The translations under genes and the position numbers were made by a program. A stretch of DNA of 64,000 bases. Origin: Gordius sp. MW1. Its lineage: Eukaryota > Nematomorpha > Gordioida > Gordea > Gordiidae. The DNA lies in the NCBI GenBank assembly GCA_964036665.1, contig OZ038526.1, forward strand, positions 35,588,001 to 35,652,000. The letters are read 5' to 3'. Positions 1-64,000 of the stretch are shown here, piece after piece (position 1 is the stretch's first letter; each line of letters begins with the position of its first letter). A model generated the notes under the pieces. That model was not told the DNA's origin. It was given only the letters and a program-made list of their open reading frames with translations, and did no database searches.

Positions 1-34
1 CGTTCTCGGAACCATTTTTTTAATCCTTTACTAA

Positions 35-211
35 ATGACGCTCGAACTTCTAAGGCTGACAGATAAAATAACACCCGGTCCCTATATATTTTACGCTACT
101 TTAATCAACACATTAGGCCCAAGGTCACACTATACTACTAATGCTACTTATTCTACTTACATTAAGCACCCACCACACATTCGCGGACACTATGCAGTAG
201 TTGAATTATGA
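35..211 (+). other. Small ORF in duplicated flank (58 codons), coding status uncertain
   Basis: An ATG-initiated reading frame beginning MTLELLRLTDKITPGPYIFY is shared with the copy at 11060-11257. The two copies differ by substitutions and by two 3-base indels, both of which keep the frame. In the later copy the frame runs on to 65 codons. I recognise no domain. It may be a genuine micro-ORF or a chance frame in a recent duplication, where low divergence alone would preserve it. Confidence 0.25.
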
Positions 212-1188
212 ATTATTTATTATACGCTCTTTTTAAGGTGACGGGATTTTAATTTTACAAAATTATCACAATTTTTAACCTCGAATTTTGAACGAAGTTT
301 TAAAATGTGCAAAAGCGTTGATTTTATCCATACGCCTGCTCACAAACGACCCGTCTACAATCGATAATATATGTATTACTTTGTTTTAATCATTTACAGG
401 ATATTTAACCCGGCTACGATTTAAGTTTAATACAAAAAATCAATTTTAACTTCGGTGATCCCTTCAACCGATTTATAATGCACTCATACCGCATGATATC
501 ACAACGCTGTCGGATTTTTTTAATTATTGCATTATATGCACCAGATGCCAAATTTTTTCGGCGACTAATAATGAATGGTTGATTTAAGTGGCATTATAAC
601 CACAATTTTAATGTTTTAATTTATCGGATATGGTTATATCGAATAAAGTTTTTAACTACTATCACCGCTTTAATTTGCACGGGAACAAGGCATAATTAAG
701 GTAATTTTTATGGGAGATTTAGCAATGTATGTATAAAGATGAATTAGCACAAAAGACATTTTTTAGGGGACACATAAAATTACGCTGGAAATATCTTTTT
801 TCACTAGTGTGTTTTTGCTTTGTAAATGTGTTATATCGTACGTAACTACTTTTTTTAACGCACAAACTTGCACTAGATAGATAGCAGTTTTAGTTAAAAA
901 TAAACTTCAATAAATGGCGTTAAGCTGAAATTGAATGGTTTATATGCGACAAAATTTTAAAATTTCATTGCTATCCCATGATAATCGCGAATCGTTTTTC
1001 GTTCGACAGAAAATCGGCATAACCATCTTTAGATATAATTCATTAGCCATAACCAAATGTTTTCCGATTATTTACGATTCTTAACTTTTTAATTTATTTA
1101 TCTAACCTTCACAAAATATGTAATTCTCTTTACCAATCTTTAATTGAATAAATTTTGTTTATTCACGCATCGATCAACATCTGTCTAG

Positions 1189-1291
1189 TAGTGTTGTAAA
1201 AACGACTTTGTTTAGTCCACCTTTGGTAAATAGACCAAAAAGCCATTGGTCTGTTAATGTTTTGTCGACAATAGCCGTTTTTTCAACACTA
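1189..1291. mobile_element. Miniature inverted-repeat element, TAGTGTTGTAAAAACG family
   Basis: The left end is TAGTGTTGTAAAAACGAC and the right end is its near inverse (GCCGTTTTTTCAACACTA). The flanks carry GTCTAGT on both sides (1183-1189 and 1293-1299), a probable target-site duplication. The interior carries the GGTCTGTT and TTGTCGAC motifs typical of the family. Copy 3 of the duplication lacks the insertion at the equivalent place. Confidence 0.7.
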
Positions 1292-1387
1292 CGTCTAGTT
1301 CAAACGTGTATCAATTTTATCAGTCGCAAGTAATCATTTTATGAACATTGTTTATTTTTAAATTTGTGGATTTAATTTAATTTTTTA

Positions 1388-1489
1388 ATGAAAACCTGCT
1401 CAGCACATAAGATGAACGAAACCGGGTATAACACGGAAGAAAAAAAAATTATATTAGTGATACATTGTAAAACAAAATATAAAATGTGA
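1388..1489 (+). pseudogene. Fragment of chimeric-gene exon 1 (copy A')
   Basis: The ATG opens a frame MKTCSAHKMNETGYNTEEKK that is clearly homologous to the starts of the genes at 5033 (MKTRLAHKRTLNETGYHTEE) and 12262 (MKTRSSHRRTLNETGFNKAK). It runs into a stop at about codon 34. The sequence then diverges into material resembling the internal repeats of the hAT-like element at 4334. No second exon is found nearby, so this is a dead truncated copy. Confidence 0.75.
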
Positions 1490-1490
1490 C

Positions 1491-4019
1491 TAATAGCGCC
1501 TCCATGTGATTATGCGTAATGGCTTATAGCGCTTTAAGTGACTATGCGCTATAGCTCTAGCCCCTTTAAATTTTTTTGATAAAAAATGCTTTATATCTGA
1601 AGTATTAAATATATAATGAAATAATAAAAGGATACAAGAACGAAAGTATTTATAAATAAAATGATTAAAAGGCATTATCCGTTTCTTCGTCTTCTTTAAG
1701 AATGGGCATTGAATACATCATGGAATAAAAATTAGAATTAGCGATGGCAATGGCGAATGATTGTCTTAGTAGAAAACTATTCTATTTTTTTGAAGGATGT
1801 GAGCGTTTATCGTGATCTTTAAAAAAGTTAAAGCGCTCTTCCCAAACGTCCTTGAGCACGACGAAACGATAGGAATAAAACTGGCCTGCTAAAGCTTAAT
1901 ATTTTAAGGATTTAAGATGCTCTGCCGATCCTAAGGGTCGTGTGTATCGTTAGAGGGCGCAAACACATCATTATAAGTGTAGTCCCATTTTAGAAAAGGA
2001 CGCATCCGCCCCTCAAAAAAAAGATCTGAAGGTTCGAGGATGGACAGAACTTTTGCCCGTTTGAGGGCAGCTTGTAACAATGTGTTTATTTTTTGGTGCT
2101 TACTATACCTGCTTTTGTTAAATTTACCATTCAGAGGGTGACGCGCTTCCTCATATGCAAGTGAATTACAAAGCCGATAGGGGTATGGTGACGTAAATTT
2201 AAAAACCATGCCAAAAGCTATTCTGAAAGGCATAATTTCTCTAAGAGAATTTTAGAAAATATGCTAGGGTAAGCTTCTAGCCATTCTTGACCGGATTGCT
2301 CAAAAGCCAATGATCTTAGATTGCAATGCTATTTGGCGACGCATTAATGATGATCATGGCCAAAGATCAACCATTTTGTCCTTTTTCCGGGCCTCACTTA
2401 ATTTTTGTGCATTTGTTGGTGTGTGGGTGGCTAACCTTTATGCCAAAAATGTATATAGTTATCTAACCCCCCACTTAGAGTTTGACCATTGTCCCTCCCC
2501 CCCCCCCCTCTTTGCCCCCCCCCCTTGTTCTCCAATTTGTCGCCCATGCCCGCCCTTTACCCCCCCCCCCCCCCACTTTTGCCGCCCGCCCTTTTCTCCC
2601 ACCCCCTCACGCAAGCCTCTAGCGATAAGTGATGACGCACGGCATACGAAACTAAAATGTCATAAAATTTCTATTACCTCGCAAACCCTATTTAGCATCC
2701 ATGCCAATAAAACATTATATAATATTTCGCTTCTGCACAACTCGATTACCAATGCGTTGTGTGCAGTTGTGTGTTTGTTTATATGTATGCAAAAAAATCT
2801 TTTCGTTAATAAACGAAAAAGACAATTTATCCCCTTAAACACATAAATTGGGAAATAGAAATAACTAAATCTTATTTCATTTCATTATTGAAAATAGAAA
2901 TATCTGGTTCGCAAGGATCACTACGTTCAAATGTCTACTCATCATACAGCTCCTATAGAGTAAAATGAGATTAATTTAAGGTAAAATAGTCAATTAATTA
3001 TTTTTTTAACGAAAAGTGTGTATATATTTTTTTTTATTTGCAACACCTAATAACTTAGATTTTAACATTTGTTTTTTCTCATAGTTTTTCAAAATGCCCA
3101 TTTGCCTAAATTTCCCTTATCATTTTGTTTTTTTCAACGTGTCTAATTTTTAAAAGTGCAATATCTTTGATAGTTATTCTCCTGAAGATGATTTATAATT
3201 ATAACAAATTTAACATTTTGTTTCTATTCTCTTAAATTTAATATCATTGAAGATGGGTATTCAGGAGACTATATATACATCCATGAAATTATATTATTAT
3301 AGTCTGTTAAAATAACCTTGGATTCTTTTTTCCCCAAAAATGTAAATTTGAGACTAAATTAATATGTGTAGATGTAATGTTTTACATAAAATACTTCAGT
3401 TATTAAGATATTATCTATAGGTTTTAATCTTTTTAAACTTGCAAATCAAACTTTTTATGATCTATTTATATTCAAATTAATTAAAATGTAAGGGGGGTAA
3501 AAAACTGTATGTCAAGTTTTCTACCTAATTTATACAAGCTTACTAATTCAACCAATATTATTTTTATTTTATGGGCCAAATTAGTCATAGGTGGGTTTTG
3601 GAGGTCGTATTAGCGATAGAAAATTATCCACTTGATAAAATAGCCAAAATAATATATTAATTTAGGGATAAACGTCAAATATCCATACTTTGTTCAAAAT
3701 TTTTATTAGCATACAACCAATTTGTAACAATTTAAAATTTGGGGTTATCATAATCCCCTTTATTATTTATTATTCGTGTTAGCATTTTTGACCTGATCAA
3801 ATAGTTATTAATTCTAATGCTTAGAGTTTGACCATTGCCCGTCCGCCCTCATAGGCATTCTCGATAGCCCGTTTCTCGCCCATAAATTGCATAGCAAATG
3901 TGTTACGATTATACGAAGTATGGATGAGTTATTTATGAGCAATACCCAAGAACTCGGCCCAAGGCGCCAAAACGAATTCCAAGTCGGACACTCAGCAGTA
4001 TTTTGGAGGCGCAGCTCGC
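1491..4019. other. Intergenic, repeat debris; no gene seen
   Basis: Bases 1500-1565 hold GCGC/CTATAG modules (AGTGACTATGCGCTATAGCT) like those inside 4334-4945. Bases 2460-2640 are a C-rich tract, and 3820-3950 matches the end of the Helentron-like repeats (GCCCATAAATTGCATAGCAAA followed by CGAAGTATGGATGAG). The open frame at 2310-2846 is low-complexity proline/cysteine coding across the C-runs and is not credible as a gene. Confidence 0.6.
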
Positions 4020-5032
4020 AGCCACCCAGCCCCCACCAATGTTTTATTTATTTACAAGATATTTAACGCGATTGTGATTTAATAGTTTAACTAATTGTTT
4101 GTAAAAGAGCTTTTTTTTATAAATTTTATATTATACCAAAGTATGTAACTTGTTAATGTGTAGTCTTTTTTATACAAACTTGCATTATATATGAAATTAG
4201 TTTACAATAAAATTGCACTATTAAGTAAAAGTAAATTTCAATATATCGCATATGTTTTATGTGACAAATTTGAATGGTATTACTATAATCTGTTTCCTCG
4301 TTGTAATCGTGTATTAATTTTATTTGTCTGATGTAGTGAGGGTGAAACGCTTAGCACCATCGCGTGTAGCGCCTTCCATCTACATGGCATAGTCGCTTGG
4401 ATGCGCTAAAGTTATAGCACATAGTCACTTGGAGGCGCTAAAGCTATAGCACATAGTCACTTAGAGGCGCTAAAGCTATAGAACATAGTCACTTGGAGGC
4501 GCTAGATTTGTAGCACATTATCACATAAGGCGCTAGAGTTATAGCGTGGCGCTAACATTGTTATAAAATTTATAGGTTAAATTACATTATCATGTGCACA
4601 TGTGACACCAAGTGTGCGCGCCTCCAAGTGACTATAGCTGTAGTGAAACAAATTCATTTACCTTGATAGAGATTTGGTTGTGATACGCACAAGACAAAGA
4701 GAAAGAATAAACAAACAGAATTAACTTTAATTTGAATGTTTATTGTTGTCTATTGGTATATAAACTCGCGATATATAGATTCGTAACCACTGTCTGTTAT
4801 AATTTCCCCTTAATAAAATATATTCCTTTCCTTTTTACTAAATAGCTTTAGCGCCTCTAAGTGACTATATGCTATAGTTTTAGCCCCTCCAAGTGACTAT
4901 GTGCTATAGCTTTAGCGCCTATCAAACGCTATTTCACCATCACTAGTCTGATGGCCGTGAATAATTTTTTTTGGTGTACATGTAACTAATTGTCTATTTC
5001 AAATTTCTAAGTTTGAATTCAAAAATTTTTAA
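4020..5032 (+). repeat. Tandem segmental duplication, copy 2 (5' flank of copy A)
   Basis: This degraded counterpart of 1-1387 and 11028-12261 shares the ATTTACAAGATATTTAACGCG block, the CAAACTTGCATTATA block and the immediate upstream sequence AAAAATTTTTAAATGAAAAC. It is more divergent than the other two flanks and is interrupted by the hAT-like insertion at 4334-4945. Confidence 0.7.
4334..4945. mobile_element. hAT-type non-autonomous element with 8-bp TSD and internal repeats
   Basis: The ends are TAGTGAGGGTGAAA and (inverted) TAGTGATGGTGAAA. They are flanked by a perfect 8-bp duplication GTCTGATG at 4326-4333 and 4946-4953. An 8-bp duplication with a TAGTG-type terminus is characteristic of the hAT superfamily. 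The interior is unusual: about five ~35-bp modules (CACTTGGAGGCGCTAAAGCTATAGCACATAGT) on the left, and inverted versions on the right, so much of the element could fold back. The equivalent site in the copy at 12190 is empty. Confidence 0.85.
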
Positions 5033-6081
5033 ATGAAAACCCGCTTAGCACATAAAAGAACTTTAAACGAAACTGGTTACCACACAGAAGAAAAAAATAA
5101 TAATAGTAATACATTATCTAACAAAATATAAAATAAATTTAATTCTAACAATATTTTAGACAAGCAAAAGAGCTCTGTGAAATTAAATGAAGCCAAGAAA
5201 AATAAGCAGAATACTAAAGATACATCAGACCTTGCATTAAAAATTGATTCTAAATTAGAATCCAATCAGTCTAAATCTCATGATTCTATGCTATCTTTGA
5301 GTGATGAAAGTAATGTTGAAGACAATTCTAACAATTTAAAAAACCTTTAAATAGTGTTTATCAATGTATAATAGGTGTGCATTATAAGAACAATAATTAA
5401 AACATCTTCTTGGGCAGTTGTTATATTTTAGCCACTTTGACATATTTTTAAAATATATTAAGATGTTTACCATATTAAATATCTTAAGGTACAACAGAAA
5501 CAAAGGCACAAAGTAAGACCACACATTTAAAGAAAGATACCAATCAATCAAATTCTAACTGCATGTTGCCAAAAATATCCAATAATGAGTTTTGTAACTT
5601 GGGGTCTGAGAAAAGTTTTGAAACACTCCTACAATTGGAAGAGGTAAAAAAAATGAATGTAGAAACGGCTAGCACTCATCAGGAATTTTTAAAATCTTAT
5701 GAAGCAGAATTGGCTAATTTAGCAAGTAGCCTGAAATGTGATGAGCATCAACTTGTGCCAGTTCAAATAACAGGGACGTTGCCAGTACCAAGGACTGTTA
5801 CATCGGTTTTAGCCGACATAGCGGTACATAGTAAGGGCCTTAAAGAACTGTTGGATGATAGGCAATTGAATAAAACAAGTCGCGACAGGCGCGAAGCAAA
5901 TTTTGCTTTACATGGCGCTAAGTTGTGTACTCAACAAACTACCGACCTAGAAACACTCAAAATTGTTGACGCTCGATTAGTCACACTCAGTCTAGCGATT
6001 AAATTTAATTGGGACATCGGAATAAAGCATGCCGACACCTGTGCAGACGAACTGGGATTTAAAGACTTGAAGATTTACTAA
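5033..6081 (+). pseudogene. Chimeric XPC-exon-1/novel-exon gene, copy A: exon 1 broken, exon 2 open
   Basis: Exon 1 starts at ATG 5033 and is homologous to the exon 1 of copy B, but has an in-frame TAA at 5129-5131 and another near 5348. The B-type splice donor is also out of frame. Exon 2 (5489-6081, acceptor TTAAG at 5488) is completely open: it reads TTETKAQSKTTHLKKD, then MLPKISNNEF, and ends GFKDLKIY-stop. It aligns to copy B exon 2 over its whole length with in-frame indels only, including the shared blocks SVLADIA, DRREANFAL and KIVDARLVTL. The protein has a probable coiled segment followed by a helical domain that I do not recognise. It is either a pseudogene, or exon 2 is still expressed from ATG 5563 or another first exon. 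A poly(A) signal follows at 6282. Confidence 0.65.
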
Positions 6082-6281
6082 GTGATGTGAATTAATGTGG
6101 ACTATGCCACTTCGAGCATTTAGCCATTGAACTTAGATTAAATATAGCATATTCAACAATTTTTTTATATATCTTTATTATAGGCTTAAAGCACACCTGC
6201 AAATACTTCGCTTTTGGGCCTTATTTTTGAAGTTTCTGCAATTGTTAATACTTTTTAAGAACCTTTAACAATGATTTTTGT

Positions 6282-6287
6282 AATAAA
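6282..6287 (+). promoter_or_regulatory. Poly(A) signal for copy A
   Basis: AATAAA lies about 200 bases after the copy A stop codon. Copy B has a corresponding AATAAA 168 bases after its stop, which supports a real 3' end in both. Confidence 0.45.
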
Positions 6288-6949
6288 AGAGTGACACTCC
6301 TTTACTTCCTTTAAATTACCCATAAAACATATTATTTGCGTTATGCGCGCGAATATTTAAATTGAATGTATAGACAAAATTCTAGTTCAGCTTTTTTATA
6401 AGGAGCTGTATAGTAGTTAAGTTGCTCTAAAGCTCCGACTTGGACGTAAACACATAGCTAGCATATGTGCTTGGACGCATAAGCTTTGTCAACAAGATGC
6501 GTAAAATGCTTAAGAGGTTAAGTTGTAACAGCAAATACAAGCTCAAGCAGTAGGAATATTAGCTTGTTAACAATTTTAAATAAAAGTAGTTTTGTTGAGC
6601 AATTGCTGATAGCAAGTTGCTCATCCGTTTTGCTCAACGAATGTGTTAATTAAATTATGTGACATATCGCATTTAATCTGCTCAGCAAATGTGTAAATTA
6701 CTTATGTCGTATGTGGCATATCGCCTATCCCCTCTTCCCTATCTCTCATAGCATGAAACGTTGTTATTCTTATTTTAAAAAGTCCTCCTCTCTCCCCATT
6801 TTATTATTCGCTTAACCCCTTTAATAAAATAATAATGCTGATTTGGTGTCAATACTTTAATTTGAACTAAAAAAAGATATAAGACATCTAAATAAAATAT
6901 ATGTAAATAAAAATATTTTTGCCATGTTTTAAACAATAAATTTCAAAAT

Positions 6950-7600
6950 CTTTTGCCAAAAAAACAAATTCACACCTTTAATAAAACTATTACATTGTAA
7001 CCTGGCTTAAAAACCATATTAAAAATGTCATAAAATTTATTAGCATTTGGTGAGACAGAATATTCAAACATTTATAATTAAAACAATAAAACATAATTTT
7101 GGCGTGTATAAAGGTGTTTTGAAATCATTAAACAGATTTTAGCCATTTACATAGAATATTCTATAAAGCGAAATTTCCCACCTTTTATAAAACTTTGCAT
7201 TGTGACCTGAACTAAAAATATTATTAAATATGAATTTAGAAACATTAAGTCATATTAAAAATGTCAAAAAAATATTTATACAATAAACATAATTTCGCCA
7301 TTTATAAAAAATAAATTTTAAAAATCATTTTAGATATATATAATAAAAATCGAAAAAAAATTAATTCGCACCTTTAATAAAATTATAACATTGACACCTG
7401 TTCTCAAAAACGATAAACTATAAAGTTAAACCATAAAATTGTCAAAAAAAATATTACCACCTGGGTGAGACAGAAAATTCAAAAATTTATAATTAAATAA
7501 ATTTTTGGCAAATTAAATTTTTGGCATTTGGCATATATAAAAAATAATTTTTAATATCATTAAACATATTTTAGCCATATATAAAGAAAATTGCAAAAAA
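6950..7600. repeat. Three degenerate ~200-bp tandem repeats
   Basis: Three successive blocks (about 6960-7165, 7166-7365 and 7366-7600) each contain the same order of motifs: CACCTTTAATAAAA, ACATTGTAACCTG or variants, GGTGAGACAGAAxATTCAAA, TTTATAATTAAA, ATAATTTTGGC, and CATTAAACAxATTTTAGCCAT. The sequence is AT-rich and has no open frame. Confidence 0.6.
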
Positions 7601-7638
7601 AATCGCCTTAAAAAAAGAAATTCATAATAAATAGCCAT

Positions 7639-7884
7639 TGGCGTAGGGATGGGGTGGTTTGAACCCCTCCCATGATTTTCATTTTATATAATTTTTACAT
7701 TGTATATTTATAAAAAAAAATATGTTGGAATTTTACTTTTTGTATTTTATTATTTTTACGAATATCACTTTAAACTTTTAGGATACAAAACATTTAGATC
7801 CAAAAAAAATAGTTATAAAAAAATTTAATTTTAAAAATTTTATAATCTCCCCCCCCCCTTGAGGAAATCCTACTTACGCCTATT
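7639..7884. mobile_element. Possible miniature inverted-repeat element (GGCGTAGG ends)
   Basis: GGCGTAGGGATGG at the left and CCTACTTACGCC at the right form imperfect inverted termini around an AT-rich core with G/C-runs just inside the ends. It resembles the CATGGGCGTAGCC family but lacks the full terminus and a clear TSD. Confidence 0.4.
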
Positions 7885-8397
7885 AAAATAGCCATAATTT
7901 ATTGTTGAACAACACAATGTACTAAAACAAAACACGCTTTATTTCACGCACGCTTTTATTATCGCATTATAATATGAGATGCTATGTACAGTTTAGAGAA
8001 ACTGCTTGATCATAGCATTTGCTCATTTTAAATCTGTTAGCTAACTTATAATGCTGCTCCCTCGACACGAGGCCCAAGCCCGCCCCGAATTTAATTAAAG
8101 CGAATTAGTCTTTTATAAAATAGGGCTTAAATAAACTCAACTCGATATTAAATAATTATCTTCGCACAGCGTACATTATATAGCGTCCAAACTTCACGAT
8201 TTTTTCCCTTGTCTATTATAATAGTCTATGATTATAATATAACTGACATGAATTGCAATCTTATTCTAGCAATTAAATAGATTCATAGTAGTTGTTACAA
8301 CTTTAAAAATAAGATTATTAAAGATCTCGAAAAAAAAATTTTTTGAACTGATAAAAATATATTTTATAACTTTAAATTCTTAGCTTTAAATGATTAA

Positions 8398-8523
8398 AGG
8401 GTGTCCCCTTATTTTGCCGCTCGATCAATATATCCCCCTATTCCTATTCCTCATATCTTAAATCCCATCCTGCACAAATATAAAGAAATCATCAGATCGA
8501 GCGGCAAAATAAGGGGACACCCT
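8398..8523. mobile_element. 126-bp fold-back element with perfect 28-bp inverted termini
   Basis: 8399-8426 (beginning GGGTGTCCCCTTATTTTGCC) and 8495-8522 are exact inverse complements over 28 bases, separated by a 68-base unrelated spacer. Such perfect termini on so short an element suggest a recently mobile miniature transposon or a structured RNA locus. I see no convincing TSD and no other copy in the window. Confidence 0.65.
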
Positions 8524-9516
8524 CTTTCCATTTAGGAAGAGGCTAAAATTATTAAACTGCTTTTTTCTTCACATGACATTTTAATTTATTTATTTATGAC
8601 CAAGAAAATTACAAGAATATTATATTGAGTGGAAAAATCAAACAACTCTCGATACAATACGTTGTGTATAAAAATCAATGATGCGTGTTCATGTTGATCA
8701 ATAAGGGAAGAAATAACAAATACGTATAAGCGCGTGGGGGGGGGAGGGGAAAGTATCACACACGTACTGGAAATTAAATGGAAAGAAAAAGTACCACATA
8801 TGAAGTGGTAGGGTTCAGTTCTATGTATATATTAAAATACGCGGCGAGATCAAACGAATCTCACAATCAACGAACTTGCAGTATAAAGAAAGGAAGAGAG
8901 GGGAATCGAATAAGTATGTCTGAGATAAGCAGTTTTACAATAGATTGGGGAAAAATCCTTAACTTTTGTATAAGAGGACATGGCTGTTGCTTACAATATT
9001 AAAAGATATCCTTATATCAATAATATAATATCTAGAAAATGTATACTAATAACAGTTTTTCAAAATTAACCTCGCGTATTACTATAGACAACATCTTCAT
9101 CAACAATGTGTAACTTTCAATAAAATCATGTGGTCTTCTCATTTGTAGGATTAGGTCGTTCATGGCCAAAGGGATGTATTTATAAATACCTCATGTAGGA
9201 ATAATTCTGGAATAATCCTATCTTCCCCGCACTTTAAATGGGCAAAAATTCCTGCTCTGTGACGGAACCCGACCTGAATTTTCCTCGGAAGAAGGTGGGG
9301 GGGGGGGGAATTTACTCCAAATTATTTTCAAATGACTCTTCCGTCTTAATTATTTCCTTTCCTCTTGTTGAATAATTTCTGTTTTCTTCCTTCTGGCGTG
9401 AGTCTGACACCAAATATCGTGTTCCAGCGGCGGGGGAAAACGATTTTAAAAAAAGAAGTTTAGAAGGAAGGTGGAAACTTCATCTTTTTCTACGAAATTT
9501 CGAAGGGGCATATTTG
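8524..9516. other. No gene recognised
   Basis: This is unique-looking AT-rich sequence with G-runs near 8735 and 9298. The 74-codon frame at 8778-9002 has no recognisable motif and no splice context, and I do not support it as a gene. Confidence 0.5.
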
Positions 9517-9683
9517 CATGGGCGTAACCAGCATTCGAGATAGAGGGGGGGGGCAATAATGATTTAGGGAGGGGCAGAATGACAATTTTTTCTAAATTTT
9601 AGCCATAATTATATAAACTTTAGAATTTGTGGATTTAGAGGGGGGCAGCCGCCCATTCCTGCCTCCCCCTGGCTACATTCATG
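9517..9683. mobile_element. Miniature element, CATGGGCGTAGCC family
   Basis: It begins CATGGGCGTAACCAGCATT and ends GGCTACATTCATG. The flanks CATATTTG and CATATTTA match at 7 of 8 bases, which gives an 8-bp TSD. The interior shows the family order: G-run, GCAATAATGATTTAGGGAGGGGCA, GCCATAATTATA, and GGGGGCAGCCGCCC near the other end. Confidence 0.8.
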
Positions 9684-11027
9684 CATATTTAATAGTGTAT
9701 TTAATGACAAATTTATACAGCGACGTTTTTGCAGATTTTACGTCGTGGAAACCTTCTAGCCCGTTGCCTCCTAATAATTTCAACGCTAACTCCTTATTTG
9801 GTTGCAAAATAAGTGGTGATCATGGAACGTCTGTAAAATCCGTTCTTGCAGTCTAACTTCCAGCAAACCAGCTATTAAAGTGGGTTTTTTAAATTTTTAT
9901 TAATTAATTTGTATGCCTAATGAATTCTACACTTAAAAAGCCTTAATCTTTCTTGGTAATATATTGTTTTATTAAGTGACTTTAACCTTAGATCACTCAC
10001 AACCATCACCAATATCTGCCGCGAATCCTTTCAAAACATTGCACACTCTGCGCGATCCCATCCATGCCAAATCTCCCATTAGTCTATAAATCTGAAATTG
10101 TTATGATGTATTCAACGGCTTCGATTATGTTTATATAAAATTTTGACAATTTTTATCTTATTAATTTTCCCATTCAAGCCAGAACCTCGTTTGCTTTTCA
10201 TATAATATAGGCGCATTAAAGAGCTTATTAATTCACTAATAAACTGTAAAAATTCTTCGATCTTTGAATTACTATTGAAGTGTTACTTCGTTGAAATCTA
10301 GATGCTTTTGGAAATGTTAAAAAACAGTATCATCTAAGGCAGTTTTTTCGTAATAATTGTTCATACATAGCTTATAAAGTAATTGTGTACTTTTAATTTT
10401 GTCACGAATAGTTGTATTCCTTGTGTAAAGCATAAGTTTACAAGATTTTTAATATTGTATACAAATTTTTAACGCGTCTAGGGCGCTAATCTGTTGTTCC
10501 CGAACCCATCTACAACCACAGCAGTAAAATCATGCGCCTCTCCACTTAATCATAATTCGGTCTCCAAAGATACATGGTCGGACCTGCGTGGAAAAGTGGA
10601 CATAAATATCGATAGTTTAATCATCGGAGGTAACGCCTATGTCCCCAACAATGACTAAATTCAATCAATTCGGATCACCGAATCCTAACAGACCTATCGG
10701 ACAAATGAACTCCAATTCTCACAATAACCCACTTCGCCATAAAACTTAGGTCGTTTTTTTTAAAAAAAAAAGAAGAACTATGAACGAGGTTAAACAATAA
10801 AATAGCATGATGTCAGACGATAATTGTAGCGAAAGGGTCATATAGTTACAATAATATTTTGTATTACTTTGAAACGTGAAGTAAATATTTTTGAAACAGT
10901 TTTTAAGGTTTAAACATTACTTAATTTGTTAACTTCTTTAAGTGTCATTTAAGTTAACCTTATTTCTGTAGGATATTTACAGCCAACACCCTTAACACCC
11001 ATTGGAACCAACCTTAAAGCTCAAACA
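9684..11027. other. No gene recognised
   Basis: AT-rich sequence without a convincing exon or repeat that I can identify on either strand. It forms the spacer between duplication copies A and B. Confidence 0.45.
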
Positions 11028-12261
11028 TTCTCGGAACCATTTTTTTAATCCTTTACTAAATGACGATCGAACTTCTAAGGTTGACAGATAAAATAACACC
11101 CGGTCCCTATACATTTTACGCTACTTTAATCAACACACTTTTAGGCCCAAGGTCACACTATACTACTAATGCTACTTATTCTACTTACATTAAGCACCCA
11201 CCACACATTCGCGGAAACTATGCAGTTGAAATAGGAATTATTATACGCTCTTTTTAAGGTGACGGGATTTTAATTTTACAAAATTATCACAATTTTTAAC
11301 CTCGATTTTTGAACGAAGTTTTAAAATGCAAAAGCGTTGATTTTATCCATACGCCTGCTCACACGACCCGTCTACAATCAATAATATATGTACTTTGTTT
11401 TAATCATTTACAGGATATTCAACCCGGCTAAGATTTAATTTTAATACAAAAAATCTTTTAACTTTAGTGATCCCTTCAACCGATCCATAATGCACTCATA
11501 CCGCTTGATACACAACGTTGTCGGATTTTTTTAATTATTGCATTATATGCACCAGATGCCAAATTTTTTCGGCGACTAATAATTAATGGTTAATTTAAGT
11601 GGCATTATAACCACAATTTTAATGTTTTAATTTATCGGATATGGTTATATCGAATAAAGGTTTTAACTACTATCACTATTTTAAATTTGCACTAAAAAGG
11701 GTATTTAAAACTTTAATTTTTGTGGGAAGTTTAGTTGTCTACGCTTGCTTAATAAATGGTTGATTTGAGTGGCGTTATACCCATAATTTTAATTATTTAA
11801 TTTATCGGATATGGTAAAAGTTTCTAACTACTATCACTACTTTATTAAGTGTAAAAGGCGTATTTTGGATTATGAATTTTGTGAGAGGTTTAGCATAGTA
11901 TTAGTATAGAGATCGTATTAAATAACAAATTAGTATATAAGGTTTTTTGCGCAGTAGACATTAGATAAAGCTAATAAAATCTATTTATAATTGTAAGAGT
12001 GTTATTTTTATTTGTAAATTTTAAGACACAAACTTCCATTATACATGAAAGTAATTTATAGTATAATTGTTGTTTTAAGTAAAAATAACCTTCAATAAAT
12101 CGCATAAGTGAAAAATTTTTTGCGACAATATTTAAATAATATGAATAAAATCTGTTTTTTGTGTTTAACGTGTATTAATTTTATTAGTCGTGATTATATT
12201 CTTTACATGTAATTAATTGTCTATCTTTAACTTTTTTGGATTTGAACTTAAAAATTTTTAA
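11028..12261 (+). repeat. Tandem segmental duplication, copy 3 (5' flank of intact copy B)
   Basis: This block matches 1-1387 and leads directly into the start codon of copy B. It also has an internal direct duplication: the block TTAATTTATCGGATATGGT plus TAACTACTATCACTA occurs at about 11583-11700 and again at about 11750-11850, which copy 1 lacks. The promoter of copy B must lie here or upstream; I see no diagnostic TATA or initiator that I would defend. Confidence 0.75.
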
Positions 12262-13306
12262 ATGAAAACCCGCTCATCACATAGAAGAACCTTGAACGAA
12301 ACTGGCTTTAACAAAGCAAAAAAAACTATTAATAGTAATACATCAAAATTTAATTCTAACAATACTCTAGGTAAGCGAAAGAGCTCTTTAAAATTAAATG
12401 AAGCCAAGAAAAATAAGCAGTATTTTAAAGATACATCAGACCTTGCATTAGAAATTAATTCTATATTGGAATCCAATCAGGCTAAATCTCATGATATGGT
12501 ATCTTTGGGTGAGAAAATTAAAGTTGAAGATAATTTGGACAATTTAAATATTAAAGAAGCTGTAAAAAGTGATCATCAATGTATAATTGTTCCAGGTTAC
12601 ATTTATTAGTATGCATTTTACATATGTTACTATGTTTGTTATACTATTTTAGCCATTTTGACATACATTTAAACTCATTTAAAATTTTGTTCAAATATAT
12701 ATTTACTCATGTTTATTATATTACATATCTTAAGGTATAACAGAAACAAAGTCACATTTAAAGAAGGATACCAATCAACCAAATGCTAATCGCATGTTGC
12801 CAAAAAAATCTAATAATGAGTTCTGGTCACAGAAAATGGTTGAAACAATTCAAAGTCATTTGGAAGAGTTAAGAAAAAGGAATGCAGAATCGGCTAGAAC
12901 ACACCTGGAATTTTTAAAATCTTATGAAGCAAAATGGGCTAATATAGCAAGTAGTCTGAAATGTAATGTGCATCAAACTCCAGTGCTGGTACAAATCACA
13001 CAGGCCCCATCAGTGTCAAGGTCTGTTACATCAGTTTTAGCCGATATAGCACTACATAGTAAGGGCCTTAAAAAACTGTTGGATGATCAGCTATTGAAAA
13101 AAACACAACGAGACAGGCGCGAAGCAAATTTTGCTTTACATAGCACTAAGTTGTGTAATCAAACTACCGACCTAGAATCTCTCAAAATAGTTGACGCTCG
13201 ATTAGTCACTCTATGTCTAGCGATTAAATTTAATTGGGACACCGCATTAAGGCATGCCGACACCTGGGCAGACGAAATGGGATTTAAGGACTTGAAGATT
13301 TACTAA
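12262..13306 (+). CDS. Intact two-exon chimeric gene, copy B: XPC-like N-terminal exon joined to an unrecognised C-terminal exon
   Basis: Exon 1 is 12262-12595 and exon 2 is 12735-13306. The 139-base intron starts GTTACA and ends CTTAAG, in phase 1. The total is 906 bases, a 301-residue protein. Residues 1-112 are lysine/serine/asparagine-rich and match XPC exon 1 (21921) in three places: the start MKTRS, the block AKKNKQ, and the following (D/S)xSDL; the DNA agrees there too (AAGAAAAATAAGCAG). Residues 112-301 have a charged, probably coiled segment (LEELRKRNAESARTHLEFLK), then SVLADIALHSKGLKKLLDDQ, DRREANFALH and a C-terminal GFKDLKIY. I do not recognise this domain. Its conservation with copy A exon 2, in frame throughout, argues for selection. 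A basic N-terminus suggests a nuclear location. An AATAAA follows at 13474. Confidence 0.75.
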
Positions 13307-13473
13307 AATATTGTTTTAGAATTAATGTAGATTGCCACTTCAAGCATCTATCCTTTAAACCTAGATTACATGTTTTATTTTCAGCTATGTTTTTATATAT
13401 CTTCATTATATGCACACGTGCAATTTATATATTTCCCTTTTTTAATTTTCTGCTTACAAGTCTATATACTTTG

Positions 13474-13479
13474 AATAAA
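13474..13479 (+). promoter_or_regulatory. Poly(A) signal for copy B
   Basis: AATAAA lies 168 bases beyond the copy B stop codon, inside TTTGAATAAACTT. Confidence 0.5.
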
Positions 13480-14565
13480 CTTAAATAGGGTTGAGAAGAT
13501 AGGAGTGGTCCTCCACTTTCTTTTGATAAAACCAACAGGCCAAAATCTAAAATTATAATAATTTATGCCAAAATGTAATGCAATTTCACGATTAATATTT
13601 GATGGAACAAAATAGTGTTACTAGGTAAGATTTGATATTTGGGTTATTTTTGAATGTGTATAGCTTTTGTATAAATATAACGGTTGATTTAATTTTTAAG
13701 ACTAGAGATCTAATACATAAAGAATTGTAATTTTACTCGACTTTTTAGTAACACGCTGATTTATTAGGTAATTAAATTAGCAAAATATAAAAAGAGAATA
13801 AAAAAGATCCAAACCAGAAATTTTCTGTCTGAACCCGTCTCGGTTTTTATAACTAAATTGCCGTCCGAACACCTTAAAGTGTCCGCTCGACCATGCCCGA
13901 ATCATTAGTGAGGGCGAACTCGGAATGATGAGTTTTATATTTTTAGTAAATTTAATTCTATATTTTAAAACAATATATTAAAAAAATAATACACTCTAAA
14001 AATCTCAATAAGCCCGAATTGCCCAAATCTTGTTCTGGTGCCCGTCCGAAAATTTGAATTTCCAACAGTTGCCCGGCCCGTTTCCTTGGCGTGCAAGATC
14101 GGGCAGCCGGCCTGGCATTTCTGATCTTTGACCCAAATAACACCCAGAAGAAGGACAAGGGATTTGATTAATTATGTCAATTCAGATTCTGGTTTTTAGT
14201 GACCTCTATCAATATAAAATATAATGTTTGTCTCCGATTACTAATTGGGAGCAAGAGTAAGAACCGGTGGGTCTCTTTTTATCCAGCCGAAAAACAACCC
14301 CCCCCCCTACCTTAGCAAAATTTTGCCCATAAAGTATGAAAGTACAGGCTCTAAATGTTTTTCAGAAGATTCTGTAAAAGTCTTAAATACATGACTAAAT
14401 GAACTTGCGAATTTAGTAATGACGAATGTTAGAAAAAATGATACATTTTTTATTTTGACGTATAAGATAAGATGCAATTACATGCCTGGAATTAGATAAA
14501 GCTGTAAACAAATTGCGAGCGAAAATGATAATCTGAATGGCATCGTGAAAAACTACGATATATAT
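13480..14565. other. Intergenic repeat debris; no gene seen
   Basis: Bases 13850-14140 carry CCCG-containing repeat fragments (CCCGAATTGCCC, GTTGCCCGGCCCG) that resemble 59600-59690. The rest is AT-rich with no supported exon. Confidence 0.45.
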
Positions 14566-15761
14566 AGAGTAGAGGTCTGCATGGGCCGGGCCTAAAATAG
14601 AGGAATAAAAAAAGTGCGGCCCGGGCTTGGACAAAAAGTTAAAAAATTTGAATTTATTCAGGTTTATTTTCTAATCATAATATTGAAAAAAAAATGCACT
14701 TAATGATAAAAAAAATGTATTTTTCCAAACAACAATCTGGTGGAACTCAAAAATCATTTGTTAAAAAGTTTGCATGAGATGGATGAAATTATCATTTTTT
14801 TAACTGGTAAAGATTTAATGGAAAAACTTAGAGGCATTTTAATAAAATATATCATGCTATTAATTAACATGCTTTCACCTTATGAAAAGGCAAGCATCGA
14901 GTTAGAAGCGGGTAAGACGGCAACGCTCTATAAAATATTATACCCTTTTATACATCATTAAAAAGCATCCCTTCATCTCCAACGTTTAATGATGATCCTG
15001 TCCTGTGGACTTAAAGATCTACAAATTGAAATCAAGAGCCCAAACTATGCGAATTTCAAATTTTAATATCAATATTTATTATAAAATATTATACTTTAAT
15101 GTTTCTTAGTTTCGCACGTTAAAAATGCTACCCGAATATGAAAGAAGCTTCGTAAAAACTACGGTAACAGAATTTTTAAAGAAATTTATGCAAGATCCTG
15201 GCTCTTCTTTCATAGATCTTCTAGCATAAGTCGTCCAACTATGAATAATCCAGCTCAGGTGTGCAACACTATTATCAATTTTCTATTTGGGACGATGATG
15301 AACGGAAAAGATTGATATATTTATTAAATCTAAACCTGAAGATGCTCAGCTAGATGTTATTTTATGATGGAAAGAACACCAACTTATGCTACTGAACTTA
15401 ACAAAGTTAGCTAGTCAATTTTTGTCAATTCCAGCCAACAGTGCTACGAGTGAAAGCACATTCAGTAAGCCAAGTGGCCCAATAGAACACAGTAGAGCGA
15501 AATTATTGCCTGATAGAATAAATAGATATTAATTTTTAATTAAAACCGATTTTACATGCTATCTATAGAAAAATATTTCATGAACACTAAATAGTTTTTA
15601 TACAAATAAATAATTATGAAACAACTTATACTTGATTTTACTTGTGCGGGCCTGATGCGGCCGCAATTTTTGGAATTTTTTTGCGGGCCAAAAAAATAAT
15701 ATTTGTGCGGGTATGGGCCGGGCCTGAACCTAAAATTTCGGACCACGCAGACCTCTACTCT
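14566..15761 (+). mobile_element. Degenerate hAT transposon with transposase fragments
   Basis: The inverted ends are AGAGTAGAGGTCTGC on both sides, with subterminal GGGCCGGGCC motifs repeated at each end. Inside, 14740-14961 codes for SLHEMDEIIIFLTGKD and LSPYEKASIELEAGKTATLY. About 15370-15530 codes for LTKLASQFLSIPANSATSES plus TFS, the hAT C-terminal dimerisation signature (consensus LSIPATSAxSERxFS). The two pieces are separated by stops, so the transposase is dead. A TSD is not evident. Identification rests on the C-terminal motif and the termini. Confidence 0.75.
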
Positions 15762-16237
15762 TTGGAAGTTTTTAAATGACTTTTATTAAAGTTGTATCTT
15801 ATTTCCTTTGCATTTGATTAGTCTCCAATATATATGCTTGCTATCATATTTACAAAAACTTGCAGCCAAGAACTTCGAAATATAAAACAAAAGGTATTTT
15901 TTTAATTAATAACTTTAGTAGAGCTAATTTAGCATGATGAATAGATGTATTTTTGAACTTGTTTGATTGGGGCGGAAGTGTAAACTAAAAATTGAAATTA
16001 ATTAAAAATCTATAGTGTTTCGTTTTCGTCTCGCTAAGGTCTGGAAAATTTCGTCTCGGCCTAGAGATATCGGTCCTATCTCAACCACTCAACAAGTCTT
16101 TCAACATTTTTTATACTTTTAAATTTTTCCCTAATTTATTTCAATTATAAATAAAAAAAAATTATTGGCCTATCAATTTTACTCATAATAAACATGTCAT
16201 TTTTGTTTGTGAACTAGCAGCGACCCTTAGTTAGAAG

Positions 16238-16412
16238 TAGAGTTGTTAAATTGTTAACTTGCTTCAACTCCAGCTACCATCTGCTGGAGGTTCTGCTCGG
16301 CCCAAGCATTTTTATATGCTACTGTTCGGCCTAGTGCACCGAAAAGCGAGCACATATTGGTGTACGTGCTCGCGGCTGGAGTTTGAAGCAAGTTAGAAAT
16401 TTAACAATTCTA
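16238..16412. mobile_element. 175-bp inverted-repeat element with hAT-like 8-bp TSD
   Basis: The left end TAGAGTTGTTAAATTGTTAA and the right end (inverse of TAGAATTGTTAAATTTCTAA) continue to GCTTCAA..CTCCAGC, giving roughly 37-bp imperfect inverted termini. The flanks GTTAGAAG (16230-16237) and GTTAGCAG (16413-16420) match at 7 of 8 bases. Confidence 0.75.
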
Positions 16413-16597
16413 GTTAGCAGCATTGGTAGAAAGAAATTATTACTGTCTTTTTAGATAAATAATTTCAGACAGAAGTATTAGTTTCTGATATAACATAACC
16501 GTCGTCATTTCGTTTCTAATTCACGTGGTTATTATATTATAGTAAAAATCTAATAGAGGGGTGGATATTTTTTCTCATTGATCATGACATAAGTAAA

Positions 16598-18316
16598 ACT
16601 CGGGCCTTCGGCCCTCGTGGGAAGGGGGAGAAGGGAAGGGGGAGAAGGGAAGGGGAAGAGGGGAAGGGAAGGGGGACGACTCATCTGTACTTCGTATAAA
16701 TGTATCATATTTGCTATGCAATTTATGGGCGAGAAAGGTGGGAAGGGGCGAGAATGCCTATAGGGGGGTATTAAATGCCTAATGATTAATTAATTATTTA
16801 CACAAATTTTCCATTTATAGGCAAAATGTAATATAGGCAAAATGTAATATAGGCAAGGGTTAGGGTTAGATTTAATGTTCTAGTTGCGTATTACATTAGT
16901 TTTTACGGCCTTTAGTGATTATGGGTCTAACAAACATTATTAAAACATCACAATGTTAAGAATTTGCAGAATTGTTGGGAAAATTTTTTGTTGAATTTGA
17001 ACAATTTTTAATTAAAAAAATCAAAAATTTGGCGAATGGTCATTTTTTCTCCATTGGTCAGTACCAACAGATACTCTATAAGTCAATGATAACCAAAAAA
17101 ACGGAAAAAAAATTTGATGCTCACTTTGGCCAATGGTCATTTTTTCCATTGGTCAGCAGCCAGCACACGGTAAAAATGGATATAAATTCATAAGAGTAAA
17201 AAAAACGAGAAAAAAATTTTTGAATCACATTTTGGCCAATGGTCATTTTTTTCTATTGGTCAGCAGCCAGGACACGGGAAAAGTGGATATAAATTCATAA
17301 TAGTCAAAAAAAACGAAAAAAAAATTTTCGAATCACATTTGGGCTAATGGTCATTTTATTCCATTGGTCAGCAGCCAGCGGACGGCCAAAAAGTCATAAT
17401 AGCAATGGTAGGAACAGGAACAATCATAATAGTCAAAAAAAAACGAAAAAGATAATTTCGATTCACATTTTGGCCAATGGTCATTTTTTCCATCGGTCAG
17501 GAGCCAGCGGACGGCCAAAAAGTCATAATAGCAATGGTAGTAACAGGAACAATCATAATAGTCAAAAAAAAACAAAAAAATAAACTCGGATTCACATTTT
17601 GGCCAATGGTCATTTTTTTCATTGGTCAGCAGCCAGCGGACGGCCAAAAAGTCTTATTATCAATAATAGTAACAAGAACAATCATAAGAGCTAACGGCTA
17701 ACCCAAAAACTAGTTAAATTGCATAGCAATTAAAAGTAAACAACTTTTATTTGTGTTTATTATATAATAAAATGAAACAATAATAGAACAAGCGGACGGC
17801 TAAAAAGTCATAATATCAATGGTAGTAACAGGAAAAATATATTAATTTAATGTAAAAAATAAAAAATAAATTTGCCCTCTCCGGGAATCCAACCAGCAAT
17901 TCAGAACGTTCGCCGGGGTTCGAACCCACATTAATAGAGGCATAGGCTTTTGTAGGGGCACAGGGACCCATATCAGTAGAGGCATAGGCCCTTGTAGTGG
18001 AGGGCATAGGGTAATTATAGCAATTAATATCAATGTTACCCAATTCAAAAACGAATAGATATACTTATGCATTAATTTAACATAGCAATTAAAACCCGAC
18101 CCCGCCCGAAAGCGAGGGAGATAGAGATGAGGGGTGGGGCACCTCTTATGCATTAATTTAAAAAATAACACAGCGAGGGAGATAGAGATGAGGGGTGGGG
18201 CACCTCTTTCTCATGCATTAATTTAAAAAATCGATAACCTAATATATTTAATGCAAATAGATAGGGACGGACGGACGGACAACAAAAAACGAGCCCATAA
18301 ATTGCATAGCAATTAA
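16598..18316 (+). mobile_element. Helentron/'pearl'-like element H1 with satellite core
   Basis: Order along the element: terminal ACTCGGGCCTTCGGCCCTCG with a GGGCC-TTC-GGCCC hairpin at 16602-16614; purine-rich GGGAAGGGGGAGAAGG; the conserved block TTTGCTATGCAATTTATGGGCGAGAAAGG; a short GGGTTAGGGTTAG piece; satellite array 17030-17700; internal unit near 18110-18230 (GAGATGAGGGGTGGGGCACC, twice); an ACGG microsatellite at 18267-18280; then AACGAGCCCATA and the hairpin AATTGCATAGCAATT at 18300-18314. There is no coding capacity. This layout (satellite core, ACGG-type tetranucleotide, terminal hairpin) is known from Helentron-associated elements and bivalve pearl elements; family assignment is inference. 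Confidence 0.7.
17030..17700 (+). repeat. Satellite array (about 106- and 129-bp monomers)
   Basis: Head-to-tail monomers carry GGCCAATGGTCATTTTTTCC, then ATTGGTCAGCAGCCAGCGGA, an ACGGCCAAAAAGTCATAATA segment, and an A-rich GTCAAAAAAAACGAAAAAA end. A shorter variant replaces the ACGGCC segment with ACACGGTAAAAGTGGATATA. CCAATGG and CCATTGG can pair to form a hairpin in each monomer. Long open frames through the array are periodicity artefacts. Confidence 0.85.
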
Positions 18317-18575
18317 TAGATGCACACATTACTACATTGTAAAAACACTAAAGTACCAATGTTACTGGAATAGTATCATATAAATTTTGAGGTTTTTATA
18401 AACTGCGCATATATTATTTTATAACATAAACAATTTTAACGATTATAGACTTTACATTCTTTATGTGAAAGGTAATGTAAATAGCAAATCAAGTGCTTAA
18501 TGTGATTTATGGCTTAGGAATTTTATGAATAATACTGGTATACTCATGATTGAATCAAAAGCAATTGTTTTACAG
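18317..18575. other. No gene recognised
   Basis: AT-rich sequence between the H1 element and the candidate exon at 18576. Nothing is identified. Confidence 0.4.
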
Positions 18576-18739
18576 GCACAGAATCGTTCGGGTGCTTAAA
18601 GAATATTTGGCCATTGAAGTAAAATGTATTAAATCTTTTAGAATGATTAACCGCAGTTTTAAAAAATCACCACAGATGAGGATTGTTACGAAATTTGAAT
18701 ATGCTTTAGCATTAACTACTTTAACAGAACTCAATTTAA
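18576..18739 (+). CDS. Orphan candidate internal exon, function unknown
   Basis: A consensus acceptor (TTGTTTTACAG) precedes an open 164-base segment and a consensus donor (GTATGT) follows. In frame it reads HRIVRVLKEYLAIEVKCIKS, then RMINRSFKKSPQMRIVTKFE and ALALTTLTELNL. I recognise no family. No partner exon in a compatible phase is evident on either side before XPC begins, so it may be a relic of a decayed gene. Support is only the splice-site pair and protein-like composition. Confidence 0.3.
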
Positions 18740-19200
18740 GTATGTGTATTTGAATTATGTATTAATGCCAAGTCTAGGCTAATAAAATTTATTTGCATAC
18801 CCTAAAAGCTACTCATATTATGTTTAACAATCTAATTTGACATTTACTTGGGTGTTAAACTACCTAATTTCAAAGATATCCGTTTACATTAATTCATATT
18901 AAACGTCCTAAATGTACAAAATAATGCACACACCATATTATGATTGTCAATCAGAAATTTTAAAGCCGAGATCTAGTTGATAAAGTCTCGTATCGTATAC
19001 TTAGGTTCAAAATTCTCGTCTCGATGTTTTAAAGTATCGTCTCGAATATTTTGCATCACTAGTTTGAATGAAATTTTTTCACTTTATATGATTTAAGCAA
19101 AAAACGTGGGATACATATATTTATCATTCACAAAATCTCATATAAACCTCGTATCTAATCCATATTTTATTTAGGCACAGATATTTTAAAATGGCTGTGA

Positions 19201-19365
19201 GGATGGGCATAGGCAAGATTCGAACTAGAGGGACAATAATGATTAGAACGGGGCAGAATGTTAATTTTCTAAAGATTGTAGCCTTATTATTTTAAATTTT
19301 ATGGTATTTATGTATTTAGAGGAAAGCAGCCGCCCCTCCCTGCATCCACTAGTTACGCCAATGGT
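19201..19365. mobile_element. Degenerate CATGGGCGTAGCC-family element
   Basis: The family interior is recognisable (GGGACAATAATGATTAGAAC, GGGGCAGAATG, GCAGCCGCCCCTCCCTGCAT) but the ends are eroded to ATGGGCATAGGC and AGTTACGCCAATG. No TSD is visible. Confidence 0.6.
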
Positions 19366-19384
19366 TGTCTAGTGGCGGATCAAA

Positions 19385-19672
19385 AATAAAACCATAAACT
19401 GCCGAACAGCTGATTTTTACTATTAAAATCATTCAGACACCCAAATAGCTGTCATATTGTAGGAAAAACTCAAAAATAGGTATATTTATACTTTCCACTA
19501 TAAAATATGGTAGAAAATTAATAAGACTAATAGCTTAATAAAATAAAAAAATAAGTAAATTAGAGCAATAAATTATGCTGAATTTTATTGTTTGGTTGCA
19601 ATTTCCCTCAAGATGGCGCTTGCTATATTTGCTGAAAAATTATCAGCTGTTCGGCAGTCTATGGTTTTATTA
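19385..19672. mobile_element. Inverted-repeat element with ATAAAACCATAAACTGCCGAA ends
   Basis: The left terminus (AAAACCATAAACTGCCGAAC, then AGCTGAT) is inverted at the right (ATCAGCTGTTCGGCAGTCTA, then TGGTTTTAT). The roughly 220-base core is AT-rich and non-coding. A related fragment (AACCATAGACTAATACCATA, then CAGCTGATAA) lies near 53645. Confidence 0.6.
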
Positions 19673-19676
19673 GGTG

Positions 19677-19822
19677 GCCCGTCAACTTGCCGAAAACCAT
19701 CTCGCCGAATCAACCTGGGATATTTTGTGATTGGTTGAATGGGGGACATTTTAAATTAGGGGACATTTTTTAACTGTGGGACATTAAATTCGGCGAGATG
19801 GTTTTCGGCCAGTTGATAGGGC
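19677..19822. mobile_element. Inverted-repeat element with GCCCGTCAACTTGCCGAAAA ends
   Basis: GCCCGTCAACTTGCCGAAAA, continuing CCATCTCGCCGAAT, is inverted at the right as ATTCGGCGAGATGGTTTTCG then GCCAGTTGATAGGGC. It contains three GGGGACATTTT-like units. It abuts the preceding element, and half of that element's terminal motif (GTCTATG) recurs beyond its right edge, suggesting one inserted beside or into the other. Confidence 0.6.
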
Positions 19823-20499
19823 GTTTTATAGTCTATGATAAAAGTAGATGAGTTTAACACTTCGTAGGTCGGGTGGGGTAATAATGACCCCAACCCAAGC
19901 CGTTTAAAAATGCTGTACAAAATAAATTAGTAAATATTACAATTTCATTTTTTCAGTAGCTAAACAAAATCTACCTTAGAATATCTCTTCAAAATCTGGC
20001 TAGTTTTTATCCAATAGTTTTTAAGATAGATAGTGTTTTAGATGCCCGGGGTCTTCCACGACCCCACCTTCCATAAAATGAATAAAATAAAATTTTTCAA
20101 CATTTTTTTAAAATATTTTATTAAAACCCATTATTGTAAACCCATTTGTGAAGAAATTTTTTGTATACATAACTTTTTATTTAAGATATTGAAACTTTAA
20201 ACTCTGATTTTAACATATTAATTTTTCCTCGAGGTATTTCAAAGTGCTTATTTGTGTGATTTTTCTTGCATTTTTTTATTTTTTAATAAGTCTAATATTA
20301 AAAAGTGCAGTTTTTTTATAGTTCTTCATCTGAAGATGGTATATGAACATAACAGTTATAATATTTTGTCAAGTTCTTGATGATATGATTGCATATACAT
20401 GAGTAGTCATCTGAGAGTGAGTTAACAGGAGATTAAGATGAAGAAGAGTAAATTAATATGCTTAACAAAATTAGTTATTTTATAGGAAATTAGCTGACC

Positions 20500-20990
20500 C
20501 GGCAAACGTTGTTTTGCTATATACATTATTTCTAGAAAATACTATAAGTGTATGGGTTGGTTATGAATAATAAAATAATTAATTGAAGGATGGATAATTA
20601 TTAAAAATATGCTTCTATGATCGACCACGTGATAATAATGGCAAAAATTGCAAAATTTAAATTTTATTAATTTAATTTAAATAGTTTGTTAAACAATAAT
20701 TTTGACCGAATACTGTAACATATTTATTATAATTTTAAATATCGAATTCGAGAAAACTTCAGCCTTGTATGTATGACGTCATTATTGTATATGATGCTAT
20801 AAATGAAACTGCTGGCCGGGAAATGTCCGATATTTTTAAAACGAAAAGGTATTTTAGGAATCTAAAAAAGCTATTTAACCCCTGGCCGCCCTGGGCATCT
20901 ACGGCTAAATTTTCGCGCGAATCGGGCCGGTAGTTTTAGAATTTAGCCCTTATCCACATACATACATACATACACTTTACTTTATATTTA
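20500..20990 (+). repeat. Dispersed repeat ending in ACAT microsatellite
   Basis: It starts near AGCTGACCCGGCAAACGTTG and contains AAAGGTATTTTAGGAATCTA, the block CCGCCCTGGGCATCTACGG and CGAATCGGGCCGGTAGTTTT, and ends in (ACAT)n. The CCGCCCTGGGC/CGAATCGGGC block recurs at about 28100-28195, 40085-40215 and 43755-43880. A retroelement 3' end is plausible, but I cannot assign a family. Confidence 0.55.
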
Positions 20991-20999
20991 TAGATAACT

Positions 21000-21920
21000 T
21001 AGAAGTTTTTATTATATGATATATTTCAAAGGGAAGGACAATACTAAGTGGCACAAAAATTGTCCTAATAAAAATGTTAGAACAAAATAGAATTGTGTAT
21101 TTCATTTTCCTGGAGTAAAGCCATATGGATGGACAATCAAAACTCCTCTTGATTGTTTTAAATTACTTATTAAAGATGAAATAATTAAGAGTATAGTGAA
21201 ATTTAGCAAATTCATGATTATATAAATATATGTAGAAAATGTATATGTAAAATTTTTATAGCCTCATAAAATTTTTTATGTAACATTTTTCGTTTAAATA
21301 TTTTTCATTAATTTTGATCTTTTATTATTAATCTATATGAAAATTTGATAAAATAACATTAAATTTATAAAAATATGAGTTGAGACCAATAGTAACTTTT
21401 TTTACCTTAAAAAATTAAAAGCCAAAAATTGCCTAAGTTTGAACAACTCTTTTTTTTTTGTTTTTAGGTTATTTTTTACCAAATTTTCCACATTAATAGT
21501 TTAAACCTTCTTTTATATAATATCATTGATTAAACATAAAATAAAATATATTTTTTTATTTTTTTTTGTATGAGCAAAAATAGTCATTGGGAAAAATTTT
21601 TGGGGGTCGCTCTAATTATAATTATAGGTATAAAATTTAAACCACTTGATCAAATAGCCAAATTAATACATTAATGAACGTATAAGAGTTAAAATATTAT
21701 TCTTGCAAATTTTGACAAGTTTATATTATAAAATATCTAAGTTATAGCTATTTAACGTTTGGGGTAATTATACCCCCAAATAGCATCCGTGTTAGCATTT
21801 TTGACCGAACCTAATACGAACGAAGTGTTAAAATTAATGTAACATATTGCCTTATTTTTAATATATCAGCAGATTTAAATTTTGTAAAATTTGCCTTGTC
21901 AAGATCATGTTAATTTAAGA
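21000..21920. other. Upstream region of XPC; no gene recognised
   Basis: Very AT-rich sequence preceding the XPC start codon. An in-frame stop at 21885 and no earlier in-frame ATG support initiation at 21921. A promoter must be here or further upstream, but I see no element I would defend. Confidence 0.4.
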
Positions 21921-24900
21921 ATGAAAACTCGATCGGCACTTAAAAATAAGTGTGAAGATGCTAACGAAAAAGCTAATGAGCCCGACACAAAATTAATTTC
22001 GAAAAAGAGGAAAAATTCCAATTGCTCAAATTCACCTAAAGCTAAGAAAAATAAGCAGATTTCTAATGATTCATCAGACCTCAACAAAGAAAAATTAAAA
22101 TCAGAACCCATTCAGGATAAAGATTATATCTTTGCACAATCTAAAAATGTCAAAAATGAAGATGTGGAAAAATCAGATAATTCAGATTGGGAGGAAGTTG
22201 CAGAAGATGATGGTCGGGGTTTAAAGTTTGTTTCAGGTTATCTATATAAATCTTTGTTATTCAAAACTTAATAAATTTTGTGCCAAAAGTTTACGGGTAT
22301 TATTTTATCATGATCTTAAAGTTTTGTGTTTTTTTTAAATGTTTTTTAAATTCAGGAGCTTAATATCATATATATATCTTTAATTCATATAATTAATTTT
22401 CTACTATATATTGGCAAACTTTTTTTTAATAAAATGACCATATTTTCCATTTTATCGTATAAATTAATATTTATTTTACATTTATTACGGGCACAATTTT
22501 ATCCCATTTAATCATGACATGTTAGTCATAAATAAGAAAGTAGATTTCAACTTTGTAAATTTTTAAGTTGTTTTTAGAAATTAAATTTAAATTGAAATAC
22601 TTCAAATGACAAAAATTAATATTGTATCTACCTTTTATTAAAATATATTAACAAATGTGACTTTTAATATATATCGATTTGGCAACTATAGTTATTTACA
22701 AATCAATACATAACACATCCTGATAAATTACACACAGATATTTAATTTGTTCATTGGTTGTTATTAACAGTATTGTTTCGAATGAGCAAAACATCATTTA
22801 ACAAAGCAGGAGATAGGTCGTGAGGTTTTAAAGTAAGGCTATAATTCATACTGCTAAAGCCTTTGGCAATAGTGGCTTGGGTGTATGCTATGGTTCCAAG
22901 GGTTTGGCGTATTTTAAAAAGTTTTGGGTAAGTCTCCTTCATCCAATTCCAATAATCATCACTTTTCAAGTTGTCACCAGCTTTACATTCACCTCCCAAA
23001 TAATCATTTAACTCCTCTTCTATATGGGCCCTAGCTTCTTTAATACTCCACTTTTCTTCATCTACCGGTGTGGAAGCGCGTTTGGGAGTTACTCCCTCAC
23101 AAAACCCATTATCGAGCTTACTAGGGTTTTGCGCTTCGAAATTTCGGATAAACAACCAGGTTAAAGCTAGGGTTTCTTCTACCTCGATCTGCTCCAAATT
23201 TTGGCTCTCGGTCGGGTTTAGGTAAAGCGATGCCCTAAACAGAGGGTCCTTTGTCAGGGTGGCTAGCTTTTCCTTGAGCGCGTTGGTAAAAACTTTGGCC
23301 CAAGGCGTCTTCAGCGACCCCAACTCCGCGCCACATCGCACCCAGGTCGAGTAAAAGGCGCCGGGCGTCAGGACTCGAGTTTTAACCGTGGCTAAGACGG
23401 CGGAGAGAATTCGTAGCGCGTCTAGTAATTGACTCAGCGCTGACCATTCCCCCTCTTCCAGGTGTAGCTCGGGATTTAATTGGCCGAAATCTCGGCAAAA
23501 CTCCTGGAGCTTGAGCACCAGCGTTTCCACCATGTCGCGAGCATTACAGCCCTCCGAGCGCTCCTCAATCCCTCGGTCCAGGGTGGGGATGGGCAAGTTT
23601 AACTTTTTCAAATACAACGCGAAAGTGGGATTTCTAAGTTTGCGTACCACCATACGCGCTTTTGCCAAAATGGCTTGAACTCCCGCGTCTCGTAAGCCTA
23701 GTTTAATCACCCCTTCCAAGGCTCGAGCTGGGCTCGTCGAGCAAAAAAATTCGCTCCCAAACCCACCCTCGTGGTCTGCCCAATCGAAGAGACCCGCCGA
23801 AGTACATGCCTCCAGCACCGCTCTATTCATGCAATTTTCGCGCTCCATCTCTTCCTCCATCTTACCGCCACTCTGTCGCTGCTGGTACGAATCATCTACT
23901 TCATTGTCGAAACTATCTTGGAATATTTCTGCGTTTAGATCGGCGCTACGATAGCTTTGGGTGGCGCAAAAATCGGTCGAGACCCTGTAAATTTGTTGGG
24001 GTTGTAGGCCGTAAGCGGCCAAGCAACGCTTCAGACAAGCGCTCACCCCTTGAACCGGGTGTACGTCCGTAATGTCCCTAACGTCCAGAGCGTAGCTCTT
24101 CAGCAATTCACCACCCCCTAACGCCGATCCTTGGATAACGAAGGCGTGGCAGGCTAGGAATATTTTGGTTCCCTCGTCAACTAACACGTCGAACTTGAGA
24201 CTGGTGACCGCGTTTTTCAGGCTGTCCCTCATAGTGGTTCTTAAAAGAGAAGCCTTGGCGGTCACGTGTTGTTCTAGGTCCTCACGAGTTACCACGTAAG
24301 ACGAGCTCATTTTGGCCATTCCCAGGGCGATGGCCAGCGGGTCTATGATGCGCCTGAACCCCGGGTCGCGCATAACGTCGAAGGGCAGACCTCCCAGCGT
24401 AACCATTTCGGCTAAGGAGTCCATTAATTTTTCCCTGTCCATCCTAACCTTCACGAATTTGCCCTGATGCTGAGGAGTGCCCGTGGCGAAAGGAAGCCTA
24501 TCGTGGTCGGTGTTGTTTAAAGAGACCAATGTGGTGGAGCGTTCAGGTTGGTCTTGGCTCGTAACAGTATTTTGATAGGGGCTAGAATCGGCTTCATCTA
24601 AGTTAAAATAAAAAAATTGGTATTAACCAAAGGTTGAAATACAAAAGCCATGTGCGTAGCCAAGGGGGGGGGGGGACAGGGATGGGCGGCTTCTCCCCTC
24701 TAAATCCAGTTGAAATTTCATAAAATTATGGCTACAATTTCAAAAAATAATCATTTTACCCCTCCCTAAACATTATTACCCCCCCCCCCCCCCTAATGCC
24801 ATGATGGCTACGTTAAAAGCTATTTATTACCCAAAGGGTAGGATGCCCCCCCCCCTTTTAAACTAGAAGATTGTTTAATTTTAAAAATATTTTGGTTAAA

Positions 24901-27900
24901 ATATTAAAACTTCATTTGTTTACACCCTGCCCCCTGATCCTGGCTGCATAATCTAAATGTTAGAAATAAATATTAATTCCCTATATAAGTAGTCGGTGAA
25001 ACGTGTTTTGTATACCCATGGGCGTAGCCAGGATTGGATTTAGTGGGGGGGGGGTAATTTTTTGTAATATTCGCCATAATTATATTAAATTTTGAAGAAT
25101 TTTTGCATTTAGAGGGGGGCAGCCGCCCCTCCCTTCCACCCCCTGGCTACGCCTATATATATACCCCATTTAACTAACCATTGAAAACGAATAGAGGAAG
25201 CAGGAAGGCTTAATGTTTATTAGTCGACCTCTAGATTTAGTCGAAATTTGAAAAATAGATCAGAGAACCAAAGATCGACCAAACAAACCCCAACCCTTTT
25301 TCAACTCTATATTTTCTAATAAGCGATATTTAAACAAACTTAACAATCGAGATCCCCTCGTCAACTTAACCTTAGGGCTCGTGAAAATTTCCTACAAAAA
25401 TTTATTGCGAGCGAGCACGTATGTTTGTTTACTCTACCTTTATGAGGGCTGGAATTTAGTCGGGATGGAGTTCCGTAATAGGAATGTGAAGAAGAGGGCG
25501 AACTAGAAACTGACTCCAATTCCATGGTTAATAGGATAAATTGTTCGGGATGAAATCTCTTGATGTGCCTTCCAAGGTTAGAAGCATGATTCCCACTTAT
25601 GGCCCTCTCGCAACCTTCTACCTTGCAAATCGATCTTTTGCTCGCCTTGTCGTAGGCGTACAGTTTTCTCACCGGATTTTCTCTCATCTTTATCGTGAAA
25701 GTAAGTTGTTTAACCTGGTGGAACCGAATGTAAAATGACAAAGTAAACTAAATTCGCGTTCTAGAAACAGGCGTTTCGAAACGATGTCGATCGCATAAAA
25801 AGCTTAGAATGATGATGATGATGATAGTGTTGTAAAAACGGCTGGGTTCCGTTTGGTCTACCTTTGGTTTTAGTCGACTAAACGTAAAAGAATTACGGGC
25901 TTTTTGGTCAGTTTTTCTTAGTCGACCTTTAGGCTTGGTCGAAATTTAAAAAACACACCAGAATCGACAGGTAGTACTAGTTGAATCAAAGAAATACCAG
26001 CCGTTTTTACAACTCGAGATGATATAAACCAGGCGCGTAGCCAGGATTTTCACGAGGGGGGGGGGCAATTCTGGCAAAAACAACGCATTTTGTCAAAAAT
26101 CAAATTAAACTAGATGTATGTATTATGTTTGTCGGTTTTTATAAGTGTCTTAAAATCTTTGATGTAACTAAATAAAAAAATTATAATAATTTAACCCCTT
26201 TAATTTAGTTATTAATAAAAAGGGGGGGGGGGGAGGAATTTCCCGTTTCCCCTTCCCCCTCATTTACGACACTGATATAAAAAAAAGGTTTATTAGGCAA
26301 TTATAGGTGACAAAAAAGACAAAAATTTAAAAATAGAATTCAATTTTTAGAAATAATAATTGATCGAGGCCATTTTATGTCCCCATAACAAAAGTATTTA
26401 AAAAATAAACATGACACAAAACTAACTTAACAATAGCTACTACCTGTTGTTAATCCTGGCTGAGAATTTATGCAATTTCCTGATAATACGGTAAATTTAT
26501 GTGGAGGAGGGAGGAGTGTTTTTAAGGTTTTATCTAGCTAGAGGACTAGGAGAGAGAGAGGAGGTTATAAATTCAATATGGTTGCTCGTTGTTTGCGCGT
26601 AGCACACTATCAACACAAAATATACGAACCGGAACCAGTGAGGCAAATTGGTTCCTCCCCTTCTCCCATTCGTCTATTTCTATCCCCCTCCCTCGTGATA
26701 CCTAGTTGCTTTACTCCTCCTCTACGTGTATATGATGCGTTCCTCAAAAATAGGTTAGATAGGGAGGAGGATTGGGGAATTGTCTATATGAATCAGCCCC
26801 TGGGAGCGCGAAAAAGTCGAAAGTTATTATAGTTGTAAGTAGAGCAGCCACCCTGAAGCTTTTGATTGCAAATAATTAATTTTTATTACATAATTGCTAT
26901 GAGGGGCGTACGCAGGATTTTATTTTGGGGGTGGTTTTCAAATTTTTTCTTCAAATATCAAAAAATTTATAGGCAAATTTTTTTATGCAATTTGATTAAA
27001 GAGCTATGTAGTGAGTTTGTCCAGCCAAATTTAAATTTTAATTTCTATTGAAACTGGTTTAAAGAAGATGAGAACATAAAAAACTAATTTGGTATAAATG
27101 TAACAAAACTTATTATTATGTTGATGTTAAGTCTTACTTTGTAATTGTCCTTTATTTGTTTTAATAATAAAAAAAAATTATCTCGATAATAAATACCCAC
27201 TTTTAAAACTAACATAGAATTTCTGTAAAAAAATTTTTTCAATTGTTTCCCCGTTTCAACTTGACAGCATTTAATGCCTGTGAATTAACATTTAAGATTC
27301 TAAAATTGTTATTAATAACACCTGCTTAGGCGAATTTAGAGTCCTGCTTATGAATTTATCTCGTAGCAGCATACAATAAATTTTAATTGCTAATAAATGA
27401 GAAAAACCATAAAAATGTCGATAAATGATTTGTTGAAAATTAAATTATTTTGCAACGATAAAATTATCATATTTTTTAATTCAATATTAAAATTCTGGGC
27501 TTTGCAGTTTAAAAAAAAATATTTGAGAAGCCCGATCATTTTAGTAGAATCCAAGATGCAGGAATCTTCTGAACCCCAATTGGGGCTCAAAATAGATCCA
27601 AAATTGATGTTTTTTTAATTCTTAGTTGATACAATTATTAATTTATTAATAGCGTTATTTCTGACGTACTGTCACCTTATGTAAAATCTTTTTATTCGCA
27701 ACATTATTCCCAACAAGATAAAGAAATAGGAATAAATATTTCTGTTTGTCAGCAATAATTATTTTATAAGAAATTCATTTAATTCATGGGCGTAGCTAGC
27801 ATTTAAATTAGGGGGGGGGGGCGATAATGATTTAGGGAGGGGCAAAATGAACATTTTGTTAAATTGTAGCTATGATTCATAGATTTCAACAAATTTTTGG

Positions 27901-30900
27901 ATTTAGAGGGGGCCAGCCGCCCTTTTACTAAGATATTGACATATTTATTTTATTTATGCATGAGCATAGGCCAAATATAATGATTTTTACGAAAGTAATA
28001 CGTATATTCTTTACTAATTTTGGGAGTTTATATACCACATATATATGAGAGGCCTACTATATTTAAAGGGAAAAAGATTAAATTAATAATTACCTTACCT
28101 CTTCCTACGTGTTCCTAAAAGCTATTTTACCCCTGGGCACCTACGGGTAAAGTTTCGAGCGAATCGGGCGGGTAGTTTCAGAATTTAGCCCTTTTTTAAA
28201 ACTAAAAGGAATTTTTTTTTAATTTTTTTTTTTACTTAAATTAATATTTTGTTCTTGTTAATACCATTTGACTGTCTGCTAACCATTAGAAAATATCACC
28301 ACTGGCCAAAGTGATGGAAAATTTGTATAAATAATTAATTAATCATTAGGCATTTAATACCTTCTATAGGCATTCTCGCCCCTTCCCACCTTTCTTGCCC
28401 ATAAAATTCATAGCAAATATGATACATTTATACGTAGTATAGATGAGTCGTCCCCCCTTCCCTTCCCTTCCCCTCCTCCCCTCCTCTCCTTTTCTTCTCC
28501 CCCTTCCCACGAGGGCCGAAGGCCCGAGTTTTAATATAATGCGATATTAGACAACAAAAAATATTTTTTCCAAAATCCGCGGGGGGGGGGGGGGGTTGAA
28601 CCCCAAAACCACCCCCTTGCGTACGCCACTGATTCCTATGCAACGCAATATACGGGCTCGCTTTTGGTTGTCCGTCCTGTCCTACTCGTAATTTTTTTTT
28701 AAATAATACTATTATTGGTGTAGGCATAATTAGATTTGCAAAACTGTTTCCGGATTTCTCAACGGTTTGTGGTTTTAAAGATACACAATCCCATGGGCGT
28801 AGCCAGCATTGGAATTAGATGGAGGTGGGGGGGGGGGTAATAATGATTTAGGGAGGGGCAAATGATAATTTTAGCCATAATTTTAATAAATTTCAAATAA
28901 TTTTTTGATATACCGGGGGGCAGTTGCATCCCCCTGGCCACGCCGACAGACACAACTGCCCCCCCCCCTCAGCTTGGTCTAAAAGCGAAACTTAAGGTTT
29001 GGGTGGTTGAATTTACAAAATTTATAGACACTTAGATTGTAAACAATTTTTGCTTTTACCCCTTTTAGTGCTCTTTTAATTCTTTGAATGGTATCGTGTA
29101 TTTTTGTTATATAACTTAAATTAAATTTGTTACTAGATGATCGATATATATTTGTTATGTTGTTTCAAAGGGCCTAGCCAAAACTTTTATTTATACCTTA
29201 AATTTAATTTTTTGAAAATATTTATTGATTATATATTTATTTGGCTTTTTTCTTAACTAGTATCTAATTTTAGGCCGACCCTTCCCCCCCCCTTCAATTT
29301 AAATACTGGTTTTAATCAAATATATCAAGTAAAATTGTTAAGGGGCGCAGCTTTAAAAGAAATTGCAATTTAAAAGTAATTTTAATTTGAAAATTTGTAT
29401 AAAAACATTTTTGCAATGAAATTTTTCGGTCAACTTTTCTCTGAGCAACTGATGATTTTCCTTTTTCGAAAAAACCATCTTTGTTTTTTATATATGGATA
29501 GGCCAATTATTAATTTTTTCTATATTTTGGTTAATTTTATTTAAATTACCCCTCCCCACCCTAACTTATTTTTTAGCAAGCACTTAGCTTAACTACCAGA
29601 GAACATAAAATTTTAAGATTATCAATGGCCTTTCAAGTTATGCTATTTAACGTTCATAATGAATTTCTAAAGCCATTACCTTAATATTAGAGCTATTGAA
29701 GAATTTGATTTATGTTTTAGGTTTTAAAACCATTAAGAAGCTCATCATTTTCATATTTTTTATTAATTAAAGTATTTTTAAAATTAGCATCTTCAATAAA
29801 GGAAAGGGTTTGAAGTGTTGAGAAATATTGAAAATTATACTTTTTGGGACAAAACAAATTTTTTCTTTAAATTTTATATTTAAAATTATATTATCCCTTA
29901 TCATGTGGTTTCATGCCATTTTTTTCATGTTAAAAATTTAAAAAAAATGTTTCCTGTCCTCTAGGATTATTACTTTATAATTACATTCAATATTTTATAC
30001 CTGGAATAATTATAAACGAGACCTATTTTTAAATTTTTGAATAATTTATTTTATTAAAAGATTAAACAAAGTTTTATGATTAAGGATTTATAATTCAAGG
30101 TGTTATAGGGATTAGCGTAGTTTTAATAAAAAGAAGTTAACTAAACTAAATCCTTTTTTATCAAGTTTTATCATAATTATATATTATTAGCTTATTATCA
30201 AAGAAATGTATTTGCTCCTAGACCTTTTTTTTAATTATTTCTTTTTATGAAGGGTTAAGCTTTCAACTGTAACTAATGATGCTTTACGGGAAATTTTAAC
30301 AGTTTTTTAAGGAAATTTTTTGGAATCTCTAATATAAAGTTAAAATGCATGAGTCCATGAAACAATATTAATAAATAAATTTTTTTTATAATAGAATTCG
30401 ATAAAAATCTCATGGAAAAAATCAGCAAGATTGGAAGTGAGGTTGAGAGCTCTTCTTACCATGACATCATGTCCAATGGGGTCGCTCCACAAGTTAAAAG
30501 TTTAGCCAGCCTTGAAAATGAGACCAAGCCCTCGGCTATACAAATAAATTTACCCACGGGGGAGCGCAAAGGTGGAAAGTGAGTAATTTTTATTAATTGC
30601 TATGCAATTTTTATGGGCTCGCTTTTTGGTTGTCCATCCGTCCGTCCGTCCGTCTTGACCAACTTGTTATTTTTCAATAATTGCCGTGGAAACTTATACG
30701 GGTTTTTAATGGCTGTGGACTTATGTTTCTGTAAAAGACTTTTATTTTGCTTTCGCTAATAGACACCCTAATGACCGCTGGTTGGCTTTACTTTTTTCGA
30801 CCTCGCCCGAGTCCAAATTTATTATTTTTTATGAGCCCGACTGATTACCTTTATTAATAAATTTATTTTTGGCAATTTGTCTAAGTTGTGCCTTTATATC

Positions 30901-33900
30901 GGATAATTGCAAAGCTGACTAAAAAATTCAAAAAATTCCCTACAAATTAATGCTGACCGTTGCTTACATCTAATTTGTCTGGCCCGGCCAGAGCCCAAAC
31001 TCCTTGTTAAGTGCTATATATTTTTACTGCTTTATGTCTTATATATTTTTATATTTAATCAAATTTTTAGTTTAATTGAGTAAGTAAAAATTTTAAAAAA
31101 TTATGTATGATTCCTAGATTTGAATTGGGACTTACTGAGGAAGAGAAACGGCAACAAGTAGCTGAGGTGCGGCGCAAATTGATACTACAAAGGAAGTTAA
31201 AACAACTCGAAAGGATTCATAAAGTTTGTAAAGCCCGTTATTAAAATTTAAAAAATTATTAGAAATTTAAATTATATCAGGAAAAATTATGGATTTTATA
31301 ATATATATGTGTGATAAGATAATATTTAAGTTTAAATCTCTAAAAGCTCGTATTTATTTGATCACTTTTATTTGCTTCTTAACTTTTTATGCCAAAAATT
31401 TATGACATTTTATTATTATTATTTAAGCTTTATTTTGTCATCATTGTGACAACCAATTTATATATGTTAGAATTTGTGTTTTACTAGAATAGTTTCTAAC
31501 TTTAAATATTTGTCGACCACACTAAATTGTGGCTAATAAATTTTTTTTATCTTTTAGTGATTAGCAAACTTTTAACAACCTTGTATATCATAAAAAAAAT
31601 ATTAAAACTATTATTAAACATGAAATTATGAAAAATAAGAGAAAAATGGTGTAAATCTGAACTATAAATTTTTTAGTGCAATTTTTTATCCTTTCTTAAA
31701 CAACGTTCCTCACCTATTTTAGGCCCATTTGCTGTGCCTTTTAGCTCACGCCTATCACGTAAATGGAGTTTGCAATGGGGCAACCTTGCGTAATCTTCTG
31801 GTCAATATGCTATCATCTGAGAGGGGTCGGCAAAATATGGGGAATAAGTCAATAAATTTGAATCCTAATAAGGAATCGAAGGAGAAAAGAAAATCTAAAA
31901 ATGGTGGGAAGAGCAGTAAAAATTCCAAAAATGAGGTTCTGCCCTTGGAGGATAAAGATTCTGAAGTGGTGGTGCCCTGCTTTACAAATTCGTTGGTCTA
32001 TTCAAAGTTTAGCAATAAGATCGATGTGCCTGCACTTATAAAATGGATACAAGTAAGAATGTTTTTTTTTTAAAAGAGAACGTTTTATTTTGTAAGAATA
32101 CACATTTTGTGAAGATGAAAGAAAAAAATAAAAAAAAGTAAAGAAATATAAATATTAACAAATTAAATTATTACCAAAAATAGGCTTTTTTAAAGTGTGC
32201 TCTAGGTCGTGCCCGCCATTTTAAATTCTCATATTCTTTGTCATCCTCGAATTTGATGTGGTGCCTTGTTAATTTTTATTTAATTTAAATCTAGGTTTGC
32301 GTTAGCGTTATAACGCGAATAATAATTTTTGAAATTTCGCAAATATGTACTGTTATAATTTCATAAAAACTCGTATTATGGTAATTTTTTTGAAAATATT
32401 TATCGCTACTTTTACAAAATGTGACAATAGTTTGCATGGGCGTAGCTAACATTGGGATTGTCAATAATGATTTATGGAGGGCGAAATGATCATTAGGAAA
32501 TTTTAGCCATAATTTTCATAAATTTCAATAAATTTTTGGATTTGCCAGGGGCAGCCGCCCCTCCCCCCCCCCCCCTCCTTGGCTAAGCCCATGTTAGTTT
32601 GACACTCAAGTCAAATCATATTTTTATGTTGCAGACCACATTTTCGTCAGACTCCTTCGACGATCCTAAGGTGGAAGGATTCTTAGCATCAAAGAATCTT
32701 TATTCTCGCCTCATGATCTGCTCCTATAAAAAAGTGGATCCCGAATTTCTAGCCAAATTTCCTTACCCGATTTCACATAATTATGGAATTGGTAGGAAAA
32801 AGGAGAAACAATCAGTTACCAACTTAGATGCAAATTGTCGCGTTGGTTACCTAAATTTGCTAGCCATAGCGTTGCTGCGTAGCTTAGGAATCGAAACTCG
32901 TTTAGTCCTGAATTTTGTTCCCACCCCTCTCAAACTGCCCAAACATGATCGACTTAAAAAGGAAAACGAAAGGGAAAATAAGGTTAATTATACATTGGAT
33001 TTTACTATTTTTTTAAGTTATAGAGCGTTTTTTCTAACGTTTTTTCCTTGTATATTAATTTTTGTGCGATGATGCATGAAAAATTGTTACAATTTCTTTT
33101 TTAAACCAGTATGATTTCTTTTAGTCATATGAGGTTTTATTTTAAAGGAAAGATGGAAAAAGTAAGGAGCAATCTTATCATTGGATTCTAATATTTTTTT
33201 CAATAATTTTTATTGTAAGTTTTAAATTATTCTTGATATTATATAGATAGTTTCAAATTTGATTTTTATATGTAGAAAACGGATGGAAAACAAAACGAAA
33301 AAGTTTCCAAAAAATCATCACCCAAAGGTATTTTAAATCGAGGGATTTGTTTAAATCTGTTATTAAATTATTATATAAAAAGCTTCGAGTCAATCACAAC
33401 AACAACTTCACCCTACGGTACAGTATTGGTTAGAAGCTCGCTTAGACCAAGGTTTGAAAATCGGAAAGATATATAATTCGTCATTTTTTACATTTTTATT
33501 GCCATAAAATTTCGTTGATTAAATTGTTTTGTACGAATCTATCATATGTGATACCACTTTATTAACCTTGTATTGCCATTTATTTTAAAAGTTAATGACT
33601 TTGAGCCCTTTTCCTTCCTCCTTTAACGACGAAGATTTTTTAAATATCTCATGTTCGGCCCAATCTTTTATTAAAAATAGTCCAGTGCTATGTAAGATTG
33701 TTTTTGATCAGAGCGTACCCAAAAAATAGTTTCTATGAGTCCTTGTAAGGCTTTTATGGTTCGAAATTTTCTGGGACAGGGCCTCGGACTTCCCTTTCAG
33801 TAGTATATAATTCCTTTTAAATTTCTTCTTCTTTTTTACATATTTCTTACATAGGGTTTGCCACCCCAAGCACTTCGAGCGAACACGTTAACATGCGCTG

Positions 33901-36900
33901 GGTTACTGTAAATTGTGTAAAAGCTGTAAATCCTCAAGCTTCAACCACGCCTTTAAGAAAATCAGATGAGGAAACTGGCGAAATTTCTAGTAGGAATAGG
34001 ACTCGCTCAAAATCGACAACCAAAGAAACCGATACCAAATCTCCTCACGCTGTACTTATAGTGTCACCTTATTTTAAGGCTTCTAACGCCCAAAACCAAG
34101 CTAGTTATGGTCACGTAGAAGCACCCGAAAGTGTGGTTAAATCGTTGAAACTCCCAAAAACAATCGCTTACATCATTGGTAATTTTAAAATAAATTTTGT
34201 GTTATTAGTTACAAATCATATGGTAAATTAATTTATCAATTTTTACAATAGTTTATAATAATAATTGACCCTAGTGACAGAAAAAAACTACTGTAATCAT
34301 GGGCGTAGTCAAGGGGAGGAAGGAAGGGGCGGCTGCCCCCCTCTGAATCCTTAAATGTGTTGAAATCTTTTGAAAATCATGGCTAAAATTTTAAAAAAAT
34401 GATCATTTCGCTTCTCCCTAAATCATTATTGTCTCCCTCTAATTCCAACTTTGACTAAGCCTATGATTGTAAACCTACTACTTATTAGTGTTTCAAAAAC
34501 GGGTGGGTTTTGTTTGGTCGACCTATGGTTTAACCATAGACTAACCGTCGCTTCTGGTCTGTTTATGTTTAGTCGACCAAACAAATTCCAGCCGTTTTTA
34601 CAACACTACGACATATTATTTCTACTAAAAGTTCAATCATACTGACTACTAGCTGTTATGACCTAATAAATATTTAGATTTTTAAGCGTTATAGTTTTAT
34701 AACTTTTGTTAATAAGGCTTAACCGAGAAAAACCACGTTCGAGATTTGAGCGTAAAATATGCACCAGATTGGCACATAAATGGACGAAAGCTGAGAATTG
34801 GATTTCGAAGTGAGGAACATGCCTGGTGGCATTCCACTTTGGAACGGCTTAATGCTAAGATTTCTACAGAACATCAGGATCTTTTATCTTTCGGGAAAAA
34901 GAAGGGACGCAAAATGAAGACAGCTAAAGTTGTTAAAAAAGAGGTTGAGGCACTGGAGGAAAACGAAATTTTAGGTATACTTTTTAATTGCTATGCAATT
35001 TATGTATTAGTTATTTATCTAAACTTTTCCTTATAAAAAATACATTTTGGCGTCTAAATTATTAATTGCTATGCAATTTATGGGCTCGCTTTTGCTTTTG
35101 TTTGTCCGCGTCCGCTTTTGTTTGTCCGCATCCGCATACACCCTCCCTATCTATTTGCATTGGGCATATTAGGTTTTGTTTACCAGTATAGATAAGGAGG
35201 GGAATTGCTCTAAGTGATTAATGCATGAGAAAGAGGTGCCCCACCCCTCATCTCTATCTCCCTCGCTGTGTTATTTTTTAAATTAATGCATAAGTATATC
35301 TATTCGTTTTTGAATTAGGTAACATTGATATTAATTGCTATAATTACCCTATGCCCTCCACTACAAGGGTTTGGGTTAGAATCTCGAAGTTTTTTTAGAC
35401 TCTTATGATTGTTCTTGTTACTATCATTGATAATAAGACTTTTTGGCCGTCTGCTGGCTGCTGACCAATGAAAAAAATGACCATTGGCCAAAATGTGAAT
35501 CCAAGTTTCTTTTTTCTTTTTTTTTGACTCTTATGATTGTTCCTGTTACTACCATTGCTAATACGACTTTTCGGCCGTCCACTGGCTGCTGACCAATGAA
35601 AAAATGACCATTGGCCAAAATGTGAATCCAAGTTTATTTTTTCGTTTTTTTTGACTATTATGATTGTTCCTGTTACTACCATTGCTAATACGACTTTTCG
35701 GCCGTCCGCTGGCTGCTGACCGATGGAAAAAATGACCATTGGCCAAAATATGAATCCAAGTTTATTTTTTCGTTTTTTTTTGACTATTATGATTGTTCCT
35801 GTTCCTACCATTGCTATTATGACTTTTTGGCCGTCCGCTGGCTGCTGACCAATGGAATAAAATGACCATTGGCCAAAATGTGATTCGAAAACTTTTTTTT
35901 CGTTTTTTTTTGACTATTATGAATTTATATTCACTTTTACCGTGTCCTGGCTGCTGACCAATGGAAAAAAATGACCATTGGCCAAAATGTGATTCGAAAA
36001 TTTTTTTTTCGTTTTTTTTACTCTTATGAATTTATATCCATTTTTACCGTGTGCTGGCTGCTGACCAATGGAAAAAAATCACCATTGGCCAAAGTGAGCA
36101 TCAAAATTTTTTTTTCAGTTTTTTTGGCTATCATTGACTTATAGAGTATCTGTTGGTACTGACCAATAGAGAAAAAATGACCATTGGCCAAATTTTTGAT
36201 TTTTTTAATTAAAAATTGTTCAAATTCAACAAAAAATTTCTCCCAACAATTCTGCAAATTCTTAACATTGTGATGTTTTATAATATAATGTTTGTTAGAC
36301 TTATATTCACTAAAGGCCATTAAAACTAATGTAATACCCAACTAGATGCAAACACTAAATCTAACCCTAACCCTTGCCTATATTACATTTTGCCTATAAA
36401 TGGAAAATTTGTATAAATAATTAATTAATCATTAGGCATTTAATACCCCCCTATAGGCATTCTCGCCCCTTCCCACCTTTCTCGCCCATAAATTGCATAG
36501 CAAATATGATACATTTATACGAAGTATAGATGAGTCGTCCCCCCTTCCCTCCCCCCCCCCCCTTCCCTTCTCCCCTCCCCCTTCCCACGAGGGCCGAAGG
36601 CCCGAGTATTTTTATTGTTTTGAGATCCAAATTTATGTGGGATTTTTGGGTTATTGGCACTTGTTTTGGTCTGTAATTGGTTTCAGTAAAGATTTTCCAA
36701 CTTATTAATTTTTAAATTAAGCATTTCATAAGTAATTTTGCTACTAATATACCAAAAAATTTGTTTTCCCCCTTGTCGATTTACTTTTTTTAATAATATT
36801 GTTGAGGCTTTAGGTAATGATATTTAATGACTTGTTTTTTCTTCCCAGCCGTGTCACAAAAAAGGCCTTTGCCCACAACTATCAATGAATATAAAGATCA

Positions 36901-39900
36901 CCCACTTTACGTGCTCAAGAGACATCTCCTTCGGAACCAAGCCATTTATCCGGCAGACGCCAAACCCGTTGGTTATATAAGAAGTGAATTGTTTTCCATT
37001 TCGATTTTTTAGAAGACTAGAAGGCGATTGTCATCATTAAATTGAGTCTATTTTCAAATCTATCAAGTGTTTTTCTTTTGAAACGTGATTATTAATGTTA
37101 CTTTTTCAACATGTGTAACATTTTGATTGGATTTAATTTTATATATATCTTAAGATATTTAGTAGTTCAGAATAAGGGAATTAACTGTCATGTTGGCTTT
37201 ACAATTAAAAATTATAAATTTAAGATACTTTTAAATGTTTTAATTAATTCTAAAAAAATTGCAATATAAAGGTAAAGTTTTAACATTTTATCCCTAATCT
37301 TATGAAATGGCCTTTAAATCCCAAGTTTTGCCAGCATTGCTAAATTAAATTTAACAGAAGGTTATGGCCGAAAATTTTTCGTATTTGAAATTCCAGTGGT
37401 CTTAGTTATAATTTTAGCTATCTTAAACTCGATGCCTTAATTCCTAATGTTACCTCCTGTCATGGGCGTAGCCAGCATTGGAATTAAAGGGGGGGGGGCA
37501 ATAATGATTTAGGGAGGGGCAAAATGATCATTTTTGCGAAATTTTAGCCATAATTTTGATAAATTTCAACGAATATTTGGATTTAGAGAGGGGCAGCCGC
37601 CCCTCCCTGCCTCCCCCCCCCCGGTTACGGCCTTGTTACCTGCTAAACTTTCTGATAAATTTATATATTGTAACATATCAGATGAACCGGTTTATTCGCG
37701 GGAAAATTTGCACAGCCTCAAGGCGCGTATAAATTGGCTAAAAGATGACGCTCGCCTTGTACGATTGGATGAAAAGGGGTATAAATTGGTTTTGAAAAGA
37801 CCGAGTTTAAAGGAATTTCGGAGACGAAAACGACTTAAAGAAGCAGCTATGGGTGCCCAAGGCTTATCCCTACAAGGCCCATCCCTGAGTGAAAAGCAAA
37901 ATGTATCAGGTTAATGTCACTACTGAATTCGTTAAGGATTTTTATGATTAAGCTACCCCTTGTTTATCTCGCCATCACTTGCGAATGTGTTATCCAAATT
38001 AATAAACAATATATGAGAAGTTGTTTTTTTATAAATAGGTTATTTTTTAACTATTGTAGCATGTAATGTAATTGACGTTAAATTCTATATGGTTTAGGGT
38101 AAATTTCATAATTTCTGGGTTAGAGCAATAACTATTACACATGCGAATTTGCTGCTCGAAGCAAATATGTAGATACCTGAGCTCTAAGAAAATTTTATAA
38201 TTTGTACAGAAGATGGATTGGAGAATGAAATAAAAACCATGTCTTCTGATCCTGGTGGGAAAGAGATGGAAGAGTTATTTGGCATTTGGCAAACTGACCC
38301 TTACATTTCACCTCCCGTTATAAATGTAAGTTTAATACTATTTGATCTTGCTTTATGATATTAGACATTTTATTATGGAATTATGTTGTATATGTATACC
38401 CTTCTAGCGATAAATGACCTATAAGGTTAGATTTTTTACCATTTAAAATTTGCACAAATATAAATAACAATAATGTTAAAAAAAGAGAGAATTTGTATAA
38501 TAAAAGATTAACTTGGATTTAATAAGACTCCTTTACCCATCAAATAATATTGATTCTATGCTCGGGGATCGGTTAGAGACCTCCACGGGTGACACCCCGA
38601 CCGGACTTCGGGTTAACAATTTTGAAATGCCTTCGGGTGGGGTTGGGTTGAAAAAAGTGACTGCAGGTTTCTAGTTTCGGCATCACATATTTTACTTGAC
38701 CCAATGATCTCCAAAACATTCCAAGAGTTATCTTTTAAAAAATGTTTATTGATCAAGTTATTACTTTTAATCCATTGCTAATGTTCCTTATTTTAATTTT
38801 ATGCTCAATAATAAAGTATAAATATGTTTTGTAAATTACTAATGTTAAATAGGGTAAAATCCCGAGAAATACGTTTGGGAACGTGGAATTGTTTCAGATG
38901 AGTATGCTGCCGGTGGGAACGGTTTACGTGAGCGATATGCCTGGTCTGAATAAGGTGGCATCTAAGATTGGTATGGAGTGTGTACCAGCTATGCGAGGTT
39001 GGGAATTTGGACGGAGTGGAGCCCATCCCATACTAGATGGTTGGGTGATTTTGGAGCAGGACCAAGAAAGGTTTTTATCCCGTTTACACTGGCTGGTGTG
39101 GTAAAAACGGCTGGTTTTTGTTTAATCGAACGACCTTTGGTTGTAGTCGATTAACCATAAACAGACCATAGGTAGTCGACCGCTAAGCTTAGTCGAAATT
39201 TGAAAAACACATCAGTGTCGACCGTCAGTCATAGTTGAATCAAAGGTCGACCAAACAAAACCCAGCCGTTTTTACAACGCTAGTTTACACTGCTTATTTG
39301 ATTAAGTGACTACGATTTTTTTTAAAAGCTTTTTTAAAACTGAGCAAATTCTCATTTCGTTGTATTTACATTGGAAAGTCGAGTCTAACATTATTAAAAT
39401 TTAAAGTAACCTACATCGAACATTACACTAAAAAACTCGGGCCTTCGGCCCTCGTGGGAAGGGGGAGAAGGGAAGGGGAGTAGGGGAAGGGAAGAGGGGA
39501 AGGGGGAACTCTTCTATACTCCGTATAAACGTAGCATATTTGCTATGCAATTTATGGGCGAGAAAGGTGGGAAGGGGCGAGAATGCCTATAGGGGGTATT
39601 AGATGCAAAATAATTAGTTAATTAGTTATAGGCCCTTGTAGGGGAGGACATAGGGTAATTATCAATGTTAACCAATTCAAAAACGAAAAAAAATTTCGAT
39701 TTATTTGGCCAATGGTCATTTTTTTATTGGTCAGTAGCCAGCGGACGGTCAAAAATTCATATTATCATTGGTATTAACATGAACAAATATTAATTTAATT
39801 TAAAAAAATTAAAAAAAAAAATTTGTCCCCTCCCTGACTTGAACCCCACACCTCCAGTTCACAAGCCTGCGCTATAACCACTATACCATGCTGGCTTTAA

Positions 39901-42900
39901 AATAGTAGAAGTTATTATGTTATTTATATAGATGATGAAATTAATATGACTTTTTGACCGTCCGCTGGCTACTGACCGACGAAATATATTGATTTTCTAA
40001 ACATAAAACACAACTATTAACAAAAACAAAATATTAATTTAATGTAAAAAAAAAATTAAAAAAAAAGTTTTTTTTAGTTTTAAAAAAGGGCTAAATTCTT
40101 AAACTACCAGCCCGATTCGCTCGAAACTTTACCCGTAGGTGCCCAGGGCGGCCGGGGGTAAAATAACCTTTTCAGATTCCTAAAATACCTTTTCATTTTA
40201 AAAATATCGGACATTTCCCTGCCACACGCGGTGTAATATCTATGACACGTAGAAAAATTTTACTAATTATATAAACTTACGCGCGCCATCTAATAAAGTA
40301 CAATTCGTGTTTGAGTTTAATAGTAGATTCAATTTAATTAGAAATAACGGGCTATGCTTATACCTTTGAAGGAGGTTTCGAATTTTGTGTTAGTTTCTAT
40401 CGATATATTTTATCGTAAATTAGAATCTAATACCTATATTATTTTTTTAAATATTACTTTTTAGGTTTTCTATGAAATCACAATCTAATTAAATGAAATA
40501 TATTAACCCAATAAAAAAATATATATGCATTTATAAGGTTAAAAATATATATTACATAGTTGGCTGTCTGTTAGACCATCTATAATAAATTTTTAGGTTA
40601 TATATAAAATTTGGCCAATGGTCATTTTTTTTCATTGGTAAGCAGCCAGGACACGGTAAAAGTGGTTATAAATTCATAAGTCAAAAAAAAACGAAAAAAA
40701 AAATTTTCGAATCACATTTTGGCCAATGGTCATTTTTTCCATCGGTCAGGAGCCAGCGGACGGCCAAAAAGTCATAATAGCAATGGTAGTAACAGGAACA
40801 ATCATAATAGTCAAAAAAAACGAAAAAATAAACTCGGATTCACATTTTGGCCAATGGTCATTTTTTTCCATTGGTCAGCAGCCAGCACACGGTAAAAGTG
40901 GATATAAATTCACAAGAGTAAAAAAAACGAAAAAAAAATTTTCGAATCACATTTTGGCCAATGGTCATTTTTTTCCATTGGTCAGCAGCCAGCGGACGGC
41001 CAAAAAGTCATAATAGCAATGGTAGGAACAGGAACAATCATAATAGTCAAAAAAAACGAAAAAAATAATTTCGATTCACATTTTGGCCAATGGTCATTTT
41101 TTTCCATCGGTCAGGAGCCAGCGGACGGCCAAAAAGTCATAATAGCAATGGTAGTAACAGGAACAATCATAATAGTCAAAAAAAAACGAAAAAATAAACT
41201 CGGATTCACATTTTGGCCAATGGTCATTTTTTTCATTGGTCAGCAGCCAACGGACGGCCAAAAAGTCTTATTATCAATGATAGTAACAAGAACAATCATA
41301 AAAGTCAAAAAAAACTCCGGGATTCTAACCCAAAAACTAGTTAAATTGCATAGCAATTAAAAGTAAACAACTTTTATTTATGTTTATTATATAACATTGG
41401 TCAGCAGCCAGCGGACGGCCAAAAAGTCATAATAGCAATGGTAGAAACAGGAACAATCATAATAGTCAAAAAAAACGAAAAAAATCATTTCGATTCACAT
41501 TTTGGCCAATGGTCATTTTTTTCATTGGTCAGCAGCCAGCGGACGGCCAAAAATTCTTATTATCAATGATAGTAACAAGAACAATCATAAGAGTCAAAAA
41601 AAACTCCGGGATTCCAACCCCAAAACTAGTTAAATTGCATAGCAATTAAAAAGTAAACAACTTTTATTTATGTTTATTTATAACTAGTTAAATTGCATAG
41701 CATTAAAAGTAAACAACTTTTATCTATTAATTGCTATGCAATTTATGGGATCGTTTTTTGGTGTCCGTCCGTCGTCCGTCGTCCGTCGTCCGTCGTCCGT
41801 CGTCCGTTACCCTATCTATTTGCATTGGGTATATTAGGTTATCGCTTTTTTAAATTAATGGATGAGAAAGAGGTGCCCCACCCCTCATCTCTATCTCCCT
41901 CGCTGTGTTATTTTTAATTGCTATGCATAAGAGGTGCCCCACCCCTCATCTCTATCTCCCTCGGTGTGCTATATAATGGTTATATATAAGATTTGTTAAA
42001 TTATCTATTATATAATAAACATAGATAAAAGTTGTGCTATGCAATTTAACTAGTTATATAATTAACATAAATAAAAGTTGTTTACTTTTAATTGCTATGC
42101 AATTTAACTAGTTTTGGTTATATAATAAATATAAAAGTTGTTTACTTTTAATGCTATGCAATTTAACTAGTTATAAATAAACATAAATAAAAGTTGTTTA
42201 CTTTTTAATTGCTATGCAATTTAACTAGTTTTGGGGTTGGAATCCCGGAGTTTTTTTTGACTCTTATGATTGTTCTTGTTACTATCATTGATAATAAGAA
42301 TTTTTGGCCGTCCGCTGGCTGCTGACCAATGAAAAAAATGACCATTGGCCAAAATGTGAATCGAAATTATTTTTTTCGTTTTTTTTGACTACTATAATTG
42401 TTCCTGTTTCTACCATTGCTATTATGACTTTTTGGCCGTCCGCTGGCTGCTGACCAATGTTATATAATAAACATAAATAAAAGTTGTTTACTTTTAATTG
42501 CTATGCAATTTAACTAGTTTTTGGGTTAGAATCCCGGAGTTTTTTTTGACTTTTATGATTGTTCTTGTTACTATCATTGATAATAAGACTTTTTGGCCGT
42601 CCGTTGGCTGCTGACCAATGAAAAAAATGACCATTGGCCAAAATGTGCATCCGAGTTTATTTTTTCGTTTTTTTTGACTATTATGATTGTTCCTGTTACT
42701 ACCATTGCTATTATGACTTTTTGGCCGTCCGCTGGCTCCTGACCGATGGAAAAAATGACCATTGGCCAAAATGTGAATCGAAATTATTTTTTTCGTTTTT
42801 TTTGACTATTATGATTGTTCCTGTTCCTACCATTGCTATTATGACTTTTTGGCCGTCCGCTGGCTGCTGACCAATGAAATAAAATGACCATTGGCCAAAA

Positions 42901-45788
42901 TGTGATTCGAAAACTTTTATTTCGTTTTTTTTGACTATTATGAATTTATATCCACTTTTATTGTGTCCTGGCTGCTGACCAATGGAAAAAAATGACCATT
43001 GGCCAAAATGTGATTCGAAAATTTTTTTTTCGTTTTTTTTACTCTTGTGAATTTATATCCACTTTTACCGTGTGCTGGCTGCTGACCAATGGAAAAAAAT
43101 GACCATTGGCCAAAATGTGAATCCGAGTTTATTTTTTCGTTTTTTTTTGACTATTATGATTGTTCCTGTTACTACCATTGCTATTATGACTTTTTGGCCG
43201 TCCGCTGGCTCCTGACCGATGGAAAAAATGACCATTGGCCAAAATGTGATTCGAAATTTTTTTTTTCTCGTTTTTTTTGACTTATGAATTTATATCCACT
43301 TTTACCGTGTCCTGGCTGCTTACCAATGAAAAAAATGACCATTGGCCAAATTTTATATATAACCTAAAAATTTATTATAGATGGTCTAACAGACAGCCAA
43401 CTATGTAATATATATTTTTAACCTTATAAATGCATATATATTTTTTTATTGGGTTAATATATTTCATTTAATTAGATTGTGATTTCATAGAAAACCTAAA
43501 AAGTAATATTTAAAAAAATAATATAGGTATTAGATTCTAATTTACGATAAAATATATCGATAGAAACTAACACAAAATTCGAAACCTCCTTCAAAGGTAT
43601 AAGCATAGCCCGTTATTTCTAATTAAATTGAATCTACTATTAAACTCAGACACGAATTGTACTTTATTAGATGGCGCGCGTAAGTTTATATAATTAGTAA
43701 AATTTTTCTACGTGTCATAGATATTACACCGCACGTGTGGCAGGGAAATGTCCGATATTTTTAAAATGAAAAGGTATTTTAGGAATCTGAAAAGGTTATT
43801 TTACCCCCGGCCGCCCTGGGCACCTACGGGTAAAGTTTCGAGCGAATCGGGCTGGTAGTTTAAGAATTTAGCCCTTTTTTAAAACTAAAAAAAAACTTTT
43901 TTTTAATTTTTTTTTTACATTAAATTAATTTTTTGTTTTTGTTAATACCATTGATAATATGACTTTTTGACCGTCCGCTGGCTACTGACCGACGATATAT
44001 ATTGATTTTCTAAACATAAAACACAACTTTATTATTTCATCATCTATATAAATAACATAATAACTTCTACTATTTTAAAGCCAGCATGGTATAGTGGTTA
44101 TAGCGCCGGCTTGTGAACTGGAGGTGTGGGGTTCAAGTCAGTGAGGGGACAAATTTTTTTTTTAATTTTTTTAAATTAAATTAATATTTGTTCATGTTAA
44201 TACCAATGATAATATGAATTTTTGACCGCCCGCTGGCTACTGACCAATAAAAAAATGACCATTGGCCAAATAAATCGAAATTTTTTTTCGTTTTTGAATT
44301 GGTTAACATTGATAATTACCCTATGTCCTCCCCTACAAGGGCCTATAACTAATTAACTAATTATTTTGCATCTAATACCCCCTATAGGCATTCTCGCCCC
44401 TTCCCACCTTTCTCGCCCATAAATTGCATAGCAAATATGCTACGTTTATACGGAGTATAGAAGAGTTCCCCCTTCCCCTCTTCCCTTCCCCTCTTCCCTT
44501 CCCCTACTCCCCTTCCCTTCTCCCCCTTCCCACGAGGGCCGAAGGCCCGAGTTTATTTATTATATAACCAAAACTAGTTAAATTGCATAGCAATTAAAAG
44601 TAAACAACTTTTATTAATGTTTATTATATAACTAGTTAAATTGCATAGCAATTAAAAGTAAACAACTTTTATTTATGTTTATTATATAATAGATAATTTA
44701 ACAAATCTTATATATAACACACCGAGAGAGATAGAGATGAGGGGTGGGGCACCTCTTATGCATTAATTCAAAAAATAACACAGCGAGGGAGATAGAGATG
44801 AGGGGTGGGGCACCTCTTTCTCATCCATTAAGTTAAAAAAAGCGATAACCTAATATACCCAATGCAAATAGATAGGGAGGGTAACGGACGACGGACGACG
44901 GACGACGGACGACGGACGGACACCAAAAAACGATCCCATAAATTGCATAGCAATTAAAAGTTTAGTAAATATCTCATTAAATTAGTTTGTAAAATTATCC
45001 CTAAACCGCATGGATCAGATTTGTAATGATAAATTTTAATGTTATAACGGAGCGCGGCTCTTTTTTAGTTTAAGCACTTTGTCAATAAGTCTATATTAAA
45101 AAACCGAAGTATGTATTATAGCTTAAAAAAAGAAATTTTACGAGTTTAGCTTATCGGCTAATGTTTGTTATATTTACGGCTAAAAATCAACAGATAACTC
45201 TTTAGTTTAATGCATTTTAAAGTATGAATGTTTAATAATTTATGCTATATAATTAATATATTTTAAACTTTCACGTTCATTCCCTACTAGAGACCAATTA
45301 ATTGGTTTTTCAGTGGGACCATCGGTCGCAACCAATGCCCATTTGGCTTAGATTTTTATTGGTTTTATTAAATTTTTAATTTTCGTTGATAGATTACTCG
45401 ATGAATGGGATAGATATCAGGTGGAAAATCAAATGCTCGACTTTCAGGTAGGTAGTTTATTAATTTCGTGCCCATTATCGACTCCTTATAATGTTGTGAT
45501 AAAACTAAAAATCATTAGAAAAAGGAAAAAAGAGTTTTGGAAAATTGGAGAAAATTCACTAGGGCATTGTTGATTAAGGAGAGAATTCAGGCTAAATACG
45601 GGAGTAATGAATGTTCTAAGGCCACGGAAAATACTGCATTTCGAAAGAAAAAAGGTTCCAAATTGCAAGATGATCAAGAAACTCTTTCAACTACACCCTC
45701 TAGCTCGCCTTGGGGAGAAAGTTCAATAAAATCTTTAGCCAATACAATTTTGGATTTAGCTAGTTACAAATCAAATGCTAAATCATAA
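21921..45788 (+). CDS. XPC: XPC/Rad4-family DNA damage recognition protein, 15 coding exons
   Basis: Exons: 21921-22236, 30395-30578, 31118-31223, 31723-32052, 32635-32982, 33276-33327, 33383-33451, 33855-34178, 34717-34974, 36849-36983, 37682-37909, 38210-38325, 38853-39070, 45393-45447, 45519-45788. All introns are GT-AG, phases agree, and the sum is 3009 bases (1002 residues; human about 940). Residues 1-105 are basic with the acidic motif NSDWEEV at 87-93. HKAHLLCLLAHAYHVNG at about 201 begins the transglutaminase-like domain, which continues through GYLNLLAIALLRSLGIETRL, QYWLEARLDQ and MRWVTVNCV to about 640. BHD1 starts at HPLYVLKRHLLRNQAIYP (about 675). BHD2 includes GIWQTDPYISPP and NTFGNVELF. 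BHD3 ends near DGWVILEQDQE (about 894). The C-terminus LENWRKFTRALLIKERIQAK matches the conserved helix of XPC. Known family role: detects helix distortion in the nucleus and recruits TFIIH for global-genome excision repair. Exon 13 has a weak donor (GTTTTTAT). Introns 1 and 13 carry a nested gene and a large palindrome. Confidence 0.95.
22751..25687 (-). CDS. BED-type zinc finger / hAT-transposase-derived protein, antisense in XPC intron 1
   Basis: Two exons on the minus strand: 25438-25687 (from ATG) and 22751-24597, phase 1, donor GTAGAG and acceptor AACTTAG; 2097 bases, 698 residues. Residues 18-50 form a BED-like finger (C21, C26, H41, H46; HASNLGRHIKRFHPEQF). The long exon has a hAT fold: FDVLVDEGTKIFLACHAFVI (first acidic strand), IYRVSTDFCATQ (second acidic position), and a C-terminal dimerisation region YWNWMKETYPKLFKIRQTLG followed by a degraded FSS motif and LLIRNN. 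The CxxH and RWNS signatures expected between them are not seen, so catalysis is doubtful. GC content is visibly much higher than in the surrounding intron. No terminal inverted repeats are found around it. I read it as a co-opted (domesticated) hAT gene, possibly DNA-binding; an old inactive transposon is the alternative. Confidence 0.8.
24649..24814. mobile_element. CATGGGCGTAGCC-family element in the BED-hAT intron
   Basis: The ends CATGTGCGTAGCCAAGG and TGATGGCTACG enclose the family interior in reverse orientation (CCCTCTAAATCC, ATTATGGCTAC, CCCCTCCCTAAACATTATTA). The flanks ACAAAAGC and TTAAAAGC are a possible TSD. Confidence 0.65.
25017..25155. mobile_element. CATGGGCGTAGCC-family element in the BED-hAT intron
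   Basis: It starts CATGGGCGTAGCCAGGATTG and ends CCCTGGCTACGCCTAT, with a G-run, GCCATAATTATATTAAATTT and GGGGGGCAGCCGCCCCTCCC inside. A TSD is not clear. Confidence 0.7.
25825..26017. mobile_element. TAGTGTTGTAAAAACG-family element
   Basis: Inverted ends TAGTGTTGTAAAAACGGCTG and CAGCCGTTTTTACAACTCGA. The interior has the family motifs CCGTTTGGTCTACCTTTGG and AGTCGACTAAACG. The flanks GATGATGA and GATGATAT give a probable 8-bp TSD. It lies about 140 bases upstream of the BED-hAT start codon. Confidence 0.75.
27785..27925. mobile_element. CATGGGCGTAGCC-family element, right end truncated
   Basis: It starts CATGGGCGTAGCTAGCATTT and contains GCGATAATGATTTAGGGAGG and GGATTTAGAGGGGGCCAGCC. The sequence leaves the family after CCGCCC, so the terminal inverted repeat on the right is missing. 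Confidence 0.65.
28330..28531 (-). repeat. Helentron-like terminal fragment
   Basis: Same sequence as the hairpin end of H2: TTAATCATTAGGCATTTAAT, CATTCTCGCCCCTTCCCACC, TATAGATGAGTCGTCCCCCC, C/T-rich tract, then GAGGGCCGAAGGCCCGAGT with the GGGCC-GAA-GGCCC hairpin. The satellite core is absent. Confidence 0.7.
28792..28947. mobile_element. CATGGGCGTAGCC-family element in XPC intron 1
   Basis: It starts CATGGGCGTAGCCAGCATTG and ends CCCCTGGCCACGCCG, with the standard interior (TAATAATGATTTAGGGAGGG, TTAGCCATAATTTTAATAAA). The right terminus is mutated. Confidence 0.7.
30592..30860 (-). repeat. Short Helentron-like element (AATTGC hairpin end plus CCGT microsatellite)
   Basis: TTAATTGCTATGCAATTTTT hairpin, GGGCTCGCTTTTTGGTTGTC, (CGTC)n, TTGACCAACTTGTTATTTTT, CCGTGGAAACTTATACGGGT and TCGACCTCGCCCGAGTCC. 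The same modules appear in reverse at 58215-58530 and in part at 56360-56507. It lies in XPC intron 2, starting about 15 bases after the exon 2 donor. Confidence 0.65.
32435..32593. mobile_element. CATGGGCGTAGCC-family element in XPC intron 4
   Basis: It starts CATGGGCGTAGCTAACATTG and ends CTTGGCTAAGCCCATG. The flanks ATAGTTTG and TTAGTTTG match at 7 of 8 bases. It ends only about 40 bases before the exon 5 acceptor. Confidence 0.8.
34298..34465. mobile_element. CATGGGCGTAGCC-family element in XPC intron 8
   Basis: It starts CATGGGCGTAGTCAAGGGGA and ends TTTGACTAAGCCTATG. The interior is in reverse orientation (GGGGCGGCTGCCCCCCTCTG, TCATGGCTAAAATTTT, CTCCCTAAATCATTATTGTC). Confidence 0.7.
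34486..34608. mobile_element. TAGTGTTGTAAAAACG-family element in XPC intron 8
   Basis: Ends TAGTGTTTCAAAAACGGGTG and CAGCCGTTTTTACAACACTA, with TGGTCGACCTATGG and AGTCGACCAAACAAATTCCA inside. It is shorter than its relatives. No TSD is evident. Confidence 0.7.
35062..36607 (-). mobile_element. Helentron/'pearl'-like element H2 in XPC intron 9
   Basis: Reverse-orientation counterpart of H1. On the + strand it begins with the AATTGCTATGCAATT hairpin (35064-35078), a GTCCGC-rich tract in place of pure ACGG, GAGGTGCCCCACCCCTCATC, a satellite array from about 35395 to 36200, AACCCTAACCCTTGCC, CCTTCCCACCTTTCTCGCCC, C-rich sequence, and the terminal hairpin GGGCCGAAGGCCC with CGAGT at 36607. The open frames through the array are satellite artefacts. 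Confidence 0.75.
37461..37635. mobile_element. CATGGGCGTAGCC-family element in XPC intron 10
   Basis: It starts CATGGGCGTAGCCAGCATTG and ends CCCGGTTACGGCCTTG, with an intact family interior including GGGGCAGCCGCCCCTCCCTG. The right end is degenerate. It ends about 46 bases before the exon 11 acceptor. Confidence 0.75.
38570..38674. mobile_element. hAT-like miniature element (TAGAGACCTCCACGGGTG)
   Basis: It begins TTAGAGACCTCCACGGGTG, has CGGGT-rich interior (TTCGGGTTAACAATTTTGAA, TTCGGGTGGGGTTGGGTTG) and ends GTGACTGCAGGTTTCTAG. It is closely similar in layout to 60025-60180, which has an 8-bp TSD. It lies in XPC intron 12. Confidence 0.6.
39090..39282. mobile_element. TAGTGTTGTAAAAACG-family element just inside XPC intron 13
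   Basis: The right end CAGCCGTTTTTACAACGCTA is intact; the left end has a short insertion (GGTGTGGTAAAAACGGCTGG). A perfect 8-bp TSD GTTTACAC lies at 39082-39089 and 39283-39290. Only about 19 bases separate it from the exon 13 donor at 39071. Confidence 0.8.
39829..39895 (-). repeat. tRNA-derived sequence in H3
   Basis: Read on the minus strand: GCCAGCATGGTATAGTGGTT (A-box-like), a TTGTGAA anticodon-loop-like segment and GGGGTTCAAGTC (B-box-like). It resembles tRNA-His (GTG), but the 3' acceptor strand does not pair with GCCAGCA and the anticodon arm has an extra base. It is a tRNA-derived relic, not a working tRNA. Confidence 0.6.
41727..44552 (-). mobile_element. Helentron-like element H4, inserted in inverse orientation into H3
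   Basis: On the + strand it begins with hairpin AATTGCTATGCAATT (41729-41743), then (GTCGTCC)n, GAGGTGCCCCACCCCTCATC, AAAGTTGTTTACTTTTAATT units, a satellite array (about 42240-43350), the CCGCCCTGGGC block (43755-43880), the tRNA-like block, the C/T-rich tract and the terminal GGGCCGAAGGCCCGAGT. It closely matches the left part of H3 inverted, so the pair forms a roughly 2.2-kb-armed palindrome. Confidence 0.75.
44080..44146 (+). repeat. tRNA-derived sequence in H4
   Basis: The inverted twin of the block at 39829-39895. Differences include CGCCGGC here against CGCAGGC there. Here the anticodon stem CCGG/CTGG can pair, with an eight-base loop containing GTG. The acceptor stem is not formed, so this is again a relic or a SINE-like module. 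Confidence 0.6.
44956..45392. other. Distal XPC intron 13; nothing recognised
   Basis: AT-rich intronic sequence between the end of H3 and the exon 14 acceptor (GATAG). No repeat family is identified. Confidence 0.4.
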
Positions 45789-46052
45789 ACCTTTTTTTGT
45801 TATTTTACTAGGCCAAATTTTTTTCCCATTATCGCCTTAGATCGTTTTTGTTGTGAAATTCTAACGAATTCTCATTGTTACGGGTATTAATTACTTTTAC
45901 AAATTTATTACAAAGTTTTTCTTCCAAAGTTATCCACAGCTCATCAAAGTTTAAATCATTTGAAAACTCAACCAAGTCACACATACTTTCTACATTTATT
46001 TTCAAAATTTTAATATAATTATTTTATTTGAACCCACTTATTGTATAACAAT

Positions 46053-46058
46053 TTTATT
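46053..46058 (-). promoter_or_regulatory. Candidate adducin poly(A) signal
   Basis: TTTATT on the + strand is AATAAA on the minus strand, the first such hexamer I find past the adducin stop, giving a 3' UTR of about 1 kb. If used, it would make the two 3' UTRs overlap. Confidence 0.3.
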
Positions 46059-46100
46059 CATAATTCTTCGTTTTTCCATTTAGTCAACACTATGAAGATT

Positions 46101-46106
46101 AATAAA
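46101..46106 (+). promoter_or_regulatory. Candidate XPC poly(A) signal
   Basis: AATAAA is the first consensus hexamer downstream of the XPC stop that I can find, about 310 bases beyond it. Confidence 0.4.
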
Positions 46107-47086
46107 ATATTTTGAAAAGTTTATTGTATCAAAAATTGCCACCATTTCATCGATAATGTAATGAGTGAGATTAGTTACGATGTTGTTAAAAATGAGAGAG
46201 AAATTATTGGAACGCAAAAGGGGTAATAATTGCTTGATTAAATGAGAACAAAAAGAGATGTTAACACCTTAGCAGCGCGATTGGAAAAATTAAGGGTTCG
46301 GTTGGCGGAGGTGGGATATGATTTTGAATAATTCAAACAAAAAGAGAGGATAAAACAAAATAATTTTATAAATTTGCACTATTGTATAGCGAACTAAATG
46401 GGTTAGGACTCGAAGTCACAATACTAAACTTTTCAAAATAAATGTACAATGGCGGTGTTGAAAAATAAAGGAGCTGCCCATGGTAATAGTAAAATTCATT
46501 TACAGTAGTATTTTACAAATACTTCTTGGAGGCTGGGGAGAGAAGATTTGGTAACAAAGTTTTTTGGGAGGAAGCGCTTACAAACACATAAAATAACGCG
46601 ATATCAAATGGGAGGATAGAAACAATGGCGAAGTGTAAGTAGAAATAAAAATTTTGTTAGGAAAAAGCAATTTTCATACATCAAGGTGGTTGACTTGGGG
46701 TTGGCTTAAGTTGTACAAGCGCGGCATTTAGCTAGGCGACACAAATGTTTCAAGTTTGTCGCGTAGAAGCGCAAATCGGCCAAAAATGGCTCGGCACTTA
46801 AATAATAACAATAATATTTTACGCCAAAAAAGGGTTGTTCTTAAAATGGCAAAATTTCCAACGCATCCTCTAAATTCCTAGGTAAGTTAGTTGTTAATGC
46901 AATACGGAGGATATTATACATAGTATGTGGGGAGGGAGGGGGGGGGGGTGACAGGCGTTAATAATTTTGGAAAATCATAGGTTAGTAAAGTAGAAGCTCG
47001 GCGATTAATATAATAATTCATGTAGAGACCTAAAGGGTGGGGGGTGATAGTAATTAGTAATATTCAAGCTCAGCTAAATAATTTCA

Positions 47087-50000
47087 TTAAACGGCAGTAT
47101 CTTTGGCGGTCAGAGTGTTGTGGCCAGAGGGGGGAGTACTAGAAATTTCTCCGCTTTTGGATAAAATTTGTTGTTGTTCCTTGCTCTTTTTACGCTTTAA
47201 AAAGGAGGGCGTTCTGAATCCCTTTTTCTTTTTCGATCCGCTACTCGCGCTCCCATCTTTGGTGGGTGAGTCGGGGGGCGTTTGCTTAAGAAGCGTCCCC
47301 GTGTTATTTGAACTCTCCTAATTTTATCAAATTTGGCCAAACAAACAAAAAAGTAATTTAAAATTGATTTATTATAATAATGTTTTGCACCTTTTTAGCA
47401 ATATTTTTGATGAATCGCATATTGGTATGGTTTTAAATTATCGTCAGCAGTATCATGTTAACCATAATCCTAATTACATCTAACACGGTTGCGCATTAAA
47501 AGCTTGCTGCAATATCTAAAAATGTCAACCGATAAAAGACTAATTTCGGTTATATCGTGAAATCATTAATATCTAAGTCATGTGAACATGAATGATGCGC
47601 GCATCGAGGACAAAGTAACTTGCAACATTACATATCAAAAAAATGTGACTGGGTAGAACAAATTAACCCGTCTGATAAAGGGAAGCATAAAATTGCAATT
47701 TCGTTTTTTAACAACCATGATCAATCTAAAAGTTTAAATTTTAGATAAAACTACTCTTTTTGCCGGTCATTTAGGAGGTATATTTATGTGGTAAGTTAAA
47801 GCTCGTGTTTAAAAAAGAAATACTTCAACGCTATCATCAGTCGATCTAATGGTGGTGGAGAGGTCGGTAATTTCGCGTTCTTCTCGTTGTGAATCTACAA
47901 AACGAAGACACGAAAAGGAAGATGTATAGAAGAAATTAATTAAATGACATTTAAATCGGTTTTACATAATCCTTTTAATTAATTCCTATGATATTTTCAT
48001 CGAGAGTGAGCTTGCATAGCACATAATAGTAGTACTCTCTGGTGGTATGTACATTACTTTGTCTGGGCCCGTTGCTATAGTAGTATCGGGCGTCCTCTTC
48101 TTCGGAATAGCTAAGGCCTCCGTTAAGGGCCAGGCCGCCCACTTCACTAGACCCGCCGCCCCCGTTGGGAATAACGGCCCCCAGTCTCAAACGTTCTCGC
48201 TCGCCTGCACTCAATGGTCCCCCCCTGCTATGGGAGTGCTGCCGATCCTCATTCTCCCCGTGGGACGACCCATTTAAGGCGTCTTGAGGTGACGCGTCGC
48301 TGAAATCGACGTGGTCAAAGGGGTTCTTATGGTATTCTTGGTGGTAAACCTAAGGTTGAGGAGGCGATAAATTATAGTATAGCTTAACACCAAGTGCACC
48401 CACCCAATAGCAAAGTTCAGCTATCACACGTGAGGCCTTTCTCAATTACGTAAATTTGAGAGGTAAGGGGTTATTTGGCGAATTTATGAGCAAAAAAATG
48501 TTGGAAAAAAGGAAAAATTAGAGGGGGCCTATATTAATGATCCTATAAACTTTGCGCTGTCCTTGCCTAAAATATATTAAATCGTTAAAAAGTCTAATGA
48601 ACAACTAAAAAGGTAGAATTATCTAAACCCTTTTACATTTATTAAGACATAGACAAATGAAAAGGAAACTCTTGGTCCGTTTTCTCGCTAGCATCGTAAG
48701 AAGTTTAAGATTTTAATTATGACGCAAAGATAGATGCAGAGCCTTAAAATGATTTGAATTCCTCACTATTATATGCACCTGAATTATCAGCTTGATCAGC
48801 TTTCCCATATTTCGCAATTTTAATTCAACTGTGAAACTTATAATATTTATAACACATTGAAATATGGTTAGCAATAATCGATACACGTTATAAAAAGGCT
48901 GCTTCGTTTCCACGCATTCCATGCAACCTTGGAGCATTGAATTAGGATAAATTACTTTTATGTAAACAATAATCGCTGATATACGTTATTTTTAAGCTTG
49001 ATTTCATCAATGTTTTACCTGTCTGTTGTGCTGGTGACTACGATCGATAATGCCCTTGGAAGCCGCACCCATTATAATAATCTGTTCTCCGACTGCATTT
49101 TTGCCCTCCTAAAAGCGACACAACAAAATCAAAAACCATTTAGGAATTTAAAAATTTTCCTATCGAGAATCAGCGTAAAAAATGTAAAATAATTCAGGAA
49201 AAAACTATGTACCATCGGTCTGTTGGCGTCGTCCCAGGTTATACCGTCTAATATGGTAGATTTAGGACCACCATCCAATTTGTCACCTCTCCGATTATCT
49301 TTTATCTAGTGAAATAAATGCTTGTAAAACACTTTGAAATTAATTGATTAATATATGAGGAATATCTTGAAATAATTACTTCTTGATGCAGTTTCTTGAA
49401 TTCTCTCTTATCCGTCCCAACGGGTATAAATTGATCTTTATCTTCTTTTATAACGGTCACGCCCGTCCCATTTTCACACGGAACCCACTGATATTAAAAA
49501 ATATAATTTATATTTATTAAATAATTCTTTGAATTATCTATATAAATTTTGAAATAATTTGATTTAATTCATTCTTATAAAATCAAAGGCAACTTTTTAA
49601 AAATCAAACTTTCGAACCTGTAAGACTATTTTTTATATTTTTCAAATAACTTTAATCATCACTAACTTTAGTAATCTTTTTGGGATCAGACGTCCCCGTT
49701 TCCGTCACTTCGATTCGCGTGTACGCGTTGGGGGAGTTGAGCCAATGACATTTTTCGAATTTCTTTTTGTAATCAGCTATCTTGTACACTCTTAAAGAGA
49801 AATAAAAATTTTAAAAATAATATTTAAAATTTATAAATATAATATTTAAAATAATGAAATAACATTTAAAAAATGTGAAATAATAAAATTATTGAGAGAA
49901 GTGAGACTTGTCATCGTAATCAGCAGAGCTGGACCAAGCGGAGGGTGGAACCTCGATTTCGTCGTAAGCCTTTCTAGGCCTCTCGTGATAAATTTGAGGA

Positions 50001-53000
50001 TTTTTGTAGGGATATCCTGTTCGATAGCCCTGTTAATTATCCAATAAATAATTTTATAGAAAGCTTTTAAAACCTTAATTTTATGATAAATTCGCCTAAT
50101 TTATAAAGAAATTAAGTGATGGAAATTATAAGAATGACATTTAGCTAGCACTATTTTTAACGTAATTCATTTATTTCATCTACACAAAATATGTTATTTT
50201 GCGAATAAATGGTTAAAAAAAATTTAAAAAATATCTATCGAATAATAGACTGCATAACAGCTTTAAAGGGTAATCTTGATCTAAAGAAGCAGTTTAGCAA
50301 AACTTGCTTAAAGATTTAAGTAAAAATCCTACCTAACAATTCTAAAAATCATAAAGTTTTAACCTTTTAATAATTTCCAAACTAATGTTAACATTTTAAT
50401 TATATTGAGCGCTATCTATGTACGTCAATAATGAAAAAATTTTAAAGGTTCAAAAATAGATCATTCTTCCCTATTTCAATATATTAAAAATTTATGTGGA
50501 TAATAAAATGTGTAGCTTAAATTAGATTGTCGCACAAGTGACCCACCCAAACTCGTCCGATAAGTAAAAAATATTTGAATACCAATTTGAATTATTTTGC
50601 AAGCTCTGGGTAAAATTAATCCCGCGGCCAACCTATAAAAGAGTTGCAAACATTAGTAACAATATTCTTTAACATTAATTGCTCTACAATCTTAGGTCGA
50701 ACCCCTCAAGTCCGTCCCATCATGCCTTATACTGACGCTAAATCCACCCCCTCCCTCAAAACTGATTTTCTATTAAGATAAGAAAGGCCCAACGACCCAA
50801 ATCTGGGGCGAAGGTCTGGCCTGCTCCGAAAGACGTAGTTTATGACCCTTCTTAGTAATAAATTAACAAGGCGGTTATCAATCAGTATGAGACATGGGCG
50901 TGCCCAGGAGTGGATCTAGAGAGGGGGGGCAATAATGAATTAGGGAGCAAATACAATTTCTGTTAAAATTAGTCATAATTATATCAGATTTAGACTTTTT
51001 GGATTTAGAAGGGGGGGGGGGGCAGCCGCCTTCCCTGGCAACGCCAATGCTATGAGACACACTCCTAAAACGATTTGCAGCAAAGTGCACAACTCTTATA
51101 TATGTAACTTTGCTTTCGTACAAATAAACTTTCTAACCAAAAAAATAAAATTGCACGAACCATCGAATCCAGGTATCGCATGTAGCTTTCGAACAAAATT
51201 TCCCCCAGCTTCCACTTGTAGGATGGTGCGACGGTGCGTCCCGAACTCCCATCAGCTGATTCTTCTCCGCCGACGCCCCCTTGGAGAGCCAGAGAATCGA
51301 CGCCCAGGTCGGGGCGATTGGCCTGTTCGAAGGAGGAACGCGCCGTTTCAGGGTCTACCAGCGTTAACGCATCTAAGCCCGAGCTGAGCGCTTTGATCTG
51401 GGATATTAGATTGCCGGATAAAAATTAAAAAAATAAAAAAGTAGCAGTAAAATAGGGGATAAATGGAATATCAAATCGTAACAGTCATTGCCTTATCGAA
51501 CTATAAAAATGTTTTGGGGAATATTTAAAGATCATTAGAAGGAGCAAAAAAATGAGAATTTAGGTTCAAATTTTTTAATGAGGCCTATAGCCCAGAGGCT
51601 GACATGCTGTTGTTCCATTAAGGATGTCTTATTTTAACGAGATTTTTAAAGCATATTTTACATCATTTATAAAACATTTATTTAGCCCAGCACGTTGGAC
51701 AAAAAGCCTTTCATTTTTCACTTAATTCGTTAATAAATCACTTTCACAATATTAATGCATCTAATCCAGAGCTCAGCCTCAAACTATGAAGCAAAAAATT
51801 GGAAATTTACCCTTGTTAAGACCACAACAAAGGGCTCTACTCTGATATTTCGTCCGAGGAAAGGAAATGGAAAACCACAATTCTAAGCGCGTTTACCCAC
51901 ACAAAAAGATTTAAGTGCAAGAATTTATTATTAATTTCTTTCCAAAGCATAAAACAAGGTATTATAAAGAACTTAATAGTTCCAAACTAATTTTAAAACC
52001 AAAACAAAAAATTATTCTTAACATTAATAAACTGCGTACAATTTTTTGCGTCAACCCTGAGCACATATGACATGTGATTTCAAAACAAAGTATTTAAGAT
52101 TTTTAAAACAGAATATCGTAGAGAGGAGAGACCTGCGTTTCGCAAGCTAATATGATGTGGAAAGCGAAGTGGAATGCTTCTTCTATAGATGACCCACAAG
52201 CTACGATTCCATGATTTCGAAGTATCATTATCTACGAAGAAAAAAAGATATGCAACTTTAACATAAAAAAATTGAATGATTAATTTTAAAAAATGTAGCG
52301 TATGGAGCGACTCGTCTCCAAATACCCAAATGAAATTTAAGACAGCAGGCGCAGGTGGGTTATAAATGTATGGTCATGCTAGATTCAATTATAACTAAGT
52401 GAACGCCACTTTAAAAGACAAATATCACCATTACGATTGTCCCGAATCGTCGTACGTTTCTCATGATAACGCTTGTGGCAATGCGATTTTACAAAACATC
52501 ACCATATATAATTTTTGTTTTTTCCCCCAATAAAATCAACGGTATTGATGAAGAAAGGTTGGATGAAATTGCAGCAAATAACGTCAATCGTTTAAGAAAC
52601 GATAACTATTAATACCAAGACTACCTATCTATCTATCTATCTATCGCAGACTTTGTAAGAAGATTCTAAAACAATTCGAGGCGCATTTCTGTCACGAAAG
52701 TGTCAAAAAACATTACGCTCCCTTGCGATTTAAGCTACGACCAAAAAGTTAAAAATGTTAAGGAGGTAGGCTTAAAAAAAGTGCAATGTCGAGCTCATCG
52801 AAAGGCTCACCTTATTTTTAGGGCCCAAATTTCGGACCAGTTTTTCCTTTTCTTCGTTCGTAGTCACTAGACCCTGGTAATCGTGGTAACTGACGGGCCC
52901 GCAAATCAGGGATTCTTGGCTGAGCGGGAGCAAGCCAAATTTTTGAGTCGAGACCGCGGCCACGTAAGGCGTGTGACAATGGATGACGCATTTCACGTCG

Positions 53001-56000
53001 GGTCGAGCTCCGTGGATGGCCGAATGAATGATAAAACCGGCTCTACAGATAATAACAAACAATAAAATTTTGACTCAAAAAAAGTTGGACAAGACAGACG
53101 GACATTTTTCTAGCGAAGGCCGACATCCAAATTGCTTAATTCACGATAAATCGCATAACAATTTATTATATAAAGTTAGGTGACAAACAGACATAGAAAG
53201 AAGAAGAAGATGTAATTTCATAATTTTAGCCATTTTGCCCATATAAGTTATTTCCCGTTTACAAATCTTTTGTTAAATATTAAATCAAACGTGAAAAAAT
53301 GAAAATAGAAAAAGTAACGCATAAAACTATCTATGTGTTTACTTGCTAATGCCCAGAGTGGTGGATCCTGGATCTATGATATCGCCTTGCATGTTAATTT
53401 TAACCAGGGTCGATGCCGTAATTTCGGAATACAACAAGCCGAAGGGGTTAATCAAAAAATGTTCTTGGTCTTGACTTATCCTCACCTAGGATGATATTGA
53501 TAATAATAATAATAACAAAGCGCAAAAAACAACAGATGTTTTCAGCTCATAAATTACTGGGCAGCATAATTTATTATGTAAAATTAAATTTGATCCTTTT
53601 CTAGCCAAATAACAATAGTTATTATTCTCATTTTAAAGGTAAAACCATAGACTAATACCATAAATTGCAACAGCTGATAATTACTAAGTTGAGGCATACA
53701 GTATAATTAAACGTTATTCCCTTTATCGAATAATTAAAAAACAAACAAAGGTATATGGAAGGTTTATCAGTCAACCTTAATACTCTCCGCATTATTCTAT
53801 GTTTCCTAAATTTCGCGATTTATGACAACACAAGTGCGCTTATACAAAAAGTCCACACAAAATGGTGGGCCGAGTTGCTAACAAAATTTCGAGCTAAAAA
53901 CAGCTGCAGTCGTCTATGGGCGTAAAACAGGCAGAATTGGCATAAGCGCTACAGTAAGTGGTGCATTCGTCAGGTCTTATTGTCCATACTAAATTAGCTC
54001 GTCACGTTAGCTCTATATAGAGGCAACTTCGGGAGCAGCAACATAAACTAAAGGTCTTCTTGGCATCATTAAAAAGTCGTGCAATATAGAAAAAAGGGTG
54101 AAAAAATGTTAAAATTCATTATAATTTGGAGGACATGGGCGTAGCCAGCATTGAGATTAGAGGGGGGGCCATAATAATAATTTTAATAAATTTCAACAAA
54201 TTTTTGAATTTAAAGGGGAGTGTCTGTCCCCCCCCTTGACTACGCCCATGTTGGAGGTGAGGGGTGAGCGTACGGAAATATGGTTGTAGATGCCTTGGGA
54301 CCATTTCATGATATCGACTAGGCGATACAGGGAAGCCAGTTTGCAGCGGAGGTTCCGTTCCGTCTTCCCCATGTTCAGGGAATCTATGTTTCGAATGTCG
54401 TTGATGGGCGTTAGGCGGCCCAGGCCTGCTAAAATCCAAAAAAAGAAGAAATACCGCGTTATAAACGTTATAGCAGCATAGTGTTGTAAAAACGGCTGGG
54501 TTTTTTATGGTCGACCTTTGGTAAGTCGACTAAACATAAACAGACCAAATATTTATTCTTAGTCGCATAAATAGACGAAAGGTTTTTTGGTCAGGCCTTT
54601 TCTACGCATAGGGGAAATTAAATTATGGGCCTGTTACTAGAATAAAATGCGTTTTATACATTATCTAGATATCGCAAAATCACGTTAAATTTGAACAAAT
54701 CAAAATCCTGCAGGGTAGCATTTTATGCGCCAAACATTTAATCAATGGTGGTGGTGCCTTTTAAACACACGTGCTCCTTTCAAAACAAGTTATGTAAGCT
54801 TCATAGGCTTAACCAGGGGGTGGCAGGGAGGGGCGGCTACCCCTCTAAATCCTAAAATTCTTAAAAATTTAATGTAATTTTGACGAAATTTACAAAAAAA
54901 AATTATTTCGCCCCTCCTTAAATCATTATTGCCCCCTCTAAATTCAATCCTGACTACGCCCATGGTAAGCTTCGTAGTAAAAAAAAGAGAAAATTAGAAA
55001 AATTAAGCGCATCCAGTTTCAAAAATGCTTTCGCACATCCTACAAATGCCCAAATCAATGGATAATCCACGAATCAGGACGGTCCTTATAGGACTTTAAA
55101 AATGATGATACTCCCTTTCAGTACGAGAAAACACTCGGTGTTTAAATATAATTAATATTTAATACTATTAAACCGCTAAAGTCTAAAAAAACCAGTTTTC
55201 TACGCTACATAAGTAGGCGTGCTTTAAAAATAGGGGGGTTTAAAAAGTGTTTAATATGCCTCAGGCCTAGTGTGCCGTAGGAATTGAGCAGAATAAATTC
55301 TTTCTCAAGAAATTAAAATCCTGGTTCCAATGCCCCAAGTCTCTAGCTAGCGCGGGTCATGAGGGGGGGGGGGGGAGATTAAAATTCCAAGGCGATGCCA
55401 ACGCATAAATATAAATTGGTATTGCGAGGTAGGTATTAAAGTTTTTTAGTTTATCGATCGGGGGGCCTTAAAGTTGGTTGGCTGGATTAGTGAGGAATGA
55501 GTCCAAGCCTAGCCACCTCTTTAATCGTTCCTTCATTCGTTATTAGGGAGGAGCATGGGCGTAGCCAAAGGGGGCAAAGAGGGGCGGCTGCCCTCCTCTA
55601 AATCCAAAAATTCTTGAAAATTTCATATGGTTAAAATTTCAAAAAACGATAATTTTGCCCCTCCCTAAATCATTATTCCCCTTCCCCCATATAAATCCAA
55701 TCGTAACCCATGTGCTTAGACCCATAAACAGGTGGGCGCCAAAAGGGTTGATAGCTCAAATAAAATTATTAATAACCGTATATTTCAAATAACCCTTCGG
55801 GTTGTAATTTGAGATATAATTTTAGTAATTTTCGTGGCAGCCGTGGCTTTAAATCTTAACACGAGACGAGATTCAGTTTTTTTGACCGGAATAAAAGATC
55901 AAGCCGAGAGTCGGGTCGAGTACGAGGTTACAAAAATTTGGCAAAAATCTGAATTTCTCAGGTCGCACACAAAATTATGACATTGAATTAATTATTTTTA

Positions 56001-59000
56001 CATGCTAGAAGTAACTCGTGCTAAAGGTAGTGAATGACCAGCCGACCCTAACTTACCTTAGAGGTTTCGCATATATATATATTAGTTATGCACTTTGATT
56101 GATATACATACACATAGGTGACCTTGAGGCAGCACAACCAGTGGATGGGCGTGAGAAAAGAGAATAAGTTGTCAAATCAAAACAATAATAACTTAAAAAG
56201 AGGCGAGCACCTCGCTGTTTCGATATATAATTTTGCAAAAGGTTTCAATAAATTATCGACATCGCCTTATTCCGAAAAAAGGAGGAACGGAGTTGACAAA
56301 TCAACGTAATCGTACTCGAAAATGAGGTAGCTTAGACAAAAGTTTCAGTTAATGACTATTAATAAAACCAGGGGCTTCGCCCCTCAGCCTTTAAATTCCC
56401 GTATAAGTTTCCACGGCAATTATTATAAAATTACGAGTTGGACAAGACGGACGGACGGACAGAAGGGACAACAAAAAACGAGTCCATAAATTGCGTAGCA
56501 ATTAAATGTCGCCTAATCTGATTTCTCGAATCCAGGCCGGTGATTAAGGTGTATAGTACAAAACAATGGTCACCTTATTTCTCTTCTAAACAAGCTTTAA
56601 AAGTCAAGTATTATTACAGGTAATTAATTCATTTTCAAAGAATGCCCTAGGGAAGGACATGTCATTCGCGACATTTATTTGAATGGCCAAAATTTAATAA
56701 GGCCAATAGTGTAAACCAATTCGTATTGTTTATCTGTTTTTCAAAATTCCACTAGTTCCTCCGGGAAAGACGGATCGAAAACCTTTGGTGCGCTTATGTC
56801 TAGTCGACTAAAACAAAATCCGGCCGTTTTTACAACACTTACTATGCAGTATACACACAGCTTAACAGCGCACAAAAGGCATTATTGGTCAAGCCAAAAA
56901 TGGCAAAAACGACAATGATGATTTTAAAAATATAACGACCTGTAGTGGTGGCCATTTGCATGGCAACGCCTTTGGAGCCCGGACCGGCTCCTCCGTTGGT
57001 GACCAGCATTTCGGAAAGGTGCTGCAAGGCGAGCAATGATGAAGGATTTACTACCCCATCCCGAATTTGCTCCAAAATTATTTGCTCCAGGTCGTGTCTA
57101 AAGGCCTGAAAAAAATAAATAATAAATAGTTGAATGCTTTCTATACTCAATTATGTTCTTGGGCGTAGCCAGAAGGTGGCAGGGAGGGGCACCCTCTCTA
57201 AATTTAAAATTTATTTGAATTTAGCGCAATTATGGCTAAAATTTCAAAAAATTATCCTTTTGCCACTGCCTAAATTATTATTCCCCCGCCCTCTAATTTT
57301 AATCCTGACTACCAAATCCGCAACTTAATCGATCATAAAAACGCGTTTTTCGGCCGACCCGCTCATATTTTTATAAAATTTGGTAAAAATGTACAAACTA
57401 TTGATATTTTAAAATTCTGAAATTTTTAAAACATTTTGGATCACACTTACTAAATTGGAACTGGATCTATTGATGCATTTTTAAGAACAGAAAATCTCTT
57501 CCGCTTCATCAAAACCATTTAACTGAAGCACAAACTTAGAGACCTCAATTTATATAATGAAGCAAAGATAAGGCGTTTTGCATGCCAGCGGCGACCGGTC
57601 GAACATCATAGGAGAAAAAAAGTAATTTTTAACGAGCGAAGAAAGGCGCATTCAATTGGGATTCCGATATAATTTAAGAATTTAATCTATATATTCGAAA
57701 TATCAAGGTGAACGAGTAGGCCATTTTTGGCAAAATGAATTTCGTTTAGCGTTAAACAATTGTAACCCCTTGCCTTTTCATGGGTTGTAGAAAAACGCGG
57801 GACGGGACAAAGCCTTTCATTACCTTAAATCCAATTTACGGGTAATTGTCATGGAGCAGTGTTTTACAATTTATATAATTTTCCAGCCAATACGAGCGTT
57901 GACTTGAGGTTAAATCAACAATTAACGAAACGCGGAACTTGAAAATTAACATTGTTTAGGAGGAAACGCCTAGCACTATTCTTTCACTCTGTGAGGTGTT
58001 AAAATGTTTTCGAAAAATCCAAGTCCTCGGGAAACTAACGAAAAGCTGCGAAAACGATGTAATAAAAACCAGAATTTTGGCCTTTGGCCGGGTCATACAA
58101 ACTAGATGTAAGCAACGGTCAACATTAATATGCAGTCAGTTTCGCAATTATCCCATATATAGGAACAACCTACACAAGTTGCCCAAAGAAATTCATTATT
58201 AAGTGTAATCAGTCTGAAATTGGGCTCGGGCGAGGTCGAAAAAATTAAAAGCAATCAGCACGTTCATTAGCTAGTCTATAGTCGTTTAAAGAAGCATAAG
58301 TCCACAGCCATTAAAAACCCGCATAAGTTTCAGTCTAATATTGGGCTCGGGCGAGGTCGAAAAAATTAAAAGCAATCAGCACGTTCATTAGCTAGTCTAT
58401 AGTCGTTTAAAGAAGCATAAGTCCACAGCCATTAAAAACCCGCATAAGTTTTTACGACAAATATTGAAAAATTACAAGTTGGACAGGACAACCAAAAGCG
58501 GGCCTATGAATTGCGGAGCAATTAAAAGTTAAGATTTGGCTTCTACATTTTAACGGTGTGGAATGTAAGAATAACCATATTGTGGATATATTAGTAAATA
58601 ACTCCTTATGAACATTTAATCGCCTCTGTTTTTCTATTTTGAACCCCGATCAAATGCCAATTACGCTTTTCCAAATTTAATTTACCCAACAATAATCGCA
58701 GTTTTATAAAATGATACGTTTGAGTATACTGCTAAAACCTGCCAATTTCGTGATTTAAAAGCGATCTCCTCCCCCTCCTTACCTTTCAAAAATCGCCCAA
58801 ACACTTAAAAAATAAGCGAGTTTCACAACAAAAATCATAACTAGGCTCCAGATCTTGTAAAGTATTAGTACATTCATATGGGGGGGGGGGGGGGGGGGGG
58901 AAGGGGAGACTAAACTAGCGGCCAGGCATGCGAAAAATTTCGATAAAACCAGAAAAAAACTTGTTTTTAAATTGTTTTTAGGAGGAGAGATCTCAATTGA

Positions 59001-61134
59001 GAGAGATAAAGAAAAGTTAGGTGTTTTAGGGAAGAGGGGGGATTTGGGAGAAACTAAGGGTTTTAAAAATTAGAGGAGAGCGAACTGGTAAATAACCATA
59101 TGCGAGCCGTTTGCTGGGCTGGGTTGGGCTGTGCTTGGATTAGTAGAGTAGACTAGGAGAAAGTAATTTTCTATCGCTTCGCTTCTTTTTTGTAAGGTTT
59201 GGGTTGCAAAATTACGAGAAAAAGCCAGATCTCAGATATATACAGGGGTAGCAGTCATGGGCGTAGCTAGGGGGAGAGGGGGGCGGCTGACCCTCCCCCC
59301 CCCCCCTAAATAGCGAGAAAAAAAATTTTCAATGCAAAAACCCTTAAAAATTAAAAAAAAATTACGTTTTGCCCCCCCCCCTAATTGACCTTTTAAATGT
59401 TTTGCCACCCCCCTAATCCAAAACCTGGCTACGCCCATGGTAGCAGTATTTATGAGGCCCTAAATTTAAAACTAAGAATTCGCCCGCCTTCGCGTTTTTC
59501 AATAATTTAAACTGCGTATAATAACTGGGATGAAGTGAGTGGTAGAGAATTTGGGGAAAACGAAATTACGACTTATGTAAAACATAAATTAACCAATTGC
59601 GCACAGACTGCCCGCCCGGCCAGTAAATTTAAAATTTCGAACGGGCCCGGGCGGGCACAATAAGAAGATTCGGGCAATTAGGGCTCAAAGATTTTTTTAT
59701 ATAATGTATTAATTTGTTTTCTTCTATTATTTTGTCACTTTTTTATTTGATTGTATAATCAAGTTCTATCCATAATATTCGGAATCTAAATATATAACGT
59801 TTTAGAAAGTTCGTGTGTCGCGATTACGTTTTAATTCAGTTAAAAATTACAAAATACTCAAAGTTCAAATTTAGTCGAATCTAAACGCCACCAAAACTAT
59901 ATATTTGCCTTAAAAAAAGTTTGTCCCCCAAATAAAATTTGTAACTTTAAAAATTTATTAAACTTCTATGGGCTTGTCTTAATATTGGATTTTGCTGCGC
60001 AGCAAAAATCGTCGTACGGGTTATTAGAACCCTGCACGGGTGACCCGAAACCCGACCCGTCGGTTCGGGTTGAAAATTTTAAAAAACTTTCGGGTCGGGT
60101 CGGGTTCGGGTTAAAAATTTTAAAAAGCTTTCGGGTCGGGTCGGGTTCGAGTTGAAAAAAAGTGACTTTGCAGGGCTCTAGGGGTTATAACATAGCCGTG
60201 TCTTAACTTCGAATTCACAGCAGATTGACATTTGAGACGCATAACATAACAGCGATTTTGTAAAATGCCAGATTTTTCCAAAGTTTGGAATTAATCCCAA
60301 GAGTTGAAATATACAAAAAAAACGTTTTAACTATCAAAAAACAAAATATATTACTACCGAGTTTGATCCATGAAATTTAATAGGATATTTAGACAAATAT
60401 AAATTCGCGCGATTTTAATCTGATTCGATATTAGCCCCAAAATCCGTAAAAATTTGTAAATATCCATTTTTGAAAAAATATCACATTTTCACTTATAAAA
60501 TCCGTAAAATACCCTGGAAACAAACATATAAAAAACGGTAAAAGCTCGGCAAAAAACTCTCTAAGAAAACGCCCGGTTAAATCGGCCAAACTCATATTGA
60601 AAAGTGGCAACTAAAATCATCTAAGAATAAATCTATCCACTACTACACGATAAAATAATAAAATTTTCCAAATTATTTAATATAATAATAATATGTTAAA
60701 AGAAAAACTTAAAAGACATATAGTGTTGTAAAAAAGGGCTGTGTTTTATTTGGTTTCCCCTTGGTTCAACTACGACTAACTGCCGACGGACTAAGCCTAG
60801 TGGTCGACTAAGAGGAACAGACCAAAAAGGTTTGGTATGTTCCCCTTTAGTCGACTAAACCGCCAAAGGTCGACCAAACACAACCCAGCCATTTTATCAA
60901 CACTAATATTTCATGTACCCGAGAATTAAGTATGGCAGAAACGCGCTTTCGGGCATCCATATCTACCATGTCCTCCTTCACATCAGCTGGCCTCTGCATT
61001 CTCTTCAGGTATTCCGGGTCGTCAGGGTCAACGCTATCTATGGCTCGGGTTTTGCGCTCGCTCGTAACGCTGGTGACGCTCGAGGGCGGTGCGCTGGTGG
61101 GCGGTGACGATTTGCCGCCCGTGGGGGTAAACAT
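47087..61134 (-). CDS. ADD1: Adducin (membrane-skeleton protein), 14 coding exons
   Basis: Exons in transcription order: 61134-60919, 57105-56940, 54425-54274, 53485-53343, 53042-52811, 52231-52133, 51397-51161, 50029-49908, 49790-49667, 49487-49380, 49305-49213, 48349-48058, 47894-47824, 47317-47087. All are GT-AG with consistent phases; 2286 bases, 761 residues (human alpha-adducin 737). The N-terminus has [14 protein letters not shown]. The class II aldolase-like head (about 130-390) includes [49 protein letters not shown] and [11 protein letters not shown]. The neck and tail include [30 protein letters not shown] and [18 protein letters not shown]. The basic MARCKS-related domain [18 protein letters not shown] is at about 714-731. 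Known role: caps and bundles actin and recruits spectrin at the membrane, with the last motif as calmodulin/PKC target. The head keeps H-x-H and RNHG but family members are not enzymes. About 30 residues follow the basic domain, unlike vertebrate adducin. The start is the only ATG after an upstream in-frame stop. Confidence 0.96.
50893..51049. mobile_element. CATGGGCGTAGCC-family element in adducin intron 7
   Basis: It starts CATGGGCGTGCCCAGGAGTG and ends CCTGGCAACGCCAATG. The flanks GTATGAGA and CTATGAGA match at 7 of 8 bases. The interior includes GCAATAATGAATTAGGGAGC and GGGGGGGCAGCCGCC. Confidence 0.8.
52621..52645. repeat. (CTAT)n microsatellite
   Basis: About six CTAT/CTATC units in adducin intron 5. 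Confidence 0.8.
54134..54250. mobile_element. CATGGGCGTAGCC-family element in adducin intron 3
   Basis: Near-perfect inverted ends CATGGGCGTAGCCA and TGACTACGCCCATG. The flanks TTGGAGGA and TTGGAGGT form an 8-bp TSD (7 of 8). It has an internal deletion relative to the family and sits 23 bases inside the intron from the exon 3 donor. Confidence 0.85.
54479..54600. mobile_element. TAGTGTTGTAAAAACG-family element, one end only
   Basis: The left end TAGTGTTGTAAAAACGGCTG and interior TGGTCGACCTTTGG, AGTCGACTAAACATAAACAG are present; the right terminal repeat is missing. It lies in adducin intron 2. Confidence 0.65.
54802..54964. mobile_element. CATGGGCGTAGCC-family element with perfect 8-bp TSD
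   Basis: Ends CATAGGCTTAACCAG and CTGACTACGCCCATG, flanked on both sides by GTAAGCTT (54794-54801 and 54965-54972). The interior is in reverse orientation. Adducin intron 2. Confidence 0.88.
55554..55712. mobile_element. CATGGGCGTAGCC-family element in adducin intron 2
   Basis: Ends CATGGGCGTAGCCAAAGGGG and AATCGTAACCCATG with interior CCTCTAAATCCAAAAATTCT and CCCTCCCTAAATCATTATTC. No TSD is seen. Confidence 0.7.
56360..56507 (+). mobile_element. Short Helentron-like element with GGGGC-TTC-GCCCC hairpin
   Basis: It starts ACCAGGGGCTTCGCCCCTCA (hairpin), then CCGTATAAGTTTCCACGGCA, TTACGAGTTGGACAAGACGG, (ACGG)n, AAAAAACGAGTCCATAAATT and ends in GCGTAGCAATTAA. It has the same end-to-end layout as H1 without a satellite core. 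Adducin intron 2. Confidence 0.65.
56775..56840. mobile_element. TAGTGTTGTAAAAACG-family fragment (right end)
   Basis: ACCTTTGGTGCGCTTATGTC, AGTCGACTAAAACAAAATCC and the terminal GGCCGTTTTTACAACACTTA are recognisable; the left half is lost. It ends 100 bases from the exon 2 donor. Confidence 0.55.
57157..57313. mobile_element. CATGGGCGTAGCC-family element in adducin intron 1
   Basis: TTCTTGGGCGTAGCCAGAAG at the left, AATCCTGACTACCAAA at the right, reverse-orientation interior (TTATGGCTAAAATTTCAAAA, CTGCCTAAATTATTATTCCC). Both ends are eroded. Confidence 0.65.
58215..58530 (+). repeat. Helentron-like short element with internal 118-bp tandem duplication
   Basis: The segment beginning ATTGGGCTCGGGCGAGGTCG and ending ACCCGCATAAGTTT occurs twice in direct succession (about 58216-58334 and 58335-58452), virtually identical. 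It is followed by TTACAAGTTGGACAGGACAA, CAAAAGCGGGCCTATGAATT and GCGGAGCAATTAAAAG. It is the reverse of the 30592-30860 element. Adducin intron 1. Confidence 0.7.
58880..58900 (+). repeat. 21-base G homopolymer
   Basis: An uninterrupted run of G in adducin intron 1, C on the transcribed-sense strand of adducin. Confidence 0.9.
59256..59439. mobile_element. CATGGGCGTAGCC-family element with perfect 8-bp TSD
   Basis: Ends CATGGGCGTAGCTAG and CTGGCTACGCCCATG, flanked by GTAGCAGT on both sides (59248-59255 and 59440-59447). It carries several C-runs. Adducin intron 1. Confidence 0.88.
60025..60180. mobile_element. hAT-like miniature element with 8-bp TSD
   Basis: Ends TAGAACCCTGCACGGGTG and (inverted) TAGAGCCCTGCA; flanks CGGGTTAT and GGGGTTAT match at 7 of 8 bases. 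The interior is built of TCGGGTCGGGTTCGGGTT repeats. Relatives are at 38570-38674 and about 62500-62650. Confidence 0.75.
60721..60905. mobile_element. TAGTGTTGTAAAAACG-family element beside the adducin exon 1 donor
   Basis: Ends TAGTGTTGTAAAAAAGGGCT and CAGCCATTTTATCAACACTA with AGTCGACTAAAC and GGTCGACCAAACACAACCCA inside. The adducin exon 1 donor (GT at 60918-60917) is only 13 bases from its edge. Confidence 0.75.
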
Positions 61135-61825
61135 CTCAAAAGTTTTAGGAGCGGGAGGGTGTGAGATTAGGAATTGAATTTTTCAATTTAATCGAGAAAT
61201 CGATCGATCGATTAATCAATCGAAATAGATCGAATGTAGGGGGTGTTCGTACGGCCTGCATAATACATTTTTAAGGATTAAAATTGGTGATATTGATTGC
61301 GTTCATTGAAATTGTAGTGTGGATTTAAAACTTGCTTAGAAATGAATATTTATAAGGATGATGTTGGAGACGGCAGATAAAATTTATCGTTATTTAGATT
61401 ATGAACAACTTGGGAGGGTGTTAAAAGTGTCGGGGTCATTATAGTCCCCCTCGTATCTGATATATTTGTTTTAAAACGATTAAAAATTTGAAAAAAATTA
61501 TCTGTTTTTAAACGGTAAAAAACTGAAAAAATTTAACCACCAATAAATTTGCAAGCTATAAGTAAAATATCGCGTAGAAAATGAAAAATGAAAAATAATA
61601 AAAATTAAGCCCCATTACACAGTAAGGTTGCAAAAAAAAATTCGGCGTAAAAAAACTGGGTCGATTTTTTGAAACAAAAAATGTTGCTAAAAAATCGATC
61701 AATATCTTTATTGGAGAGAGCGAGCGTGGTCGAAGTCCCTCTTAAGGTTTCACCGACATTTGTTTTACGGAGAAAGCAATAGTAAATTAATTATTGCTTA
61801 AATTTAATATTGCGCGGGGCTTAAG

Positions 61826-62044
61826 CAGTGTTATAAAAAAGACTGGGTTTTGTAGACCTGTGGTTCAACTGAGACTAACGGTCGACTCTGATCTCTTTTC
61901 CAAATTTCGGACTATGGTCTGTTTTCCAAATTCCGACAAGTGGTCGACTAAGAAAAACGGACCAAAAAATGTTTGGTCCGTTTATATTTAGTCGACTAAA
62001 ACCAATGGTCGACCAAACAAAACCCAACTGTTTTTACAATACTA
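61826..62044. mobile_element. TAGTGTTGTAAAAACG-family element upstream of adducin
   Basis: Ends CAGTGTTATAAAAAAGACTG and CAACTGTTTTTACAATACTA; interior with GGTCGACTAAGAAAAACGGA, AGTCGACTAAAACCAATGGT and CGACCAAACAAAACCCA. The ends are more diverged than in other copies. Confidence 0.65.
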
Positions 62045-62748
62045 GGTTGGTTGCCTCATGCTCTGGGATTTTTGGACCAGCCGCCATTAATTTTTTTAGC
62101 CTGCTCTCTAAATATTCCACTGAACTTTTTATTTAAACAAAAAATAGACGCATTTTAAGCGCAAAGTATAATGAGTATAATATCAAATCTCTGGCCGATA
62201 GCTGGCCCCTTTTTACGGACGATACATGCGACGCTTTCGAATTAAGATTGATTTATTTATTTTATTTCTTACCCGCATTTATATTTTATATATTTCCCAT
62301 TTTTATACTTAGCCTCTATAAAGTTTCCACGTGGAATAAACAAAATTTTAAGAAAAAACTTTTTAACGCGACACTTTTAATATATATATATGCTCTCAAG
62401 AAAATTACATATTTATAGCGTAAAATAAGAGCGAGCCAAGGCAACAAAAAAATTTGGATTCCTCCAACCGCCATCCATAGAAAGTAGAGAATTGCAAATT
62501 CATTTTTTTCAACCCCAACCCGACCCAAAATCATTGCAAAATTTTCAACCCGAACCCAATCCGAAATCATTTTAAAATTTTCGACCCGAACCCGATATCG
62601 AGTCGATCGGGTCCGGGTCTGGTCTCGGGTCTCCCGTGCAGTTCTCTAATAGAAAGTGAGGAACATAAAGGTGGACAGTCTGCGTTCTTAATATTCAAGC
62701 CGCGTAGATGGTTTAAATGTTCCATGGATCGATATATCCCTGCTATGT

Positions 62749-62772
62749 GGGGGGGGGGGGGGGGGGGGGGGG
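62749..62772 (+). repeat. 24-base G homopolymer
   Basis: An uninterrupted run of 24 G. The length is likely polymorphic or a sequencing-error site. Confidence 0.9.
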
Positions 62773-64000
62773 TATTTATTAAATGTTTACAAAACACAAA
62801 TTCCATGGATCTGGCTGGCATGGCATCATGTGGATTGTATTGTATTAGCCTATTAGACGTCGCCATGCAATGCATTGTTAATTGCCATTTATGAGCGCGT
62901 TAGATGCAGTAGAATAAATTACGTTGCTTAGACAGAGGTTGTAATTATGTAATAGCCGACCATGAACACAAATAAATAATGTGGGAATTTTCTTCTCGAA
63001 AATGTCATCTCAGATCAGTTTAAGGGCTCAGGATGATCGTTGCTCGAAATTAAATTGGTTTGTTAAATGAAAAAAAACAGGACAGGACGGACGAACAAAA
63101 GCGAGTCCATAAATTGCATAGCAATTAGTTATGGGGACTTTGAAATTATTGAAAAGGTATAGGTAACCTTAAAAAGTTTATAACGGCCGGAGAGATGAGT
63201 TTAATATGATTTTACGAGGCGTTGAAGACCCAATTGTCCTGTCAAGTCCTGCCGAACTTTAAATTTTTTTCTCTCGCTATAGAAATTGATGCTTCTGTAA
63301 AAGACTTTTTTGCGTCCCCCCCCCTCAGCTACGTTTTTGTAGAGTATGGGCGAGTCTTGTAAGAACATTTCCCCAGAACTAAGCGCAAGTCCCAATGTAA
63401 CATATATATTAACTGTTATTGATTACAATCGATAGTTCTTATTCCCCACCAAACCTAAAAAACGCCTTCTTTATCTTTATTTCCCCAATCTACAAAAATT
63501 ATAATCATTAGTAAAAAAGACGCACGCGAGGTATTATCAAAAAAGCAAGTACACTCTATAAATGCATCTAATTTTTATTTCAAAATTTCGTAAAACAAAG
63601 GGTGTTTGTGATGAATTAGTCCGAGTGAGATAAGACATAATCTATTTCTATGTACATGAAATCACGCGATATTATAATGTATAGACTTTAAAAAAACATC
63701 AACAACATGAAGTATCGAGGTAACTCATTCTTATTGGCTTAAACGCTAAAAACGCTTATTTATTTCAGGGTTACGGCAAAAATCAAAAAAATATCTACTT
63801 ACAGCGTCGGGGTGAATGATATTTTAAGGCTGTAAATGGCACTTGGAATGGTGGAAAATCAAAATGTAAAGGATAGCTTGGGTTGGGACTCAATAGAACC
63901 AAACTAAATGAGTGCTTTAAAGGAGGAGGGGGAGGGAACTAAGGTGTGAAAAGTTAAAATTTATCACAATGGTCGCGGGGGTCGAGGTAAGTGGTAGCAT

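Follow-up and report, generated by a model that had tools for sequence, protein, structure and literature searches.

Probable domesticated retroelement Gag genes with an XPC-derived 5′ exon beside XPC in Gordius sp. MW1

Introduction

Host–transposase fusion genes arise by exon capture, in which a host 5′ exon is spliced to the coding sequence of a mobile element. The gene family described here differs from such fusions in that the mobile-element part is Gag, not transposase, and in that the host part would be weakly translated or not translated at all.

Closer comparisons come from host genes and element products built on Gag. The yeast gene DRT2 is described as a domesticated Ty1′ Gag restriction factor; like the family here, it derives from gag and resides in a host genome that retains related elements, whereas restriction has been demonstrated for DRT2, and its abstract mentions no host exon in front (PMC10951436). 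RTL8, a truncated Gag-like protein, is described as antagonising PEG10 particles, and so provides a shortened Gag that interferes with a fuller relative, as in the model considered below; unlike our family, it is a mammalian Mart-family gene, and what it targets is itself a domesticated gene and no mobile element (PMC11684626). The p22 copy-number control factor of Ty1 is reported to be a partial Gag acting as a trans-dominant inhibitor, again resembling the model here, although p22 is made by the element itself (PMC4599808). We use DRT2, RTL8 and p22 as a model for a Gag without its tail, and make no claim of membership. For the 5′ exon, a shared-signal-sequence gene family of Schistosoma japonicum is comparable, in that a 5′ coding segment has spread by duplication with repeats nearby, but that segment is a signal sequence, not an exon of a repair gene, and the abstract describes no Gag (PMC3434034). 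Narrow term searches of open-licence papers did not find an XPC–Gag fusion.

Here, we analyse a 64,000-nucleotide window (C8:35588001–35652000) of the 211.8-Mb genome of Gordius sp. MW1. The original prediction for this stretch was a chimeric gene, driven by a duplicated first exon of XPC and perhaps by its promoter, and ending in an unrecognised C-terminal part. We correct the claim of an XPC-driven chimera: judged from sequence, the locus probably belongs to a small family of domesticated, tail-less Gag genes with an XPC-derived 5′ exon. The unrecognised protein thereby gains a concrete origin in a retroelement Gag, and the locus would offer a natural case in which duplication of a host exon and a Gag fragment gave a small gene family, whose steps (parent exon, relic, stopped frames and open frames) can be ordered on one contig.

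Results and Discussion

Structure of copy B and the neighbouring XPC gene

The exon boundaries predicted for copy B hold at the positions given in Table 1, and the 12595/12735 join is in phase 1 and open for 301 amino acids, as had been claimed. The phase-1 CAG/GT donor of its exon 1 is, as predicted, common to exon 1 of XPC. That exon joins in frame to an exon 2 at 30395, and a Rad4-domain exon lies at 34716, which together identify the gene from 21921 onward as XPC by sequence; searches of Pfam and the PDB with XPC exon 1 returned zero matches. AATAAA or ATTAAA signals are present downstream of copies A and C as well as of copy B.

Table 1. Positions of the gene copies, the relic and the XPC exons within the window
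Feature	Position	Strand	Remark
Copy B exon 1, putatively XPC-derived	12262..12595	+	334 nt; ATG to CAG/GTTACA donor, phase 1
Copy B intron 1	12596..12734	+	acceptor ...CTTAAG/GTATAACAG
Copy B exon 2, Gag-derived	12735..13306	+	stops short of basic tail
Copy B exon 2 in-frame ATG, alternative start	12794..12796	+	kept in A, B and C
AATAAA or ATTAAA signal 3′ of copy B	13474..13479	+	
Copy A exon 1 relative	5033..5345 (3′ limit approximate)	+	TAA in frame at 5129–5131
Copy A exon 2, wholly open	5489..6081	+	ATG at 5563–5565
Relic of exon 1 (copy 0)	1388..1485	+	carries AACAAAATATAAAAT; no exon 2 found
XPC exon 1, favoured parent of the exon-1 family	21921..22236	+	316 nt, phase 1; DWEEV, W at residue 90
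XPC exon 2, inferred	30395..30578	+	AG before, GTGAGT after
XPC exon region with Rad4 domain	34716..35036	+	PF03835, 27.2 bits, cut-off 27

The first exons are related to XPC exon 1

Kinship of the first exons with XPC exon 1 was compared with shuffled alignments, and at the DNA level it lies far outside chance (z of 14–15 for A and B), bearing out the proposed paralogy. Local DNA alignment with XPC exon 1 scored 65 for copy B (shuffled mean 22.9, s.d. 2.9, maximum 39) and 69 for copy A (shuffled mean ∼23, maximum 41), and none of 1000 shuffles was as high in either case. Protein shuffles gave a weaker result than DNA. For copy B, 3 of 5000 reached the local score and 0 of 5000 the global score; the figures are 49 of 5000 and 0 of 5000 for copy A, and 20 of 5000 and 18 of 5000 for copy B minus its first five residues. 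The local DNA match between copy B and XPC comprises the AAGAAAAATAAGCAG...TCAGACCT stretch and the sequence after it. Taken separately, the first 120 nt and the last 110 nt of copy B exon 1 gave global z values of 3.2 (2 of 500 shuffles) and 4.5 (0 of 500), and did not stand out locally (z of 0.5 and 1.8). A genome search with XPC exon 1 returned that exon only, and because XPC and the copies miss each other in loose genome searches, the kinship rests on this direct comparison. The further relative predicted at 1388 is real, being 77% identical to copy A over 149 bp, but no second exon was found nearby.

An XPC exon-1 duplicate in front of an unrelated exon is thus upheld, by the paralogy and by the four two-exon copies described below, while the suggested duplication of the promoter is not. 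Upstream comparisons over 300 bp (z of −1) and over 60 bp do not rise above chance, and the 68% similarity between 3558–3793 and 21556–21806 was rejected as a promoter remnant, being part of an interspersed repeat found genome-wide; the stretch at 21556–21806, just upstream of XPC, has at least 40 copies in the genome (40 matches scored of 680 candidates). Nor did the comparison show a shared intron start between XPC and the copies, for which z was 0.7 locally and 2.3 globally with copy B, and −0.6 and −0.4 with copy A.

Near its end, XPC exon 1 holds SDNSDWEEVAEDD, and it keeps an acidic D-W-E-E-V stretch with W and V at +3 spacing. Human XPC Trp133/Val136 and yeast Rad4 Phe95/Val98 share this +3 spacing and are described as sitting in pockets of the TFIIH PH domain (PMC10345426). 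Exon 1 of A, B and C contains no tryptophan, and the D-W-E-E-V motif is missing from the copies. This one motif makes XPC likelier as the donor than as the recipient of exon 1, so that between the two directions originally put forward, duplication from XPC is favoured and capture by XPC disfavoured.

The second exon derives from a retroelement Gag

The C-terminal part that had been called unrecognised derives from the Gag-like ORF that precedes the reverse transcriptase of a retroelement. When exon 2 was searched against its own genome (150 of 175 candidates scored), at least 149 matches reached E ≤ 0.001, the query among them. Four of these are the family itself (copies A, B, C and D); the best among the other 145 has an E-value of 9.7e-25, and these are 25–51% alike, with the exception of one 31-residue match at 68%. 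Identity of the family is about 33–48% to full-length Gag ORFs of the main group and 26–27% to five distant Gags.

Three element places were examined closely (C8:30.29 Mb, C2:17.01 Mb and C2:0.376 Mb, corresponding to loci L005/L017, L008/L018 and L021), and in each the match lies inside an ORF of 247–249 amino acids, with a reverse transcriptase ORF overlapping it or after it. At L021, two identical 135-bp direct repeats, 2818 bp apart from start to start, flank both long ORFs, and an LTR retroelement is a candidate source. The 625-amino-acid ORF matches RVT_1 at 3.2e-27 and the Ty3 reverse transcriptase at 9e-12, and RVT_1 was the sole Pfam domain found in either ORF at E 1, with no match for RNase H, protease or integrase. 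The source element looks unusual: within about 2.95 kb, 135-bp direct terminal repeats enclose one ORF for Gag and one for reverse transcriptase; an example spans L021:5375–8327, and further loci are L018 and L034. A DIRS-type source is not supported: the genome gave no match to the PF00589 tyrosine recombinase, a model that diverged recombinases may escape.

A genome search with the 625-amino-acid ORF returned at least 73 matches (70 of 2280 candidates scored). At least 56 of these are preceded within 2.5 kb by a Gag match on their own strand, a count based on 89 of the 145 Gag places. None of the 73 reverse transcriptase matches listed falls within 20 kb of a family copy. With one element as the probe, the best pol similarity near the family had E-values of 0.18 in the window, 1.8 in the C/D region and 0.16 in the 10 kb upstream of the window, and the surroundings of the four copies gave no match to the terminal repeat; by this single probe, the rest of the element is gone from around the family.

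Protein profile and structure searches, which had been proposed as a check on exon 2, recognised no known domain or fold. In Pfam, copy B gave sub-threshold matches only (best Cullin, E of 0.002, 17.3 bits against a cut-off of 33.2) and copy A none, and the best E-value in a PDB sequence search was 0.22. Fold models of exon 2, made for A and B, had a mean pLDDT of 53, which is too poor for a capsid fold to be read, and matched nothing in the PDB at E ≤ 0.001.

Two arrangements of the elements may be recorded here. The 145 non-family Gag matches include 25 neighbouring pairs within 6 kb (0.6 expected at random), 18 of them on opposite strands, a count in which fragments of one broken copy may appear as neighbours. 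L034 is a tandem join with one common repeat, and several loci match the terminal repeat only from position 54 on.

Four two-exon copies, and absence of the basic Gag tail in A, B and C

Four two-exon copies were found, and they share a single contig. A and B are neighbours of XPC, whereas C and D lie at C8:2.90 and 2.92 Mb, some 33 Mb distant. DNA searches with the exon-1/intron part and with the exon-2 part each returned these four loci and no others, and a genome search with exon 1 as protein returned the same four. None of these searches returned the short relic 0, so that other short remnants may have escaped them. In each of the four copies, exon 2 is an open frame.

We placed A, B and C in a Gag tree of 44 rows with 41 distinct element ORFs of at least 170 amino acids, drawn from 46 loci among the 149 matches listed; L017 and L030 (repeats of L005 and L007) and copy D (whose match scores are the same as those of C) were left out. 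The tree unites A, B and C in one clade (100/99), separate from 36 element Gags and from five more distant ones, and long branches make the point at which this clade joins uncertain.

In A, B and C, the protein stops immediately ahead of the basic, GRG-rich tail that characterises the element Gag. In 39 of 41 element Gags at least 20 residues lie past the family end point, GRG occurs in 36 of 41, and the median net charge is +10; it is from this composition that we infer what the tail does.

Intron 1 of copy C holds a 7231-bp transposon (C8:2894061–2901291; L022/L014), with inverted ends GGGGAGACCGGGGCTAT and, by eye, a TA target duplication.

Exon 2 is under purifying selection

Under a one-ratio codon model, exon 2 of A, B and C has an omega of 0.56 (p = 0.008), indicating purifying selection, and the other two frames of the same alignment give 1.30 and 1.29. 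Codons with gaps or stops are dropped from the omega estimates (9 in exon 2 and 12 in exon 1). Pairwise NG86 values for exon 2 are 0.50 (0.30–0.83) for A–B, 0.46 (0.29–0.72) for A–C and 0.67 (0.38–1.19) for B–C; with a protein-guided alignment they are 0.56 (0.34–1.01), 0.48 (0.31–0.74) and 0.64 (0.36–1.22), so that B–C alone does not reject an omega of 1, and A–B just fails to do so with the protein-guided alignment. The exon-2 indels that separate A, B and C all have lengths divisible by three, and no stop interrupts any of these copies, while in a neutral simulation three lineages stayed stop-free with a probability of 1.3e-4 to 8.8e-3 (4–8% change each). Residues conserved among the elements are no more often invariant within the family (25 of 39) than variable ones (72 of 119; p = 0.71).

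Exon 1 is closed by a stop codon in most copies

The first exon is less regular. A TAA lies in frame in exon 1 of A, C and D at about codon 30–33, within AACAAAATATAAAATAAATTT; it is codon 33 in copy A, which is not intact, with the donor of B lost by deletion and no CAG/GT in its place. Relic 0 holds the first part of the AACAAAATATAAAATAAATTT segment, and copy B is without 18 nt at this site. Intron divergence is 14% for B–C and 26–27% from A to B or C; 3′ flank divergence is 5.9% for B–C and 39–42% for the other pairs, the copy A flank being doubtful beyond about 13413, and a pooled test using the 3′ flank was set aside. As intron and 3′ flank both group B with C, the exon-1 TAA probably predates B, and the open exon 1 of B would be a later state produced by the 18-nt deletion.

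Each GT in exon 1 was then paired with one fixed acceptor. The sole donor that is open in A, B and C alike is ATA/GTAATA, after 73 nt in A and B or 64 nt in C. Copy B is also open with TAG/GTAAGC at 12370, which has the best consensus, and with CAG/GTTACA at 12595, which is weak by consensus and missing in A and C; all of these donors are in phase 1. With these joins, the whole of exon 1 reads on into the Gag exon in B only, and its first 21–24 codons do so in A, B and C by way of a weak donor.

Readings of exon 1 and of the family

Splicing from this common donor (12334 in B, 5105 in A and offset 64 in C) would remove the TAA and leave A, B and C open as short chimeras of 221, 214 and 215 residues, with 21–24 XPC-derived codons ahead of Gag. 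We regard such products as possible but doubtful. That no other surveyed donor serves all three copies, in phase 1 in each, argues for them, as does an omega of 0.545 over the first 24 codons (1.29 over the remainder), although only 20 codons could be compared (p = 0.40) and the donor has a weak consensus.

A fuller chimera, in which B makes a 301-residue protein of 111 XPC-derived residues plus Gag and A, C and D are degenerate, appears unlikely. The frame of B runs open from its ATG across both exons, and A, B and C differ in exon 1 by indels of 9, 18, 3 and 3 nt, each a multiple of three, but A and C also have indels of 7 and 1 nt close to the 3′ end of this exon. Divergence in exon 1 is below that of upstream plus intron sequence, at 14.6% against 24.8% for A–B (p = 0.01), 14.3% against 27.2% for A–C and 10.9% against 18.7% for B–C, which speaks for the fuller chimera; yet omega over the whole of exon 1 is 1.06 (p = 0.88), and coding constraint was not seen. 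The age of the stop is also at issue. The Gag protein tree, unlike the intron and 3′ flank, pairs A with C, weakly (91/73, branch 0.019), from which the TAA could be a later change in the A/C line, whereas its presence in A, C and D, the partial segment in relic 0 and the close kinship of B and C make it look ancestral. The predicted chimeric protein accordingly survives as an open frame in B but not as the product of the family, in which A, C and D share the TAA and the exon-1 frame is unconstrained.

Across both exons, all six comparisons with upstream plus intron sequence have p < 0.03; against the intron alone, B–C (both exons) and A–C exon 2 are not significant. Past codon 24, DNA conservation of exon 1 is about equal to that of exon 2, though this part is closed in A and C, and the domesticated-Gag model does not explain it.

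Slightly less likely still is that the copies are functionless and decaying, with exon 2 open by chance or through recent age. The stopped exon 1 and altered donor in two of three lineages are what decay would leave, and the 7.2-kb transposon in the intron of C fits with it; the frame-specific constraint on exon 2, with no stop or frameshift in three lineages, does not. That A and B serve XPC as alternative first exons, splicing from phase-1 donors to its exon 2 at 30395, is very improbable, for although they lie on the same strand about 10 and 17 kb upstream and the donors of B and XPC share a phase, A lacks the donor seen in B, C and D carry both exons about 33 Mb away, and the constraint on exon 2 points to a coding target of their own.

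How the family may have formed and what it may do

In the reading that we prefer, that of domesticated, tail-less Gag genes, an extra copy of XPC exon 1 lies just upstream of XPC, ahead of a Gag fragment from an abundant retroelement. The XPC-derived sequence would be the 5′ exon, joined at an acceptor where the Gag-derived part begins, and would supply a leader and at most a short N-terminus of 21–24 codons, a length set by the one donor with which all of A, B and C stay open. Up to 111 XPC-derived residues would be possible in copy B alone. Otherwise, translation would begin at the conserved ATG of exon 2.

The least certain step is what the protein would then do. A Gag without its tail might co-assemble with the Gag of the parent element and interfere with it, as truncated and domesticated Gags do elsewhere, and by this analogy the family possibly antagonises its parent retroelement. 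A stronger version, in which copy B acts as a restriction factor on a parent element that remains numerous, combining a tail-less Gag with an XPC-derived N-terminus born by local exon-1 duplication, such that retroelement control grew out of the XPC locus, seems quite improbable. If expressed, the family would allow a direct test, beyond the yeast and mammalian cases, of whether a Gag lacking its basic tail restrains a numerous retroelement in an animal.

Other features of the window and genome

A direct repeat with 92% identity (3–722 and 11028–11734) lies upstream of relic 0 and of copy B, and is apparently younger than the A/B duplication. Intron 1 of XPC contains two ORFs on the reverse strand, one of 623 amino acids (22751–24622) with no Pfam match at E 1, and one at 25361–25747 with a BED-like C..C...H....H pattern by eye; these are perhaps from a hAT-type transposase. 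Arrays of a related repeat, direct and inverted, occupy 17028–17870, 35390–36192, 40606–41683 and 42171–43354, and those at 40.6–41.7 kb and 42.2–43.4 kb appear as inverted blocks. Two further reverse-strand ORFs (47087–47317 and 56842–57150) read by eye like adducin.

Elsewhere in the assembly, the mitochondrial contig (C12) is 14,798 bp long, with COX1 open under the invertebrate code. Many COX1-like matches are nuclear (C8, C4, C1, C3 and C5), and one that covers 435 of 436 model positions lies fairly close to copies C and D, at C8:2829490.
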